A stretch of DNA of 43,206 nucleotides from a virus. The stretch covers positions 1 to 43,206 of the IMG/VR virus record IMGVR_UViG_3300034418_013339, one strand, 5' to 3'. The position numbers and the translations under genes were made by a program. The notes under the pieces were generated by a model. It ran no database searches, was not told where the DNA came from, and saw nothing but the letters and a program-made list of their open reading frames with translations. This document shows positions 1 to 43,206 of the stretch, piece by piece (positions within the stretch are counted from its first letter, which is position 1; each line of letters starts with the position of its first letter).

Positions 1-20
1 TCATTTTAAATATTTAAGTT

Positions 21-809
21 ATGATAAAAGTAAGCCATGAAACCCCTTTATGTTTGCTGGGGGATAGTGAAAAATTTAACGACTATGACTATTGCTTGCC
101 TCATTTACTCGATGAGGAGGAAGGTTATCTAGAATATTTTAGACAAGCCAAAGCAAAAGGTCGATACATTATTATGGACAACTCACTTCATGAGCTAGGA
201 AAAGCATATGATACTGAACGTTTAATGTATTGGATTTCTGAATTAGAACCAGATGAATTTATTGTACCTGATGTCTGGCAAGATAGAAATGCATCCGTAG
301 AAAATGCTAAAGAATGGGCTAAAATTATTCTACCTAAAAATACTACTAAAGTAGTTGTTGTTCAAGCAACTACTATCCATGAAGCATTTACTTGCACTCA
401 GGCCTATAAAGATTTAGGTTATGAAAAAATTGCATATTCTTATGGTGCTTCTTATTACAATGATGTTGTAACTCACCCTAATAAACATTTAGGTAAAGCT
501 TTAGGTCGTATGGTAGTTTTAAGTACTCTATATAATCAAGGTGTTTTAACTAAAGATGATAGAGTGCATTTGCTGGGTTGTCAAGTACCTCAAGAATTTG
601 GTTGGTATAAAGGAATTGATTGTATTGAATCAATTGATACTTCAAATCCAGTAATGGCTGCTTTAGAAGGTATTTATTATACTGATGCTGGTTTAGATAA
701 AAAACCAACAGCAAACATGAATGATTATTTTTATATGTTAAGTGATCAAGTTAATTATGATTACTTAATTCATAATGTTTATAAATTTAGAGAAATTAAT
801 GATCTATAA
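21..809 (+). CDS. dpdA: DpdA-like DNA 7-deazaguanine transglycosylase
   Basis: Predicted TGT-superfamily enzyme of 262 aa that would exchange guanine in phage DNA for a 7-deazaguanine such as preQ0. Seen: the MDNSLHELG stretch around Asp53 at the place of the TGT LDSGGF motif, a VPDVWQD stretch at 82-88, and LLGCQVPQEFG (184-194) followed by IESIDTSNP (202-210), which lines up with the TGT GVGTPED and nucleophile FDxVxPTR segments; Asp206 is the likely nucleophile. It is shorter than tRNA TGTs (about 370 aa) and I see no C-terminal zinc site, as expected for phage DpdA proteins. It precedes queC, queD, queE and folE, which supports the call. The start is preceded by TTTAAGTT, the leader motif used across this genome. 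It could instead act on tRNA or another substrate. Confidence 0.72.
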   Translation: MIKVSHETPLCLLGDSEKFNDYDYCLPHLLDEEEGYLEYFRQAKAKGRYIIMDNSLHELGKAYDTERLMYWISELEPDEFIVPDVWQDRNASVENAKEWAKIILPKNTTKVVVVQATTIHEAFTCTQAYKDLGYEKIAYSYGASYYNDVVTHPNKHLGKALGRMVVLSTLYNQGVLTKDDRVHLLGCQVPQEFGWYKGIDCIESIDTSNPVMAALEGIYYTDAGLDKKPTANMNDYFYMLSDQVNYDYLIHNVYKFREINDL

Positions 810-810
810 T

Positions 811-1011
811 ATGGAAGAAGAATACGTAAGTTTATTTGATTACCTAGGAAAACCCGCAGGTGAAAAACTAGGTTTAGAAGTAGCAACAGCTGCTGGTAAA
901 GCAGGAGAACCAACTAAAAGAAAAATGGTTGCAAATGCAAAGTATAAGGGACCTGTAAATATGTTCCGTCGTGAATTTTTAAATGAATATTTTAATCAAC
1001 AAAAGCGTTAG
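811..1011 (+). CDS. Small phage protein of unknown function
   Basis: A 66-aa protein beginning MEEEYVSLFDYLGKPAG, basic in its second half. A longer in-frame reading from 775 exists, but it would overlap the dpdA-like gene by 35 nt; the ATG at 811 lies one base after the upstream TAA and is the better start. No domain is recognised. It sits between the dpdA-like gene and queC and ends in TAG. Confidence 0.6.
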   Translation: MEEEYVSLFDYLGKPAGEKLGLEVATAAGKAGEPTKRKMVANAKYKGPVNMFRREFLNEYFNQQKR

Positions 1012-1022
1012 CCTATACGCTT
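1003..1022 (+). repeat. Short inverted repeat after the 66-aa gene
   Basis: AAGCGT and ACGCTT form a 6-bp stem with an 8-nt loop. The repeat covers the stop codon of the preceding gene in the 43-nt gap before queC. It is followed by AAAATA rather than a T tract, so it is at best a weak terminator or an RNA-processing hairpin. Confidence 0.35.
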
Positions 1023-1054
1023 AAAATACCTGGCAAATTTAAATTATATAAATT

Positions 1055-1909
1055 ATGTTATTTACAGACGACCAATTAGGTAAATTGAATGCGAAACACG
1101 CAGTAGTATCACTTTCAGGTGGTATGGATTCGAGCACTTTGTTGCTTAAATGTATCAAAGAATTTGATACAGTAACGGCTTTGTCTTTTGATTACGGACA
1201 AAAACACCGAGTTGAATTAGAGCGAGCTCAATCATTAGTTGATTATTTGAAAACTAGTGGTTATGATGTTCGTTATCGAGTAATCAAATTAGATGGTTTA
1301 ACAGACCTATTAAATTCTGCTTTGGTAGAAGGTGGAGATGAAGTGCCTGAAGGACACTATGCTGAAGAAAACATGAAAGCAACTGTTGTTCCTAATCGCA
1401 ATAAAATCTTTGCTTCAATTACTCAGGCAGTAGCACTTTCAATCGCAGATAAAACGGAAGAAAACACTGTAATTGCGATGGGAATTCATGCTGGTGATCA
1501 CGCAATCTATCCTGATTGTCGTCAAGAATTCCGTGACTTGGATTTTGAAGCATTCCGTTCTGGTAACTGGGGTTCTGAAAGAGTATTTGTTTATACTCCT
1601 TATTTAAATGGTGATAAGTTTACTATTTTGGAAGATGGGCAATGGTTGTGTGATTACTTAGTAATTGATTTTGATGAAGTTTACTCACGTACTAATACTT
1701 CTTATAAACCAATTAAAATCTATCATCGCCCAGAAACTAATGCTTACAAATGGTATTCAGATTATAAATCAGCATCATCAGTTGAACGTGTAGAAGCATT
1801 TATTAAACTTGGTCGTCCTGATCCTGTAGAGTATGCTGATGAAAATGGTGTAGCAAGTTGGGAAACAGTTGTTGAACACGTATCTAAAGTACTTGCTAGT
1901 CATGAGTGA
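1055..1909 (+). CDS. queC: 7-cyano-7-deazaguanine (preQ0) synthase QueC, zinc-site variant
   Basis: QueC converts 7-carboxy-7-deazaguanine (CDG) to preQ0 with ATP and ammonia. Seen in the 284 aa: the PP-loop SLSGGMDSST (19-28), FDYGQKHRVE (45-54), VPNRNKIFAS (112-121) and YPDCRQEFRD (152-161), all QueC signatures. Odd: the C-terminal zinc site, normally four cysteines (SCY then CGxCxxC just before VERVEAF), has none left. The region reads TSYKP (215-219) and SDYKSASSVERVEAF (235-249), so the ligands are replaced by Ser and Asp. The fold-defining residues around it remain, so the gene looks intact rather than decayed. It sits between the dpdA-like gene and thioredoxin-queD-queE. Its last 8 nt overlap the next gene. 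Confidence 0.92.
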   Translation: MLFTDDQLGKLNAKHAVVSLSGGMDSSTLLLKCIKEFDTVTALSFDYGQKHRVELERAQSLVDYLKTSGYDVRYRVIKLDGLTDLLNSALVEGGDEVPEGHYAEENMKATVVPNRNKIFASITQAVALSIADKTEENTVIAMGIHAGDHAIYPDCRQEFRDLDFEAFRSGNWGSERVFVYTPYLNGDKFTILEDGQWLCDYLVIDFDEVYSRTNTSYKPIKIYHRPETNAYKWYSDYKSASSVERVEAFIKLGRPDPVEYADENGVASWETVVEHVSKVLASHE

Positions 1910-2198
1910 TGGAATAACAGAAGCACGTAGAGGTACTTATTGGGATAATAATAAATACAATCACAATGATAGTATTCACAACCCAGAATTGTACGGTAAA
2001 ATTAAAAATACTAAAGATATTAAATTGAATACTGAAATTAAAAAATATATGCCTAATCAAAAATGGCATCGTTATGTAAGTTTTATGAAATCAGGAGTCC
2101 GCATTTTAGGGTATGCTCTTCTACCCTTTAATTTGGGTTGGGCAGTTACTTTTCTTATATTAAGCGAAGGAATTGGTATTATTGAAGAATTAGTATAA
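1902..2198 (+). CDS. Small putative membrane protein
   Basis: A 98-aa protein, polar in its first 60 residues and hydrophobic after that (GVRILGYALLPFNLGWAV and TFLILSEGIGII), suggesting one or two membrane segments near the C terminus. I chose the ATG at 1902, which overlaps the queC stop by 8 nt, over an upstream TTG at 1869 that would overlap queC by 41 nt. It ends in a TAATG overlap with the next gene, so translation is probably coupled. No family is recognised. Confidence 0.6.
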   Translation: MSDGITEARRGTYWDNNKYNHNDSIHNPELYGKIKNTKDIKLNTEIKKYMPNQKWHRYVSFMKSGVRILGYALLPFNLGWAVTFLILSEGIGIIEELV

Positions 2199-2392
2199 TG
2201 AAAAGAAGTAAATATATTCTCCCAGAACGTTATGTAGTAGTAACTCAAGATGGTGAGGTATTTACTGGCTTAAAAGGTGGAAGATTTCAATATTCACCAG
2301 ATTGGTCCAAGGCAAAACCCTTGGACCTTTCCAACACCTACTATTTAATGAGAGAAAAAGGAAACGAATTAATAAAAGAATCTGAATTATGA
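2198..2392 (+). CDS. Small protein of unknown function
   Basis: A 64-aa protein starting MKRSKYILPERYVVVTQDGEV, with a TAATG overlap upstream and an ATGA overlap with the thioredoxin gene downstream. No domain is recognised. Its coding sequence contains a perfect 9-bp hairpin at 2304-2327, so part of the DNA may be selected for RNA structure as well as protein. Confidence 0.55.
   Translation: MKRSKYILPERYVVVTQDGEVFTGLKGGRFQYSPDWSKAKPLDLSNTYYLMREKGNELIKESEL
2304..2327 (+). repeat. GC-rich intragenic hairpin
   Basis: GGTCCAAGG and CCTTGGACC form a perfect 9-bp stem with a 6-nt loop, followed by TTTCC, inside the 64-aa gene upstream of thioredoxin-queD-queE. It could act as an RNA processing, stability or attenuation element. 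The T run is too short to call a terminator. Confidence 0.5.
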
Positions 2393-2646
2393 AATATTTG
2401 TATTTTAGCGCCCCCTGGTGTGGGCCTTGTCGTCAATACGGTCCTGTTATGGAACGTGTAGGTCAAACAGTACCTGTTCAAAAAGTAAATGTAGATGAAA
2501 ACCAACAGTTGGCTATGGAATATTCTGTTCGTAGCGTCCCAACTGTAATTTTAATTGATGAATCAGGTAAAGAATTTGCTCGCCATGTAGGAGTAAAAGA
2601 TGGTCAACTATTAGTAGAACAATATAATAACTTTAACAATGCCTAA
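2389..2646 (+). CDS. Thioredoxin-like protein
   Basis: A small dithiol-disulfide oxidoreductase of 85 aa, shorter than cellular thioredoxin (about 105 aa) because the first beta-alpha unit is missing. Seen: FSAPWCGPCRQYGP with the WCGPC active site (residues 10-14), VNVDE, and the cis-proline segment SVRSVPTVILID. Phage thioredoxin or glutaredoxin proteins usually reduce ribonucleotide reductase. Here the gene sits between queC and queD, so a role in keeping the deazaguanine enzymes reduced is possible but inferred. ATGA overlap upstream, 8-nt overlap with queD downstream. Confidence 0.88.
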   Translation: MKYLYFSAPWCGPCRQYGPVMERVGQTVPVQKVNVDENQQLAMEYSVRSVPTVILIDESGKEFARHVGVKDGQLLVEQYNNFNNA

Positions 2647-3103
2647 ATTTCAATCAACAAAAGTATTTGACGGGTTTAGTACAGTATTCCGTCAATGGAA
2701 AGCTGAAGGAACACATTGTAGATTTTTACACGGTTATGGTGTAAGTTTTAAAGTATGGTTCGAAGGAGATCTTGACGAACGTAACTGGGTTTGGGATTTT
2801 GGAGGTATGAAACGTGCCAAAGGTACTATTGATGGTATGTCTCCTAAAGATTGGATGGAGTATATGTTTGATCATACCCTAGTAGTTGCTGAAGATGATC
2901 CTTATCTAGAAGGATTTAAAGCAATGGATGTTCATGGTTTAACCCAAACACGAGTTGTACCTGCTACAGGTGCTGAACAATTTGCTAAATTTATTTATGA
3001 AAAACTCAACACTTTTATTAACGAAGAAACCTCTGGTCGTGTTAAGGTTGTAAAAGTTGAGTTTAGGGAACACGGTAAAAATAGTGCTATTTATGGCGAT
3101 TAA
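2639..3103 (+). CDS. queD: 6-carboxytetrahydropterin synthase QueD, HGY-type
   Basis: QueD turns 7,8-dihydroneopterin triphosphate (the FolE product) into 6-carboxy-tetrahydropterin. The 154-aa protein keeps catalytic Cys27 (CRFLHGYG, 27-34), His31, the FDHT Asp-His pair (77-80), VVPATGAEQFA (107-115) and Glu144. Unlike classical QueD, two of three zinc-ligand histidines differ: the first lies in FSTVFRQW, with Val/Phe where FSAAH is usual, and the HGH motif reads HGY. From memory, a branch of QueD-like proteins in some bacteria and phages shares the C-x3-HGY pattern, so this is probably a functional subfamily. It lies directly before queE with an 11-nt overlap. Confidence 0.85.
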   Translation: MPKFQSTKVFDGFSTVFRQWKAEGTHCRFLHGYGVSFKVWFEGDLDERNWVWDFGGMKRAKGTIDGMSPKDWMEYMFDHTLVVAEDDPYLEGFKAMDVHGLTQTRVVPATGAEQFAKFIYEKLNTFINEETSGRVKVVKVEFREHGKNSAIYGD

Positions 3104-3902
3104 CGAAAAATTATGGAAAAAGTCGGCCCCATTAGGTCGCATTGAAGATTATGACAAAGTTCTCCCAGTATTGGAACTTTATAGATGTGTGCAAAGTGAA
3201 GGAAGTCGTTTTGGACGTCCTACGATTGCCGTTCGTACTACTGGCTGTACTCACCGCTGCTATTTTGGTGAAGGTGGGTGGTGTGATTCCTGGTATACAT
3301 CCATTCACCCTGAAAAGGGCGGCTTTACGTTTAATGACATTATTAAAATTTACGACGAAAACCCCCACGTCAAGGAAATGATGTTAACAGGAGGTTCTCC
3401 AACAATGCACCCAGCATTGGTAAATGAGCTAACCCACTTTGCAAATGAAAGAGGTATTTTTATTACTATCGAGACTGAAGGTTCTCATTTCCTCGAAACG
3501 GATTATCCGATTAACCTCATTTCTTTGTCACCTAAGTTTAGTAATAGTGTCCCTGTTGTTGGTGCCCTTACTCCCAATGGATCAGTTACAGATGAAAAGA
3601 TGGTTCAAACACACAATCGTCTTCGCCTTAATACTGAAGCCATTAGAGCGACTCTTGATTATCATGCTGACTATCACTATAAGCCTGTCTGGGATGGCAC
3701 TGATGAAGGCCTCGCTGAAATCGAAACTTACAGAGTCGAACTCGGTATTCCTAAAGACAAAACATTTGTTATGCCTGCCGGAGATACTCGTAAAACATTA
3801 ATTGAAATGTATCCTAAAGTATTTGAAATGTGTGCTGAGCATGGCTATAACATGACTGGTAGAGATCACATTATTGCTTACGATACTAAACGACAAGTAT
3901 AA
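3093..3902 (+). CDS. queE: 7-carboxy-7-deazaguanine synthase QueE, radical SAM with altered Cys spacing
   Basis: QueE is a radical-SAM enzyme that rearranges 6-carboxytetrahydropterin to CDG. Start chosen at the ATG at 3093 (MAINEKLWKK, 269 aa), since the longer TTG start at 3057 would overlap queD by 47 nt. Seen: ELYRCVQSEGSRFGRPTIAVR (split here as ELYRCVQSEG and RPTIAVR) at 28-48, GCTHRCYFGEGGWCDSWYT (51-69) and LTGGSPTMHP (98-107). The cluster cysteines are C52, C56 and C64, i.e. CX3CX7C rather than CX3CX2C. The WCD after the insertion matches the usual third-cysteine context. The first half of the gene is richer in G+C than its neighbours. Confidence 0.85.
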   Translation: MAINEKLWKKSAPLGRIEDYDKVLPVLELYRCVQSEGSRFGRPTIAVRTTGCTHRCYFGEGGWCDSWYTSIHPEKGGFTFNDIIKIYDENPHVKEMMLTGGSPTMHPALVNELTHFANERGIFITIETEGSHFLETDYPINLISLSPKFSNSVPVVGALTPNGSVTDEKMVQTHNRLRLNTEAIRATLDYHADYHYKPVWDGTDEGLAEIETYRVELGIPKDKTFVMPAGDTRKTLIEMYPKVFEMCAEHGYNMTGRDHIIAYDTKRQV

Positions 3903-4030
3903 TGGAAGAAGCACTTGAAATATTAGACAAAATAGAAGAAAATGTTTCAGTGTGTTGTGCCATTACTATGGAGCCAGACGAAGTTCTGGCTCTTATAGAT
4001 AAATTAAGAGAAATTTTAAAAGAAAAATAA
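3902..4030 (+). CDS. 42-aa acidic ORF
   Basis: A small helical-looking protein (MEEALEILDKIEENVSVCCA at its start), with TAATG overlaps to queE and to the nuclease gene, which is the normal gene junction in this genome. No family recognised. Its coding sequence contains a perfect 8-bp hairpin (3971-3992). The tight junctions on both sides are the main support that it is translated. Confidence 0.5.
   Translation: MEEALEILDKIEENVSVCCAITMEPDEVLALIDKLREILKEK
3971..3992 (+). repeat. GC-rich intragenic hairpin
   Basis: GAGCCAGA and TCTGGCTC form a perfect 8-bp stem with a 6-nt loop, followed by TTAT. It lies about 80 nt after the queE stop and may mark an mRNA processing site or 3' end for the que transcript. 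Confidence 0.5.
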
Positions 4031-4380
4031 TGTATACTTACAATGCAACTGTAACTAAAGTAGTTGATGGAGACACTATTGATGCTTTAGTAGATTTAGG
4101 ATTTGATACTTGGAAACAAATCCGTATCCGTTTAAATGGAATTAATACCCCAGAATCTCGAACTCGTGATTTAGAAGAAAAAGCTAGAGGATTAGCTGCT
4201 AAAGCTCGTTTAAAAGAGATTTTAAAAGAAAATAAAAATAAATTTATTTTAGTTTCTTATGGAGTAGGAAAATATGGTAGATGTTTAGGAGAAATTTTTC
4301 TTACTGAAAATTCAGATAGTGTAAATAATTTGTTGATTAGTGAAGGCCACGCAGTAGAATACCACGGAGAAAAAAGATAA
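4030..4380 (+). CDS. SNase-like thermonuclease domain protein
   Basis: A 116-aa single-domain staphylococcal-nuclease fold. Seen: VVDGDTIDALVDLG (11-24) with the calcium-binding aspartates, IRLNGINTPES (34-44) with the catalytic-type Arg and the Pro-Glu, KYGRCLGEI (81-89) with the second active-site Arg, and LLISEGHAVEY near the end. No signal peptide, so it should act in the cytoplasm, perhaps in breaking down host nucleic acid. TAATG overlap with the 42-aa ORF; 3 nt before the phosphoribosyltransferase. Confidence 0.88.
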   Translation: MYTYNATVTKVVDGDTIDALVDLGFDTWKQIRIRLNGINTPESRTRDLEEKARGLAAKARLKEILKENKNKFILVSYGVGKYGRCLGEIFLTENSDSVNNLLISEGHAVEYHGEKR

Positions 4381-4383
4381 TAT

Positions 4384-4890
4384 ATGAGAGAATTACTATC
4401 TGCAAAGGATATTGATATCCAAACAAAAATTATAGCTAAACAAATTGCTGATGACCATCGTGGGGATAAGACACCTGTTGTGATGGTTGGTTTATTAAAT
4501 GGTGCCTTTATGTTTTACGCGGACTTGGTGCGTAACATGAGTATCGACGTAGAATGCGATTTTATGCGCGTTAAATCGTATATAAGCAAAAACAAACAGG
4601 GCGACATCCAAATCACCAAAGATTTAGAGACACCCGTTAAAGGCAAACATGTTTATTTAGTAGATGATATTTACGATACTGGTAATACTATGCAGGCAGT
4701 AATCGATTATTTAGAAGTCAAACACCCAGCCTCAATTTCAATTGTATCTTTAGTTACTAGAATGACATCACCACTTCCAAAACAAAAATCATACCACGCC
4801 TTTACTATTGATAATGAGTGGTTGGTAGGATTTGGAATGGACAATGATAAAGGTTATTTAAGAAATTTACCCTCAATTTGGGCTCTCTAA
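4384..4890 (+). CDS. hpt: Hypoxanthine(-guanine) phosphoribosyltransferase
   Basis: A type I phosphoribosyltransferase of 168 aa that would salvage hypoxanthine or guanine to IMP or GMP using PRPP. Seen: VGLLNGAFMFYADLVR (36-51), DFMRVKSYIS, and the PRPP motif VYLVDDIYDTGNT (91-103) in which VDD replaces the usual VED. Length is typical of bacterial HPRTs. Its location before folE suggests supply of GTP for DNA synthesis and for the deazaguanine pathway (inference). The first half is richer in G+C than its surroundings. The folE promoter overlaps its 3' end. Confidence 0.88.
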   Translation: MRELLSAKDIDIQTKIIAKQIADDHRGDKTPVVMVGLLNGAFMFYADLVRNMSIDVECDFMRVKSYISKNKQGDIQITKDLETPVKGKHVYLVDDIYDTGNTMQAVIDYLEVKHPASISIVSLVTRMTSPLPKQKSYHAFTIDNEWLVGFGMDNDKGYLRNLPSIWAL

Positions 4891-4909
4891 AATATTTTAT
4901 TACATTCAC
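4877..4909 (+). promoter_or_regulatory. Promoter of folE
   Basis: TTTGG (4877-4881), a 19-nt spacer, then TACATTCAC (4901-4909). It fits the TTTGG-N19-TATATT pattern seen five more times and is close to the Bacteroidota TTTG/TAnnTTTG consensus. It overlaps the end of the phosphoribosyltransferase gene and lies 18 nt before folE, whose ATG is preceded by AATAAGTTAT. Confidence 0.7.
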
Positions 4910-4927
4910 GCAAAATAAATAAGTTAT

Positions 4928-5623
4928 ATGGAAAACAAACGTCGTAAAAAGCACGAAGATATTGAGTGCGTTCCTGTAGGAATGGCAAATGGTGTAGCAG
5001 CTGGCTTCCCATTCACAGACAAAGAAAAATGGTCAATGGTAAATGAAGCCGAAGAAGCATTCGGTAAATTCCTTGATGCCCTAAAAGTTGATTGGCGTAA
5101 CGATCCTAATTCTATGGAAACACCCCGTCGCGTAGCTAAAGCTTACGTGTTTGATTTGTTTGCTGGTCGTTATGATAATTTTACTGAAATTACTTCATTC
5201 CCAAGTGATGGTTATGATGGAGTAATTATTGAGCGAAACATCCCTGTTACCTCAATGTGTTCACACCACCACCAAACAATTAGAGGTGTAGTTCATATTG
5301 GTTACATTGCTGGAGCTGATGGTCAAGTAATTGGTTTGTCTAAATTGAATCGTATTGTTGAGCATTTTGGCCGTAGAGGCGCTATCCAAGAACAACTTAC
5401 CTCAGCAATTCATCAAGCTGTAGATAAAGTATGTGAAGGTAACAAAGGTGTTATTGTAACTGTAGTTGCTACTCACAATTGTGTTTCTTGCCGTGGTATC
5501 AAACATCAAGGTGCTGCTATGGTAACTACTAAAGCATCTGGTGTGTTTATGGAAAATGATAACCTAGCACGTAAAGAGTTTTTTGATTCACTAAAAATTA
5601 ATAATGGTCATGTCTCAATTTAA
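4928..5623 (+). CDS. folE: GTP cyclohydrolase I FolE
   Basis: FolE opens GTP to 7,8-dihydroneopterin triphosphate, the first step of both folate and 7-deazaguanine synthesis. The 231-aa protein has NSMETPRRVAKAY, the zinc and active-site segment SMCSHHHQTIRGVVHIGYI, VIGLSKLNRIVEHFGRR, and THNCVSCRGIKHQGAAMVT with the last zinc cysteine. All three zinc ligands (Cys and His of CSHH, Cys of THNC) are present. With QueD, QueE and QueC upstream it completes the route from GTP to preQ0. It has its own promoter, so it may be expressed separately from the que genes. Confidence 0.95.
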   Translation: MENKRRKKHEDIECVPVGMANGVAAGFPFTDKEKWSMVNEAEEAFGKFLDALKVDWRNDPNSMETPRRVAKAYVFDLFAGRYDNFTEITSFPSDGYDGVIIERNIPVTSMCSHHHQTIRGVVHIGYIAGADGQVIGLSKLNRIVEHFGRRGAIQEQLTSAIHQAVDKVCEGNKGVIVTVVATHNCVSCRGIKHQGAAMVTTKASGVFMENDNLARKEFFDSLKINNGHVSI

Positions 5624-6269
5624 AGATTTAATTGAAATCGAGTTACGCAATAGTTTAGGTTTACTTCAATCTCTTAGAGATAGAGACCAACTAAGCTTAA
5701 CCCCAGAAGCTGAATGGGCTTCTATTACAGCAGAACGTATTGCTGTGAAATTTAATGGTGATTATGTCCCATTTGTAAGCGAAGTAGAAACATTTAACGC
5801 CACAATGGGCAAACCTAACAATTATGAACCAGTTATTCCAGAAGAAAACGAGTGGATGTTTGTTTACAATTTCATCCTTGAGGAACTTGAAGAGTACAAA
5901 CATGCTTGTGAAACGGGAGACATTGTTGAGGTACTTGATGCTTTATGTGACATTGCCTACGTTTCTATTGGTAACGGAGCTATGCTACATGGTCTTAAAG
6001 ATAAGCTATGGTCAGCATATCAAGAAGTACAAGCGTCCAATATGTCAAAGGCTTGTCTTAACGAAGAAGAAGCACAAGCGACTGTTGAACTCCGAAGTAA
6101 AGAACAGGGCGAATCTTGTCACTATGAAAAGGTTGGAGACTATTTTATTGTCTATCGAAGCCGTGATCGTAAAGTAATGAAAAATATAAATTACTTTAGA
6201 CCAGATCTTTCCCAGTTTTTTAGTAATGATGAACTAGCTCGACTTAGAAACGAAACATTAGGAATTTGA
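5604..6269 (+). CDS. MazG/PRA-PH-like nucleotide pyrophosphohydrolase
   Basis: A predicted all-alpha NTP pyrophosphohydrolase of 221 aa. Seen: FNATMGKPN, the EExxE metal site within FILEELEEYKHACETGD, and DALCDIAYVSIGNG, the second metal-binding half (DxxxD). Such enzymes clean up non-canonical or excess (d)NTPs or affect alarmone levels. Between folE and the polymerase, control of the nucleotide pool is the reasonable reading. The C-terminal 70 residues hold a separate small region of unknown role. The start at 5604 overlaps folE by 20 nt; an in-frame ATG at 5610 is equally possible. Confidence 0.75.
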   Translation: MVMSQFKDLIEIELRNSLGLLQSLRDRDQLSLTPEAEWASITAERIAVKFNGDYVPFVSEVETFNATMGKPNNYEPVIPEENEWMFVYNFILEELEEYKHACETGDIVEVLDALCDIAYVSIGNGAMLHGLKDKLWSAYQEVQASNMSKACLNEEEAQATVELRSKEQGESCHYEKVGDYFIVYRSRDRKVMKNINYFRPDLSQFFSNDELARLRNETLGI

Positions 6270-8047
6270 TGTACAAAAAATGTTATGCTCAACGTCTCAA
6301 AGAAAATACTTATTTAATTCATCTTTGGGAGGATAGTGGTTATAGTAAAATTGAATGGACTAATCAGGCCTATAGTGAGTGCGACGAATCAGAAGCCACT
6401 CATACAGGTTTGAATGGAGAACCTTTAAAAAAAGTTAGAAATTGGAAACCAGATAACCCAAAACTTCATTTTCATGACATGACTCCTTATCAAAAGTTCC
6501 TTATTGAAAAATATGGAATTAATGATGAACCGTCTAAAACTCATCGTGAGCTATTTTTTGACATTGAGACCGAAATGGGAGACGCTCTTACTGAAGATTA
6601 TATTAAGAGCGCTCCTAAAAAGGTCACCTCAATTGCTTGGTATGATAAACAAGTAGATGAATGGGCTATTCTTATTTTAGATGCTAAAAATCAAATTAAT
6701 CATACTAAAGCAAAAAATAAAGAAATTATCCCTTGCCGTACTGAAGAGGAATTATTGCTTAAATTTCTAGAAAAATTTAGAGAAATTGATCCTGATATTG
6801 TAGTAGGATGGAACAGTGATTACTTCGATATTCCTTATTTATATTATAGAATTTGTAATGTATTAGGTGAGGATACTGCTCGTTACTTATCTCCAATTGG
6901 TTTTGTTAGAGAAACTCCATGGTTTAAAGACCAATATGTTCAAATAGCAGGAGTTGAATCACTTGACTACATGCGCCTACATAAAAAATTCAGTTGGGCT
7001 GATGAACCATCATTTAAATTAGATGCTATTGGAGAAAAATACGCAGGGATAAATAAAATTGAGTATGAAGGTAGTTTAGACAGATTATTTGAAACAGATA
7101 TTAACAAATTTATTCAGTATAACTTTCGAGACGTTGAAATTCTAAAAGTATTAGATGAAAAACTAGAATATCTAGCACTTGTAAAAAACCTATCACATAA
7201 AGGTAAACACAATTATAGTGAAGTTTATGCTAATACTAAAACCCAAGATGGAGCCATTTCAGCTTATTTATTGAGTGAAGGACTTGTACCCCCAGCTAAA
7301 GACCGCAACCCACTTTCCAAGAAAAACTATGCTGGGGGTTACTTGTTCTGCCCTAAAGCCGGTATTTACAACTATATGTTTGATGAGGATTTGACCTCAC
7401 TATATCCTTCAATTATTATGACTGTTAACATTGGTAAAGAAACAATGGTTGGTCGTATTATTGATGCTGATGATAGAAATAATCGTTTAGGTTTAAATGA
7501 TTTACTTGCTAGGGATCCTGAAGAAGAACTTATTATTGAAAATGCTAAACGTAAACGTACTAAAATTAAAGTAGGTGGTTTAGTTAATTTGATTAAAGAT
7601 ATGAAAATGGCCGTTTCAGCAAACGGTGTATTCTTTAGAACAGATAAGGAATCAGTTTTATCTACTATTTTGAAAAAATGGTTTGATGAACGTGTTTTAT
7701 ATAAAAACCAAATGAAAAAAGCATATAAATCAGGTGATAAAGAAGCTGGTGCTGGTTTTCATATGAAACAATATACTATGAAGATTTTGTTGAATAGTTT
7801 GTATGGTGCAACTGCTCTTGGTAGTTTCCGTTATGGTAATGTTATTTTATCTGAAGCAATTACTTTGAGTGGTCAGCGTATTATTCAAGAAAGTGCTTTA
7901 GCAGCAAACCGTCACATGAATAAGGTTATTAAAGGAGAAATTAATTTAAAACTAAAAAAAGATGATTTACAACACAAACCAGGTGAAAGGATGACTGTTG
8001 TTGGTACTAGTTTTAGTTTAGGAACCAGTGAATCTTTAGAAAGATAA
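6269..8047 (+). CDS. DNA polymerase family B, N-terminal part (T4 gp43-like)
   Basis: The first part of a split replicative polymerase, 592 aa. Seen: 3'-5' exonuclease motifs LFFDIETEMG (Exo I, Asp98/Glu100), VVGWNSDYFDIPYLYYR (Exo II) and FRDVEILK (Exo III), then polymerase motif A DLTSLYPSIIM and motif B KILLNSLYGA. The ORF ends about 80 residues after motif B, before motif C. I chose the ATG at 6269 (TGATG overlap) over a TTG three bases upstream. The last 40 residues (from about KGEINLKLKK) have no counterpart in T4 gp43 that I recognise and may be what is left of an inserted element. It should act as a complex with the product of 8047-8976. Confidence 0.93.
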   Translation: MYKKCYAQRLKENTYLIHLWEDSGYSKIEWTNQAYSECDESEATHTGLNGEPLKKVRNWKPDNPKLHFHDMTPYQKFLIEKYGINDEPSKTHRELFFDIETEMGDALTEDYIKSAPKKVTSIAWYDKQVDEWAILILDAKNQINHTKAKNKEIIPCRTEEELLLKFLEKFREIDPDIVVGWNSDYFDIPYLYYRICNVLGEDTARYLSPIGFVRETPWFKDQYVQIAGVESLDYMRLHKKFSWADEPSFKLDAIGEKYAGINKIEYEGSLDRLFETDINKFIQYNFRDVEILKVLDEKLEYLALVKNLSHKGKHNYSEVYANTKTQDGAISAYLLSEGLVPPAKDRNPLSKKNYAGGYLFCPKAGIYNYMFDEDLTSLYPSIIMTVNIGKETMVGRIIDADDRNNRLGLNDLLARDPEEELIIENAKRKRTKIKVGGLVNLIKDMKMAVSANGVFFRTDKESVLSTILKKWFDERVLYKNQMKKAYKSGDKEAGAGFHMKQYTMKILLNSLYGATALGSFRYGNVILSEAITLSGQRIIQESALAANRHMNKVIKGEINLKLKKDDLQHKPGERMTVVGTSFSLGTSESLER

Positions 8048-8976
8048 TGAAACATATAGAAGATACTCCTTGGTGGATTTGTGATCCTGAAGATACTAAT
8101 TATGTAGCATATTCTGATACAGACTCTATCTACATTCATGCTGAACCTCTGTTACGTTATTTGTATCCTGATTTTGATCAAATGTCAAGTGAAGATAAAG
8201 ATGATAAATTAGAGGAAATTGCTCTTAAGTATCAAGACATTATTACTGATTCTTACAATGATTTGGCTAAAAATTGCTTTAATGTTCAAGAACATAGACT
8301 TGAAATGAAGACTGAATGTGTTATTCGTTCAGCTTATTTTAGAGCAACAAGACGTTATGCTCAGTGGATCACTAAGCAGGAAGGTATTACAAAAGAATCA
8401 CTTGATGTTAAAGGTCTTGAATTTAAAAAAGCTAATTTTCCACCTGTATTAGGTAATTTCTTTAAACAAGCATTAATTGATGTATTGAAAGGTGCGAAAC
8501 AATCTGAGATTGATGCTCGCGTTAAGGAGTTTAGACAGCAAATATTAGACGGTAGTATACCGCTTACAACATTAGGTAATCCTACATCTGTTAAAACTCT
8601 TAATAAATATATTGATCGTAAGGCAAGGGCAGGTGAAATGTTTTCCGTGATTGCTAAAGGAGCCCCAGCATCAGTTAAATCTACTATTGTGTATAATGAT
8701 TTGCTTAGGTTTTGGAAATTAAGTAATGATCACAGTTATATTGTTCAAGGTGATAAAGTAAAATGGATTTATTTAAAACCTAATCCTTACCAAATCGAAG
8801 CTATTTCATTCCTAGACTTTGACTTGCCAGAAAAAATTCGTTTATTTATTGAAGAATATGCTGATCGTAAAAAAGTGTTTGAATCAATTTTGTTAAATAA
8901 GTTAGAGGGATTTTATAATGATCTTGGATGGACATTAAATTTAAATCCTTATAAAGAAATGTTTTTTAATTTATAA
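8047..8976 (+). CDS. DNA polymerase family B, C-terminal part (motif C and thumb)
   Basis: The second part of the split polymerase, 309 aa, starting in a TAATG overlap with the first. Seen: YVAYSDTDSIYIHAE with the catalytic DTDS (residues 24-27) of motif C, CVIRSAYFRATRRYAQW and KGLEFKKANFPPVLG (the palm-thumb KxY/KG.E-type segments), and a thumb region to the end. There is no nucleotidyltransferase activity without the first part. The junction looks clean: overlapping stop and start with no frameshift needed. The alternative, a sequencing error merging two frames, would not give a perfectly overlapping stop/start. Confidence 0.92.
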   Translation: MKHIEDTPWWICDPEDTNYVAYSDTDSIYIHAEPLLRYLYPDFDQMSSEDKDDKLEEIALKYQDIITDSYNDLAKNCFNVQEHRLEMKTECVIRSAYFRATRRYAQWITKQEGITKESLDVKGLEFKKANFPPVLGNFFKQALIDVLKGAKQSEIDARVKEFRQQILDGSIPLTTLGNPTSVKTLNKYIDRKARAGEMFSVIAKGAPASVKSTIVYNDLLRFWKLSNDHSYIVQGDKVKWIYLKPNPYQIEAISFLDFDLPEKIRLFIEEYADRKKVFESILLNKLEGFYNDLGWTLNLNPYKEMFFNL

Positions 8977-8977
8977 T

Positions 8978-10606
8978 ATGGCTAAAGTATACGGATTATT
9001 TTTTGGAGCACATGGTTTTTCTACTTCTTTAATTGTAGATGGAAAAATTGAATATGCTGTAGAAGATGAAAGAATTGCCCGAGTAAAATCTGGTTGGAGA
9101 TGGTGGAAACCTCCCTATGATTCTATCAGAGAAATAGAAAAAGCTAGTGGTATTACTCTTGAAGATGCTGATAAAATTATTATAGCAGACCCTACAATGC
9201 ATTATTGTATTCTTCAATTTAACAATGATGAAGTAAATGAAGAATATGCTGCTGATTTAAGAAATCGTTTAATAAAACTTAAATCAAAAGTTAGTTGGAT
9301 GAATCATCATGAAGCCCATGCTTACAGTACTTATTATCTTTCAGGATTTAAAGATAAAACATTAGTGCTTACCTCAGATGGGGGATCTTATGAAGGAGAA
9401 TATGGTACTATAAGTTTAGCAGAAGATGGAGTTATGAAAAAAATTCATTCTATTCCTATTGCAACAGGAGCTTCTATAGCTAATATGTGGTTTTATGCTT
9501 GTACTTATTATGGTTGGAGAGGTACTAAAGACGAAGGTAAAATCATGGGGATGGCTGGGCATGGAAAATATAATGAATATTTGTATAATGCTATAAGTCA
9601 ATGTGTTAATTATAAAGGTAATTTAGAATTTTACCCTGGGGAAAATGGTCCTACTACAGATTTTATTTATAGGCATTTAGAAAAAGAAGGATGGTTTGAA
9701 GGACAAAAAAATAGACAAGATTTTGCTTATAATCTTCAAAAGTATACTGAAGATATTTTTATGAAGTACCTAACAGATGTTGCTAAAAAATATCCTCAAT
9801 ACCGAAGTTTAGCTTTAGCAGGTGGGGTTTTTGCTAATGTAAAACTAAACCAAATAATTAATGAATCAGGTTTATACGATAGAGTGTTTATTACTCCCGC
9901 TATGAGTGATGAAGGTTTAAGTTTAGGAGCTGCTATTAAAGGTTCAATAGATATAGGTGATTGGGATGGAGTTAAACAATTAGAAACTTCGTTTTTAGGA
10001 TTAGAGTATTCCCAAGAAGAAATTGATCAACAGGCCTCTAGATTATCTGTAACATCATCACCATTAGATTATAAAGAAGTAGGTAAACTAATTCATGAAG
10101 GTAATATTATTGCTTTATTTAATGGTAAATTTGAATTTGGTCCTAGAGCATTAGGTGCTCGTTCAGTAATGGTAAGACCTACAGATGCTGAAACCCATGA
10201 AGTGCTTAATACAAGATTAGAACGACATGAAATTATGCCATTTGCTCCCTTTATAATGAGTGAATATGCTGATGTTGTATTTGATGTTCCTCAATCTCAA
10301 CATACTGCTGAATTTATGACTATGTGTTATACAGTTCGTTCTGAATGGGCAGATAAAATCCCAGCAGTAATCCACCGAGTAGATAATACAGGGCGCCCTC
10401 AAATTGTATACAAACATAAAAACCCTGTATTTTGGAATATATTAAATGAGTATCATAAACTTTCAGGTATCCCTGTTATGCTTAATACTTCATTTAATGG
10501 ACACGGAGAACCTATTGTAAATACTCCTGAACAAGCATTTGCTCACCTTACAAAAGGTACAATTGATTATTTGATAGCTGGAAATAAAATTTATAAAAAA
10601 GTATAA
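8978..10606 (+). CDS. NodU/TobZ/CmcH-family O-carbamoyltransferase
   Basis: Transfers a carbamoyl group from carbamoyl phosphate, through a carbamoyl-adenylate, to a hydroxyl group (on sugars or antibiotics in the known family members). Seen in the 542 aa: N-terminal GAHGFSTSLIVDGKIEYAVEDERIARVKSG, the metal motif MNHHEAHA, TSDGGSYEGE, ALAGGVFANVKLN, and the C-terminal Sua5-like half with GKFEFGPRALGARS and PVMLNTSFNGHGEPI. Full length. Placed directly after the polymerase and before the clamp. The acceptor is unknown: a modified DNA base, a nucleotide or a phage or host glycan are all possible. Confidence 0.93.
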   Translation: MAKVYGLFFGAHGFSTSLIVDGKIEYAVEDERIARVKSGWRWWKPPYDSIREIEKASGITLEDADKIIIADPTMHYCILQFNNDEVNEEYAADLRNRLIKLKSKVSWMNHHEAHAYSTYYLSGFKDKTLVLTSDGGSYEGEYGTISLAEDGVMKKIHSIPIATGASIANMWFYACTYYGWRGTKDEGKIMGMAGHGKYNEYLYNAISQCVNYKGNLEFYPGENGPTTDFIYRHLEKEGWFEGQKNRQDFAYNLQKYTEDIFMKYLTDVAKKYPQYRSLALAGGVFANVKLNQIINESGLYDRVFITPAMSDEGLSLGAAIKGSIDIGDWDGVKQLETSFLGLEYSQEEIDQQASRLSVTSSPLDYKEVGKLIHEGNIIALFNGKFEFGPRALGARSVMVRPTDAETHEVLNTRLERHEIMPFAPFIMSEYADVVFDVPQSQHTAEFMTMCYTVRSEWADKIPAVIHRVDNTGRPQIVYKHKNPVFWNILNEYHKLSGIPVMLNTSFNGHGEPIVNTPEQAFAHLTKGTIDYLIAGNKIYKKV

Positions 10607-11277
10607 TGAGTATTTTAGTAGAATATAATAAAAGAGGTTTAGGACCTATAGTTCATAACCAAATTGAAGAAGATTTATTAATTTTTTATAACCATATAGT
10701 AAATGGTAAAAAATATGTAGCTTATACTCTTGATTTACAAGGAGGTTGGTATAGACAAGCTAATCGTCAGTGGTTTTGTAATTGGAATATTGAAGCTTTT
10801 AAATGGAATAAAGGTAAATTAATAAAAGTTGCTGAGGATAATTTTCATCCTTACAAGAAACGAATTCATTTCCATTTAGATGAAGAAGCAACTATTGAAG
10901 AGCATAAACAGTATATTTTAGCATGTATTGAATTTATTACGTTGTGGGAAATTGACAGTTATACTATTGAAACTTATTATGCTGATCAATTAAAATCTGA
11001 ATTCCCAACGTTATTCCTTAGTGAATTTATTTTAGATGATAATTGCTATGCTAATTATGTAATAAAAAGAACTCCTAGTGCTTATAGTAGTTATGAAAAT
11101 TTTGGAGTCCCATCATTAAAAGAAGAATTTTTATATTTTAATTTTGACCACCCATGTAACCCAGATAATCAAACTTCTTACGAATTTGCTAAAAGTATTT
11201 TATTTGGTCCTGATTATGAAAATTTATTATCTTTCTTTCCTTATGAGTGGACTCTTAAAGAACCCATTGTATATTAA
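10606..11277 (+). CDS. Conserved-looking phage protein of unknown function
   Basis: A 223-aa soluble protein rich in aromatic residues (WYRQANRQWFCNWNIEAFKW at about 43-62). No signal peptide, membrane segment or known motif is seen. It starts in a TAATG overlap with the carbamoyltransferase, which suggests coupled expression. The probable clamp promoter overlaps its 3' end. Confidence 0.6.
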   Translation: MSILVEYNKRGLGPIVHNQIEEDLLIFYNHIVNGKKYVAYTLDLQGGWYRQANRQWFCNWNIEAFKWNKGKLIKVAEDNFHPYKKRIHFHLDEEATIEEHKQYILACIEFITLWEIDSYTIETYYADQLKSEFPTLFLSEFILDDNCYANYVIKRTPSAYSSYENFGVPSLKEEFLYFNFDHPCNPDNQTSYEFAKSILFGPDYENLLSFFPYEWTLKEPIVY

Positions 11278-11278
11278 T
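11246..11278 (+). promoter_or_regulatory. Probable promoter of the sliding-clamp gene
   Basis: AGTGG, a 19-nt spacer, then TATATTAAT, 14 nt before the clamp ATG with its AATATTAAGTT leader. Spacing is exactly that of the TTTGG-N19-TATATT family, but the upstream box is imperfect. Confidence 0.45.
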
Positions 11279-11292
11279 ACAAATATTAAGTT

Positions 11293-12027
11293 ATGATAAA
11301 TAAACTCACTCTACAATCAGTTATTAATAAATACTATTTAGGACTTAATGAGTCTGTAAAATGGTCTATTGCTAATAATAATCTTGAAATTAGCTTTATG
11401 ACTCCTACCAAAGATGTTATTGGTAATGTTATTTGTGAAGGTTTTGAATTAGAAAATGCTAGCTTAGCAATTTATGATACTAAAAAATTACAAAGTCTTA
11501 TTTCAATTTGTAATGGAGATTTGCTTCTTGAACTAGAAAAAACCAATAAAGTATTTACCAAATTGAAAATTTCAGATATGAATTTCAATTTAAATTATGC
11601 TTTATCAGATCCATTGCTTATTGATAAAGTAGGTACTGTAAATGTTCCTGATTGGGTTGTTGAATTAGATCTAACACCTGAAGATATTGAAAATATTATT
11701 AAAGCTAAAAGTGCATTAGCACAAATTGATAATATGTTAGTTACTACAACCCAAGATTTAGATGGAAACGATGTTGTAGAATTTATATTTGGTGATGAAT
11801 CCGGACACAATAATAAAATTACCTATCAAATTGTAGGTAATATTAAGGAACAAAATATGAAACTACCCTTCAATTCAGATATGTTAAAAACAATCCTTCA
11901 AGCAAATAAAGATATGGATGGTGGTAAATTATATTTGAGTACAATGGGACTTATGAGATTAGAATTTTCAAATAATGGAATTTCTAGTGAATATTTTATG
12001 GTAAGACGAGCAGAAACTGAATTTTAA
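11293..12027 (+). CDS. DNA polymerase sliding clamp (T4 gp45-like)
   Basis: A 244-aa homotrimeric processivity ring that binds the polymerase and, in T4, also activates late transcription. Length is close to T4 gp45 (228 aa). Recognised by the overall pattern: N-terminal LTLQSVINKYYLGLNESVKW, a central VDLTPEDI-like segment reading VVELDLTPEDIENIIKAKSA, and the C-terminal NGISSEYFMVRRAETEF. It has no sharp catalytic motif, so the call rests on family resemblance and on gp43, gp44 and gp62 being nearby. Confidence 0.8.
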   Translation: MINKLTLQSVINKYYLGLNESVKWSIANNNLEISFMTPTKDVIGNVICEGFELENASLAIYDTKKLQSLISICNGDLLLELEKTNKVFTKLKISDMNFNLNYALSDPLLIDKVGTVNVPDWVVELDLTPEDIENIIKAKSALAQIDNMLVTTTQDLDGNDVVEFIFGDESGHNNKITYQIVGNIKEQNMKLPFNSDMLKTILQANKDMDGGKLYLSTMGLMRLEFSNNGISSEYFMVRRAETEF

Positions 12028-12039
12028 GTTTAAAAAAAT

Positions 12040-12666
12040 ATGGAAAATTTTTTATTACATAATATTCCTTTTAAATTACATACTAATGATCTTATTTCTA
12101 ATGATATAAGCCAAAGTAGGGATTTTTATGAAGTTGAAATTTTTAAATTATTTCAACCTTTTATACCAACAGAAGGTGTAATTTTAGATATTGGGGCTAA
12201 TATAGGTAACCATTCGGTAATGTTTGCCTTAAATTATCCTAATTCTAAAATATATGCTTTTGAACCTGCTATGATTAATTTTGAATTATTGGATTTTAAT
12301 ACTAAAACATTGCCTAATATTGAAATATTTAAAATAGCTTTAGGTAGTAATAATGGCCTAGTTAGTATGAATTGTGAGAATATAACTAATAAAGGTAGTT
12401 TTGTTATAGATAGTACTGGGGAAAAAGTACCATCAATGAAAGTAGATACCCTTAATTTTTCTTCAATTTCATTTTTAAAAATAGATGTAGAAGGACATGA
12501 ATATTCTGTAATAGAAGGAGCCGCAGAAACAATAACTACCCAAAAACCAGTTATTTGGATTGAAGATTTTTCTTATGACACTGTTAATTATTTAATCAAT
12601 AATTTTAATTATAAAATAAGAGCTAAAGGACCTTATAATAATTTTTTACTAGTTTCTAAAAATTAA
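12040..12666 (+). CDS. FkbM-family methyltransferase
   Basis: A class I SAM-dependent O-methyltransferase of 208 aa. Seen: motif I VILDIGANIGNHSVMFA (about 47-63), YAFEPAMINFELL (the acidic residue contacting the SAM ribose) and FLKIDVEGHEYSVIEGA, the FkbM hallmark. Family members methylate sugars and other hydroxyls, so a glycan substrate fits with the downstream glycan island. It lies 12 nt after the clamp gene. The downstream 92 nt hold the hsp20 leader. Confidence 0.85.
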   Translation: MENFLLHNIPFKLHTNDLISNDISQSRDFYEVEIFKLFQPFIPTEGVILDIGANIGNHSVMFALNYPNSKIYAFEPAMINFELLDFNTKTLPNIEIFKIALGSNNGLVSMNCENITNKGSFVIDSTGEKVPSMKVDTLNFSSISFLKIDVEGHEYSVIEGAAETITTQKPVIWIEDFSYDTVNYLINNFNYKIRAKGPYNNFLLVSKN

Positions 12667-12672
12667 TATATG

Positions 12673-12758
12673 TATATTCGACAAAACCGATAACTTTAGG
12701 GAGCTGAGTTTTGTTAAGTTTAACCCGCTGATCTTCGGACAGCACAAATTTTAATGAT
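12673..12758 (+). promoter_or_regulatory. hsp20 promoter box and structured 5' leader
   Basis: TATATTCGA at 12673-12681 matches the -7 box of the promoter family, but no TTTGG lies 19 nt upstream. The 77 nt that follow precede the hsp20 ATG with no ORF and contain one arm of a long inverted repeat (12681-12704) and a hairpin (12727-12743): GCTG, bulged A, TC, loop TTCG, GA, CAGC, i.e. an extra-stable C(UUCG)G tetraloop. An RNA regulatory role, for example in heat-dependent translation, is conceivable but unproven. Confidence 0.45.
12681..12704 (+). repeat. Inverted repeat flanking hsp20, left arm
   Basis: ACAAAACC, then GAT, then AACTTTAGGGAGC. Apart from the 3-nt GAT, all 21 bases are the reverse complement of 13198-13218, which lies just after hsp20. 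About 490 nt separate the arms. Confidence 0.8.
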
Positions 12759-13190
12759 ATGAGTACATTATTTTTCGAGAGACAACTCTCACCATTTGAT
12801 CTATTATTTAAAGACTTTTTTAAGTCTGAGTTGGATTTCCAACCGGCTATTGAAGCCAAATTTTCCCACCCAGTAGATATTTTTGAGAACAAGCATGGGC
12901 TTCATTTTGATATTGCCTGTACTGGTCTTTCTAAATCCGATATTGAAATTAATATCGAAGGAGATGTTCTTAGAATTTCCTACAATAAACCCAAAGATGA
13001 AGCTTGTTGTGAAACTAATGAGTGTAATTATATTCACAGAGGAATTGCTAAGCGTTCATTTAATTTAGGTTATAAAATTGCTCCTAAATTTGACCTCTCC
13101 AAAACAGAGGCAATGATGGAAAACGGATTGCTAGGAATTAGAATTCCATTTGCTGAAGAAGCTAAACCAAAAGCAATTAAAATTAAGTAA
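12759..13190 (+). CDS. hsp20: Small heat-shock protein Hsp20
   Basis: An ATP-independent holdase chaperone of 143 aa. Seen: an alpha-crystallin domain at about 38-135, starting HPVDIFENKHGLHFDIACTG, with VLRISYNK, YIHRGIAKRSFNLGY and the ENGLLGIRIPF strand, and a C-terminal AIKIK that resembles the I-x-I/V anchoring motif. T4-like phages of cyanobacteria and others commonly carry Hsp20. It is bounded by the inverted-repeat arms and is followed by its own neighbour promoter, so it is likely a single-gene unit upstream of the groES-groEL group. Confidence 0.9.
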   Translation: MSTLFFERQLSPFDLLFKDFFKSELDFQPAIEAKFSHPVDIFENKHGLHFDIACTGLSKSDIEINIEGDVLRISYNKPKDEACCETNECNYIHRGIAKRSFNLGYKIAPKFDLSKTEAMMENGLLGIRIPFAEEAKPKAIKIK

Positions 13191-13197
13191 ATAAATC

Positions 13198-13218
13198 GCT
13201 CCCTAAAGTTGGTTTTGT
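13198..13218 (+). repeat. Inverted repeat flanking hsp20, right arm
   Basis: GCTCCCTAAAGTT followed by GGTTTTGT, the reverse complement of 12681-12704 except for a 3-nt difference. It overlaps the upstream box of the next promoter. In the RNA the two arms could pair the 5' and 3' ends of the hsp20 message. Confidence 0.8.
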
Positions 13219-13240
13219 TAAAAAAAATTCGTATATTCAC
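13208..13240 (+). promoter_or_regulatory. Promoter of the groES-groEL group
   Basis: GTTGG (13208-13212), a 19-nt spacer TTTTGTTAAAAAAAATTCG, then TATATTCAC (13232-13240). The ATG at 13256 follows with the AATTAAGTTAT leader. It shares spacer bases with the promoter at 37818 (TTTTGT, an A tract and TTCG). Confidence 0.75.
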
Positions 13241-13255
13241 GTAAAATTAAGTTAT

Positions 13256-13549
13256 ATGACAATTATTAAAGATCCGGCACTAGAGCCATTCCACATTTCT
13301 AGAGATCAACACTGCTACACTGTAGTAGAGACTATTACTCCTGAAGCTAAAAACTTAGAAAAAGGTAGTGAGGGTAAAGTTTATGAAAAACCCTTAGGTC
13401 ACTTTGGGAATTTAGAAGCTGCTCTAAAAAAAATCGTAAAAGCAAAAGTTGAACTCAAAGAAGAATATAATTCAATTTTAGAATATATTAGAGAATACAA
13501 TCAACAAAAAGAAACAATTAATAAATTATTTAATCAAGTAAACTTATGA
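13256..13549 (+). CDS. Phage protein of unknown function upstream of groES
   Basis: A 97-aa protein starting MTIIKDPALEPFHISRDQHC, with YTVVETITPEAKN, VYEKPLGHFGNLEAALKKI and a charged helical C-terminal half. It looks like a family of small phage proteins whose function is not known to me. First gene behind the 13208 promoter, with an ATGA overlap to groES, so it is co-expressed with the chaperonin. Confidence 0.6.
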   Translation: MTIIKDPALEPFHISRDQHCYTVVETITPEAKNLEKGSEGKVYEKPLGHFGNLEAALKKIVKAKVELKEEYNSILEYIREYNQQKETINKLFNQVNL

Positions 13550-13839
13550 GTTTAGAAGCACTATTTGATGCGGTTATTGTACGACCGATTGAAGAAGAAG
13601 AAACAATGTATGGAAACATTGTTATCCCAGATTTAGGAAAAGACCGAAATGAAAAAGGTACAGTTGTAGCTGTTGGTTCTGGTAAACCTACAGTAACCGG
13701 AAATTTTATCCCTACAGTAGTCCAAGTAGGTGATGTAGTTATTCTCCCAACAATGGGTTTTACTAAATTGGAATATGATGGTGAAGAATACTTTGTTGGA
13801 CCTGAAAACCAAATTTTAGCACGAATTAAACCTGAATAA
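13546..13839 (+). CDS. groES: Co-chaperonin GroES
   Basis: The 10-kDa lid of the GroEL chamber, 97 aa. Seen: FDAVIVRPIEEEE at the N terminus, the mobile loop ETMYGNIVIPDL (about 19-30), EKGTVVAVGSG, VGDVVILPTMGFTKLEYDGE and the C-terminal QILARIKPE. This is a true GroES rather than the unrelated T4 gp31. ATGA overlap upstream; groEL starts 2 nt downstream, so the pair forms an operon. Confidence 0.95.
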   Translation: MSLEALFDAVIVRPIEEEETMYGNIVIPDLGKDRNEKGTVVAVGSGKPTVTGNFIPTVVQVGDVVILPTMGFTKLEYDGEEYFVGPENQILARIKPE

Positions 13840-13841
13840 TT

Positions 13842-15461
13842 ATGCCTGTAGATTTAAGAAAAGAAATTACATTTGGAGCTGATGCTCGAAAAGAATTAAT
13901 GGAAGGCATTGACATTCTTGCCAATGCTGTAGTAAGTACTTTAGGACCTAATGGTCGAAATGTACTAATCGATAATTACCCAGCACTTCCAATGTCAACT
14001 AAGGATGGTGTTACTGTTGCTAAAAATATTGTAGTAGATGGTAAGACCCGAGATCTAGGAGTTCAAGTAGTTAAAGCAGCTGCTATGAAAACTGCTGATA
14101 AAGCTGGTGATGGTACTACAACTTCAACCTTATTAGCTCGTGAAATGATTAAAGAAGGTCTTTCTCATCTTAATAATGATGCTAATGCCGTAGAAATTAA
14201 ACGTGGTATTGATAAAGCAGTCCAACAAGTAGTTGAAACTCTTCGTATTAATGCTGAAGATATTTCATCTGAAGAACAACTAGAACAAATTGCTACTATT
14301 TCAGCTAATAATGATCCTGAAATTGGTAAATTAATTGCTACTGCAATGGAAAAAGTAGGTCGTGATGGTGTTGTTCATATTCAAGACAGTACTACAGGTG
14401 AAACTTATCTTGAAACAGTAGAAGGTATGCAATTTAACAAAGGTTATAAATCACATTTCTTTGTTACTGATAATAATACAATGAGCTGTAAACTTGATGA
14501 TGTTTTTATTTTTATTGCAAACCACAAATTTACCCAAGTTAAAGAATTGCTTCCTATTTTAGAAGGTGTTTCTGCTACAAATAAATCATTGTTGATTATT
14601 GCTGATGATGTTGAAAATGAGGCACTTGCAACTTTAATTGTAAATAAAGCTCGTGGTACCCTAAAAGTATGTGCTGTTAAAGCTCCTGATTTTGGTGATC
14701 GTCGTAAACTTATTTTAGATGATATCGCTACTTTAACAGGTGGTGTTGTATTTGACAAAGACAAGGGTATGAAATTGGACAAATTCAGTTGGGATTGGTT
14801 TGGTCAAGCTCGTGCTGTAACTGTTACTAAAGAAGAAACTACAATTGTAGATGGTAAAGGTACAGAAGAAGCTATTGAGCAACGTGTTGCTGAATTGCAA
14901 GCACAAATTAATAAAGCTACAACTCCATTTGAAGTTGAACAATTGCAAAATCGTTTAGCTAAAATGGTTGGTGGTGTTTCTATCATTCATGTAGGTGGGC
15001 ATAATGAAACTGAAATGGTTGAAAAGAAAGACCGCGTTGATGATGCACTTCATGCTACTAAAGCTGCTCTTGAAGAAGGTATTGTTCCTGGTGGGGGTGC
15101 TGCTTTACTTTATGCTCGTGAAACTATTGAAAATAAAGGTAACATTGGTGCCCAAATCGTGTATAAAGCTTGTGGTAAACCATTTGAACAAATTCTTGTT
15201 AATGCTGGTTATTCTTCAACTGATGCCCAAATGATTGGCAAATATCGATTAGTGGATTCAGGTAATGATATTTGGGCAGGTTATAACCTTAAAACTGACG
15301 AGGTTGTAAACATGAAAGAAGCCGGTATTATCGACCCAGCTAAAGTAACTCGTACAGCTCTTGAAAATGCAGCTGCTGTAGCAGGAACATTGCTTTTAAC
15401 AGAATGTACTATTGTAGCTCATCCTGAACAAAAAGAAGCAACACCTGATGCAATGTATTAA
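13842..15461 (+). CDS. groEL: Chaperonin GroEL
   Basis: The 60-kDa chaperonin, 539 aa, essentially full length. Seen: equatorial VVSTLGPNGRNVLID, STKDGVTVAKNI, the nucleotide motif AGDGTTTSTLLAREM, apical and intermediate domains, VDDALHATKAALEEGIVPGGGAAL (the catalytic Asp in VDDALHA) and a C-terminal GYNLKTDEVVNMKEAGIIDP. It lacks the GGM-rich tail and ends PDAMY. Phage GroELs are rare but known. With its own GroES it would fold phage proteins independently of, or mixed with, the host system. Confidence 0.96.
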   Translation: MPVDLRKEITFGADARKELMEGIDILANAVVSTLGPNGRNVLIDNYPALPMSTKDGVTVAKNIVVDGKTRDLGVQVVKAAAMKTADKAGDGTTTSTLLAREMIKEGLSHLNNDANAVEIKRGIDKAVQQVVETLRINAEDISSEEQLEQIATISANNDPEIGKLIATAMEKVGRDGVVHIQDSTTGETYLETVEGMQFNKGYKSHFFVTDNNTMSCKLDDVFIFIANHKFTQVKELLPILEGVSATNKSLLIIADDVENEALATLIVNKARGTLKVCAVKAPDFGDRRKLILDDIATLTGGVVFDKDKGMKLDKFSWDWFGQARAVTVTKEETTIVDGKGTEEAIEQRVAELQAQINKATTPFEVEQLQNRLAKMVGGVSIIHVGGHNETEMVEKKDRVDDALHATKAALEEGIVPGGGAALLYARETIENKGNIGAQIVYKACGKPFEQILVNAGYSSTDAQMIGKYRLVDSGNDIWAGYNLKTDEVVNMKEAGIIDPAKVTRTALENAAAVAGTLLLTECTIVAHPEQKEATPDAMY

Positions 15462-15463
15462 TT

Positions 15464-15736
15464 ATGGAAACTAAAGTAGTAGAACATAATGAACTAATCG
15501 CCACTAGAGTGCCACCTGGAGACAGGTGGACACTCGTTGGTGATCCTAAAAAAGAGGTATTTAAAACTTTAACTGATGCTTTAGAAGCATTTCTACATCA
15601 AACCGGTTTTAAAGGTGCTTATAGATTAGATCCTATAAATAGTAAGCTATACGCTATCCAAACTCACGAAGAAGAAGTAGTGAAAGAACAACCTAAAATG
15701 TATTCGTTGTACGGAGAATTTAAACAAGGAATATGA
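15464..15736 (+). CDS. Protein of unknown function after groEL
   Basis: A 90-aa protein (METKVVEHNELIATRVPPGD start). No motif recognised. It begins 2 nt after groEL and overlaps the next gene by ATGA. Its first 70 nt contain a 12-bp hairpin (15507-15535) with a GAGA loop. Confidence 0.55.
   Translation: METKVVEHNELIATRVPPGDRWTLVGDPKKEVFKTLTDALEAFLHQTGFKGAYRLDPINSKLYAIQTHEEEVVKEQPKMYSLYGEFKQGI
15507..15535 (+). repeat. Strong intragenic hairpin downstream of groEL
   Basis: GAGTG plus CCACCTG pairs with CAGGTGG plus CACTC: 12 bp with one bulged A (15530) and a GAGA (GNRA) loop. It lies 46-74 nt after the groEL stop, inside the next gene. No T tract follows, so an RNase-processing or mRNA-stability role is likelier than termination. 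Confidence 0.6.
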
Positions 15737-15945
15737 GAGACGCCGAACGAGTAGATGATTATGATTTCCTATTAGGTGAAGAAATTACCTTTAATGGAGA
15801 AAAGTATACAATAGATGGTACTTGGCGTGTCTTAGGCAGAGGAAGTTTGTATATTGCATTACACAGTAAAAAAGGATGGATGAATGTTCATGCTCCTGAA
15901 GTTATAAAAACATACATAAATGAAAGATCACTCATTACTAGTTGA
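15733..15945 (+). CDS. Small protein of unknown function upstream of gp44
   Basis: A 70-aa protein (MRDAERVDDYDFLLGEEITF start), predicted mostly beta from the pattern FNGEKYTIDGTWRVLGRGSLYIAL (given in part), with no recognised family. ATGA overlap upstream and a 26-nt overlap with the clamp-loader gene. Confidence 0.5.
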   Translation: MRDAERVDDYDFLLGEEITFNGEKYTIDGTWRVLGRGSLYIALHSKKGWMNVHAPEVIKTYINERSLITS

Positions 15946-16828
15946 AAAATATCGTTCTAAAGTATTAGATGAATATGTTGGGAATGAAAATATTAAAAAA
16001 ACTATTGCTCAATATTTGAGTCAAAATGACATTCAAAACCTAATATTTTATGGACCAGCTGGAACAGGTAAAACAACTCTTGCTAAGCTCATTGTTAAAA
16101 ATCTCGATTGTGATTTCCTTTATATTAATGCCTCGGATGAACGTGGTATTGAAACAATTAGAGATAAAGTTTCGGGATTTGCATCAACAGCTAGTTTTAA
16201 ACCACTTAAAGTGGTCATTTTGGATGAAGCTGATTTTCTTACTATTCAGGCGCAAGCTTCGCTCCGCAATGTCATTGAAACGTTTTCGCGCACAACTAGG
16301 TTTATTTTAACCTGTAATTATGTAGAGCGTATTATTGATCCTTTACAATCACGTTGCCAAACACTTAAAATAGTACCTCCATCAAAACAGGATATTGCTT
16401 ATCATCTTATAAATGTTTTAAAAGAGGAAAAAGTAGATTGCACTGCTGATGATTTAAAAAGCATTATAAATCAGTATTATCCTGATATTCGTAAAATGCT
16501 TAATACTATTCAATTATCAATTCAAGGTGATGAGGTAGTAATAGATAAATCAATACTTGTATCATCTAATTATATGACTCAAGTACTAAAAGAATTATCT
16601 AAGGCAAAACCAAACTGGAGAGAAATTAGACAAATTATTGCAAATGCTAACGTTCAAGATTTTGAGGAGCTTTATCGTTATCTTTATGATAATGCTTCTG
16701 TATACGCAAATGGAAATGAGGGAATGGTTGCTATTTACATCAACGAGTATAGCTATCAGTCTAATTTCCGTATTGATAAAGAAATTAATGCAATGGCGCT
16801 CATTGCAAAATTAATTGAGCTAAAATGA
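15920..16828 (+). CDS. Clamp-loader ATPase subunit (T4 gp44-like)
   Basis: An AAA+ subunit of 302 aa that opens and loads the sliding clamp. Seen: LVEKYRSKVLDEYVGN at the N terminus, Walker A FYGPAGTGKTTLAKL (about 43-57), Walker B VVILDEADFLT, sensor 1 RFILTCNYVERI and the SRC arginine-finger motif QSRCQTLKI, then an alpha-helical collar. Length matches T4 gp44 (319 aa). The partner gp62 lies 1.1 kb downstream. The methyltransferase gene follows in an ATGA overlap. Confidence 0.93.
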   Translation: MKDHSLLVEKYRSKVLDEYVGNENIKKTIAQYLSQNDIQNLIFYGPAGTGKTTLAKLIVKNLDCDFLYINASDERGIETIRDKVSGFASTASFKPLKVVILDEADFLTIQAQASLRNVIETFSRTTRFILTCNYVERIIDPLQSRCQTLKIVPPSKQDIAYHLINVLKEEKVDCTADDLKSIINQYYPDIRKMLNTIQLSIQGDEVVIDKSILVSSNYMTQVLKELSKAKPNWREIRQIIANANVQDFEELYRYLYDNASVYANGNEGMVAIYINEYSYQSNFRIDKEINAMALIAKLIELK

Positions 16829-17523
16829 ATTTAGTTGGTAAAGATGGTCCTATTAAAGTAACTTTTTTAGACTCTAGTACATTAGAATCTATGGTTGCTC
16901 ATAAATCTTATCTGGACCAGAAACTTACTTATACTAACGATGGTCGTCTTTTAGATGAAAAAGGTCAAGCTGTAATGATGGGTTGGGAAGAACCTATTAT
17001 GAAAGAACAAGCTAAAACTATTACATTTTCTAAAGGAGATATTTTAAATGTAGGATTTGGGATGGGTATTATAGATTTCTATATTCAAAAGCGATTCCCT
17101 AGAACTCATTGGATTATAGAATGCCACCCAGATGTTCAAAAGAAAATGATTAGAGATGGTTGGTTAAAAGTACCTCATATTAGATGTATTTTTGCTAAAT
17201 GGCAAGATGTAATTAATTATTTACCTAAATTTGATGGTATTTATTGGGATACTTGGGAAGAACCACCTGGAGATTTTTTTAGAGCTTTACCTAAAATTTT
17301 AAGAAAAGAAGGAGTATTTACATTTTTTAATAATCCTAGTAAACAAGATATTAAAAAAGGATATAAAATGAATTCTTCAAATTATAATATCCTTAAAGAT
17401 TTTATGAATATTGAATTTTCATCATTTCCCATTCCAAATATTCCTTCAAAAGAAGAACAAGGTAGAGAATATTGGGATCCCTCAAATACAACTTATTACA
17501 ATCCTATTTGTACTTTAAAATGA
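16825..17523 (+). CDS. SAM-dependent methyltransferase, GAMT/RMT2-like
   Basis: A 232-aa methyltransferase. Seen: MMGWEEPIMKEQAKTI, motif I ILNVGFGMGIIDFYIQ (about 73-88), HWIIECHPDVQKKM and FDGIYWDTWEE. The WE-P-M-x3-A element, GFGMGI and IIECHP pattern is that of guanidinoacetate N-methyltransferase and RMT2-type arginine methyltransferases. The substrate is unknown; an amine, protein or nucleotide is possible. Placed between gp44 and gp62. Confidence 0.75.
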   Translation: MNLVGKDGPIKVTFLDSSTLESMVAHKSYLDQKLTYTNDGRLLDEKGQAVMMGWEEPIMKEQAKTITFSKGDILNVGFGMGIIDFYIQKRFPRTHWIIECHPDVQKKMIRDGWLKVPHIRCIFAKWQDVINYLPKFDGIYWDTWEEPPGDFFRALPKILRKEGVFTFFNNPSKQDIKKGYKMNSSNYNILKDFMNIEFSSFPIPNIPSKEEQGREYWDPSNTTYYNPICTLK

Positions 17524-17714
17524 AACATTTCTTAAAATTTCTTTTAATTTGGATAAGCCAGAATTTGGCCATACCGTTCTGGATGATAGGCCACGTTCAT
17601 TTAATGACAACAATTTATCAAGACATACATGAGATTTTAGCCAGCTTAAGTATGAATATTTTAGTATTAATTGGCTTTATTTTAGATTATAAACAAACAA
17701 AAACAAATAAATAA
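17520..17714 (+). CDS. Small putative membrane protein
   Basis: A 64-aa protein with two hydrophobic stretches (FLKFLLIWISQNLAIPFWMI and LSMNILVLIGFIL) and a lysine-rich tail, suggesting two membrane helices. The ATG at 17520 overlaps the upstream TGA (ATGA), which is preferred over a TTG at 17472. No family recognised. Confidence 0.55.
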   Translation: MKHFLKFLLIWISQNLAIPFWMIGHVHLMTTIYQDIHEILASLSMNILVLIGFILDYKQTKTNK

Positions 17715-17720
17715 ACAATT

Positions 17721-17966
17721 ATGGATCAACAACAACAAATGAATCTCAACATTGATTTGAAAAGTACACAAGGAATCGAAACCCCAGAGGGCAACAAAGT
17801 ATTTCAACAAGGCGTATTGCTTCGTAAAGTATCTAAATTTGTAGTAGGTGCTGAAGAAGATGCTGTTATGCCTATTCCTGTATTTTACGACCCTCAAACT
17901 GGTAAAATCTTAGAAAGTACTATTCCTTTGGAATTGAGAGAAGAGTATAAAAATGATACTATTTAA
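17721..17966 (+). CDS. Protein of unknown function
   Basis: An 81-aa protein, starting with a Gln-rich MDQQQQMNLNID stretch followed by a compact hydrophilic region containing VFYDPQTGKILESTIPLE. No motif recognised. It precedes gp62 in a TAATG overlap, so it belongs to the same transcription unit. Confidence 0.55.
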   Translation: MDQQQQMNLNIDLKSTQGIETPEGNKVFQQGVLLRKVSKFVVGAEEDAVMPIPVFYDPQTGKILESTIPLELREEYKNDTI

Positions 17967-18406
17967 TGTCTCAAATTGAGGTAAAAAATATTTTTGGATG
18001 GTTGGATGAGATAACTGTAAAGAAATCTCATCCCGATTCTTTCTCGGAAAAATCATGGGATAATTGGAATTCTTACATGATACACAGATATGTATCGATG
18101 TATATAGATTACATAGATGTTGTAAATTATGTACAAAAGATTAGTCCACAAAACAAAAAACAAATTTATACCATTTACCGAGAAATGATCCCAAAGAAAA
18201 AACTATGGCTTAAGTACATTAAGAACGAAAACAAAAGAAATTATCAAGAATTAGCAGAATATATTGCTGAACACCTTTCATGTAGTTTAGGTGAAGCTGA
18301 TCACTATATTGATATTTTACGAGCAGAAGGTGTACGTCATATTCTTTGGAACATGGGAGTGAATGAAGAAGAAGCAGATAAATTAATTAAAAAAGCAAAG
18401 TTATGA
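17966..18406 (+). CDS. Clamp-loader small subunit (T4 gp62-like)
   Basis: The partner of gp44 in the T4-type clamp loader, 146 aa (T4 gp62 is 187). Seen: WDNWNSYMIHRYVSMYIDYI, a KKQIYTIYREMIPKKKLWLKYIK segment (given in part) and a helical C terminus with LAEYIAEHLSCSLGEADHYI. The NxxMIxRyxS...P...k..kyiK pattern is that of gp62-like proteins. gp62 is poorly conserved in general, so the nearby gp44 and gp45 add weight. Confidence 0.78.
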   Translation: MSQIEVKNIFGWLDEITVKKSHPDSFSEKSWDNWNSYMIHRYVSMYIDYIDVVNYVQKISPQNKKQIYTIYREMIPKKKLWLKYIKNENKRNYQELAEYIAEHLSCSLGEADHYIDILRAEGVRHILWNMGVNEEEADKLIKKAKL

Positions 18407-18621
18407 GCCGATTAAAAGACATGCTCTATACATCAGCAATGGCTGATAAAGCAAAAGCACTACTAACTTTAGATCTTCTAGAAAATAACCCAGCAGGTAT
18501 TGGAGATCATTCAACAGAAGATTTTTATAAAAATGCTGAAGAAGCACTTGCTATGTTAGCTGATGCTGATGATCGTTTAGAAGCAATTGATAGGTATTTA
18601 GCAAAAAAACAAGTTGTCTAA
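18403..18621 (+). CDS. Small helical protein of unknown function
   Basis: A 72-aa protein, predicted all-helical and acidic (NAEEALAMLADADDRLEAID). ATGA overlap with gp62 and TAATG overlap with the methyltransferase gene. No recognised domain; the location suggests a replication-associated or accessory role, without evidence. Confidence 0.55.
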   Translation: MSRLKDMLYTSAMADKAKALLTLDLLENNPAGIGDHSTEDFYKNAEEALAMLADADDRLEAIDRYLAKKQVV

Positions 18622-19169
18622 TGCATCACGAAATACTACATTTTGTTTATGAGACTGAAATATTATTTCCTGAGTTCTTTAATAATGCTAGAGTACTAGA
18701 AATTGGATCAGCTAAAATTGGTGATCAACCCACAGTAAGATGTCGTTTTCAGAATTGTGATTATGTTGGAGTTGATATCTGGGAAAACCCATGTGTAGAT
18801 GTTATTTCAAAAGGACATGAATATGATTCTGATCAATTATTTGATACTGTAATTAGTTGTGAATGTTTTGAACATGATATGTTTTATGATCTTACAGTAA
18901 CTAATATGATTCGACTTCTTCGTCCTGGAGGGTTATTATTATTTACTTGTGCTTCTACAGGAAGACCTGAACATGGTACTCGTTCTACAGATATAGATTC
19001 TTCTCCCGAAACAGCTAAAAGAGAAGGATGGATGGATTACTATAGAAATCTTACTCAATTTGATTTTCAAAAAATCCCAGCATTTAGTAATATGTGGGGG
19101 AATTATTGGGTGTCTAATGAAGGTACTCAAGATTTATATTATAGAGGTTGGAAAAAAATAATAAATTAA
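18621..19169 (+). CDS. Class I SAM methyltransferase (type 11-like)
   Basis: A 182-aa methyltransferase. Seen: RVLEIGSAKIGDQPTVR (motif I), YVGVDIWENPCVDVISKGHE (motif II), FDTVISCECFEHD and MIRLLRPGGLLLFTCAST (motif III region). The type is common among small-molecule and sugar methyltransferases. It stands at the start of the glycan-related genes. Substrate unknown. Confidence 0.82.
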   Translation: MHHEILHFVYETEILFPEFFNNARVLEIGSAKIGDQPTVRCRFQNCDYVGVDIWENPCVDVISKGHEYDSDQLFDTVISCECFEHDMFYDLTVTNMIRLLRPGGLLLFTCASTGRPEHGTRSTDIDSSPETAKREGWMDYYRNLTQFDFQKIPAFSNMWGNYWVSNEGTQDLYYRGWKKIIN

Positions 19170-19182
19170 AAAACATAAAGTT

Positions 19183-19593
19183 ATGGGAAGTATTACATCT
19201 AAAATATCAGATATGTTAAAAGATGAAGACCAAGTTCCTTATGAGGTAAATGGTTCTCACAGAACTATTCAAGATTTTGAAAGATTATATCCTGAATTAG
19301 CAGAAGAATTTAAAGCAACTCAACAAGAACAGTATAAGTTATTTGCCGCTAAGATGATGGATTATGGTTTGTCTAATATTTCATTAGGTTCAGATTTATC
19401 TACTAGAGAAGATAGAGACCTTTCACTCACAGGAATTTGGCTTCGTTGTAATGATAAAATCAATCGTTTAAAAAATATGCTTAAGCGTAATGGAAAAAAT
19501 TATGTTCAAGGTGAGGCAATGATTGATAGTTTTATTGATATCTCTAACTATGGCATTATTGCTATGTTAGTATTAAGAGGTAAATGGAAATAG
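19183..19593 (+). CDS. Nucleotide-modification-associated domain 1 (Nmad1/DUF1599)-like protein
   Basis: A 136-aa protein. Seen: FAAKMMDYGLSNISLG, LTGIWLRCNDKINRLKNML and ALIDS-like EAMIDSFIDISNYGIIAMLV. The K-DYG, IR-x-DK-x-RL and E-x3-D-x3-D-NY pattern matches Nmad1/DUF1599, a MazG-related family found near phage DNA base-modification genes. Possible role: hydrolysing an unmodified or modified dNTP. Leader ACATAAAGTT before ATG; overlaps the glycosyltransferase gene by 10 nt. Confidence 0.75.
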   Translation: MGSITSKISDMLKDEDQVPYEVNGSHRTIQDFERLYPELAEEFKATQQEQYKLFAAKMMDYGLSNISLGSDLSTREDRDLSLTGIWLRCNDKINRLKNMLKRNGKNYVQGEAMIDSFIDISNYGIIAMLVLRGKWK

Positions 19594-20297
19594 TTGTAAG
19601 CATTTTATGTCCTACTAGAAAAAGAGTTCCTCAATTAAAAAAGTATTTAGATTCTATAATTAATACAGTTTATAATTTCTCTAATGTAGAAGTTTTATTA
19701 GCTGTAGATAATGATGATGTAGATACTTTTTTAGCTCTTAAAGAATATCAATCTTATCCTAATATTAAATATTGGAATTTTGAAAGACAGGGGTATCAAG
19801 GAATTTATAATTATTCTAATTTTTTAGCATCAATAGCACAAGGTGAATTTTTACATTTTGGGTGTGATGATAATGAATATTTATCTTATAATTGGGATCT
19901 AATTGTTAAAGAATATTCTAAAAAATTTGCTATAATTAATCCTTTTACCCCAAGTCATTCTCATTATTGTAGGCAAGATTTTAATGGGTTATTATTTCCT
20001 TTTGTACCTAAAAAATGGGTTGAAGTTACTGGTAGATTAGGTAATAATACTGCTTTAGATAGTTGGATACAAGACGTGGCTATTGAATCAGGTGTTCGTA
20101 TATTGAACGAAGATAAAATTATAATTGAATCTTATAGATATGAAGAAACTGGGCTTAATCCTAATGATTTAACTTATTTAGAGTCTAAAAAAGCATCTCA
20201 TGAAGTAGTAAGACCTGATTATTTTAGTGAAGCCCAATATCAAGAACGTTCTAAAGATGTTCAAGCAATAACAAAATATTTAAATAGTTTTGGCTAA
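19584..20297 (+). CDS. Glycosyltransferase, GT-A/GT2-like
   Basis: A 237-aa protein. Seen: VVSILCPTRKRVPQLKKYLD at the start, VEVLLAVDNDDVDTF, GIYNYSNFLASIAQGEFLHF and GCDDNEYLS, where the DD pair takes the place of the GT2 DxD. No membrane segment. The acceptor may be DNA, a virion protein or a glycan. It is directly linked to the Nmad1-like gene, which leaves open a role in DNA modification. Confidence 0.72.
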   Translation: MEIVVSILCPTRKRVPQLKKYLDSIINTVYNFSNVEVLLAVDNDDVDTFLALKEYQSYPNIKYWNFERQGYQGIYNYSNFLASIAQGEFLHFGCDDNEYLSYNWDLIVKEYSKKFAIINPFTPSHSHYCRQDFNGLLFPFVPKKWVEVTGRLGNNTALDSWIQDVAIESGVRILNEDKIIIESYRYEETGLNPNDLTYLESKKASHEVVRPDYFSEAQYQERSKDVQAITKYLNSFG

Positions 20298-21237
20298 AAA
20301 GAAAAAAATACCCCAAATTGTAAAAGAAATAAGAGCATATCAACCTCTTGAGATTAATTATGCTTACCAAAAGAATGTTTCTTACTCACAGTTTTCAATG
20401 TATAGAGGTTGTCCTAAAAAATGGTCAATTCAATATAAAGATGGAGTCAAAGTATTTACTTCTACAATCCATACAGTATTTGGAACAGCATTACATGAAG
20501 TGCTCCAACATTATTTAGATGTAATGTATGAACAGAGTGCGGCAGCAGCAGATAGAGAAAATCTTGTAGAAATGTTTGAAGATGCTCTAAGAGAAGAATA
20601 CAAAGTTCAATACAAGAAAAATGGGAACCAACATTTTAGCTCAGCTGAAGAATTAAGAGAATTCTTTGAAGATGGAGTAGAAATTATAAGAACATTCGCT
20701 AAAAAACGAAATCAGTATTTTAGCAAACGAGGATGGTATTTGGTGGGGTGTGAGGTGCCTGTTGTGGTAACGCCTAATAAACGCTATAATAACGTTATAT
20801 ACCAAGGTTATTTGGACGTTGTAATGTACAATGAAAATACTAATAAGTTTAAAATTATTGATATTAAAACATCTACTAGAGGTTGGGATGATAAAACTAA
20901 AAAAGATGAAGATAAACAATTCCAATTAATTCTTTATAAACAATTTTTCTCAGAACAATTTGGAATCCCAGTAGAAAATATTGATATTGAATTCTTTATA
21001 GTAAAACGTAAAGTTTATGATCATCCTGATTTTGTGATTCCTAGAATCCAAACATTTACTCCAGCATCAGGTAAAGTAAAACTTAACAAAGCAACTAAGG
21101 CATTAAATGAATTTATAGAAGAAGTATTTAATAAAGATGGTTATAAAGAAAAAGAACATGAACCCAATCCTTCAAAATGGAATTGTACTTTTTGCCCATT
21201 TAAGGAAAACCCCGAACTATGTAATGCTTCCTTTTGA
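20290..21237 (+). CDS. PD-(D/E)XK nuclease, Cas4/RecB-like, with a four-cysteine set
   Basis: A 315-aa nuclease starting at TTG (8-nt overlap upstream; no ATG in a sensible position). Seen: VSYSQFSMYRGCPKKW at about 36-50, FGTALHEVLQHY, GYLDVVMYN, FKIIDIKTSTRG (the D-x(n)-E/DxK core reads D...DIK), FQLILYK, and a C-terminal CTFCPFKENPELC. One early cysteine plus three late ones is the pattern that holds a 4Fe-4S cluster in Cas4 and AddB nucleases. Likely works in recombination or DNA end processing; no cas genes are present. Confidence 0.82.
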   Translation: MAKKKKIPQIVKEIRAYQPLEINYAYQKNVSYSQFSMYRGCPKKWSIQYKDGVKVFTSTIHTVFGTALHEVLQHYLDVMYEQSAAAADRENLVEMFEDALREEYKVQYKKNGNQHFSSAEELREFFEDGVEIIRTFAKKRNQYFSKRGWYLVGCEVPVVVTPNKRYNNVIYQGYLDVVMYNENTNKFKIIDIKTSTRGWDDKTKKDEDKQFQLILYKQFFSEQFGIPVENIDIEFFIVKRKVYDHPDFVIPRIQTFTPASGKVKLNKATKALNEFIEEVFNKDGYKEKEHEPNPSKWNCTFCPFKENPELCNASF

Positions 21238-21264
21238 AGCATATACGTATAATTGTATATAATA
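21232..21264 (+). promoter_or_regulatory. Promoter with embedded palindrome, for the RHH gene
   Basis: TTTTG (21232-21236), a 19-nt spacer, then TATATAATA (21256-21264). The spacer contains the perfect palindrome TATACGTATA and the arms ATATAC and GTATAT, 8 nt apart. Since the gene it drives encodes a ribbon-helix-helix protein, this is a natural operator candidate. The sequence TACGTATAATT recurs at 37866-37876 before another gene. Confidence 0.55.
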
Positions 21265-21276
21265 AAAATTAAGATT

Positions 21277-21471
21277 ATGGCAAACAAAGACATGACATTG
21301 ACAAGTGTAAAAATCCAGAGTGATTTGTTTGAGAACTTCAAAATTGAATGTGTTAAACGTAAGTTTTCTTTTCAAAAGCTTGCTGACCGTGCAATTTATT
21401 TGTATCTTACAGATGAAGATTTTAGAAAACAAATTACAAATCACACAAATCTAGAATTAGAAGAAAAGTAA
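21277..21471 (+). CDS. Ribbon-helix-helix (Arc/CopG-type) regulator
   Basis: A 64-aa protein: TLTSVKIQSDLFENFKIEC (beta strand, then helix 1), RKFSFQKLADRAIYLYLTD (turn and helix 2). The alternating T-S-V-K-I strand followed by two helices is the RHH pattern, which binds DNA as a dimer. The ATG at 21277 with the TTAAGATT leader is preferred to a TTG at 21253. A short promoter with palindromes precedes it, suggesting autoregulation. It sits at the start of the glycan island and may control it (inference). Confidence 0.68.
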   Translation: MANKDMTLTSVKIQSDLFENFKIECVKRKFSFQKLADRAIYLYLTDEDFRKQITNHTNLELEEK

Positions 21472-21477
21472 AATTAC

Positions 21478-22908
21478 ATGAAAGAAGGTTACATTAAGCA
21501 CGGAGATAGAAAAAAAATTCTACTCCTGACGGATGACATTAGAGTTCATTCTGGGGTTGCTCAAATTGGTCGTGAAATGGTTATTAATACCTCACACCGT
21601 TATAATTGGGTTCAAATTGCTGGAGCTATCAACCACCCTGAAAAAGGTAAAAGAATTGATATTTCAGCAGATACTAATCAAAAAGCAGGTATTACTGATT
21701 CTTCAGTAATATTATACCCTACAGATGGTTATGGTACTCCTGAGTTAGTAAGACAAATTGTTAAACAAGAAAAAATTGATGCTATTTTTCTTATCACTGA
21801 CCCAAGATATTTTACTTGGTTATTCCAGATTGAAAATGAAATACGTAGACAAGTTCCTATTGCTTATTTAAACATTTGGGATGATTACCCCGCTCCAATG
21901 TATAATAAAGAGTTTTATGAATCTTGTGATGCTTTGTTTGGTATTTCTAAACAAACTGTAAATATTAACAGAATTGTGTTGGGGGATAAAGCTAAAAGTA
22001 GAATTACTAAATACGTCCCTCACGGATTAAATGATAAGAATTTTAGAATCTTAAAACAAGGAGATCCTGAAGTACAAGAATTTAGAAATTATCTTACTAG
22101 AGGTAAAGAATATGATTTTATTCTTTTATTTAATTCTAGAAACATTAGACGTAAATCAATTCCAGATACTCTTTTAGCTTGGAAATTATTTATTGATCAA
22201 CTTCCAAAAGAAAAAGCAGATAAGTGTTTATTTGTTTTACACACAGAAGCTGTAAGCGATGCTGGAACTGATCTACCAGCCGTAATTGAATATCTGTTTC
22301 CTGATAATGATACTAATGTTGTCCTATCAACAGATAAATTACCTACTGAAAAGATGAATTTGTTGTATAATTGTGTTGATGGTGCTATTTTACTTTCATC
22401 TGCTGAGGGTTGGGGTTTATCACTTACAGAAGCACTATTAACTGGTACTCCCATTATTGCTAACGTAACAGGTGGTATGCAAGATCAAATGCGTTTTGAA
22501 GATGAAAATGGCAGTTGGATCGATTTTGATGCTGATTTCCCTTCTAACCATAGAGGTACTTATAAAAAGCATGGTGAATGGGCTTTGCCTGTTTATCCTA
22601 CTAGTTTATCTATTGTAGGTTCACCCCTTACTCCTTATATTTTTGATGATAGATGTAGTGCTGAAGATGCTACTAATCGTATAATGGAGTTGTATAATAT
22701 GAGTTCTGAAGAAAGAAAAAATCGTGGATCAAAAGGTAGAGAATGGGGTGCTGGAGATGAAGCAGGTTTTACATCAGAAAAAATGTCTCAACGTATTATC
22801 GAAGGGATGGATGAGTTATTTTCAACTTGGCAACCAAGAGAGAAGTTTGAGTTTTTAAAAGACACTGATTTTGAACCAAGAGTTTTAAAACATAAATTAA
22901 TTTATTAA
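21478..22908 (+). CDS. GT-B glycosyltransferase (GT4-like)
   Basis: A 476-aa cytoplasmic glycosyltransferase. Seen: KILLLTDDIRVHSGVAQIGR at the N terminus (donor/acceptor glycine loop), YVPHGLNDKNF, FNSRNIRRKSIPDTLLAW, and the C-terminal donor-binding GAILLSSAEGWGLSLTEALL with E-x7-E and GTPIIANVTGGMQDQ. The nucleotide-sugar donor cannot be told from sequence. First enzyme after the RHH regulator; TAATG overlap to the next transferase. Confidence 0.88.
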   Translation: MKEGYIKHGDRKKILLLTDDIRVHSGVAQIGREMVINTSHRYNWVQIAGAINHPEKGKRIDISADTNQKAGITDSSVILYPTDGYGTPELVRQIVKQEKIDAIFLITDPRYFTWLFQIENEIRRQVPIAYLNIWDDYPAPMYNKEFYESCDALFGISKQTVNINRIVLGDKAKSRITKYVPHGLNDKNFRILKQGDPEVQEFRNYLTRGKEYDFILLFNSRNIRRKSIPDTLLAWKLFIDQLPKEKADKCLFVLHTEAVSDAGTDLPAVIEYLFPDNDTNVVLSTDKLPTEKMNLLYNCVDGAILLSSAEGWGLSLTEALLTGTPIIANVTGGMQDQMRFEDENGSWIDFDADFPSNHRGTYKKHGEWALPVYPTSLSIVGSPLTPYIFDDRCSAEDATNRIMELYNMSSEERKNRGSKGREWGAGDEAGFTSEKMSQRIIEGMDELFSTWQPREKFEFLKDTDFEPRVLKHKLIY

Positions 22909-24209
22909 TGAAAAATACATTTTACGTAAGTTGTCCTATAGACACATATTCAGGTTATGGTGCTCGATCTCGAGATTTTGTTAAAGCTCTTATTGAATTA
23001 GATCAGTATGATGTAAGAATTGTACCTCAAAGGTGGGGATCTACTCCTATGAATTTTATTGATGATCACTTTAAAACTTGGGGATTCTTAAAAGAATACT
23101 TTTCATCTCCTCAAATGATTGAACAACCTGACATTTGGTGTCAAATTACAGTTCCAAATGAATTCCAACCTATTGGGAAATATAATATTGGTTTAACAGC
23201 TGGTATTGAGACTACAGCTTGTATTCACTCATGGATTGAAGGTTGTAATAGAATGAATTTAATTCTTACTTCATCAAATCATTCAAAGAAAGTATTTGAA
23301 ACTACTTCATATTCAGCTGAAAAAGATGGTCAAAAGATTGAAATTAAATTAAACGTCCCTATTGAAGTTATTACAGAAGGAGCTAATTTAGATGTTTATA
23401 AACCTCTAGATACTCCTATGAAAAACAATGACTTACATCAAGCATTAAAAGAAATTCCTGAATCATTTGCTTATTTATTTGTAGGTCATTGGATGCAGGG
23501 AGACTTAGGCCAAGACAGAAAAAATGTTGGTTTATTGATTAAAGCATTCTATGAACTGTTTAAAAATAAAACTAAAAAACCTGCATTAATCCTAAAAACA
23601 AGTGGAGCTGGGTCTTCTTATATGGATAGAAGAGAAATTCAACGTAAGATTACTTCTATTAGAAAAAGTGTCCCCTCAGATAATTTACCTAATGTATATC
23701 TTCTCCACGGAGAATTTACTGATGAGGAAATGAATGAGTTATACAATCACTCAAAAGTAAAAGCAATGGTTAGTTTAACTAAAGGAGAAGGATTTGGAAG
23801 ACCATTACTCGAATTTAGTTTAACTAACAAACCTGTTATTACTACAGGTTGGTCCGGCCATACAGATTTCCTTAAACCTGAGTTTAGTGGTTTATTAGGA
23901 GGTACTTTAAGTAATGTTCATCCTTCAGCTGCTAATGATTTCTTAATAAAAGAATCTCAATGGTTTGATGCTGACCATAACCATATAGGTCATTTTATGA
24001 CTGATGTTTATAACAATTATAAAGATTGGAAAGTAAAAGGTAAACGTCAAGGTTATTTTAGTAGAACTAATTTTGGGTTTGAAAATATGAAATCTCAAAT
24101 TACAGATACCTTTACTAAATACCTCCCAGAATTACCTAAAAAAGTTGAATTAAAACTTCCTAATTTAAAGGAAATTAAATTACCTAAAAAAGAAACAGTA
24201 AATGGATAA
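22908..24209 (+). CDS. GT-B glycosyltransferase (GT4-like)
   Basis: A 433-aa protein. Seen: YVSCPIDTYSGYGARSRDFV, NIGLTAGIETTACIHSWI, EVITEGANLDVYKP, FVGHWMQGDLGQDRKNVGLL (the G-x(n)-R-K/KN donor site) and VSLTKGEGFGRPLLEFSLTN with E-x7-E. A pair with the preceding gene; the two may act in sequence on one glycan. It ends with a repetitive charged tail (LPNLKEIKLPKKE). Confidence 0.87.
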   Translation: MKNTFYVSCPIDTYSGYGARSRDFVKALIELDQYDVRIVPQRWGSTPMNFIDDHFKTWGFLKEYFSSPQMIEQPDIWCQITVPNEFQPIGKYNIGLTAGIETTACIHSWIEGCNRMNLILTSSNHSKKVFETTSYSAEKDGQKIEIKLNVPIEVITEGANLDVYKPLDTPMKNNDLHQALKEIPESFAYLFVGHWMQGDLGQDRKNVGLLIKAFYELFKNKTKKPALILKTSGAGSSYMDRREIQRKITSIRKSVPSDNLPNVYLLHGEFTDEEMNELYNHSKVKAMVSLTKGEGFGRPLLEFSLTNKPVITTGWSGHTDFLKPEFSGLLGGTLSNVHPSAANDFLIKESQWFDADHNHIGHFMTDVYNNYKDWKVKGKRQGYFSRTNFGFENMKSQITDTFTKYLPELPKKVELKLPNLKEIKLPKKETVNG

Positions 24210-24663
24210 TTTAATTAATTGTGATCGTTGTGGGGGAGATGCCTGCTACGTTCAAGAAATAAATCAAGATATTAAAAACTATCAATGTATGGGGTGTGGT
24301 TTTGTAACTAATTCCCTTATGAAACAAGGTTCTCAATTTTTTGAAGAGCAAATGGAACTTCTTCCTAACCTATATAAAGAATTAATGGGTGAAGATGAAG
24401 AAGGTAAAATTTGGATGCCCGCTACTATTAATTTACCTTCCCAAGGAATGGTATTTGCTAATGGTACTAGTGTTGAAAATTGGAAATGGGCAGCTGTCCA
24501 ATCAGTAAAAGTAAAACCTGAGGAAAAGGAAAAATACCCAATCCCAGGCAAACCCGGAGAGTTCTATGAACAAAGAATGGATATGGAAACTCTTAAAGAA
24601 TTTGATGAAAAAGATTTTGTTGAAGCATTAGATTATATTGGAATTTTTAACAATCCTGAGTAA
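24202..24663 (+). CDS. Zinc-ribbon phage protein of unknown function
   Basis: A 153-aa protein. The N terminus carries CDRCGGDAC and then CMGCGF (CxxC and CxxC, about 7-32), a zinc ribbon; the rest is acidic with NLPSQGMVFANG and VENWKWAAVQSV. No enzymatic motif. Probably a nucleic-acid or protein-binding accessory factor. Overlaps the transferase genes on both sides, so it is co-expressed with them. Confidence 0.65.
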   Translation: MDNLINCDRCGGDACYVQEINQDIKNYQCMGCGFVTNSLMKQGSQFFEEQMELLPNLYKELMGEDEEGKIWMPATINLPSQGMVFANGTSVENWKWAAVQSVKVKPEEKEKYPIPGKPGEFYEQRMDMETLKEFDEKDFVEALDYIGIFNNPE

Positions 24664-25286
24664 TGAAAATAAGTTATGCCCTTACAGTTTGTAATGAATT
24701 TTTAGAGATACAACGTTTAATTGATTTTCTCTTAAAACATAAAAGAGATCAAGATGAAGTTGTTATAGTATTTGATTATAAAAATGGTAGTGAATCTGTA
24801 GAAGAATACCTTAGATCCAAATCAGTTAATGATTCTAAATTTAGATGGTATCCTTTTCCATTTGATGGAGACTTCTCAGCGTTAAAAAATTATCTTACTA
24901 AAAATTGTGTTGGAGATTATATTTTTCAAATTGATGCTGATGAAGTTCCTAGTTTAGATTTAATGCAGTATTTACCAGCTATTTTAGAAGCAAATAATGT
25001 TGATGCTTTAAGAGTACCTCGTGTGAATACTGTAGAAGGTTTAACTCAAGAACATATTCAGAAATGGAGATGGGCTGTTGATAGTAGGGGTAGAGTAAAT
25101 TGGCCTGATCCTCAATGGCGCATTTATAAAAATAATGGCAAAATTCAATGGAAAAATAAAGTTCACGAAGTGTTGGATGGGTATGAAACTCATAGTATTT
25201 TACCATTAGAAGAAGAATTTGCTTTAGAACACCATAAAGATATTAAACGACAAGAAAAACAAAACAATTATTACGATACATTATGA
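24663..25286 (+). CDS. Glycosyltransferase family 2-like
   Basis: A 207-aa GT-A protein. Seen: ISYALTVCNEFLEIQRLIDF, VVIVFDYKNGSESV, FQIDADEVPSLDL with the DAD(E) metal motif, and WRIYKNNGKIQWKNKVHEVL. It is like short bacterial GT2 enzymes of the LPS-core kind. TAATG overlap upstream and ATGA overlap downstream. Confidence 0.83.
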   Translation: MKISYALTVCNEFLEIQRLIDFLLKHKRDQDEVVIVFDYKNGSESVEEYLRSKSVNDSKFRWYPFPFDGDFSALKNYLTKNCVGDYIFQIDADEVPSLDLMQYLPAILEANNVDALRVPRVNTVEGLTQEHIQKWRWAVDSRGRVNWPDPQWRIYKNNGKIQWKNKVHEVLDGYETHSILPLEEEFALEHHKDIKRQEKQNNYYDTL

Positions 25287-25681
25287 GAAAATACTTACCA
25301 ACTCTTAGCGAATTAGTAGATCGCTTATCAATTGTTCAACTTAAAGAAGTATTCATTCCAGAACATAAAGATGAATATGCTGAAGAAATTGAAGCCATTG
25401 TTCATGATATCCAAATGCTATTAGATGAACAAGATGGTAAAGTAACAGCAGAAACTATCCGTGCTATCGTTGTATTATCGCAAATGAATCTTCATATATG
25501 GCATAACGAATCTAATTATCGTAAGGGTATTAAAGACGGTAATAACCTGGAATTAACGCATGGTTTGAATGGTATCCGTAACACAGCCAAAAACCGAATC
25601 CAGGAAGTAGTAGGTGGTAGAAAAGATTATAAAATTGATTGTTTAGCTGCTGAATTCAAAGACTGGGAAATTTCATGGTAA
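25283..25681 (+). CDS. Helical protein of unknown function in the glycan island
   Basis: A 132-aa protein: LPTLSELVDRLSIVQLKEVF, then a long helical region with LHIWHNESNYRKGIKDGNN and LNGIRNTAKNRIQEVV. It resembles small proteins that sit among surface-glycan genes, but I cannot name the family. Slightly richer in G+C than the genes around it. ATGA overlap upstream, 7-nt overlap downstream. Confidence 0.6.
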   Translation: MRKYLPTLSELVDRLSIVQLKEVFIPEHKDEYAEEIEAIVHDIQMLLDEQDGKVTAETIRAIVVLSQMNLHIWHNESNYRKGIKDGNNLELTHGLNGIRNTAKNRIQEVVGGRKDYKIDCLAAEFKDWEISW

Positions 25682-26544
25682 TTAAACATAAATTTTTTAA
25701 TCCAAGAACTTTAAAATACTTTGAAGAAAGGTATAAGGATCTTCCTATTACTTTGTTTTGGGATTATGTTCCTCAAAGCAGAGAAGAATTAAATATTAAT
25801 CCTTATAATATCTTTTTAGCTCATGAACCTAATGATTTTTTTGGAATTCAAGGTTGGATAGCAGCGAATCATCAAGCATTTAATGCTGTTCTTTCTTGGG
25901 ATAAAAACATTTTAGCTAAATGTACTAATGGTATTGAATTTTATTGTGGGTGGATGTTTGATTCAGAATTCTTTAATCCTACAGAAAAAACATTTGAAGT
26001 TTCTTTTTTAAGTGGGGTTAAAGATATTACTAGAGGTCATCAATTTAGACAATATGTTTTAACCTTAGAAAATTTAATTAAAATACCTAAAAAGTGGTAT
26101 AAAGTTTTAGATGATTTTGATCACGAAAAAAATGTAAGACCAGGGTACACTGAATATTCTAAAGATTTATCTCATATTCCTGATGGGGTTAATCCTGAAA
26201 CCTATGGTAAACAATTTTTATTTGATAGTATGTTCCACGTTGCTATTGAAAATGTGCAATATGATAATTGGTATACAGAAAAAATCCAACAAGCTTTTCT
26301 TAATAAAACTATTCCTGTATATTGGGGGTGTACTAATTTAGAACAAGTTGGATATGATCCTAGGGGAGTAATTACCTTTAATACTGGAGAAGAATTAATT
26401 AATATTCTAAACCGATTAACCCCAGAAGAATATACTAAAAGATTACCTTTTGTAGAATATAATTATGAAGTAGCAAAACAAGATACTTTAAAAAATAAAT
26501 TAAGTTACATTTTAGATCAAATTAAAGTTTTAAATAATTTATGA
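25675..26544 (+). CDS. GT10-like glycosyltransferase (fucosyltransferase type)
   Basis: A 289-aa protein. The C-terminal half has FHVAIENVQYDNWYTEKIQQ followed by AFLNKTIPVYWGC (about 183-215), closely matching the GT10 donor-binding signature (F-x-I/V-A-x-E-N, Y-x-T-E-K, P-V-Y-x-G). GT10 enzymes use GDP-fucose. This window can make other GDP-deoxysugars, so the donor may be one of them (inference). The N-terminal half is poorly conserved, as usual for acceptor domains. Confidence 0.78.
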   Translation: MVIKHKFFNPRTLKYFEERYKDLPITLFWDYVPQSREELNINPYNIFLAHEPNDFFGIQGWIAANHQAFNAVLSWDKNILAKCTNGIEFYCGWMFDSEFFNPTEKTFEVSFLSGVKDITRGHQFRQYVLTLENLIKIPKKWYKVLDDFDHEKNVRPGYTEYSKDLSHIPDGVNPETYGKQFLFDSMFHVAIENVQYDNWYTEKIQQAFLNKTIPVYWGCTNLEQVGYDPRGVITFNTGEELINILNRLTPEEYTKRLPFVEYNYEVAKQDTLKNKLSYILDQIKVLNNL

Positions 26545-27017
26545 TTTTCCCCGAAGTAAAAATTTACGAACCAGATGCCTTTGAAGACCATAGAGGCGAA
26601 CTTTATACTTTATTTAAACAAGAAGAACACGAGTTAGTTTTTAATCACGATAAAGTATCAATTTCCCACAAAAATGTTTTAAGGGGTTTACACGGAGATA
26701 ATAAATCGTGGAAACATATTTCTTGTTTAGCAGGTGAAATTTATCTAGTGGTAGTAGATTATAGACCCAAATCTGAAAATTTTATGAAATGGGATTCTAC
26801 TATGATTTCATCTAAAAATAGAAGATCAGTATTAGTTCCTCCTGGATTTTTAAATGGGCATTTAATTTTAAGTGATGAAGCAACATTTTTCTACAAATGG
26901 TCTTATCCTGGCAAATACCCTGATGTTGATGATCAAATTTCTTTAAAATGGGATAACCCAAGATTAGGAATTAATTGGCCTATTTCTAATCCTATTTTAT
27001 CTAAGCGTGATAGTTAA
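26541..27017 (+). CDS. RmlC-like cupin (dTDP-4-keto-sugar 3,5-epimerase family)
   Basis: A 158-aa protein. Seen: FEDHRGELYTLF, NVLRGLHGD with the catalytic-type His, AGEIYLVVVDYRP, VPPGFLNGHLILSDEA and FYKWSYPGKYPD with the Tyr found in RmlC active sites. A single-base (C3 or C5) epimerase or a 3,4-ketoisomerase relative is possible. It probably works on a 4-keto-deoxysugar from the GMD-like enzyme. ATGA overlap upstream; 36 nt gap after it. Confidence 0.8.
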   Translation: MIFPEVKIYEPDAFEDHRGELYTLFKQEEHELVFNHDKVSISHKNVLRGLHGDNKSWKHISCLAGEIYLVVVDYRPKSENFMKWDSTMISSKNRRSVLVPPGFLNGHLILSDEATFFYKWSYPGKYPDVDDQISLKWDNPRLGINWPISNPILSKRDS

Positions 27018-27053
27018 AAATTTCTTTATTATATTAAACAAAAACAATAACAT

Positions 27054-27593
27054 ATGAAAAAAGCACTTATTCTTACTTATTCTGGTTATCAAGACCACGA
27101 ATTAATTTATCCTTATCATAGTTTGAAGGAAAATGGTTTTGATGTTACTTTAGTAGCGAATCAATTAGGAAGATTTTATGGTATTTTAGGAACACATATG
27201 GTGTGTGATGTTCTTACTACTGATTTTGAGGATTCTAGCAACAGAGAAAAATATCTTGAATATGATCTATTAGTAATTCCTGGAGGGGTTAAAGCACTAG
27301 AAAAACTTCGTTTAGAAAAAGGTGTTGTTGAGTTTGTTCGTGAATGGGATGATTTAGACAAAACTATTTTCTCAGTATGTAACGGAGCCCAACTAATGAT
27401 TACAGCTGGTATCTTAAAAGGTAGAACAGTATCAGGATACTATGCTATTGAAGCTGATATTAATAATGCAGGTGCTACTTACCATAGAGGCCCAGTTGTG
27501 GTAGATGGTAATATTATTTCTTGCCCTCATTATGATTTTATGGGTGAGTGGATGAGAACCGGATATGAAGTATTTGAACAAAGAGGAAAATGA
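27054..27593 (+). CDS. DJ-1/PfpI superfamily protein
   Basis: A 179-aa protein with KKALILTYSGYQDHELIYPY at the start, LLVIPGGVKALEKL (with the Glu/Gly oxyanion loop region) and the nucleophile elbow FSVCNGAQLMITAGIL (Cys at about 108). A hydrolase, chaperone or glyoxalase-like deglycase role is possible. In a sugar-nucleotide cluster a role against reactive carbonyls is conceivable. ATGA overlap with the cupin gene. Confidence 0.82.
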   Translation: MKKALILTYSGYQDHELIYPYHSLKENGFDVTLVANQLGRFYGILGTHMVCDVLTTDFEDSSNREKYLEYDLLVIPGGVKALEKLRLEKGVVEFVREWDDLDKTIFSVCNGAQLMITAGILKGRTVSGYYAIEADINNAGATYHRGPVVVDGNIISCPHYDFMGEWMRTGYEVFEQRGK

Positions 27594-28252
27594 GTTACGA
27601 ATCAACAATAGTAAAAAAACCTTGGGGTTACGAATATCTTGCTTATGAGAATGAGCACGTAGCCCTCTGGTTTCTTTATATCAAACACACACATTCAACC
27701 TCATTACATTGTCACCCTAAAAAAACTACTGGATTAACTTTATTGGATGGTCAAGCAGAAGTATCATTCTTTAACCATACCAATAAACTAAATCCAGGTA
27801 ATAAAGTGATGATTAGAAAAGGATTGTTTCACTCTACAAAAGCTACTTCAGAAAAAGGAGCTTATGTTTTTGAAATTGAAACTCCTGTAGATAAACAAGA
27901 TTTAGTTCGTTTTAGAGATAGCTACGGGCGTGAAGGTAAACCTTATGAAGATAGTACTCATGAAATGCCTAAAGCTGAAGATTGTCTTTGGATCACAGAT
28001 GAACCTAAAGATTACGATTTTGCCAATTGTGTTCTTTCTATAAAGAATATTACTGATGTTTCTATGTTTGAAGAAATTGATAATAAACATAATGTAATGT
28101 TCCTTAAAGGTGGTTTACAAGCAGATTATGGTCAAAATGTAGCAGGGCCTGGTGATGTAGTTGCTTCAAGTGTTATCAAACAACTAATTGAAGTATTCCA
28201 TAAAGTAGACCCAGAAACTTTAGTAATGATTATTAAACCAAATGAACAGTAA
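27590..28252 (+). CDS. Cupin protein, mannose-6-phosphate isomerase-like
   Basis: A 220-aa protein. Seen: VKKPWGYEYLAYEN (8-21), SLHCHPKKTTGLTLLDGQAE with the metal histidines, and NPGNKVMIRKGLFHSTKA with the second half of the cupin motif; the C-terminal third looks like a degenerate second cupin repeat. Related proteins are sugar-phosphate isomerases or sugar-binding regulators. Linked by ATGA and an 11-nt overlap to the HAD gene. Confidence 0.72.
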   Translation: MSYESTIVKKPWGYEYLAYENEHVALWFLYIKHTHSTSLHCHPKKTTGLTLLDGQAEVSFFNHTNKLNPGNKVMIRKGLFHSTKATSEKGAYVFEIETPVDKQDLVRFRDSYGREGKPYEDSTHEMPKAEDCLWITDEPKDYDFANCVLSIKNITDVSMFEEIDNKHNVMFLKGGLQADYGQNVAGPGDVVASSVIKQLIEVFHKVDPETLVMIIKPNEQ

Positions 28253-28631
28253 TAATTTCCCTCCAGGTTTTGAGAATGAAGCTAATAATTTAGCTATTGA
28301 TTTTGATGGAGTAATCCATAATATGGATAAAGGTTTTCACGATGGAACTTGTTATGGAGATCCTTTACCTGGTTCTTTAGAAGCGATTCGTGAATTATCT
28401 AAAAAATATCGTATTATTATTTTCACAGCAAAGGCAAAACCTAATCGTCCATTAGTAAATGGAAAAACTGGGGTTCAATTAGTAGAAGAATGGTTAGACA
28501 AATATGGTATTTTAGATTGTGTTGTCGAAATCACGGCTGAAAAACCTAGAGCTATTCTTTATATTGATGATAATGGTTACAGACATACTGATTGGGAATC
28601 AACATTAAATTTTTTAGAAAGTTATGAGTAA
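28242..28631 (+). CDS. HAD-superfamily phosphatase-like protein
   Basis: A 129-aa protein with motif I LAIDFDGVIHNMDKG (17-31), motif II IIIFTAKAKP and motif IV LYIDDNGYRHTDW; the Lys of motif III lies in EKPRAIL. A small capless HAD hydrolase, likely acting on a sugar phosphate or nucleotide. It overlaps the E1 alpha gene by 8 nt. Confidence 0.8.
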   Translation: MNSNNFPPGFENEANNLAIDFDGVIHNMDKGFHDGTCYGDPLPGSLEAIRELSKKYRIIIFTAKAKPNRPLVNGKTGVQLVEEWLDKYGILDCVVEITAEKPRAILYIDDNGYRHTDWESTLNFLESYE

Positions 28632-29457
28632 TTTTAGATTAGAAGTATTTAAAAAAGCTTCATTTTGTAGACATTTTGAAAATCAGGTTTACAAAGTAGC
28701 CCAAGATAAACATATTAAATTTCCTTTTTATCTGTCAGCAGGTCAAGAATTTATTCCTGCTACCCTTTATACTTTTTTAGAAAAAAAAGGAGTCGACACC
28801 AATGTTTTTATTCAGCATAGAGGGCATTCTCATTATTTAAGTAAAGGAGCTGACCCTGTTCAACTAATTGATGAATTATTAGGTCGTAAAAGTGGTTGTG
28901 CTAATGGGATGGGGGGTTCAGCTTCAATCCATTCAATTGAAAAAGATATTTTTGGACATGACGGGTTAATGGGTAGTCAAGTACCTATTGCTGTAGGTCA
29001 CGCTTACCAAACTCGCAAACCTACTATTGTGGTAATGGGTGATGCTTCAGCTGAAGAAGATTATGTTTTAGGAGCATTAGGTTGGGCATCTACTAAAAAA
29101 TTACCTGTTTTGTTTGTTGTTGAAGATAATAATTTATCTATCTTAACTGAAAAAAGAGTAAGACGTAATTGGGAAATGGAAGATGTAGCTAAATCTTTTA
29201 ATATGGAAGCTTTTACAGTTGATGATAATCCTGTAATGTTAAGAAATGTTTTAGAAAATTGGGATTTTGAAAGTCCTATGTTAGTAAATGTCAATACTAT
29301 TAGAAAATACTGGCACGCTGGAGCTGGAACTGATGGAGATTATTTTGACAGATATGAAGATGAAAAATCTATTTTAGGTACTGAAGCAGAACAAATTGAT
29401 ATTGAAAATAAATCACTAGTAGAAAAGTTATGGCAACAACAGTTAGAGATACAATAA
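28624..29457 (+). CDS. TPP-dependent dehydrogenase E1 alpha-like subunit
   Basis: A 277-aa protein, shorter than PDH E1 alpha (about 320-400 aa). Seen: YLSAGQEFIPATLYTFLEKK, IQHRGHSHYLSKGADP, GCANGMGGSASIH, and the thiamine-diphosphate motif MGDASAEEDYVLGALGWAST ending VVEDNN (139-170), with GDA instead of GDG. No E2 or E3 genes occur, so it is not a full oxidative complex. With the beta partner it probably makes an enamine from a 2-oxoacid and transfers a two-carbon unit to a sugar, like the avilamycin AviB1/AviB2 pair (inference). Confidence 0.85.
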   Translation: MSNFRLEVFKKASFCRHFENQVYKVAQDKHIKFPFYLSAGQEFIPATLYTFLEKKGVDTNVFIQHRGHSHYLSKGADPVQLIDELLGRKSGCANGMGGSASIHSIEKDIFGHDGLMGSQVPIAVGHAYQTRKPTIVVMGDASAEEDYVLGALGWASTKKLPVLFVVEDNNLSILTEKRVRRNWEMEDVAKSFNMEAFTVDDNPVMLRNVLENWDFESPMLVNVNTIRKYWHAGAGTDGDYFDRYEDEKSILGTEAEQIDIENKSLVEKLWQQQLEIQ

Positions 29458-30344
29458 AAGAAATTACACGAAAACATCTTACAGAAGATTTGGGCAAATG
29501 TTATGGTCAATGTCTTACAGCAGTAGGATGGGTAGGTGGAACTTTACCGGAAATGTATGAAGAAGATGGTATGGTTGAATTTTCAATGGCTGATGTTGCT
29601 GGGGGATCTATTGCTACTGGTATTGCTCTAGCTGGAGGTAGACCACTTTATGTAGTACGTTATCAAGGATTTCAATGGTATAATTTAGTATCAGTAGTTA
29701 ATTATGCTGCTAAATCTAAAGAAATTTGGGGTCGTCCTTGTCCTATTTTTGTTAGAAGTATTGCTATGGAAGGTGGAGTTGGTCCTGTAGCTGGTTCTTC
29801 ACACCATTCACTAGCTCAAAGAATGCCAGGTATTAAAGTATTAGCTCCTATGACTCCTGGTGAATACCAATTTGCTTATGATTCTTTTATGGCTGATGAT
29901 GATCCTTATTACATTTCAGAACATAGAAAATCTTATGACAATGATAAAGAATTACCTGATGTATTACATGATACCAAAGTAGATTTTACTTGGTTTCCAA
30001 TTTCTATTACTCGTTTAGAAATGGAAAAAGTAATGGAATTAGCAAACAAAGAAAATATTAAAATAAATATTTTCCACCAGTTATGGATTAAACCTTTTGA
30101 TGTACTTCCTGAGTGGACTGAGTCTCTTAAAAATTCTCGTTTTGGTGGTTTAGTTACTGATGATGATTATGTAGAAGGAGCCGCAAGTAGTATTGCTAAT
30201 GAATTAAGTTTGGCTTCTAGAAAAAATGTATGGACATTAGGCCTAGAACCACGTACAGCAGGTTTTCACCCAACAGTAGATAATCTGCCCCCAAGTGCTG
30301 AAAAAATAGTTGAAAAATTAAAACAAATTAAATATGGGATTTAA
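29430..30344 (+). CDS. TPP-dependent dehydrogenase E1 beta-like subunit
   Basis: A 304-aa transketolase-like subunit. Seen: FSMADVAGGSIATGIALAGG (51-70), RPLYVVRYQGFQWY, GPVAGSSHHSLAQRMPGIKV and LAPMTPGEYQFAYDSF, then a C-terminal transketolase domain. The Glu that normally activates the TPP aminopyrimidine (TPIxE) appears as Asp55 (FSMAD), a conservative change. It overlaps the alpha gene by 28 nt, which points to a heterodimer translated together. Confidence 0.85.
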   Translation: MATTVRDTIKEITRKHLTEDLGKCYGQCLTAVGWVGGTLPEMYEEDGMVEFSMADVAGGSIATGIALAGGRPLYVVRYQGFQWYNLVSVVNYAAKSKEIWGRPCPIFVRSIAMEGGVGPVAGSSHHSLAQRMPGIKVLAPMTPGEYQFAYDSFMADDDPYYISEHRKSYDNDKELPDVLHDTKVDFTWFPISITRLEMEKVMELANKENIKINIFHQLWIKPFDVLPEWTESLKNSRFGGLVTDDDYVEGAASSIANELSLASRKNVWTLGLEPRTAGFHPTVDNLPPSAEKIVEKLKQIKYGI

Positions 30345-31497
30345 ATGGCCTCTTATTAATGACAATATTACCCAAGGTGATAGAGAAATCTTAGCTGATT
30401 TTTGTCTAAATGGTGAACGTTTCACAAATGGACCTAAAGTTAAAGAATTTGAAAAAATCTGGTCTGAATGGTTAGGTGTTAAACACTCTGTAATGGTTAA
30501 TTCTGGAGCATCTGGAAATTATATTTCAATTGCTATGGTAAAAGAATTAATGGGTGAGGGAGAAGTTATTGTACCCCCTATTGGTTGGGTTAGCGACATA
30601 TCTTCAGTTGCTCAATTAGGTATGACACCTGTATTTGTAGATGTTTCACTTGATGATTTTAATATTACAGCTGAAAATATTAAAAATGCTATTACTAAAG
30701 ATACTAAAGCAATTGTATTAGTTCATACACTTGGGTTCCCAGCAATTAATGATGAAATTATTCAAATTGCTAAGAATAATAATATTATGTTAATTGAAGA
30801 CTGTTGTGAGGCACATGGTGCTACTTATAATGGTAAGCGTGTAGGTTCATTCGGAGATATCTCATTGTTCTCATTTTATTTTGGTCACCACATTACTACC
30901 ATTGAGGGTGGAACTGTTTGTGTAAATGATGACAAGCTTTATGATTTAGCTAAACTATTCCGTTCACACGGAATGACTCGTGAAGCATCTCAGGAATTAC
31001 AACGTGATTATCAATTAATGCACCCTGACCTAAACCCATTGTTTACTTTCGCTGTAGCTGGGTTTAATATGCGTTCAACTGAATTAAACGCTGTACTTGG
31101 TATTGAACAAATGAAGCGTTTAGACTACAATATAGAACGTAGACGTGAAAATCTTGACATTTGGTTAGATACTCTTGATAGTTCTAAGTTTATGACTTTC
31201 TTTAAAAGACAAGGAAATAGTAACTTTGCTTTACCTCTTATGATGCAAGGTGCTACTCGAGATAAATTGAAAGATGTTTGTGATATCTTAGAAGCTGAAG
31301 GTGTAGAATACCGTTTAGGTACAGCTGGCGGTGGTAGCCAAGCACGCCAACCTTATTTGAAAAAATTTCCTCATAGAATTAATGGTACTTTAGCTCAAGC
31401 AGACTATATTCACGATAATGCTTTGTATGTAGGTAACCATACCGATTTAACTGAGGAACAAATTGTTAATCTTTGTAAAAAATTAAATAATGTTTGA
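30334..31497 (+). CDS. ColD-like PLP-dependent sugar 3-dehydratase (DegT/AHBA fold)
   Basis: A 387-aa protein of the DegT/DnrJ/EryC1 fold. Seen: MVNSGASGNYISIAMVKEL, VIVPPIGWVSDISS, IEDCCEAHGATYNGKRVGSF (154-173) and LFSFYFGHHITTIEGGTV (178-195). The PLP-binding Lys of aminotransferases is replaced by a His185-His186 pair, as in ColD (GDP-4-keto-6-deoxymannose 3-dehydratase) and E1/RfbH enzymes (AHHITMGEGG). The YVGNH near the end also matches ColD. It would remove the C3 hydroxyl using PMP, giving a 3,6-dideoxy-4-keto sugar. I therefore do not call it an aminotransferase. Confidence 0.85.
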   Translation: MGFKWPLINDNITQGDREILADFCLNGERFTNGPKVKEFEKIWSEWLGVKHSVMVNSGASGNYISIAMVKELMGEGEVIVPPIGWVSDISSVAQLGMTPVFVDVSLDDFNITAENIKNAITKDTKAIVLVHTLGFPAINDEIIQIAKNNNIMLIEDCCEAHGATYNGKRVGSFGDISLFSFYFGHHITTIEGGTVCVNDDKLYDLAKLFRSHGMTREASQELQRDYQLMHPDLNPLFTFAVAGFNMRSTELNAVLGIEQMKRLDYNIERRRENLDIWLDTLDSSKFMTFFKRQGNSNFALPLMMQGATRDKLKDVCDILEAEGVEYRLGTAGGGSQARQPYLKKFPHRINGTLAQADYIHDNALYVGNHTDLTEEQIVNLCKKLNNV

Positions 31498-32452
31498 TAA
31501 CCAAAAAGTTTTAGTAACTGGGGGGGCTGGAATGATCGGCCGTCAGTTAGTTGATTTGTTAGTAGAAAGAGGAGCTCAAGTAACAGTAGCTGATTTAAAT
31601 CAACCCACAGATTTACCTGAAGGTGTTAATTTTGTCCAAGCAAACTTACTTTATTTTGATCAGTGTGAAAATATTTGCTCTGGAATGGATTATGTATTTA
31701 ATCTTGTAGGTATTAAATGTTCCCCTAAAGTAACTATGGAACAACCAGCTGATATTATGGGTCCTATGATGCAGTTTAATACTAACATGCTTGAAGCAGC
31801 TATGAAAGCTAATGTAAAATGGTATTTGTATACTAGTACTGTTGGTGTTTATACTCCTGCTGAAGTGTTTTACGAAGATGATGTTTGGAAAGGATCTCCA
31901 TCACCTAATGATTGGTATGGTGGTTGGGCTAAACGTATGGGAGAATTGCAATGTGAAGCTTATGCTAAACAAAGAGGTGAAGGTATTTGTTCAATCGTAA
32001 GACCAGCTAATGTGTATGGTCCTTATGATAACTTTGATTTAAAAAATGCTATGGTTGTTCCTTCACTTATCCGTAAAGCCCATGAAAATGAAATTTTAGA
32101 TGTGTGGGGTGATGGTTCTCCAATTCGTGATTTTATTCATGCTAAAGATGTTGCTCGTGGTATGATTTTTGCTGTTGAAAATAAAATCACTGAACCATTG
32201 AATTTAGGTTCGGGTACTGGAGTAACTATTAAAGAGTTAGCTGAAACTGTAGCTAATTACTTTGATAAATCTATTCAATGGTCACCCGAAAAACCATCAG
32301 GTGATGCTCGTAGAATTTTTAGTATGGAACGAGCTAATTCATATGGTTTCTATCCTGAGGTTTCTATTAAAGAAGGCGTGGAGAGCACAATTGAGTGGTT
32401 TATATTGAACCAAGATAAAATTGAGAAAAAATTTAATGCATTAAATAAATAA
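31490..32452 (+). CDS. NAD-dependent epimerase/dehydratase (extended SDR), GDP-fucose-synthase-like
   Basis: A 320-aa SDR. Seen: VLVTGGAGMIGRQLVDLL (8-25), LYTSTVGVY, IVRPANVYGPYDNFDLKNAM and VWGDGSPIRDFIHAKDVARG. The NVYGPYDNFDL and PSLIRKAHE pieces resemble GDP-L-fucose synthase. The catalytic YxxxK is odd: WYGGWAKRMGE (142-152) puts Tyr143 five, not four, residues before Lys148. It may reduce the keto side chain or C4 of the new sugar (inference). Confidence 0.82.
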   Translation: MFDNQKVLVTGGAGMIGRQLVDLLVERGAQVTVADLNQPTDLPEGVNFVQANLLYFDQCENICSGMDYVFNLVGIKCSPKVTMEQPADIMGPMMQFNTNMLEAAMKANVKWYLYTSTVGVYTPAEVFYEDDVWKGSPSPNDWYGGWAKRMGELQCEAYAKQRGEGICSIVRPANVYGPYDNFDLKNAMVVPSLIRKAHENEILDVWGDGSPIRDFIHAKDVARGMIFAVENKITEPLNLGSGTGVTIKELAETVANYFDKSIQWSPEKPSGDARRIFSMERANSYGFYPEVSIKEGVESTIEWFILNQDKIEKKFNALNK

Positions 32453-32454
32453 TT

Positions 32455-33414
32455 ATGGGTTTTTATAAAGGAAAAAATGTTTTAGTAACTGGGGCAGCCG
32501 GAATTACAGGTCATGCTGCTGTTAAAAGATTATTAGCTGAAGGAGCTAATGTTAGAGCAACTGTATATCAAAATAGAGGTCTTGATATTGAAGATCATCC
32601 AAATCTAGAAGTAGTCCAATGTGACTTAATGAAGCACGAAGATTGTATGCGTGTTCTAGAAGGTATGGATGTTTGTTTCAATTTTGTGGCGTTTATTAGA
32701 GGTGCTAAAGGTCAAACTGAATATAGTAATGCTCTTGATTTAGTACGAAATAATTTGTTTACTTCAATTAATATGATTGATGCAGCTGTTCGTAGTAAAT
32801 TAGATAGATTTGGTTTTGTTGGTAGTTCAACTATGTATCCTGATGTATCTCATGCTGTAAATGAAGATGAAGCATTTGATTCAAATCCTCATAAATTGTA
32901 TAGAGGTGTGGGTTGGATGAAACGTTACGTAGAAAAAGTAATTGAATACTACCAAGATATTTCAGAAACTAAGTTTGGTATGGTTCGCACAACTGCGATT
33001 TATGGTCCTCATGATGCTTTTAATGAAAATGGGCATGCTATTCCCCAATTGATTATGAAAGCAGATAGTGGAATGAATCCATTTGAAGTTTGGGGTGATG
33101 GTTCTCAAATGCGTGATTTTATTTATGTAGATGATGTTGTTGATGCTGTAATGACAGTTGTTGAAAAAGCACCTACAGGACGTCCTTATAATGCTGCTAC
33201 AGGTAAAGGTACTACAGTAACTGAATTGGTAGAAACTATTACGGACATTTATGGTTACGAACCTGAATTCAATTATGATGTTACTAAACCTACTATGATT
33301 CCTATTCGTTTGGTTGATGTATCAAGAATTAAGGATGAATTAGGTTGGGAAGCAAAACACGACCTTAAAACAGGACTAGAAAAAACTATTGAGTGGTATA
33401 AAAATAACAAATAA
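32455..33414 (+). CDS. NAD-dependent epimerase/dehydratase (extended SDR)
   Basis: A 319-aa SDR paralogous to the one before it. Seen: NVLVTGAAGITGHAAVKRLL, FVGSSTMYPDV, VRTTAIYGPHDAFNENGHAI and VWGDGSQMRDFIYVDDVVDA. The catalytic region YRGVGWMKRYVEK (149-161) has Lys156, but Val at the YxxxK Tyr position. It shares the GWxKR core with its neighbour. Substrate unknown; it belongs to the same pathway by position (TAATG overlap with the next gene). Confidence 0.82.
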   Translation: MGFYKGKNVLVTGAAGITGHAAVKRLLAEGANVRATVYQNRGLDIEDHPNLEVVQCDLMKHEDCMRVLEGMDVCFNFVAFIRGAKGQTEYSNALDLVRNNLFTSINMIDAAVRSKLDRFGFVGSSTMYPDVSHAVNEDEAFDSNPHKLYRGVGWMKRYVEKVIEYYQDISETKFGMVRTTAIYGPHDAFNENGHAIPQLIMKADSGMNPFEVWGDGSQMRDFIYVDDVVDAVMTVVEKAPTGRPYNAATGKGTTVTELVETITDIYGYEPEFNYDVTKPTMIPIRLVDVSRIKDELGWEAKHDLKTGLEKTIEWYKNNK

Positions 33415-34424
33415 TGGTTAATGCTTTCATTACAGGTATAACAGGAATGGTCGGCTCACATTTGACCGACTTCCTGTTAGAAAATACAGATTGGAAAATT
33501 TACGGACTTGCTCGTTGGAATGATTCATTAGAGAATATTGAGCATTTAGCAGAAGAAATTAATAAAAAAGAACGTATTGAAATTATTTATGGTGATTTAA
33601 ATGATTTAGCATCTCTTATTACAGCTGTAGATAAAGCAAAACCCGATTATGTGTTTCATTTAGCTGCTCAATCATACCCACAAACTAGTTTTGATGCGCC
33701 TATAGAAACGTTACAAACTAATATATTGGGCACTGCGAATTTATTAGAGGCAATGCGTAAAAGCGTTTATAATCGCTCTATAATTCACGTATGTGCCTCA
33801 AGTGAAGTATTTGGTCGAGTACCTAGAACTAAACTTCCTATTAACGAGGAATGTTCATTCCATCCAGCTTCACCTTATGCTATATCTAAAGTTGGAACTG
33901 ATTTAGTAGGTCGTTATTATGCTGAAGCATATGGAATGACTATTATGACTACTAGAATGTTTACCCATACTGGTCCTAGACGTGGAGATGTATTTTCAGA
34001 ATCAACATTTGCTAAACAAATTGCTATGATTGAAGCTGGTTTACAAGAACCTAAAATTTATGTAGGCAATTTGGAATCACTTAGAACATATGCTGATGTT
34101 AGAGATGCTGTAAAAGCATATTATATGTTAGTTACTAAAAACCCAATTAGAGGGGAATATTATAATATTGGTGGTGATTATACTTGTACTATTAAAGAAA
34201 TGTTAAATTATCTTATTAGTCAATCCACAGTAAAAAATATTGAAATTGTAACAGATCCAGATCGTTTACGTCCTATAGATGCTGATTTACAAATCCCAGA
34301 TACTACAAAATTCCAATCTCATACTGGTTGGGAACCTGAATATACTTTCGAACAGACTATGGATGATTTGTTAAATTATTGGAGAGATAAAGTAAAATCC
34401 GGAAGGAAATTTTTAAGACGATGA
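33414..34424 (+). CDS. gmd: GDP-mannose 4,6-dehydratase-like SDR
   Basis: A 336-aa protein that would form GDP-4-keto-6-deoxymannose from GDP-mannose. Seen: AFITGITGMVGSHLTDFLLE (GxxGxxG), VFHLAAQSYPQTSFDAP, CASSEVFGRVP, SPYAISKVGTD with an intact YxxxK, and FTHTGPRRGDVFSESTFAKQ, characteristic of GMD and related RmD enzymes. The first 70 nt hold a 13-bp hairpin. It is the logical first enzyme for the ColD-like and TPP enzymes upstream. Confidence 0.85.
   Translation: MVNAFITGITGMVGSHLTDFLLENTDWKIYGLARWNDSLENIEHLAEEINKKERIEIIYGDLNDLASLITAVDKAKPDYVFHLAAQSYPQTSFDAPIETLQTNILGTANLLEAMRKSVYNRSIIHVCASSEVFGRVPRTKLPINEECSFHPASPYAISKVGTDLVGRYYAEAYGMTIMTTRMFTHTGPRRGDVFSESTFAKQIAMIEAGLQEPKIYVGNLESLRTYADVRDAVKAYYMLVTKNPIRGEYYNIGGDYTCTIKEMLNYLISQSTVKNIEIVTDPDRLRPIDADLQIPDTTKFQSHTGWEPEYTFEQTMDDLLNYWRDKVKSGRKFLRR
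33440..33478 (+). repeat. Long intragenic hairpin at the start of the gmd-like gene
   Basis: AACAGGAA plus GTCGG pairs with CCGAC plus TTCCTGTT: 13 bp with a 2-nt bulge (TG) and an 11-nt loop. It begins 26 nt after the gmd-like ATG. Position near the start suggests an effect on translation or mRNA processing. Confidence 0.6.
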
Positions 34425-35152
34425 GAATATTAGTTATAGGAGATAGTTGTACTGACGTTTTTAGATATGGTAAGGTAACTCGAATTGCCCCTGAAGCCCC
34501 AGTCCCTATTATTGTACCTGAACGTGAAACCGAAAACCCCGGAATGGCGGGTAATGTAGTAGCTAATCTAAAAGCATTAGGTGCTGAGGTAGAATTTATT
34601 ACTAATAAAACTAAAATTCGTAAAGTAAGATACGTTTGTTCTAAGTATAATCATTTACTTTTAAGAGTAGATGAAAATGATAAGTGTGAACGATTTGATA
34701 TTGTACCTTTCAAAACCAAAGAATTTGATGCCGTTATTATTTCAGATTACTGTAAAGGGTTTTTAGAAGAAGAAGATATTCAAATGATATCTAGAAGTTT
34801 TGAATGTCCCGTATTCTTAGATACTAAAAAAATATTAGGTGAGTGGGCTTTGTCTATTGATTTTATTAAAATTAATTTTCACGAATACGAACGTAATAAA
34901 GAAGTTCTAGCAAATAATTCTTATTTAAATAATAAAACTATTGTAACTAGGGGTAAATACGGCTGTGATTATCAAGGTAAAAATTACCCTACAATAGACG
35001 TTCCTGTGAAAGATGTCTCAGGAGCAGGTGATACATTTCTTTCAGGTTTAGTAGTAGAATATGCTCGTTCTAAAGATATAGATAAAGCAATTAAATTTGC
35101 TCAAGATTGCACAACTATAGTAATTCAAAAATCAGGAGTATCAACTGTTTAA
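34421..35152 (+). CDS. HldE/RfaE-like sugar kinase (PfkB family), shortened
   Basis: A 243-aa kinase resembling the kinase domain of heptose-7-phosphate kinase (about 320 aa). Seen: LVIGDSCTDVFRYGKVTRIA then PEAPVPIIV, NPGMAGNVVANLKALGAEVE, ISDYCKGFLEEEDI and DVSGAGDTFLSGLVVEYA, the PfkB catalytic signature with its Asp. About 50 residues usually found between GAxVxLV and the KTR/LLRLD region are missing. Possible roles: activating a sugar 7- or 1-phosphate for the glycan. No nucleotidyltransferase domain is fused. Confidence 0.8.
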   Translation: MRILVIGDSCTDVFRYGKVTRIAPEAPVPIIVPERETENPGMAGNVVANLKALGAEVEFITNKTKIRKVRYVCSKYNHLLLRVDENDKCERFDIVPFKTKEFDAVIISDYCKGFLEEEDIQMISRSFECPVFLDTKKILGEWALSIDFIKINFHEYERNKEVLANNSYLNNKTIVTRGKYGCDYQGKNYPTIDVPVKDVSGAGDTFLSGLVVEYARSKDIDKAIKFAQDCTTIVIQKSGVSTV

Positions 35153-35155
35153 GTT

Positions 35156-36052
35156 ATGGAAATATTTGAATTTGAAAATAAATCATACCTGATTAGTTTT
35201 CTTTTGCTTACAAGAAAAAATCCTGAAGGTATTAAAAAAGTAATTAATAATTTTACTTCACTTTCAGATAAACAATTAGATAATTTTGAATTAATAATTA
35301 AGATTGATTATGATGATGAAGAATCAATAAATTTAATAAAAGAATTTTCTAATCAAAATACTAACCTTAAGTTTCTTGTTAGTTCTAGATTAAAAGGGTA
35401 TCCTAGTATGAATGAGTTTTCTAGAGATATTGCTTATTTAGCTAGGGGTAAATACCTAATGCATATTAGTGATGATACTGAAATGGTTACTCCTAATTGG
35501 AATAGAATTTTAGAAAATGAACTTAAAGAAACTAGATTTTATGCTTGTAACTTTAATTTTGTTAGTTCTAAAGGAGAATCAGTAAATATTAAAGATGCAG
35601 AAGAACCTAAATGGGCTGAGGATAGAACTTTTTTAGGGAAAGTAGGAGTAAATTTTCATGATTTTATTTACATAGCATACCCTAAAAAAATTATGGAATT
35701 GTGGGGATTTGTTGCTCCACATGCTTTAGTAGATAATTTTATAGGAGATATTGGTAAAAGAGTTAGTTTCCACCCTTGGAACACCCCAGTTTATGAATTT
35801 ATTGATAGTATTGAAATAAACCATTATGGGGGATTCCCTGAAGATTCAGAATCATTTCATACTAGTGAACTATCAGAAAAAGTTCACAATACTTATCGTT
35901 CTTATATAAATGATGCTTTATTCTTTGATTGTGCTAATAAAGTAAAAGAATACATTGAATGGGAAAAATGGCATAAACAACACAAACTAAACATTGTTAA
36001 TGATTTTAGAAATAGTGGATTAAGTGTAAAAGATTATTTTGATTTGAAATAA
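35156..36052 (+). CDS. Glycosyltransferase, GT2-like
   Basis: A 298-aa protein. Seen: LISFLLLTRKNPEGIKKVIN, NFELIIKIDYDDEESI, RGKYLMHISDDTEMVTPNWN with a DD(T) motif at the DxD place, and a C-terminal helical region ending LSVKDYFDL. Starts with the TTTAAGTT leader. It may be related to the transferase at 19584. Acceptor unknown. Confidence 0.72.
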   Translation: MEIFEFENKSYLISFLLLTRKNPEGIKKVINNFTSLSDKQLDNFELIIKIDYDDEESINLIKEFSNQNTNLKFLVSSRLKGYPSMNEFSRDIAYLARGKYLMHISDDTEMVTPNWNRILENELKETRFYACNFNFVSSKGESVNIKDAEEPKWAEDRTFLGKVGVNFHDFIYIAYPKKIMELWGFVAPHALVDNFIGDIGKRVSFHPWNTPVYEFIDSIEINHYGGFPEDSESFHTSELSEKVHNTYRSYINDALFFDCANKVKEYIEWEKWHKQHKLNIVNDFRNSGLSVKDYFDLK

Positions 36053-36900
36053 TGAAAACAGCAGCTATATTATACAGCCGTAATGATGGTTACAAAGAAG
36101 ACGAAAGATCAGCTATTTGTATTAATTCAATGGTTGAAACCTTTGATGAACTTTGGTATATTGATTGGAATTCACCTGAAGATAAAGGTTCATTGTTGTG
36201 GCAAATTGAAGATAAGTTAGTTAAAAAAGGAAAAATTAAACATATTATTATTCCTCCCTCAATTGCTTCTCAATTAACTCCACCAGATGCTAGTGTTGTA
36301 AACGGGCTAATCCCACCTAATTTAGTATTTAGAAGAACTGATGCTGATTGGATTGTAAATACTACTATAGATATTATTGCTCCTAAAAGAGAATTATTTA
36401 ATAATTTCCTCAAAACAGCTAACCCAAATACATTTTATACTTTATCAAGAAGGGACATTGAATACCAAGATGTAATTGATTACGGAATAGACAAATGGCA
36501 AGAATATAGAGATATTTTAGATAAAACTACCCAAGAAAGACGATTGCCAGCAATGGTAACTCCAAATGATAAATATAGCTTAATTAATTGTTGTGGAGAT
36601 TTTCAATTAGCATCTCGTAATGTTTGGAATACTATTAAAGGGTATGAAGAAGAAATGTATTATGCTTGCTTCCCAGATACTAATATTCAAAAGAAAGCAG
36701 TATTAAATGGGTTTGGTTTAGAAGCAATTTATGATGTTCCTTTATACCATATGTCTCATACGGGAATGGGTAATGATGGTTCGTCTCCTTCAAAACAAAA
36801 ATACAATGACCCTTGGAAATGGGTAGAATATTTCCAAACCTCAAAAAATACAGAAGATTGGGGTTTAAATGGAGTAGAGATAGAATACGAAACTATCTAA
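36052..36900 (+). CDS. Glycosyltransferase-like protein (GT-A fold, uncertain)
   Basis: A 282-aa protein. Seen: TAAILYSRNDGYKEDERSAI, FDELWYIDWNSPEDKGSL, FRRTDADWIVNTTIDIIAP (with a DAD motif), CCGDFQLASRNVWNTIKGYE and VPLYHMSHTGMG with a late His. These features match a GT2-type family with a GxF-x-G-WE-like closing motif. Last enzyme of the glycan island; the ORF ends where the small accessory genes begin. Confidence 0.65.
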   Translation: MKTAAILYSRNDGYKEDERSAICINSMVETFDELWYIDWNSPEDKGSLLWQIEDKLVKKGKIKHIIIPPSIASQLTPPDASVVNGLIPPNLVFRRTDADWIVNTTIDIIAPKRELFNNFLKTANPNTFYTLSRRDIEYQDVIDYGIDKWQEYRDILDKTTQERRLPAMVTPNDKYSLINCCGDFQLASRNVWNTIKGYEEEMYYACFPDTNIQKKAVLNGFGLEAIYDVPLYHMSHTGMGNDGSSPSKQKYNDPWKWVEYFQTSKNTEDWGLNGVEIEYETI

Positions 36901-36934
36901 TATTTATTACTGAATACTTTAATAACCCCCTACT

Positions 36935-37255
36935 ATGGAAAAAGACACCAAAACCAAAAAAAGGGAGGTAACTAACATTGAGCTTGTTTATGGAAGTAAA
37001 GAAGATCTTGTTAGCTTAGCTTCAAAAGAAGAGTTTGTAAACTTCATTTTAGAAGACAGCTTAAAAACAATTACGAAGGCAATTAAAGAAAATTTGGAGA
37101 AGGTTGAATTATTTAATATATTGAACCTGTCATTGATAGTAGAACTAGACAAATCTAAATATAAAAACGTTTTAGAACGTATTATACAGCACTATGTCGA
37201 GATTGAGGATTATGACAAATGTATTGAAATTCAATCACTTATAAACAAATTATGA
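36935..37255 (+). CDS. Helical protein, paralogue of the gene at 38999
   Basis: A 106-aa protein. Its C-terminal half, ending IEDYDKCIEIQSLINKL, resembles the UvrB/UvrC-type Y-x-x-C/A-x-E-x-x-x-x-I helical hairpin and the end of the gene at 38999 (EEYERCVEIQNAIQKL). Overlaps the next gene by ATGA. Function unknown. The 34-nt gap before it contains TAATATTTATTAC, which may be a poor promoter box. Confidence 0.6.
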   Translation: MEKDTKTKKREVTNIELVYGSKEDLVSLASKEEFVNFILEDSLKTITKAIKENLEKVELFNILNLSLIVELDKSKYKNVLERIIQHYVEIEDYDKCIEIQSLINKL

Positions 37256-37410
37256 GAAAGTGGAAGTATTATTACCTAAATGATTCTAAAAAAGAAACTT
37301 GTGGTACTTTATATGCCGAAAACATTAATGAAGCATATTTAATTGCCAGCCGAATGAAACAACTACCTATTAAGGAATTCAAAGAAATATTTGGAGTTGA
37401 AAGACTATGA
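37252..37410 (+). CDS. 52-aa protein of unknown function
   Basis: MRKWKYYYLNDSKKETCGTL start, ending EIFGVERL. It fits exactly between its neighbours with ATGA overlaps on both sides, which supports its reality. No homologue recognised; lysine and tyrosine rich. Confidence 0.5.
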   Translation: MRKWKYYYLNDSKKETCGTLYAENINEAYLIASRMKQLPIKEFKEIFGVERL

Positions 37411-37817
37411 GTGAAGAATTTGAAGGGTTAGGTGATATTAAAGATCTATTTAACCAAGTCTTAGGTTCAGAAGTAACTATTAAAGACAATATAGATGCTA
37501 CTGAAGAAGGAGTGTTTATAGTTTTTATCAAAAAGTTAGAAGAAGCTTATAATATTGAAAACCAATTATTTGATATTGGTGGTTTAGAATTAGCTAAAGT
37601 AACTGACCCACTTTGGTTTGTTCTAGAAAACTCATTTAAATTCTTATATGGAGAAGAAGCAACCGATTTAATCTGGTGGTATATTTTTGATAGATTTAAC
37701 CCAGATGGTTCAGTTGTCCCATTGGAAGATGAAGATGGGAAACAATATACTTTTAATGATCCTAAAGATTTATGGGCTTATATTAAGTATAGATTTCCTG
37801 AAGAAAATGAGGAATAA
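37407..37817 (+). CDS. Acidic phage protein of unknown function
   Basis: A 136-aa acidic protein (MSEEFEGLGDIKDLFNQVLG start). It contains VTDPLWFVLENSFKFLYGEE followed by ATDLIWWYIFDRFNPDGS. The aromatic-rich core looks like a conserved phage family that I cannot name. A strong promoter begins at its 3' end. Confidence 0.6.
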   Translation: MSEEFEGLGDIKDLFNQVLGSEVTIKDNIDATEEGVFIVFIKKLEEAYNIENQLFDIGGLELAKVTDPLWFVLENSFKFLYGEEATDLIWWYIFDRFNPDGSVVPLEDEDGKQYTFNDPKDLWAYIKYRFPEENEE

Positions 37818-37850
37818 TTTGGTTTTGTAAAAAAATATTCGTATATTCGC
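37818..37850 (+). promoter_or_regulatory. Promoter of the DksA-like gene group
   Basis: TTTGG (37818-37822), the 19-nt spacer TTTTGTAAAAAAATATTCG, then TATATTCGC (37842-37850). The gene starts at 37884; TACGTATAATT, the candidate RHH operator also seen at 21244, lies between (37866-37876). Confidence 0.75.
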
Positions 37851-37883
37851 GAAAATTTTAAAAGTTACGTATAATTATAAGTT

Positions 37884-38186
37884 ATGACACTAGAAATGAT
37901 TCCTTGTATTAAGTGTAAGCAAGATATGCCCAAACTTAGATTAGAAAAGTATGGCTACCGAAGTTGTGTAAATTGCTCTACAACTGGGGCTTACCGTGCT
38001 ATTACCACAACACATGGAGAAGGAGACCATACATGGAATGATATTCAATTAATGACTCCTGAACAATATGATTCTTATCAAAGGTTAGAGGCATCTAGTA
38101 GTGGTAAAAAAATAGCTAGTGAATCAAATGATTTTGATGATGATAGAAACCTTCAAGGTCCATTTATTATCATAGACGAAGACTAA
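37884..38186 (+). CDS. DksA/TraR-like zinc-finger protein
   Basis: A 100-aa protein. Seen: PCIKCKQDMPKLRLEKYGYR then SCVNCS (residues 7-32), matching the CxxC-x17-CxxC zinc finger of DksA/TraR with the P-x2-RL in between. The long N-terminal coiled coil of DksA is absent, so it is more like TraR-type fingers or a stand-alone zinc knuckle. The C-terminal half is acidic and flexible. It may bind RNA polymerase (inference). Confidence 0.7.
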   Translation: MTLEMIPCIKCKQDMPKLRLEKYGYRSCVNCSTTGAYRAITTTHGEGDHTWNDIQLMTPEQYDSYQRLEASSSGKKIASESNDFDDDRNLQGPFIIIDED

Positions 38187-38187
38187 T

Positions 38188-38820
38188 ATGCCCAAAGCAA
38201 AACCACTTACTAAAGAACAAATAGTTGCTGCTCAATCCCAAACATTGAGTAATATGGCTGCTGCTAGGTGGTTGAATTGTTCTTATCAACACTATAAAAA
38301 GTGGGCAAAACTCTATAAAGATGAAGAAACAGGAAAAACTTTATTTGAAAAACAATTAAACCCCTCAGGTAAAGGAATCCCAAAATTCCTACGCTCTTCT
38401 GGTAAAGAACCTGCATTGTTAGATATTATTGAAGGTAGAATTAATGCTGCTTCATTTTCCCCTGAAAAAATTAAGTATAGACTTGTAAGTGAGGGATATT
38501 TATTAGAAGAATGCTCCAACTGTGGTTTCCATGAACGTAGGGTACTGGATTATAAAATACCCTTGTTATTACATTTTAGAGACGGAAACAAAAAAAATTA
38601 CCGCAAAGAAAATATAGAGTTTTTATGTTATAATTGTTATTACTTGACAATTGGAGATGTTTTTGATAATAAACAAATAGAAGGAATAGAAGACCATAAA
38701 CCAGTAAGTAAAAGTAACGTTGACTGGGAATTAGATGATTATACTAAACAACGTTTAAAAGAACTAGGTTTAGGTGATGATGAAGAAGATGATGGTCTTG
38801 ATATTGTAGCTTACTTATGA
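38188..38820 (+). CDS. HNH-like zinc-binding protein with N-terminal helix-turn-helix
   Basis: A 210-aa protein. Residues 19-40 (SQTLSNMAAARWLNCSYQHY) look like a helix-turn-helix. Residues 108-150 have CSNCGFHERRVLDYKIPLLL, HFRDGNKKNYRKENIEFLC and YNCYY: an HNH-type treble clef with two CxxC knuckles and the H and N of the motif, but Tyr/Cys where the final His is expected. It could be a DNA-binding protein or a nicking endonuclease that lost activity. Confidence 0.68.
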   Translation: MPKAKPLTKEQIVAAQSQTLSNMAAARWLNCSYQHYKKWAKLYKDEETGKTLFEKQLNPSGKGIPKFLRSSGKEPALLDIIEGRINAASFSPEKIKYRLVSEGYLLEECSNCGFHERRVLDYKIPLLLHFRDGNKKNYRKENIEFLCYNCYYLTIGDVFDNKQIEGIEDHKPVSKSNVDWELDDYTKQRLKELGLGDDEEDDGLDIVAYL

Positions 38821-38996
38821 AAAAGAAACACATTCGAAATATAAAAAATAAAAAACATAATAAACTGGTTAATGATTATGATAACCAGAAAAACAAACAC
38901 CTTGAACGTTTAGCTAAAAAAATGTTGGAGAACGACGAAAAATTTAGTAAATTACGTGAAAAGGGAATTAATGATAGTTTTCTAGATTTATTTTAA
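38817..38996 (+). CDS. Small very basic protein
   Basis: A 59-aa lysine-rich protein (MKKKHIRNIKNKKHNKLVND start). ATGA overlap with the HNH-like gene and 2 nt before the next. Likely nucleic-acid binding or structured only with a partner; no family recognised. Confidence 0.5.
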   Translation: MKKKHIRNIKNKKHNKLVNDYDNQKNKHLERLAKKMLENDEKFSKLREKGINDSFLDLF

Positions 38997-38998
38997 TT

Positions 38999-39298
38999 AT
39001 GGCCTATTCTGTAAGTGTAAAAAATTATCAAGAATTTGAAGATCTTATTTACAATAAGGATTTAAATATATCTAAAGCTTGTGTTAATGGTATTTTAAAA
39101 AATTTAAATACTAAAAAACGATTTGTCCATGTTCTGGAAATTATTATTGAAGATGAAGATAAAATCATGGATCTAACAGTTGATAGAAAAGATTTTATTG
39201 ATACATTAGAAAAAAACTTAGATATTCATGCTTATCATGAGGAGTATGAACGTTGTGTAGAAATACAAAACGCAATTCAAAAACTTAAAAATAAATAA
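38999..39298 (+). CDS. Helical protein, paralogue of the gene at 36935
   Basis: A 99-aa protein. Its C terminus, HEEYERCVEIQNAIQKL, mirrors VEIEDYDKCIEIQSLINKL of the gene at 36935, and the middle helices also align in pattern. The two are probably duplicates that have since diverged. Function unknown. Confidence 0.6.
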   Translation: MAYSVSVKNYQEFEDLIYNKDLNISKACVNGILKNLNTKKRFVHVLEIIIEDEDKIMDLTVDRKDFIDTLEKNLDIHAYHEEYERCVEIQNAIQKLKNK

Positions 39299-39300
39299 TT

Positions 39301-39873
39301 ATGAAACTTTATAGATACGATTCAAAATCACTTCAATTTAAAAAATTCCCAATTTCAACTCAAGCACTTAAAGCTTTGTTTACAGCAATTTTAATTTTCA
39401 TGTTTTTGGGGATGAGTACAACTGAAGTAAAAACCGAATATGTTACTAATACTGAAGATATTTTATTAGTAAGATCCAATCGAGAATTTTCAGAAGAAAA
39501 ATTAGTTAATTTACTTAAAGAACTTAATTTACCTTACCCCCATATTACTTTAGCTCAGGCCAAATTAGAATCAGGAGAATTTAGTTCTCGTATTTTTAAG
39601 GAAAATCATAACTTATTTGGTATGAAAGAAGCTAAAGTTAGAGTTAATTTAGCTCAAGGTACTCAATATGGGCATGCTTATTATAATAGTTGGGAAGAAA
39701 GTGTTTTAGATTATGCTTTTTGGTATTCTAGCTATGCTCGTAAATGTAAAACAGAAAATGAACTTTTTCAATTGTTAGACCAGCAATATGCTGAAGCTGA
39801 TCAATATGTATCATCATTGAAACATATCATATCAGATCAACAATTAAAAGAAAAGTTTAATGGCAAAAATTAA
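39301..39873 (+). CDS. Membrane-anchored glucosaminidase-like endolysin (GH73 type)
   Basis: A 190-aa protein with an N-terminal membrane segment (ALFTAILIFMFLGMS, about 25-40) that may serve as a signal anchor, then a GH73-like domain: ITLAQAKLESGEFSSRIFKE with the catalytic-type Glu in LESG, NHNLFGMK and YNSWEESVLDYAFWYSSYA. It would cut peptidoglycan in the periplasm after export. No holin is seen next to it. It overlaps the next small basic gene by 14 nt. Confidence 0.85.
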   Translation: MKLYRYDSKSLQFKKFPISTQALKALFTAILIFMFLGMSTTEVKTEYVTNTEDILLVRSNREFSEEKLVNLLKELNLPYPHITLAQAKLESGEFSSRIFKENHNLFGMKEAKVRVNLAQGTQYGHAYYNSWEESVLDYAFWYSSYARKCKTENELFQLLDQQYAEADQYVSSLKHIISDQQLKEKFNGKN

Positions 39874-40003
39874 GTCACAATCAACAACCTTATTTAAAGA
39901 CAAACCCAAAGTTAGTAGACCAGGTGTTCATGCAAAAACTAAAACATCAAAACTAAAATCAAGTAAAAATTATACTAAAAAGTATAGAGGACAAGGAAAA
40001 TAA
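39860..40003 (+). CDS. Small basic phage protein
   Basis: A 47-aa lysine/serine-rich protein: KDKPKVSRPGVHAKTKTSK, followed by a tail SSKNYTKKYRGQGK. Small proteins with this TKTSKLKSSKNY-x3-YRGQG ending are familiar from many phages, usually without a function. The start overlaps the lysin gene by 14 nt. Confidence 0.65.
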   Translation: MAKIKSQSTTLFKDKPKVSRPGVHAKTKTSKLKSSKNYTKKYRGQGK

Positions 40004-40022
40004 TTAATTTAAATTTAATGTT

Positions 40023-40163
40023 ATGAGTAAAAATTCAGGTAAACAGCTTTATGAAGCTAATCAGGAATGGTTGAAGTGGGCTAGAACAAAATACCCTAGT
40101 TTAAAAGTCAAGAAAAAAACCCCACCTCCTTTCCCTGTTTATAATGAGCTTAATGGATATTGA
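40023..40163 (+). CDS. 46-aa protein of unknown function
   Basis: Starts MSKNSGKQLYEANQEWLKWA and ends with KKTPPPFPVYNELNGY. It has a TTTAATGTT leader before its ATG, similar to the other leaders. The next gene overlaps it by 20 nt. No family recognised. Confidence 0.5.
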   Translation: MSKNSGKQLYEANQEWLKWARTKYPSLKVKKKTPPPFPVYNELNGY

Positions 40164-40335
40164 GATAGAAGATATAGGTAATTTTAAAGAATTTTTTCAT
40201 AGTGTTGATGATGAACTTTTATTAAAAATGTTTTTATATGACCCTAAAAGCATTTATAGATTATGTGCTTTTTTATCATTAGATCTTCAACTAGAAAAAG
40301 AATATCTTGAAAAAACTCAAAAAAAACCTAATTAA
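40144..40335 (+). CDS. Small acidic protein of unknown function
   Basis: A 63-aa acidic helical protein (MSLMDIEIEDIGNFKEFFHS start). Start at 40144 or at the in-frame ATG at 40153. Ends 3 nt before the first hairpin-promoter element. Confidence 0.5.
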   Translation: MSLMDIEIEDIGNFKEFFHSVDDELLLKMFLYDPKSIYRLCAFLSLDLQLEKEYLEKTQKKPN

Positions 40336-40338
40336 ATA

Positions 40339-40371
40339 TTTGGAGCCCCGAAAGGGGCTTCGTACATTTAT
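40339..40371 (+). promoter_or_regulatory. Hairpin-in-spacer promoter, copy 1
   Basis: TTTGG (40339-40343), the spacer AGCCCCGAAAGGGGCTTCG (19 nt), then TACATTTAT (40363-40371). GGAGCCCC and GGGGCTTC form an 8-bp stem (one G-T pair) with a GAAA loop. It sits between genes, 20 nt before an ATG with the AATAAAGGTT leader. In RNA from upstream it would be a stable hairpin, but without a T tract. Confidence 0.75.
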
Positions 40372-40391
40372 GGTATAAGAAAATAAAGGTT

Positions 40392-40832
40392 ATGCTTTGG
40401 AAATTTACAAATACAAACAAGTATGGCAATTTAAGAAGCCGTATTGTTTATCGTCCTGATGGAGAAGCATTTGGTTTTAATCCAAAAGGGTTTGGCAGTT
40501 TTGTTCATGTTCAGGTATTTAAATACATTTATGAACATCCCCTAATTCCACCTAGTTTATTTACTGGTCAAGATGGTCAAAAATATATTGTACCAACTTG
40601 GCAAAAGGTAGTACCTGAAACTACTTTAAATGATATTAAATGGGTTAAACCTGAAATCAAAAAACCCAAACCAGAAAAAAATGAGTGGTTATTTGAATCA
40701 AGTAGTGATCCCGGTCATTTTTATAAAGTAACTCAAGTTGGTATTACTTATAGATGTAATTGCCCAGGTGTTTGGAGAGCAAAAGATCGTCGTTGTAAAC
40801 ATATTAAAGAGGTAGAAAAATGTGTAAAGTAA
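40392..40832 (+). CDS. SWIM-type zinc-finger protein
   Basis: A 146-aa protein. The C terminus has YRCNCPGVWRAKDRRCKHIK, the CxC-x(n)-CxH signature of SWIM zinc fingers (about 121-140). The N-terminal 90 residues (start MLWKFTNTNKYGNLRSRIVY) have no recognised motif. Likely binds DNA or protein. Overlaps the HNH gene by 13 nt. Confidence 0.75.
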   Translation: MLWKFTNTNKYGNLRSRIVYRPDGEAFGFNPKGFGSFVHVQVFKYIYEHPLIPPSLFTGQDGQKYIVPTWQKVVPETTLNDIKWVKPEIKKPKPEKNEWLFESSSDPGHFYKVTQVGITYRCNCPGVWRAKDRRCKHIKEVEKCVK

Positions 40833-41194
40833 GTTGGTGTAATAACGAAACAGAATATTACAATAAATCTCAAAAATATACTTGGTGTCCAACCCATATC
40901 GAGTATAAAAAATGGGTTTCAAATGCCCCAACACGTCCTTGGTTGATGTATAAATTAGAAAAAATATTAAGTGGAGATCTTATTTGTGAGAATTGTGGTA
41001 TTGATAAAATAAAACAACATCCAAATAGACCACTTAAACAAGTTGTTTCTTTATTCGATGTAGACCACATTAACCCAGAAACAAAAGGGACACCTGAGGG
41101 TGAGCAACCAAGTAATTATCAATTGCTTTGTACTGATTGTCACAAATTCAAATCCCATGATGAGGGAGATTTTAAAAATAAACTATACAGATAA
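40820..41194 (+). CDS. HNH endonuclease
   Basis: A 124-aa HNH nuclease. Seen: CENCGIDKIKQ, SLFDVDHINPETKGTPEGE and NYQLLCTDCHKFKSHDEGD, i.e. D-H, N and H of the HNH site plus two CxxC zinc knuckles. An N-terminal pair (WCNNETEYY, WCPTH) may add another zinc site. Free-standing HNH genes of this kind are often homing endonucleases, but it could also be a packaging or DNA-repair nicking enzyme. Confidence 0.85.
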   Translation: MCKVSWCNNETEYYNKSQKYTWCPTHIEYKKWVSNAPTRPWLMYKLEKILSGDLICENCGIDKIKQHPNRPLKQVVSLFDVDHINPETKGTPEGEQPSNYQLLCTDCHKFKSHDEGDFKNKLYR

Positions 41195-41613
41195 TGGCAG
41201 AAAATAGAGGACGTCCAACAGAACAACCCGCAGTAGTAAAAGAAAAACGTGTTGAAACATTTTATGAAGTACCTTCCAAACCAGAATTAGGTGGAAAATC
41301 CGTTTGGTATTATGATCGTAGTAAATCAACAGTAGGTCCTTATAAGGTAGAACACACACCTCCTAAAGGGTATAAACACCCAAAAGTTAAGATAGTTAAA
41401 AATCAATCTTATGGAGGTATGCCTATAGTAATGGTGTTTAAAACATCAAATCGTTCTAATGCCAAAACTAAAATGAAAGTTTGGAATAACACTAATATTG
41501 ATTATATAGTATCAGCTGATAATTTACCGGGTGTTCCTGATAGCGCTATTATACTAGAATTAGGGGTTGGTGAAAATTTTATTACCCAATGGCAATCTAA
41601 ATATTCTTTATAA
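41194..41613 (+). CDS. Protein of unknown function
   Basis: A 139-aa protein (MAENRGRPTEQPAVVKEKRV start) with a basic, partly disordered N terminus and a beta-rich second half (VKIVKNQSYGGMPIVMVFKT). TAATG overlap with the HNH gene. No family recognised. Confidence 0.55.
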   Translation: MAENRGRPTEQPAVVKEKRVETFYEVPSKPELGGKSVWYYDRSKSTVGPYKVEHTPPKGYKHPKVKIVKNQSYGGMPIVMVFKTSNRSNAKTKMKVWNNTNIDYIVSADNLPGVPDSAIILELGVGENFITQWQSKYSL

Positions 41614-41642
41614 TATTTATAAATAAATTAAAATAATATACA

Positions 41643-42389
41643 ATGGCAACAAGAGCATTAGTAGGTTTTATTCAGGGAGATGCGGCTGGAAACCTTATTT
41701 TAACTTCAACATACAACCACTATGATGGTTATCCTGATAACTTAGGTAAAGGATTAGATAACTTCTATTCAGAACCAAATGAAGCATTAAAAATTGCTTC
41801 TATGGGTTATATTTCATACTTAGATCCTGAAACAGGTGAAATTGAAGCCAAACATAAAGAACCAGCTGAAGAAACTGTATTGCCTGATAATTTTGAAGAA
41901 GCAATGTTTAGAGTAGCTGAAAAAGGTGATGAGTATGGTGCTGATTATGTTTACATCTACAATGTTGAAACTTTAGATTGGGTACATGCCGAAAATACTG
42001 GAATCCGCAATACAGCTTATCGTCTTATGAATAAATTAGCAGACTATAAAGGAGGCGTTTTCCCCGATAGCGGAGATGAGATGAATGAAGATTATAATGC
42101 TAAATGGAAAAATTTTTTAAACAACGAAGGAATGGATTTTCCTGGATTTGAAGGTACCTCAGACCAATTAGATAGCTTAAGTTTATATAATAAAAAACCT
42201 ACTTTATCTCAAACAATCTCTCAAGCAATGTTTAAGTTACAAGATGAGCCTGAACATATGATTGATGCTTATAAAAAATCATTAGCTAATGATATTCGTT
42301 TAAATGGTCCTTCAGCTTATGCTGACTACTCAGTAGAAGATTTTATTGAAGACTATGAGAATTATATTGCCGATAAAATGGATATGTAA
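41643..42389 (+). CDS. Phage protein of unknown function
   Basis: A 248-aa protein. The N terminus ATRALVGFIQGDAAGN, with YNHYDGYPDNLGKGL, resembles a phage family of unknown function; the rest is acidic and helical. The 29-nt gap before it contains TATAAATA (41617-41624), the T4 late promoter box, but spacing and context are not diagnostic. Confidence 0.62.
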   Translation: MATRALVGFIQGDAAGNLILTSTYNHYDGYPDNLGKGLDNFYSEPNEALKIASMGYISYLDPETGEIEAKHKEPAEETVLPDNFEEAMFRVAEKGDEYGADYVYIYNVETLDWVHAENTGIRNTAYRLMNKLADYKGGVFPDSGDEMNEDYNAKWKNFLNNEGMDFPGFEGTSDQLDSLSLYNKKPTLSQTISQAMFKLQDEPEHMIDAYKKSLANDIRLNGPSAYADYSVEDFIEDYENYIADKMDM

Positions 42390-42413
42390 TTCATAAAAAC
42401 GTCATATGAAAAA

Positions 42414-42446
42414 TTTGGAGCCCCGAAAGGGGCTTCGTATATTTAC
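42414..42446 (+). promoter_or_regulatory. Hairpin-in-spacer promoter, copy 2
   Basis: TTTGG (42414-42418), the identical 19-nt spacer with the GAAA-loop hairpin, then TATATTTAC (42438-42446). It lies in the 78-nt gap between genes and precedes an ATG at 42468 with the AATTAAGGTT leader. Confidence 0.8.
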
Positions 42447-42467
42447 ATCATAAAGATAATTAAGGTT

Positions 42468-42842
42468 ATGTATAGATTCGAAAAAGAAAATCAAGATTTA
42501 TTTATTGCCCTTGCTAGTATTTTGAATACTAAAGGTGCTGCTATTGACATGGAAAGTGATTGGGATCACTGGAAAGAACACCAAGAAATTAAATACACTA
42601 ATGTTCCCTACGTTGGTAGTGGTCATTATATGGGTGATGAAGGTTTTTATTTTAGAGCCGCTCGTAATTTCTTTGGTATAAGTTTAGAAGAACTTAGAGA
42701 TAGTTTCCCAATCAATATTGATGGTTACAAATTTGAGTGTGTTAGTATTAGTGAATATGAAGTTGAATATGATGGTGACAGAAGTTGGCCTGAAAGTATT
42801 GGTTTCATTGTTACTAAAAATGGTGTAAACGTTTTAAAATAA
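42468..42842 (+). CDS. Phage protein of unknown function
   Basis: A 124-aa protein: MYRFEKENQDLFIALASIL start, with YVGSGHYMGDEGFYFRAARN in the middle. Driven by the copy-2 promoter and followed directly by copy 3, so it is probably its own transcription unit. No family recognised. Confidence 0.6.
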   Translation: MYRFEKENQDLFIALASILNTKGAAIDMESDWDHWKEHQEIKYTNVPYVGSGHYMGDEGFYFRAARNFFGISLEELRDSFPINIDGYKFECVSISEYEVEYDGDRSWPESIGFIVTKNGVNVLK

Positions 42843-42843
42843 A

Positions 42844-42876
42844 TTTGGAGCCCCGAAAGGGGCTTCGTATATTTAC
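42844..42876 (+). promoter_or_regulatory. Hairpin-in-spacer promoter, copy 3
   Basis: TTTGG (42844-42848), the identical 19-nt hairpin spacer, then TATATTTAC (42868-42876). It begins one base after the preceding stop codon and lies 18 nt before the ATG at 42895 (leader ATAAAAGTT). Confidence 0.8.
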
Positions 42877-42894
42877 CAAATAGAAATAAAAGTT

Positions 42895-43206
42895 ATGAAA
42901 GTAGAAAAATCAATTGTTACGCCTAAATGGCTTCAAATTAAAGCAATGTATGAGCAAGGTACTAACGGCTCAAACAAATATGGAACCAATTTCGAGATTG
43001 GTGGTGAGTTAGATGAACTCGCTTTGGAACTAGTAGATCTACTAGGTGAAATTACCCAACTTAAAGGATTTGATTGTGTTGTTGAAGGAGTGAAAATGGA
43101 TCTCTGGAAAGAACGTGTTTGGTCTTTGATTGAAAATGCTGGTTTGCTTCCTGAAATTGCTTGGAAAGATGAGCGTGATGCTGAAGAAGCTGAAGTCAAG
43201 GATAAT
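42895..43206 (+). CDS. Protein of unknown function, cut by the window end
   Basis: The first 104 codons are present with no stop, beginning MKVEKSIVTPKWLQIKAMYE. Acidic and helical, with GGELDELALELVDLLGEITQ. The hairpin promoter copy 3 drives it. No motif recognised in the visible part. Confidence 0.6.
   Translation, partial: MKVEKSIVTPKWLQIKAMYEQGTNGSNKYGTNFEIGGELDELALELVDLLGEITQLKGFDCVVEGVKMDLWKERVWSLIENAGLLPEIAWKDERDAEEAEVKDN

Follow-up and report, generated by a model that had tools for sequence, protein, structure and literature searches.

A phage gene island that may add a carbon branch to a GDP-linked dideoxyheptose

A four-enzyme route to GDP-3,6-dideoxyheptoses has been proven in Campylobacter jejuni HS:5/HS:11, in which a GDP-heptose 4,6-dehydratase, a PLP C3-dehydratase, an epimerase and a reductase act (PMC10440746); this route is cellular, and no thiamine, DJ-1 or cupin step is described for it. 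In the branching reaction of yersiniose, YerE-like enzymes such as JanthE and ErwE use ThDP to act on a 3,6-dideoxy-4-keto nucleotide sugar, CDP-3,6-dideoxy-4-keto-glucose (PMC12247030). A third type of system comprises the alphaKADH2 pairs AviB1/AviB2, Pau11/Pau12 and KbDH-alpha/beta, thiamine-dependent alpha/beta pairs from deoxy-sugar clusters for antibiotics; enzymes of the E1 type and YerE-like ones alike join keto-sugars and 2-oxo acids into C-branched sugars (PMC4753412, PMC12247030). The GDP-colitose route, finally, involves a GDP-mannose 4,6-dehydratase (GMD) and the 3-dehydratase ColD. To our knowledge, thiamine-made C-branched sugars occur in bacterial LPS and antibiotics, not in viruses. 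Our literature searches for a phage branched sugar made with thiamine, and for phage nucleotide-sugar or heptose auxiliary genes, found none, and neither E1 subunit described below had a close relative among 50,697 deposited phage records, in agreement with the initial annotation of this DNA, which knew of no described phage version.

The window, i.e. the whole stretch of DNA that we analysed, is the 43-kb IMG/VR virus record IMGVR_UViG_3300034418_013339, and it resembles each of these systems in part. It shares with C. jejuni the heptose-type dehydratase, PLP enzyme and epimerase, next to candidates for the reductase, and with YerE-like branching a ThDP enzyme in a 3,6-dideoxy-4-keto sugar setting, although this enzyme is an E1 alpha/beta pair in a GDP-linked heptose context, with additional DJ-1, cupin and HAD genes. 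The pair recalls those of the alphaKADH2 type, AviB and KbDH being compared by description only; its beta subunit has Asp in place of the catalytic Glu of PDH E1. As in the colitose route, a ColD-like 3-dehydratase accompanies a GMD-family SDR, which, however, resembles the heptose dehydratase far more than GMD. The genes concerned are:

25675..26544, + strand: GT10-like glycosyltransferase, candidate GDP-sugar transferase (PF00852, 25.4 bits)
26541..27017, + strand: RmlC-like epimerase (dTDP_sugar_isom; PF00908, 132 bits), best matches Campylobacter GDP-4-keto-heptose 3- and 3,5-epimerases
27054..27593, + strand: DJ-1/PfpI-family protein (PF01965, 120 bits), Cys109 and Glu16 invariant in the alignment
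27590..28252, + strand: cupin with a phosphomannose-isomerase/CapF-like N-terminal barrel (AlphaFold model, pLDDT 92)
28242..28631, + strand: small HAD-like phosphatase (PHROG 1238 at 52 bits only, without a Pfam match; DxD and DDN motifs in the sequence)
28624..29457, + strand: thiamine-dependent E1 alpha-like subunit (E1_dh; PF00676, 69 bits), motifs QHRGHS, GDASAEED and EDNN
29430..30344, + strand: E1 beta-like subunit (Transket_pyr; PDH E1 beta, 73 bits), Asp55 aligned to the catalytic Glu
30334..31497, + strand: ColD-like PLP 3-dehydratase (DegT; ColD, 2gms, 205 bits), His for the Schiff-base Lys
31490..32452, + strand: Fcl-like SDR (Epimerase-type), candidate reductase (GDP-fucose synthetase, 126 bits)
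32455..33414, + strand: SDR (Epimerase-type), GDP-mannose-3,5-epimerase/Fcl-like (sequence match; neighbourhood table)
33414..34424, + strand: GDP-heptose 4,6-dehydratase-like SDR (GDP_Man_Dehyd; 7us5, 376 bits)
34421..35152, + strand: shortened PfkB kinase of the HldE/RfaE domain I type (TIGR02198, 134.6 bits, under the cut-off of 345)

All the ORFs named in the initial annotation are intact at these positions, tightly packed on one strand, and could be assigned to families. The DJ-1 gene (27054) and the HldE-like kinase gene (34421) had not been named there.

This gene set is not a chance assembly, because much of it is repeated in the 35 viral loci that contain E1 alpha relatives and because median dN/dS values, from pairwise comparisons with related phages, are 0.11–0.24 for every core gene tested; these values indicate that the genes are maintained by purifying selection. 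The window also encodes replication genes of phage type (a family B DNA polymerase encoded by two ORFs and a clamp-loader-type AAA ATPase), together with QueC, PTPS-family and GTP cyclohydrolase I genes. A T4-type Gp23 capsid gene is present in 10 of 14 larger related contigs, which were drawn from the E1 alpha-relative scan and later scans; this, with the replication genes, led us to reject host contamination. The phage carrying the island is T4-like and infects aquatic bacteria.

What we observed is the gene content of the island, the families of its proteins, their catalytic motifs, their conservation and co-occurrence, and the exchange with YerE-like enzymes. On this basis we consider a pathway probable in which a GDP-3,6-dideoxy-4-keto-heptose gains a branch derived from a 2-oxo acid; we infer every substrate, the order of the reactions, the donor and length of the branch, the product and the target that is glycosylated. 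The island would remodel a GDP-heptose supplied by the host, which the 33414 SDR would convert to GDP-6-deoxy-4-keto-heptose. Removal of the C3 hydroxyl by the ColD-like enzyme (30334) would then yield GDP-3,6-dideoxy-4-keto-heptose, possibly with C5 epimerisation by the RmlC-like protein (26541). On ThDP, the E1 pair (28624/29430) would decarboxylate a 2-oxo acid and transfer the resulting acyl unit to the ketone at C4, so that a C-branched deoxyheptose with a tertiary alcohol forms. The SDRs, cupin, DJ-1 and HAD proteins might either modify the branch afterwards or provide its donor, and attachment of the sugar may fall to phage glycosyltransferases such as the GT10-like protein (25675).

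The thiamine enzyme matches PDH E1 in both subunits: the best superposition of the predicted 29430 structure is with PDH E1 beta (Z 31.9 over 297 residues, 2.4 A), and the PDH E1 alpha profile matches the 28624 protein with 80 bits. As initially annotated, the adjacent alpha and beta genes stand without E2 or E3, since neither PF00198 nor PF02852, both of which gave matches in control genomes, was found in the window and 12 related phage contigs (13 records). An adjacent E1 alpha and beta without E2 and E3 is the arrangement of the alphaKADH2 pairs, and for lack of E2 and E3 in these records we reject an oxidative 2-oxo-acid dehydrogenase complex. Asp replaces the ThDP-activating Glu in 128/128 E1 beta homologues, which could mean altered chemistry and counts against the proposed branching; some of these clusters also contain a separate E1 pair that keeps the canonical Glu.

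The protein encoded at 30334 is closer to ColD than to the CDP-sugar E1/RfbH type (166 bits), and we assign it from its sequence as a predicted PLP C3-dehydratase with His for Lys. Its active site reads SFYFGHHITTIEGG, the first His taking the Lys position. This replacement, pointed out for the window in the initial annotation, occurs in nearly all relatives with a readable motif, whereas the second His of the reported His-His pair varies among them (HH, HQ or HI).

To examine how these genes travel together, loci were collected in scans anchored on the dehydratase, DJ-1 or E1 beta and scored with HMMs built for this analysis; the counts that follow are of related, not independent, loci, so that Fisher values overstate significance and are descriptive only. 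Among the 47 E1 beta-anchored loci with at least 8 kb on each side, E1 alpha was found in all 47, DJ-1 and the cupin in 46 each, and ColD in 46 (47/49 when 6 kb was required). The 4,6-dehydratase was present in 18 of the 47 and an SDR of the Cj1427 type in 29, never both; with 6 kb flanks (n = 49) the GMD-type 4,6-dehydratase occurred in 18, the Cj1427 type in 30, both in none and neither in one, so the pair goes with either source of the 4-ketone.

Related phages that lack the E1 pair carry a JanthE-like enzyme in its place. The 51 DJ-1-anchored viral loci contained either the E1 pair (35) or a YerE/JanthE-like enzyme (15), with both in one and neither in none; with one locus per 90%-identity group (n = 31) the figures were 22, 8, 1 and 0. 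The YerE/JanthE-like phage enzyme is a single chain with three decarboxylase-superfamily domains that scores 371 bits for acetolactate synthase, under the cut-off of 538, and its best solved match is 8rph, with 360 bits vs 240 for acetolactate synthase; 8rph is JanthE (PMC12188165). Three loci have a copy with JanthE's unusual CDG motif. No single-chain ThDP enzyme of the decarboxylase superfamily occurs in the window, which has the E1 pair, and the YerE/JanthE-like form is confined to the related phages. Likewise, the 53 dehydratase-anchored loci contained the E1 pair (12), a mini E1 pair (35; called as E1b2 with a small HMM), i.e. an E1-type pair without the C-terminal domain, or neither (6), and never both. 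The DJ-1- and dehydratase-anchored loci together suggest that three kinds of thiamine enzyme replace one another in a single pathway. ColD is missing in 10 of the 35 loci with the mini pair, and the thiamine step is therefore not strictly tied to 3-deoxygenation.

The clustering of an E1 pair lacking E2 and E3 with ColD, and its replacement by a YerE/JanthE-like enzyme, favour carboligation onto a 4-keto-3-deoxy sugar; of the GDP sugar with a C branch proposed initially, the branch is thus favoured and the hexose of the colitose route is not. An unlikely alternative is that the product is an unbranched GDP-3,6-dideoxyheptose like that of Campylobacter, and that E1, DJ-1 and cupin belong to a separate module for a small acyl or keto-acid substituent or an acyloin, which would be placed at another site of the glycan. 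Four enzymes, a dehydratase, a C3-dehydratase, an epimerase and a reductase, do suffice for such a sugar (PMC10440746), and the close unit of DJ-1, cupin and E1 is missing from many dehydratase loci. Against this alternative stand the near-constant presence of ColD with the E1 pair (46/47 viral loci), the swap for a YerE/JanthE-like enzyme in the same neighbourhood and the different E1-type pair in most other dehydratase loci (35/53).

Relatives of the E1 pair were also found in 55 bacterial loci, 33 of them with full flanks. Their neighbours include HddA-like, HddC/GmhB-like and GmhA-like proteins and an SDR with 299 bits to 6vo6, titled putative sugar-nucleotide epimerase/dehydratase, which we take to be Cj1427, a GDP-heptose 4-dehydrogenase. 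HddA-like proteins occur in 31/33 and Cj1427-like proteins in 26/33 of the loci with full flanks; ColD is nearby in only 25/33, and the 4-keto-forming enzyme there is usually of the Cj1427 type. In some bacterial clusters a LeuA-like synthase and a class I aminotransferase adjoin the pair, which fits a 2-oxo-acid donor, and some bacteria have the cupin joined to a sugar SDR in a fusion protein. The E1 beta tree shows strong clustering by phage or bacterial origin, yet at least three changes between the two are needed, and a Thiothrix-labelled gammaproteobacterial clade is the bacterial branch nearest to one phage group. These neighbourhoods, with the sedoheptulose-7-phosphate/heptose-phosphate genes GmhA, HddA and HddC, together with an E1 beta fold common to transketolase and DXS, would also suit a split transketolase-like enzyme acting upstream to build a heptulose or chain-extended precursor. 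We consider this improbable: the pair is closest in sequence and structure to PDH E1 (the Z of 31.9 compares with about 27 for DXS and about 24 for transketolase), the LeuA-like synthase and aminotransferase fit a 2-oxo-acid donor instead, and host cells normally have a transketolase of their own.

The sugar of the island is most likely a heptose, not a hexose, with GDP-D-glycero-D-manno-heptose as the substrate, because the dehydratase, the epimerase, the adjoining kinase and the bacterial neighbourhoods all agree. The match of the 33414 protein to 7us5, a GDP-D-glycero-D-manno-heptose 4,6-dehydratase from Campylobacter, compares with 152 bits to E. coli GMD, and the curated gmd model TIGR01472 gives only 189 bits against a cut-off of 415. 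The initial description as a GMD-like 4,6-dehydratase was thus apt for the SDR family but finds no support in the sequence for GDP-mannose specificity, and the protein is best classed as a putative GDP-heptose-type 4,6-dehydratase. The 26541 protein, with 142–146 bits to the C. jejuni heptose epimerases 7ang, 7an4, 7m14 and 8db5 vs 92 to dTDP RmlC, is a predicted GDP-4-keto-heptose epimerase. The shortened kinase gene directly follows the dehydratase gene. In the Synechococcus cyanophages Bellamy and SynMITS9220M01, dehydratases 53–54% identical to that of the window lie beside a kinase and a nucleotidyltransferase; in the latter phage, two further genes bear the annotations heptose kinase and phosphoheptose isomerase. 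The route from GDP-mannose through GDP-4-keto-3,6-dideoxymannose to a C2 branch, as first proposed, has all its steps known for hexoses and ColD as the best solved match of its PLP enzyme, but it is very improbable given the dehydratase, epimerase and neighbourhood evidence, on which a GDP-mannose substrate was rejected, and the kinase.

The window, a fragment, shows none of the supply genes GmhA, HddA and HddC but does have the HldE-like kinase. In none of the 14 larger related contigs did GmhA or HddC score over cut-off; with GmhA absent and no convincing HddC there, the host is the probable source of the GDP-heptose.

In the E1 beta-anchored viral loci, no genes keep to the E1 pair more strictly than DJ-1 and the cupin. 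They have no place in the cited C-branching routes, which counts against the proposed pathway, and they suggest a further step. The AlphaFold model of the cupin matches the CapF cupin domain (Z 14.8) and PMI (Z 14.4); many cupins match about equally, so we assign it no function from structure. The two Fcl-like SDRs (31490, 32455) might include the C4-reductase of the pathway, and if C4 is branched they are not both needed for C4 reduction. The SDR at 32455 is missing, or matched only distantly, in many relatives (neighbourhood table).

Our results probably describe a viral version of a known kind of pathway, with a possibly new branching module inside. More tentatively, aquatic T4-like phages might have a class of C-branched nucleotide heptoses not described so far, made by thiamine enzymes that can stand in for one another (the Asp-type E1 pair, the mini E1 pair and the JanthE-like enzyme), in which Asp-type E1, DJ-1 and cupin would be the new branching module, with a donor other than simple pyruvate. 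If the pathway is right, the sugar chemistry encoded by phages is of unusual complexity and may serve to coat the phage itself or to change the host surface during infection. The new enzyme group, with its invariant Asp for the catalytic Glu and its DJ-1 and cupin partners, may form tertiary alcohols, and would be linked to the GDP-heptoses of Pelagibacteraceae, of SAR116 and of a large number of uncultured phyla. Plasmid searches for pairs of the AviB1/AviB2 type retrieved distant E1 pairs only (about 22–31% identity), among them one on Azospirillum pAZO_p6 that has the canonical Glu and adjoins a ColD-like gene.

The thiamine-dependent step, represented in the window by an E1 alpha/beta pair, appears to take several forms among the related loci:

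L100, 4999-6245, + strand: mini E1 pair
L089 (deltaproteobacterial MAG), 8042-9748: possible E1 alpha-beta fusion, a single ORF of 569 amino acids
L203, 11566-13350, + strand: phage-encoded YerE/JanthE-like thiamine enzyme

Mini E1 pairs, with an alpha subunit of ca. 200 amino acids and a beta subunit of ca. 180 that lacks the C-terminal transketolase domain, were found in 35 dehydratase-anchored viral loci, and they keep the canonical ThDP-activating Glu. The L089 ORF may join alpha and beta regions. The L203 enzyme lies within a DJ-1/cupin/HAD cluster, and similar clusters with a YerE/JanthE-like enzyme occur in L187, L192, L195, L204-L206, L209, L223 and L249; the CDG motif of JanthE is present in the copies from L026, L210 and L265.

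In bacterial clusters L079, L086 and L093, two genes stand immediately before the E1 pair, one encoding a class I aminotransferase and the other a LeuA-like synthase, an arrangement that hints at a dedicated 2-oxo-acid donor. Locus L075 contains the LeuA-like synthase only, without the class I aminotransferase.

Further genes in the related loci and in the window are:

L291, 6595-8118: B12-binding radical SAM protein
L313, 6594-8099: B12-binding radical SAM protein
window, 8978-10606: NodU-like carbamoyltransferase
window, 25283-25681: short protein not assigned to any family

B12-binding radical SAM proteins, found in 28 of the 47 E1 beta-anchored viral loci, possibly catalyse an additional C-methylation or skeletal step, and the NodU-like protein is a possible further sugar-decorating enzyme. 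The short protein shows 79–92% identity among phages and is encoded close to sugar genes in most loci.

Isolated cyanophages Bellamy and SynMITS9220M01 (L324, L325) carry a GDP-heptose-type dehydratase, a kinase and a nucleotidyltransferase; a heptose kinase and a phosphoheptose isomerase are also annotated in SynMITS9220M01.

Elsewhere, the window contains replication genes and genes possibly for DNA modification:

window, 1055-5623: genes for QueC, GTP cyclohydrolase I, and PTPS-family and radical SAM proteins
window, 6266-8976: two neighbouring ORFs between which a family B DNA polymerase is divided

The first set suggests that the phage DNA carries a 7-deazaguanine modification.
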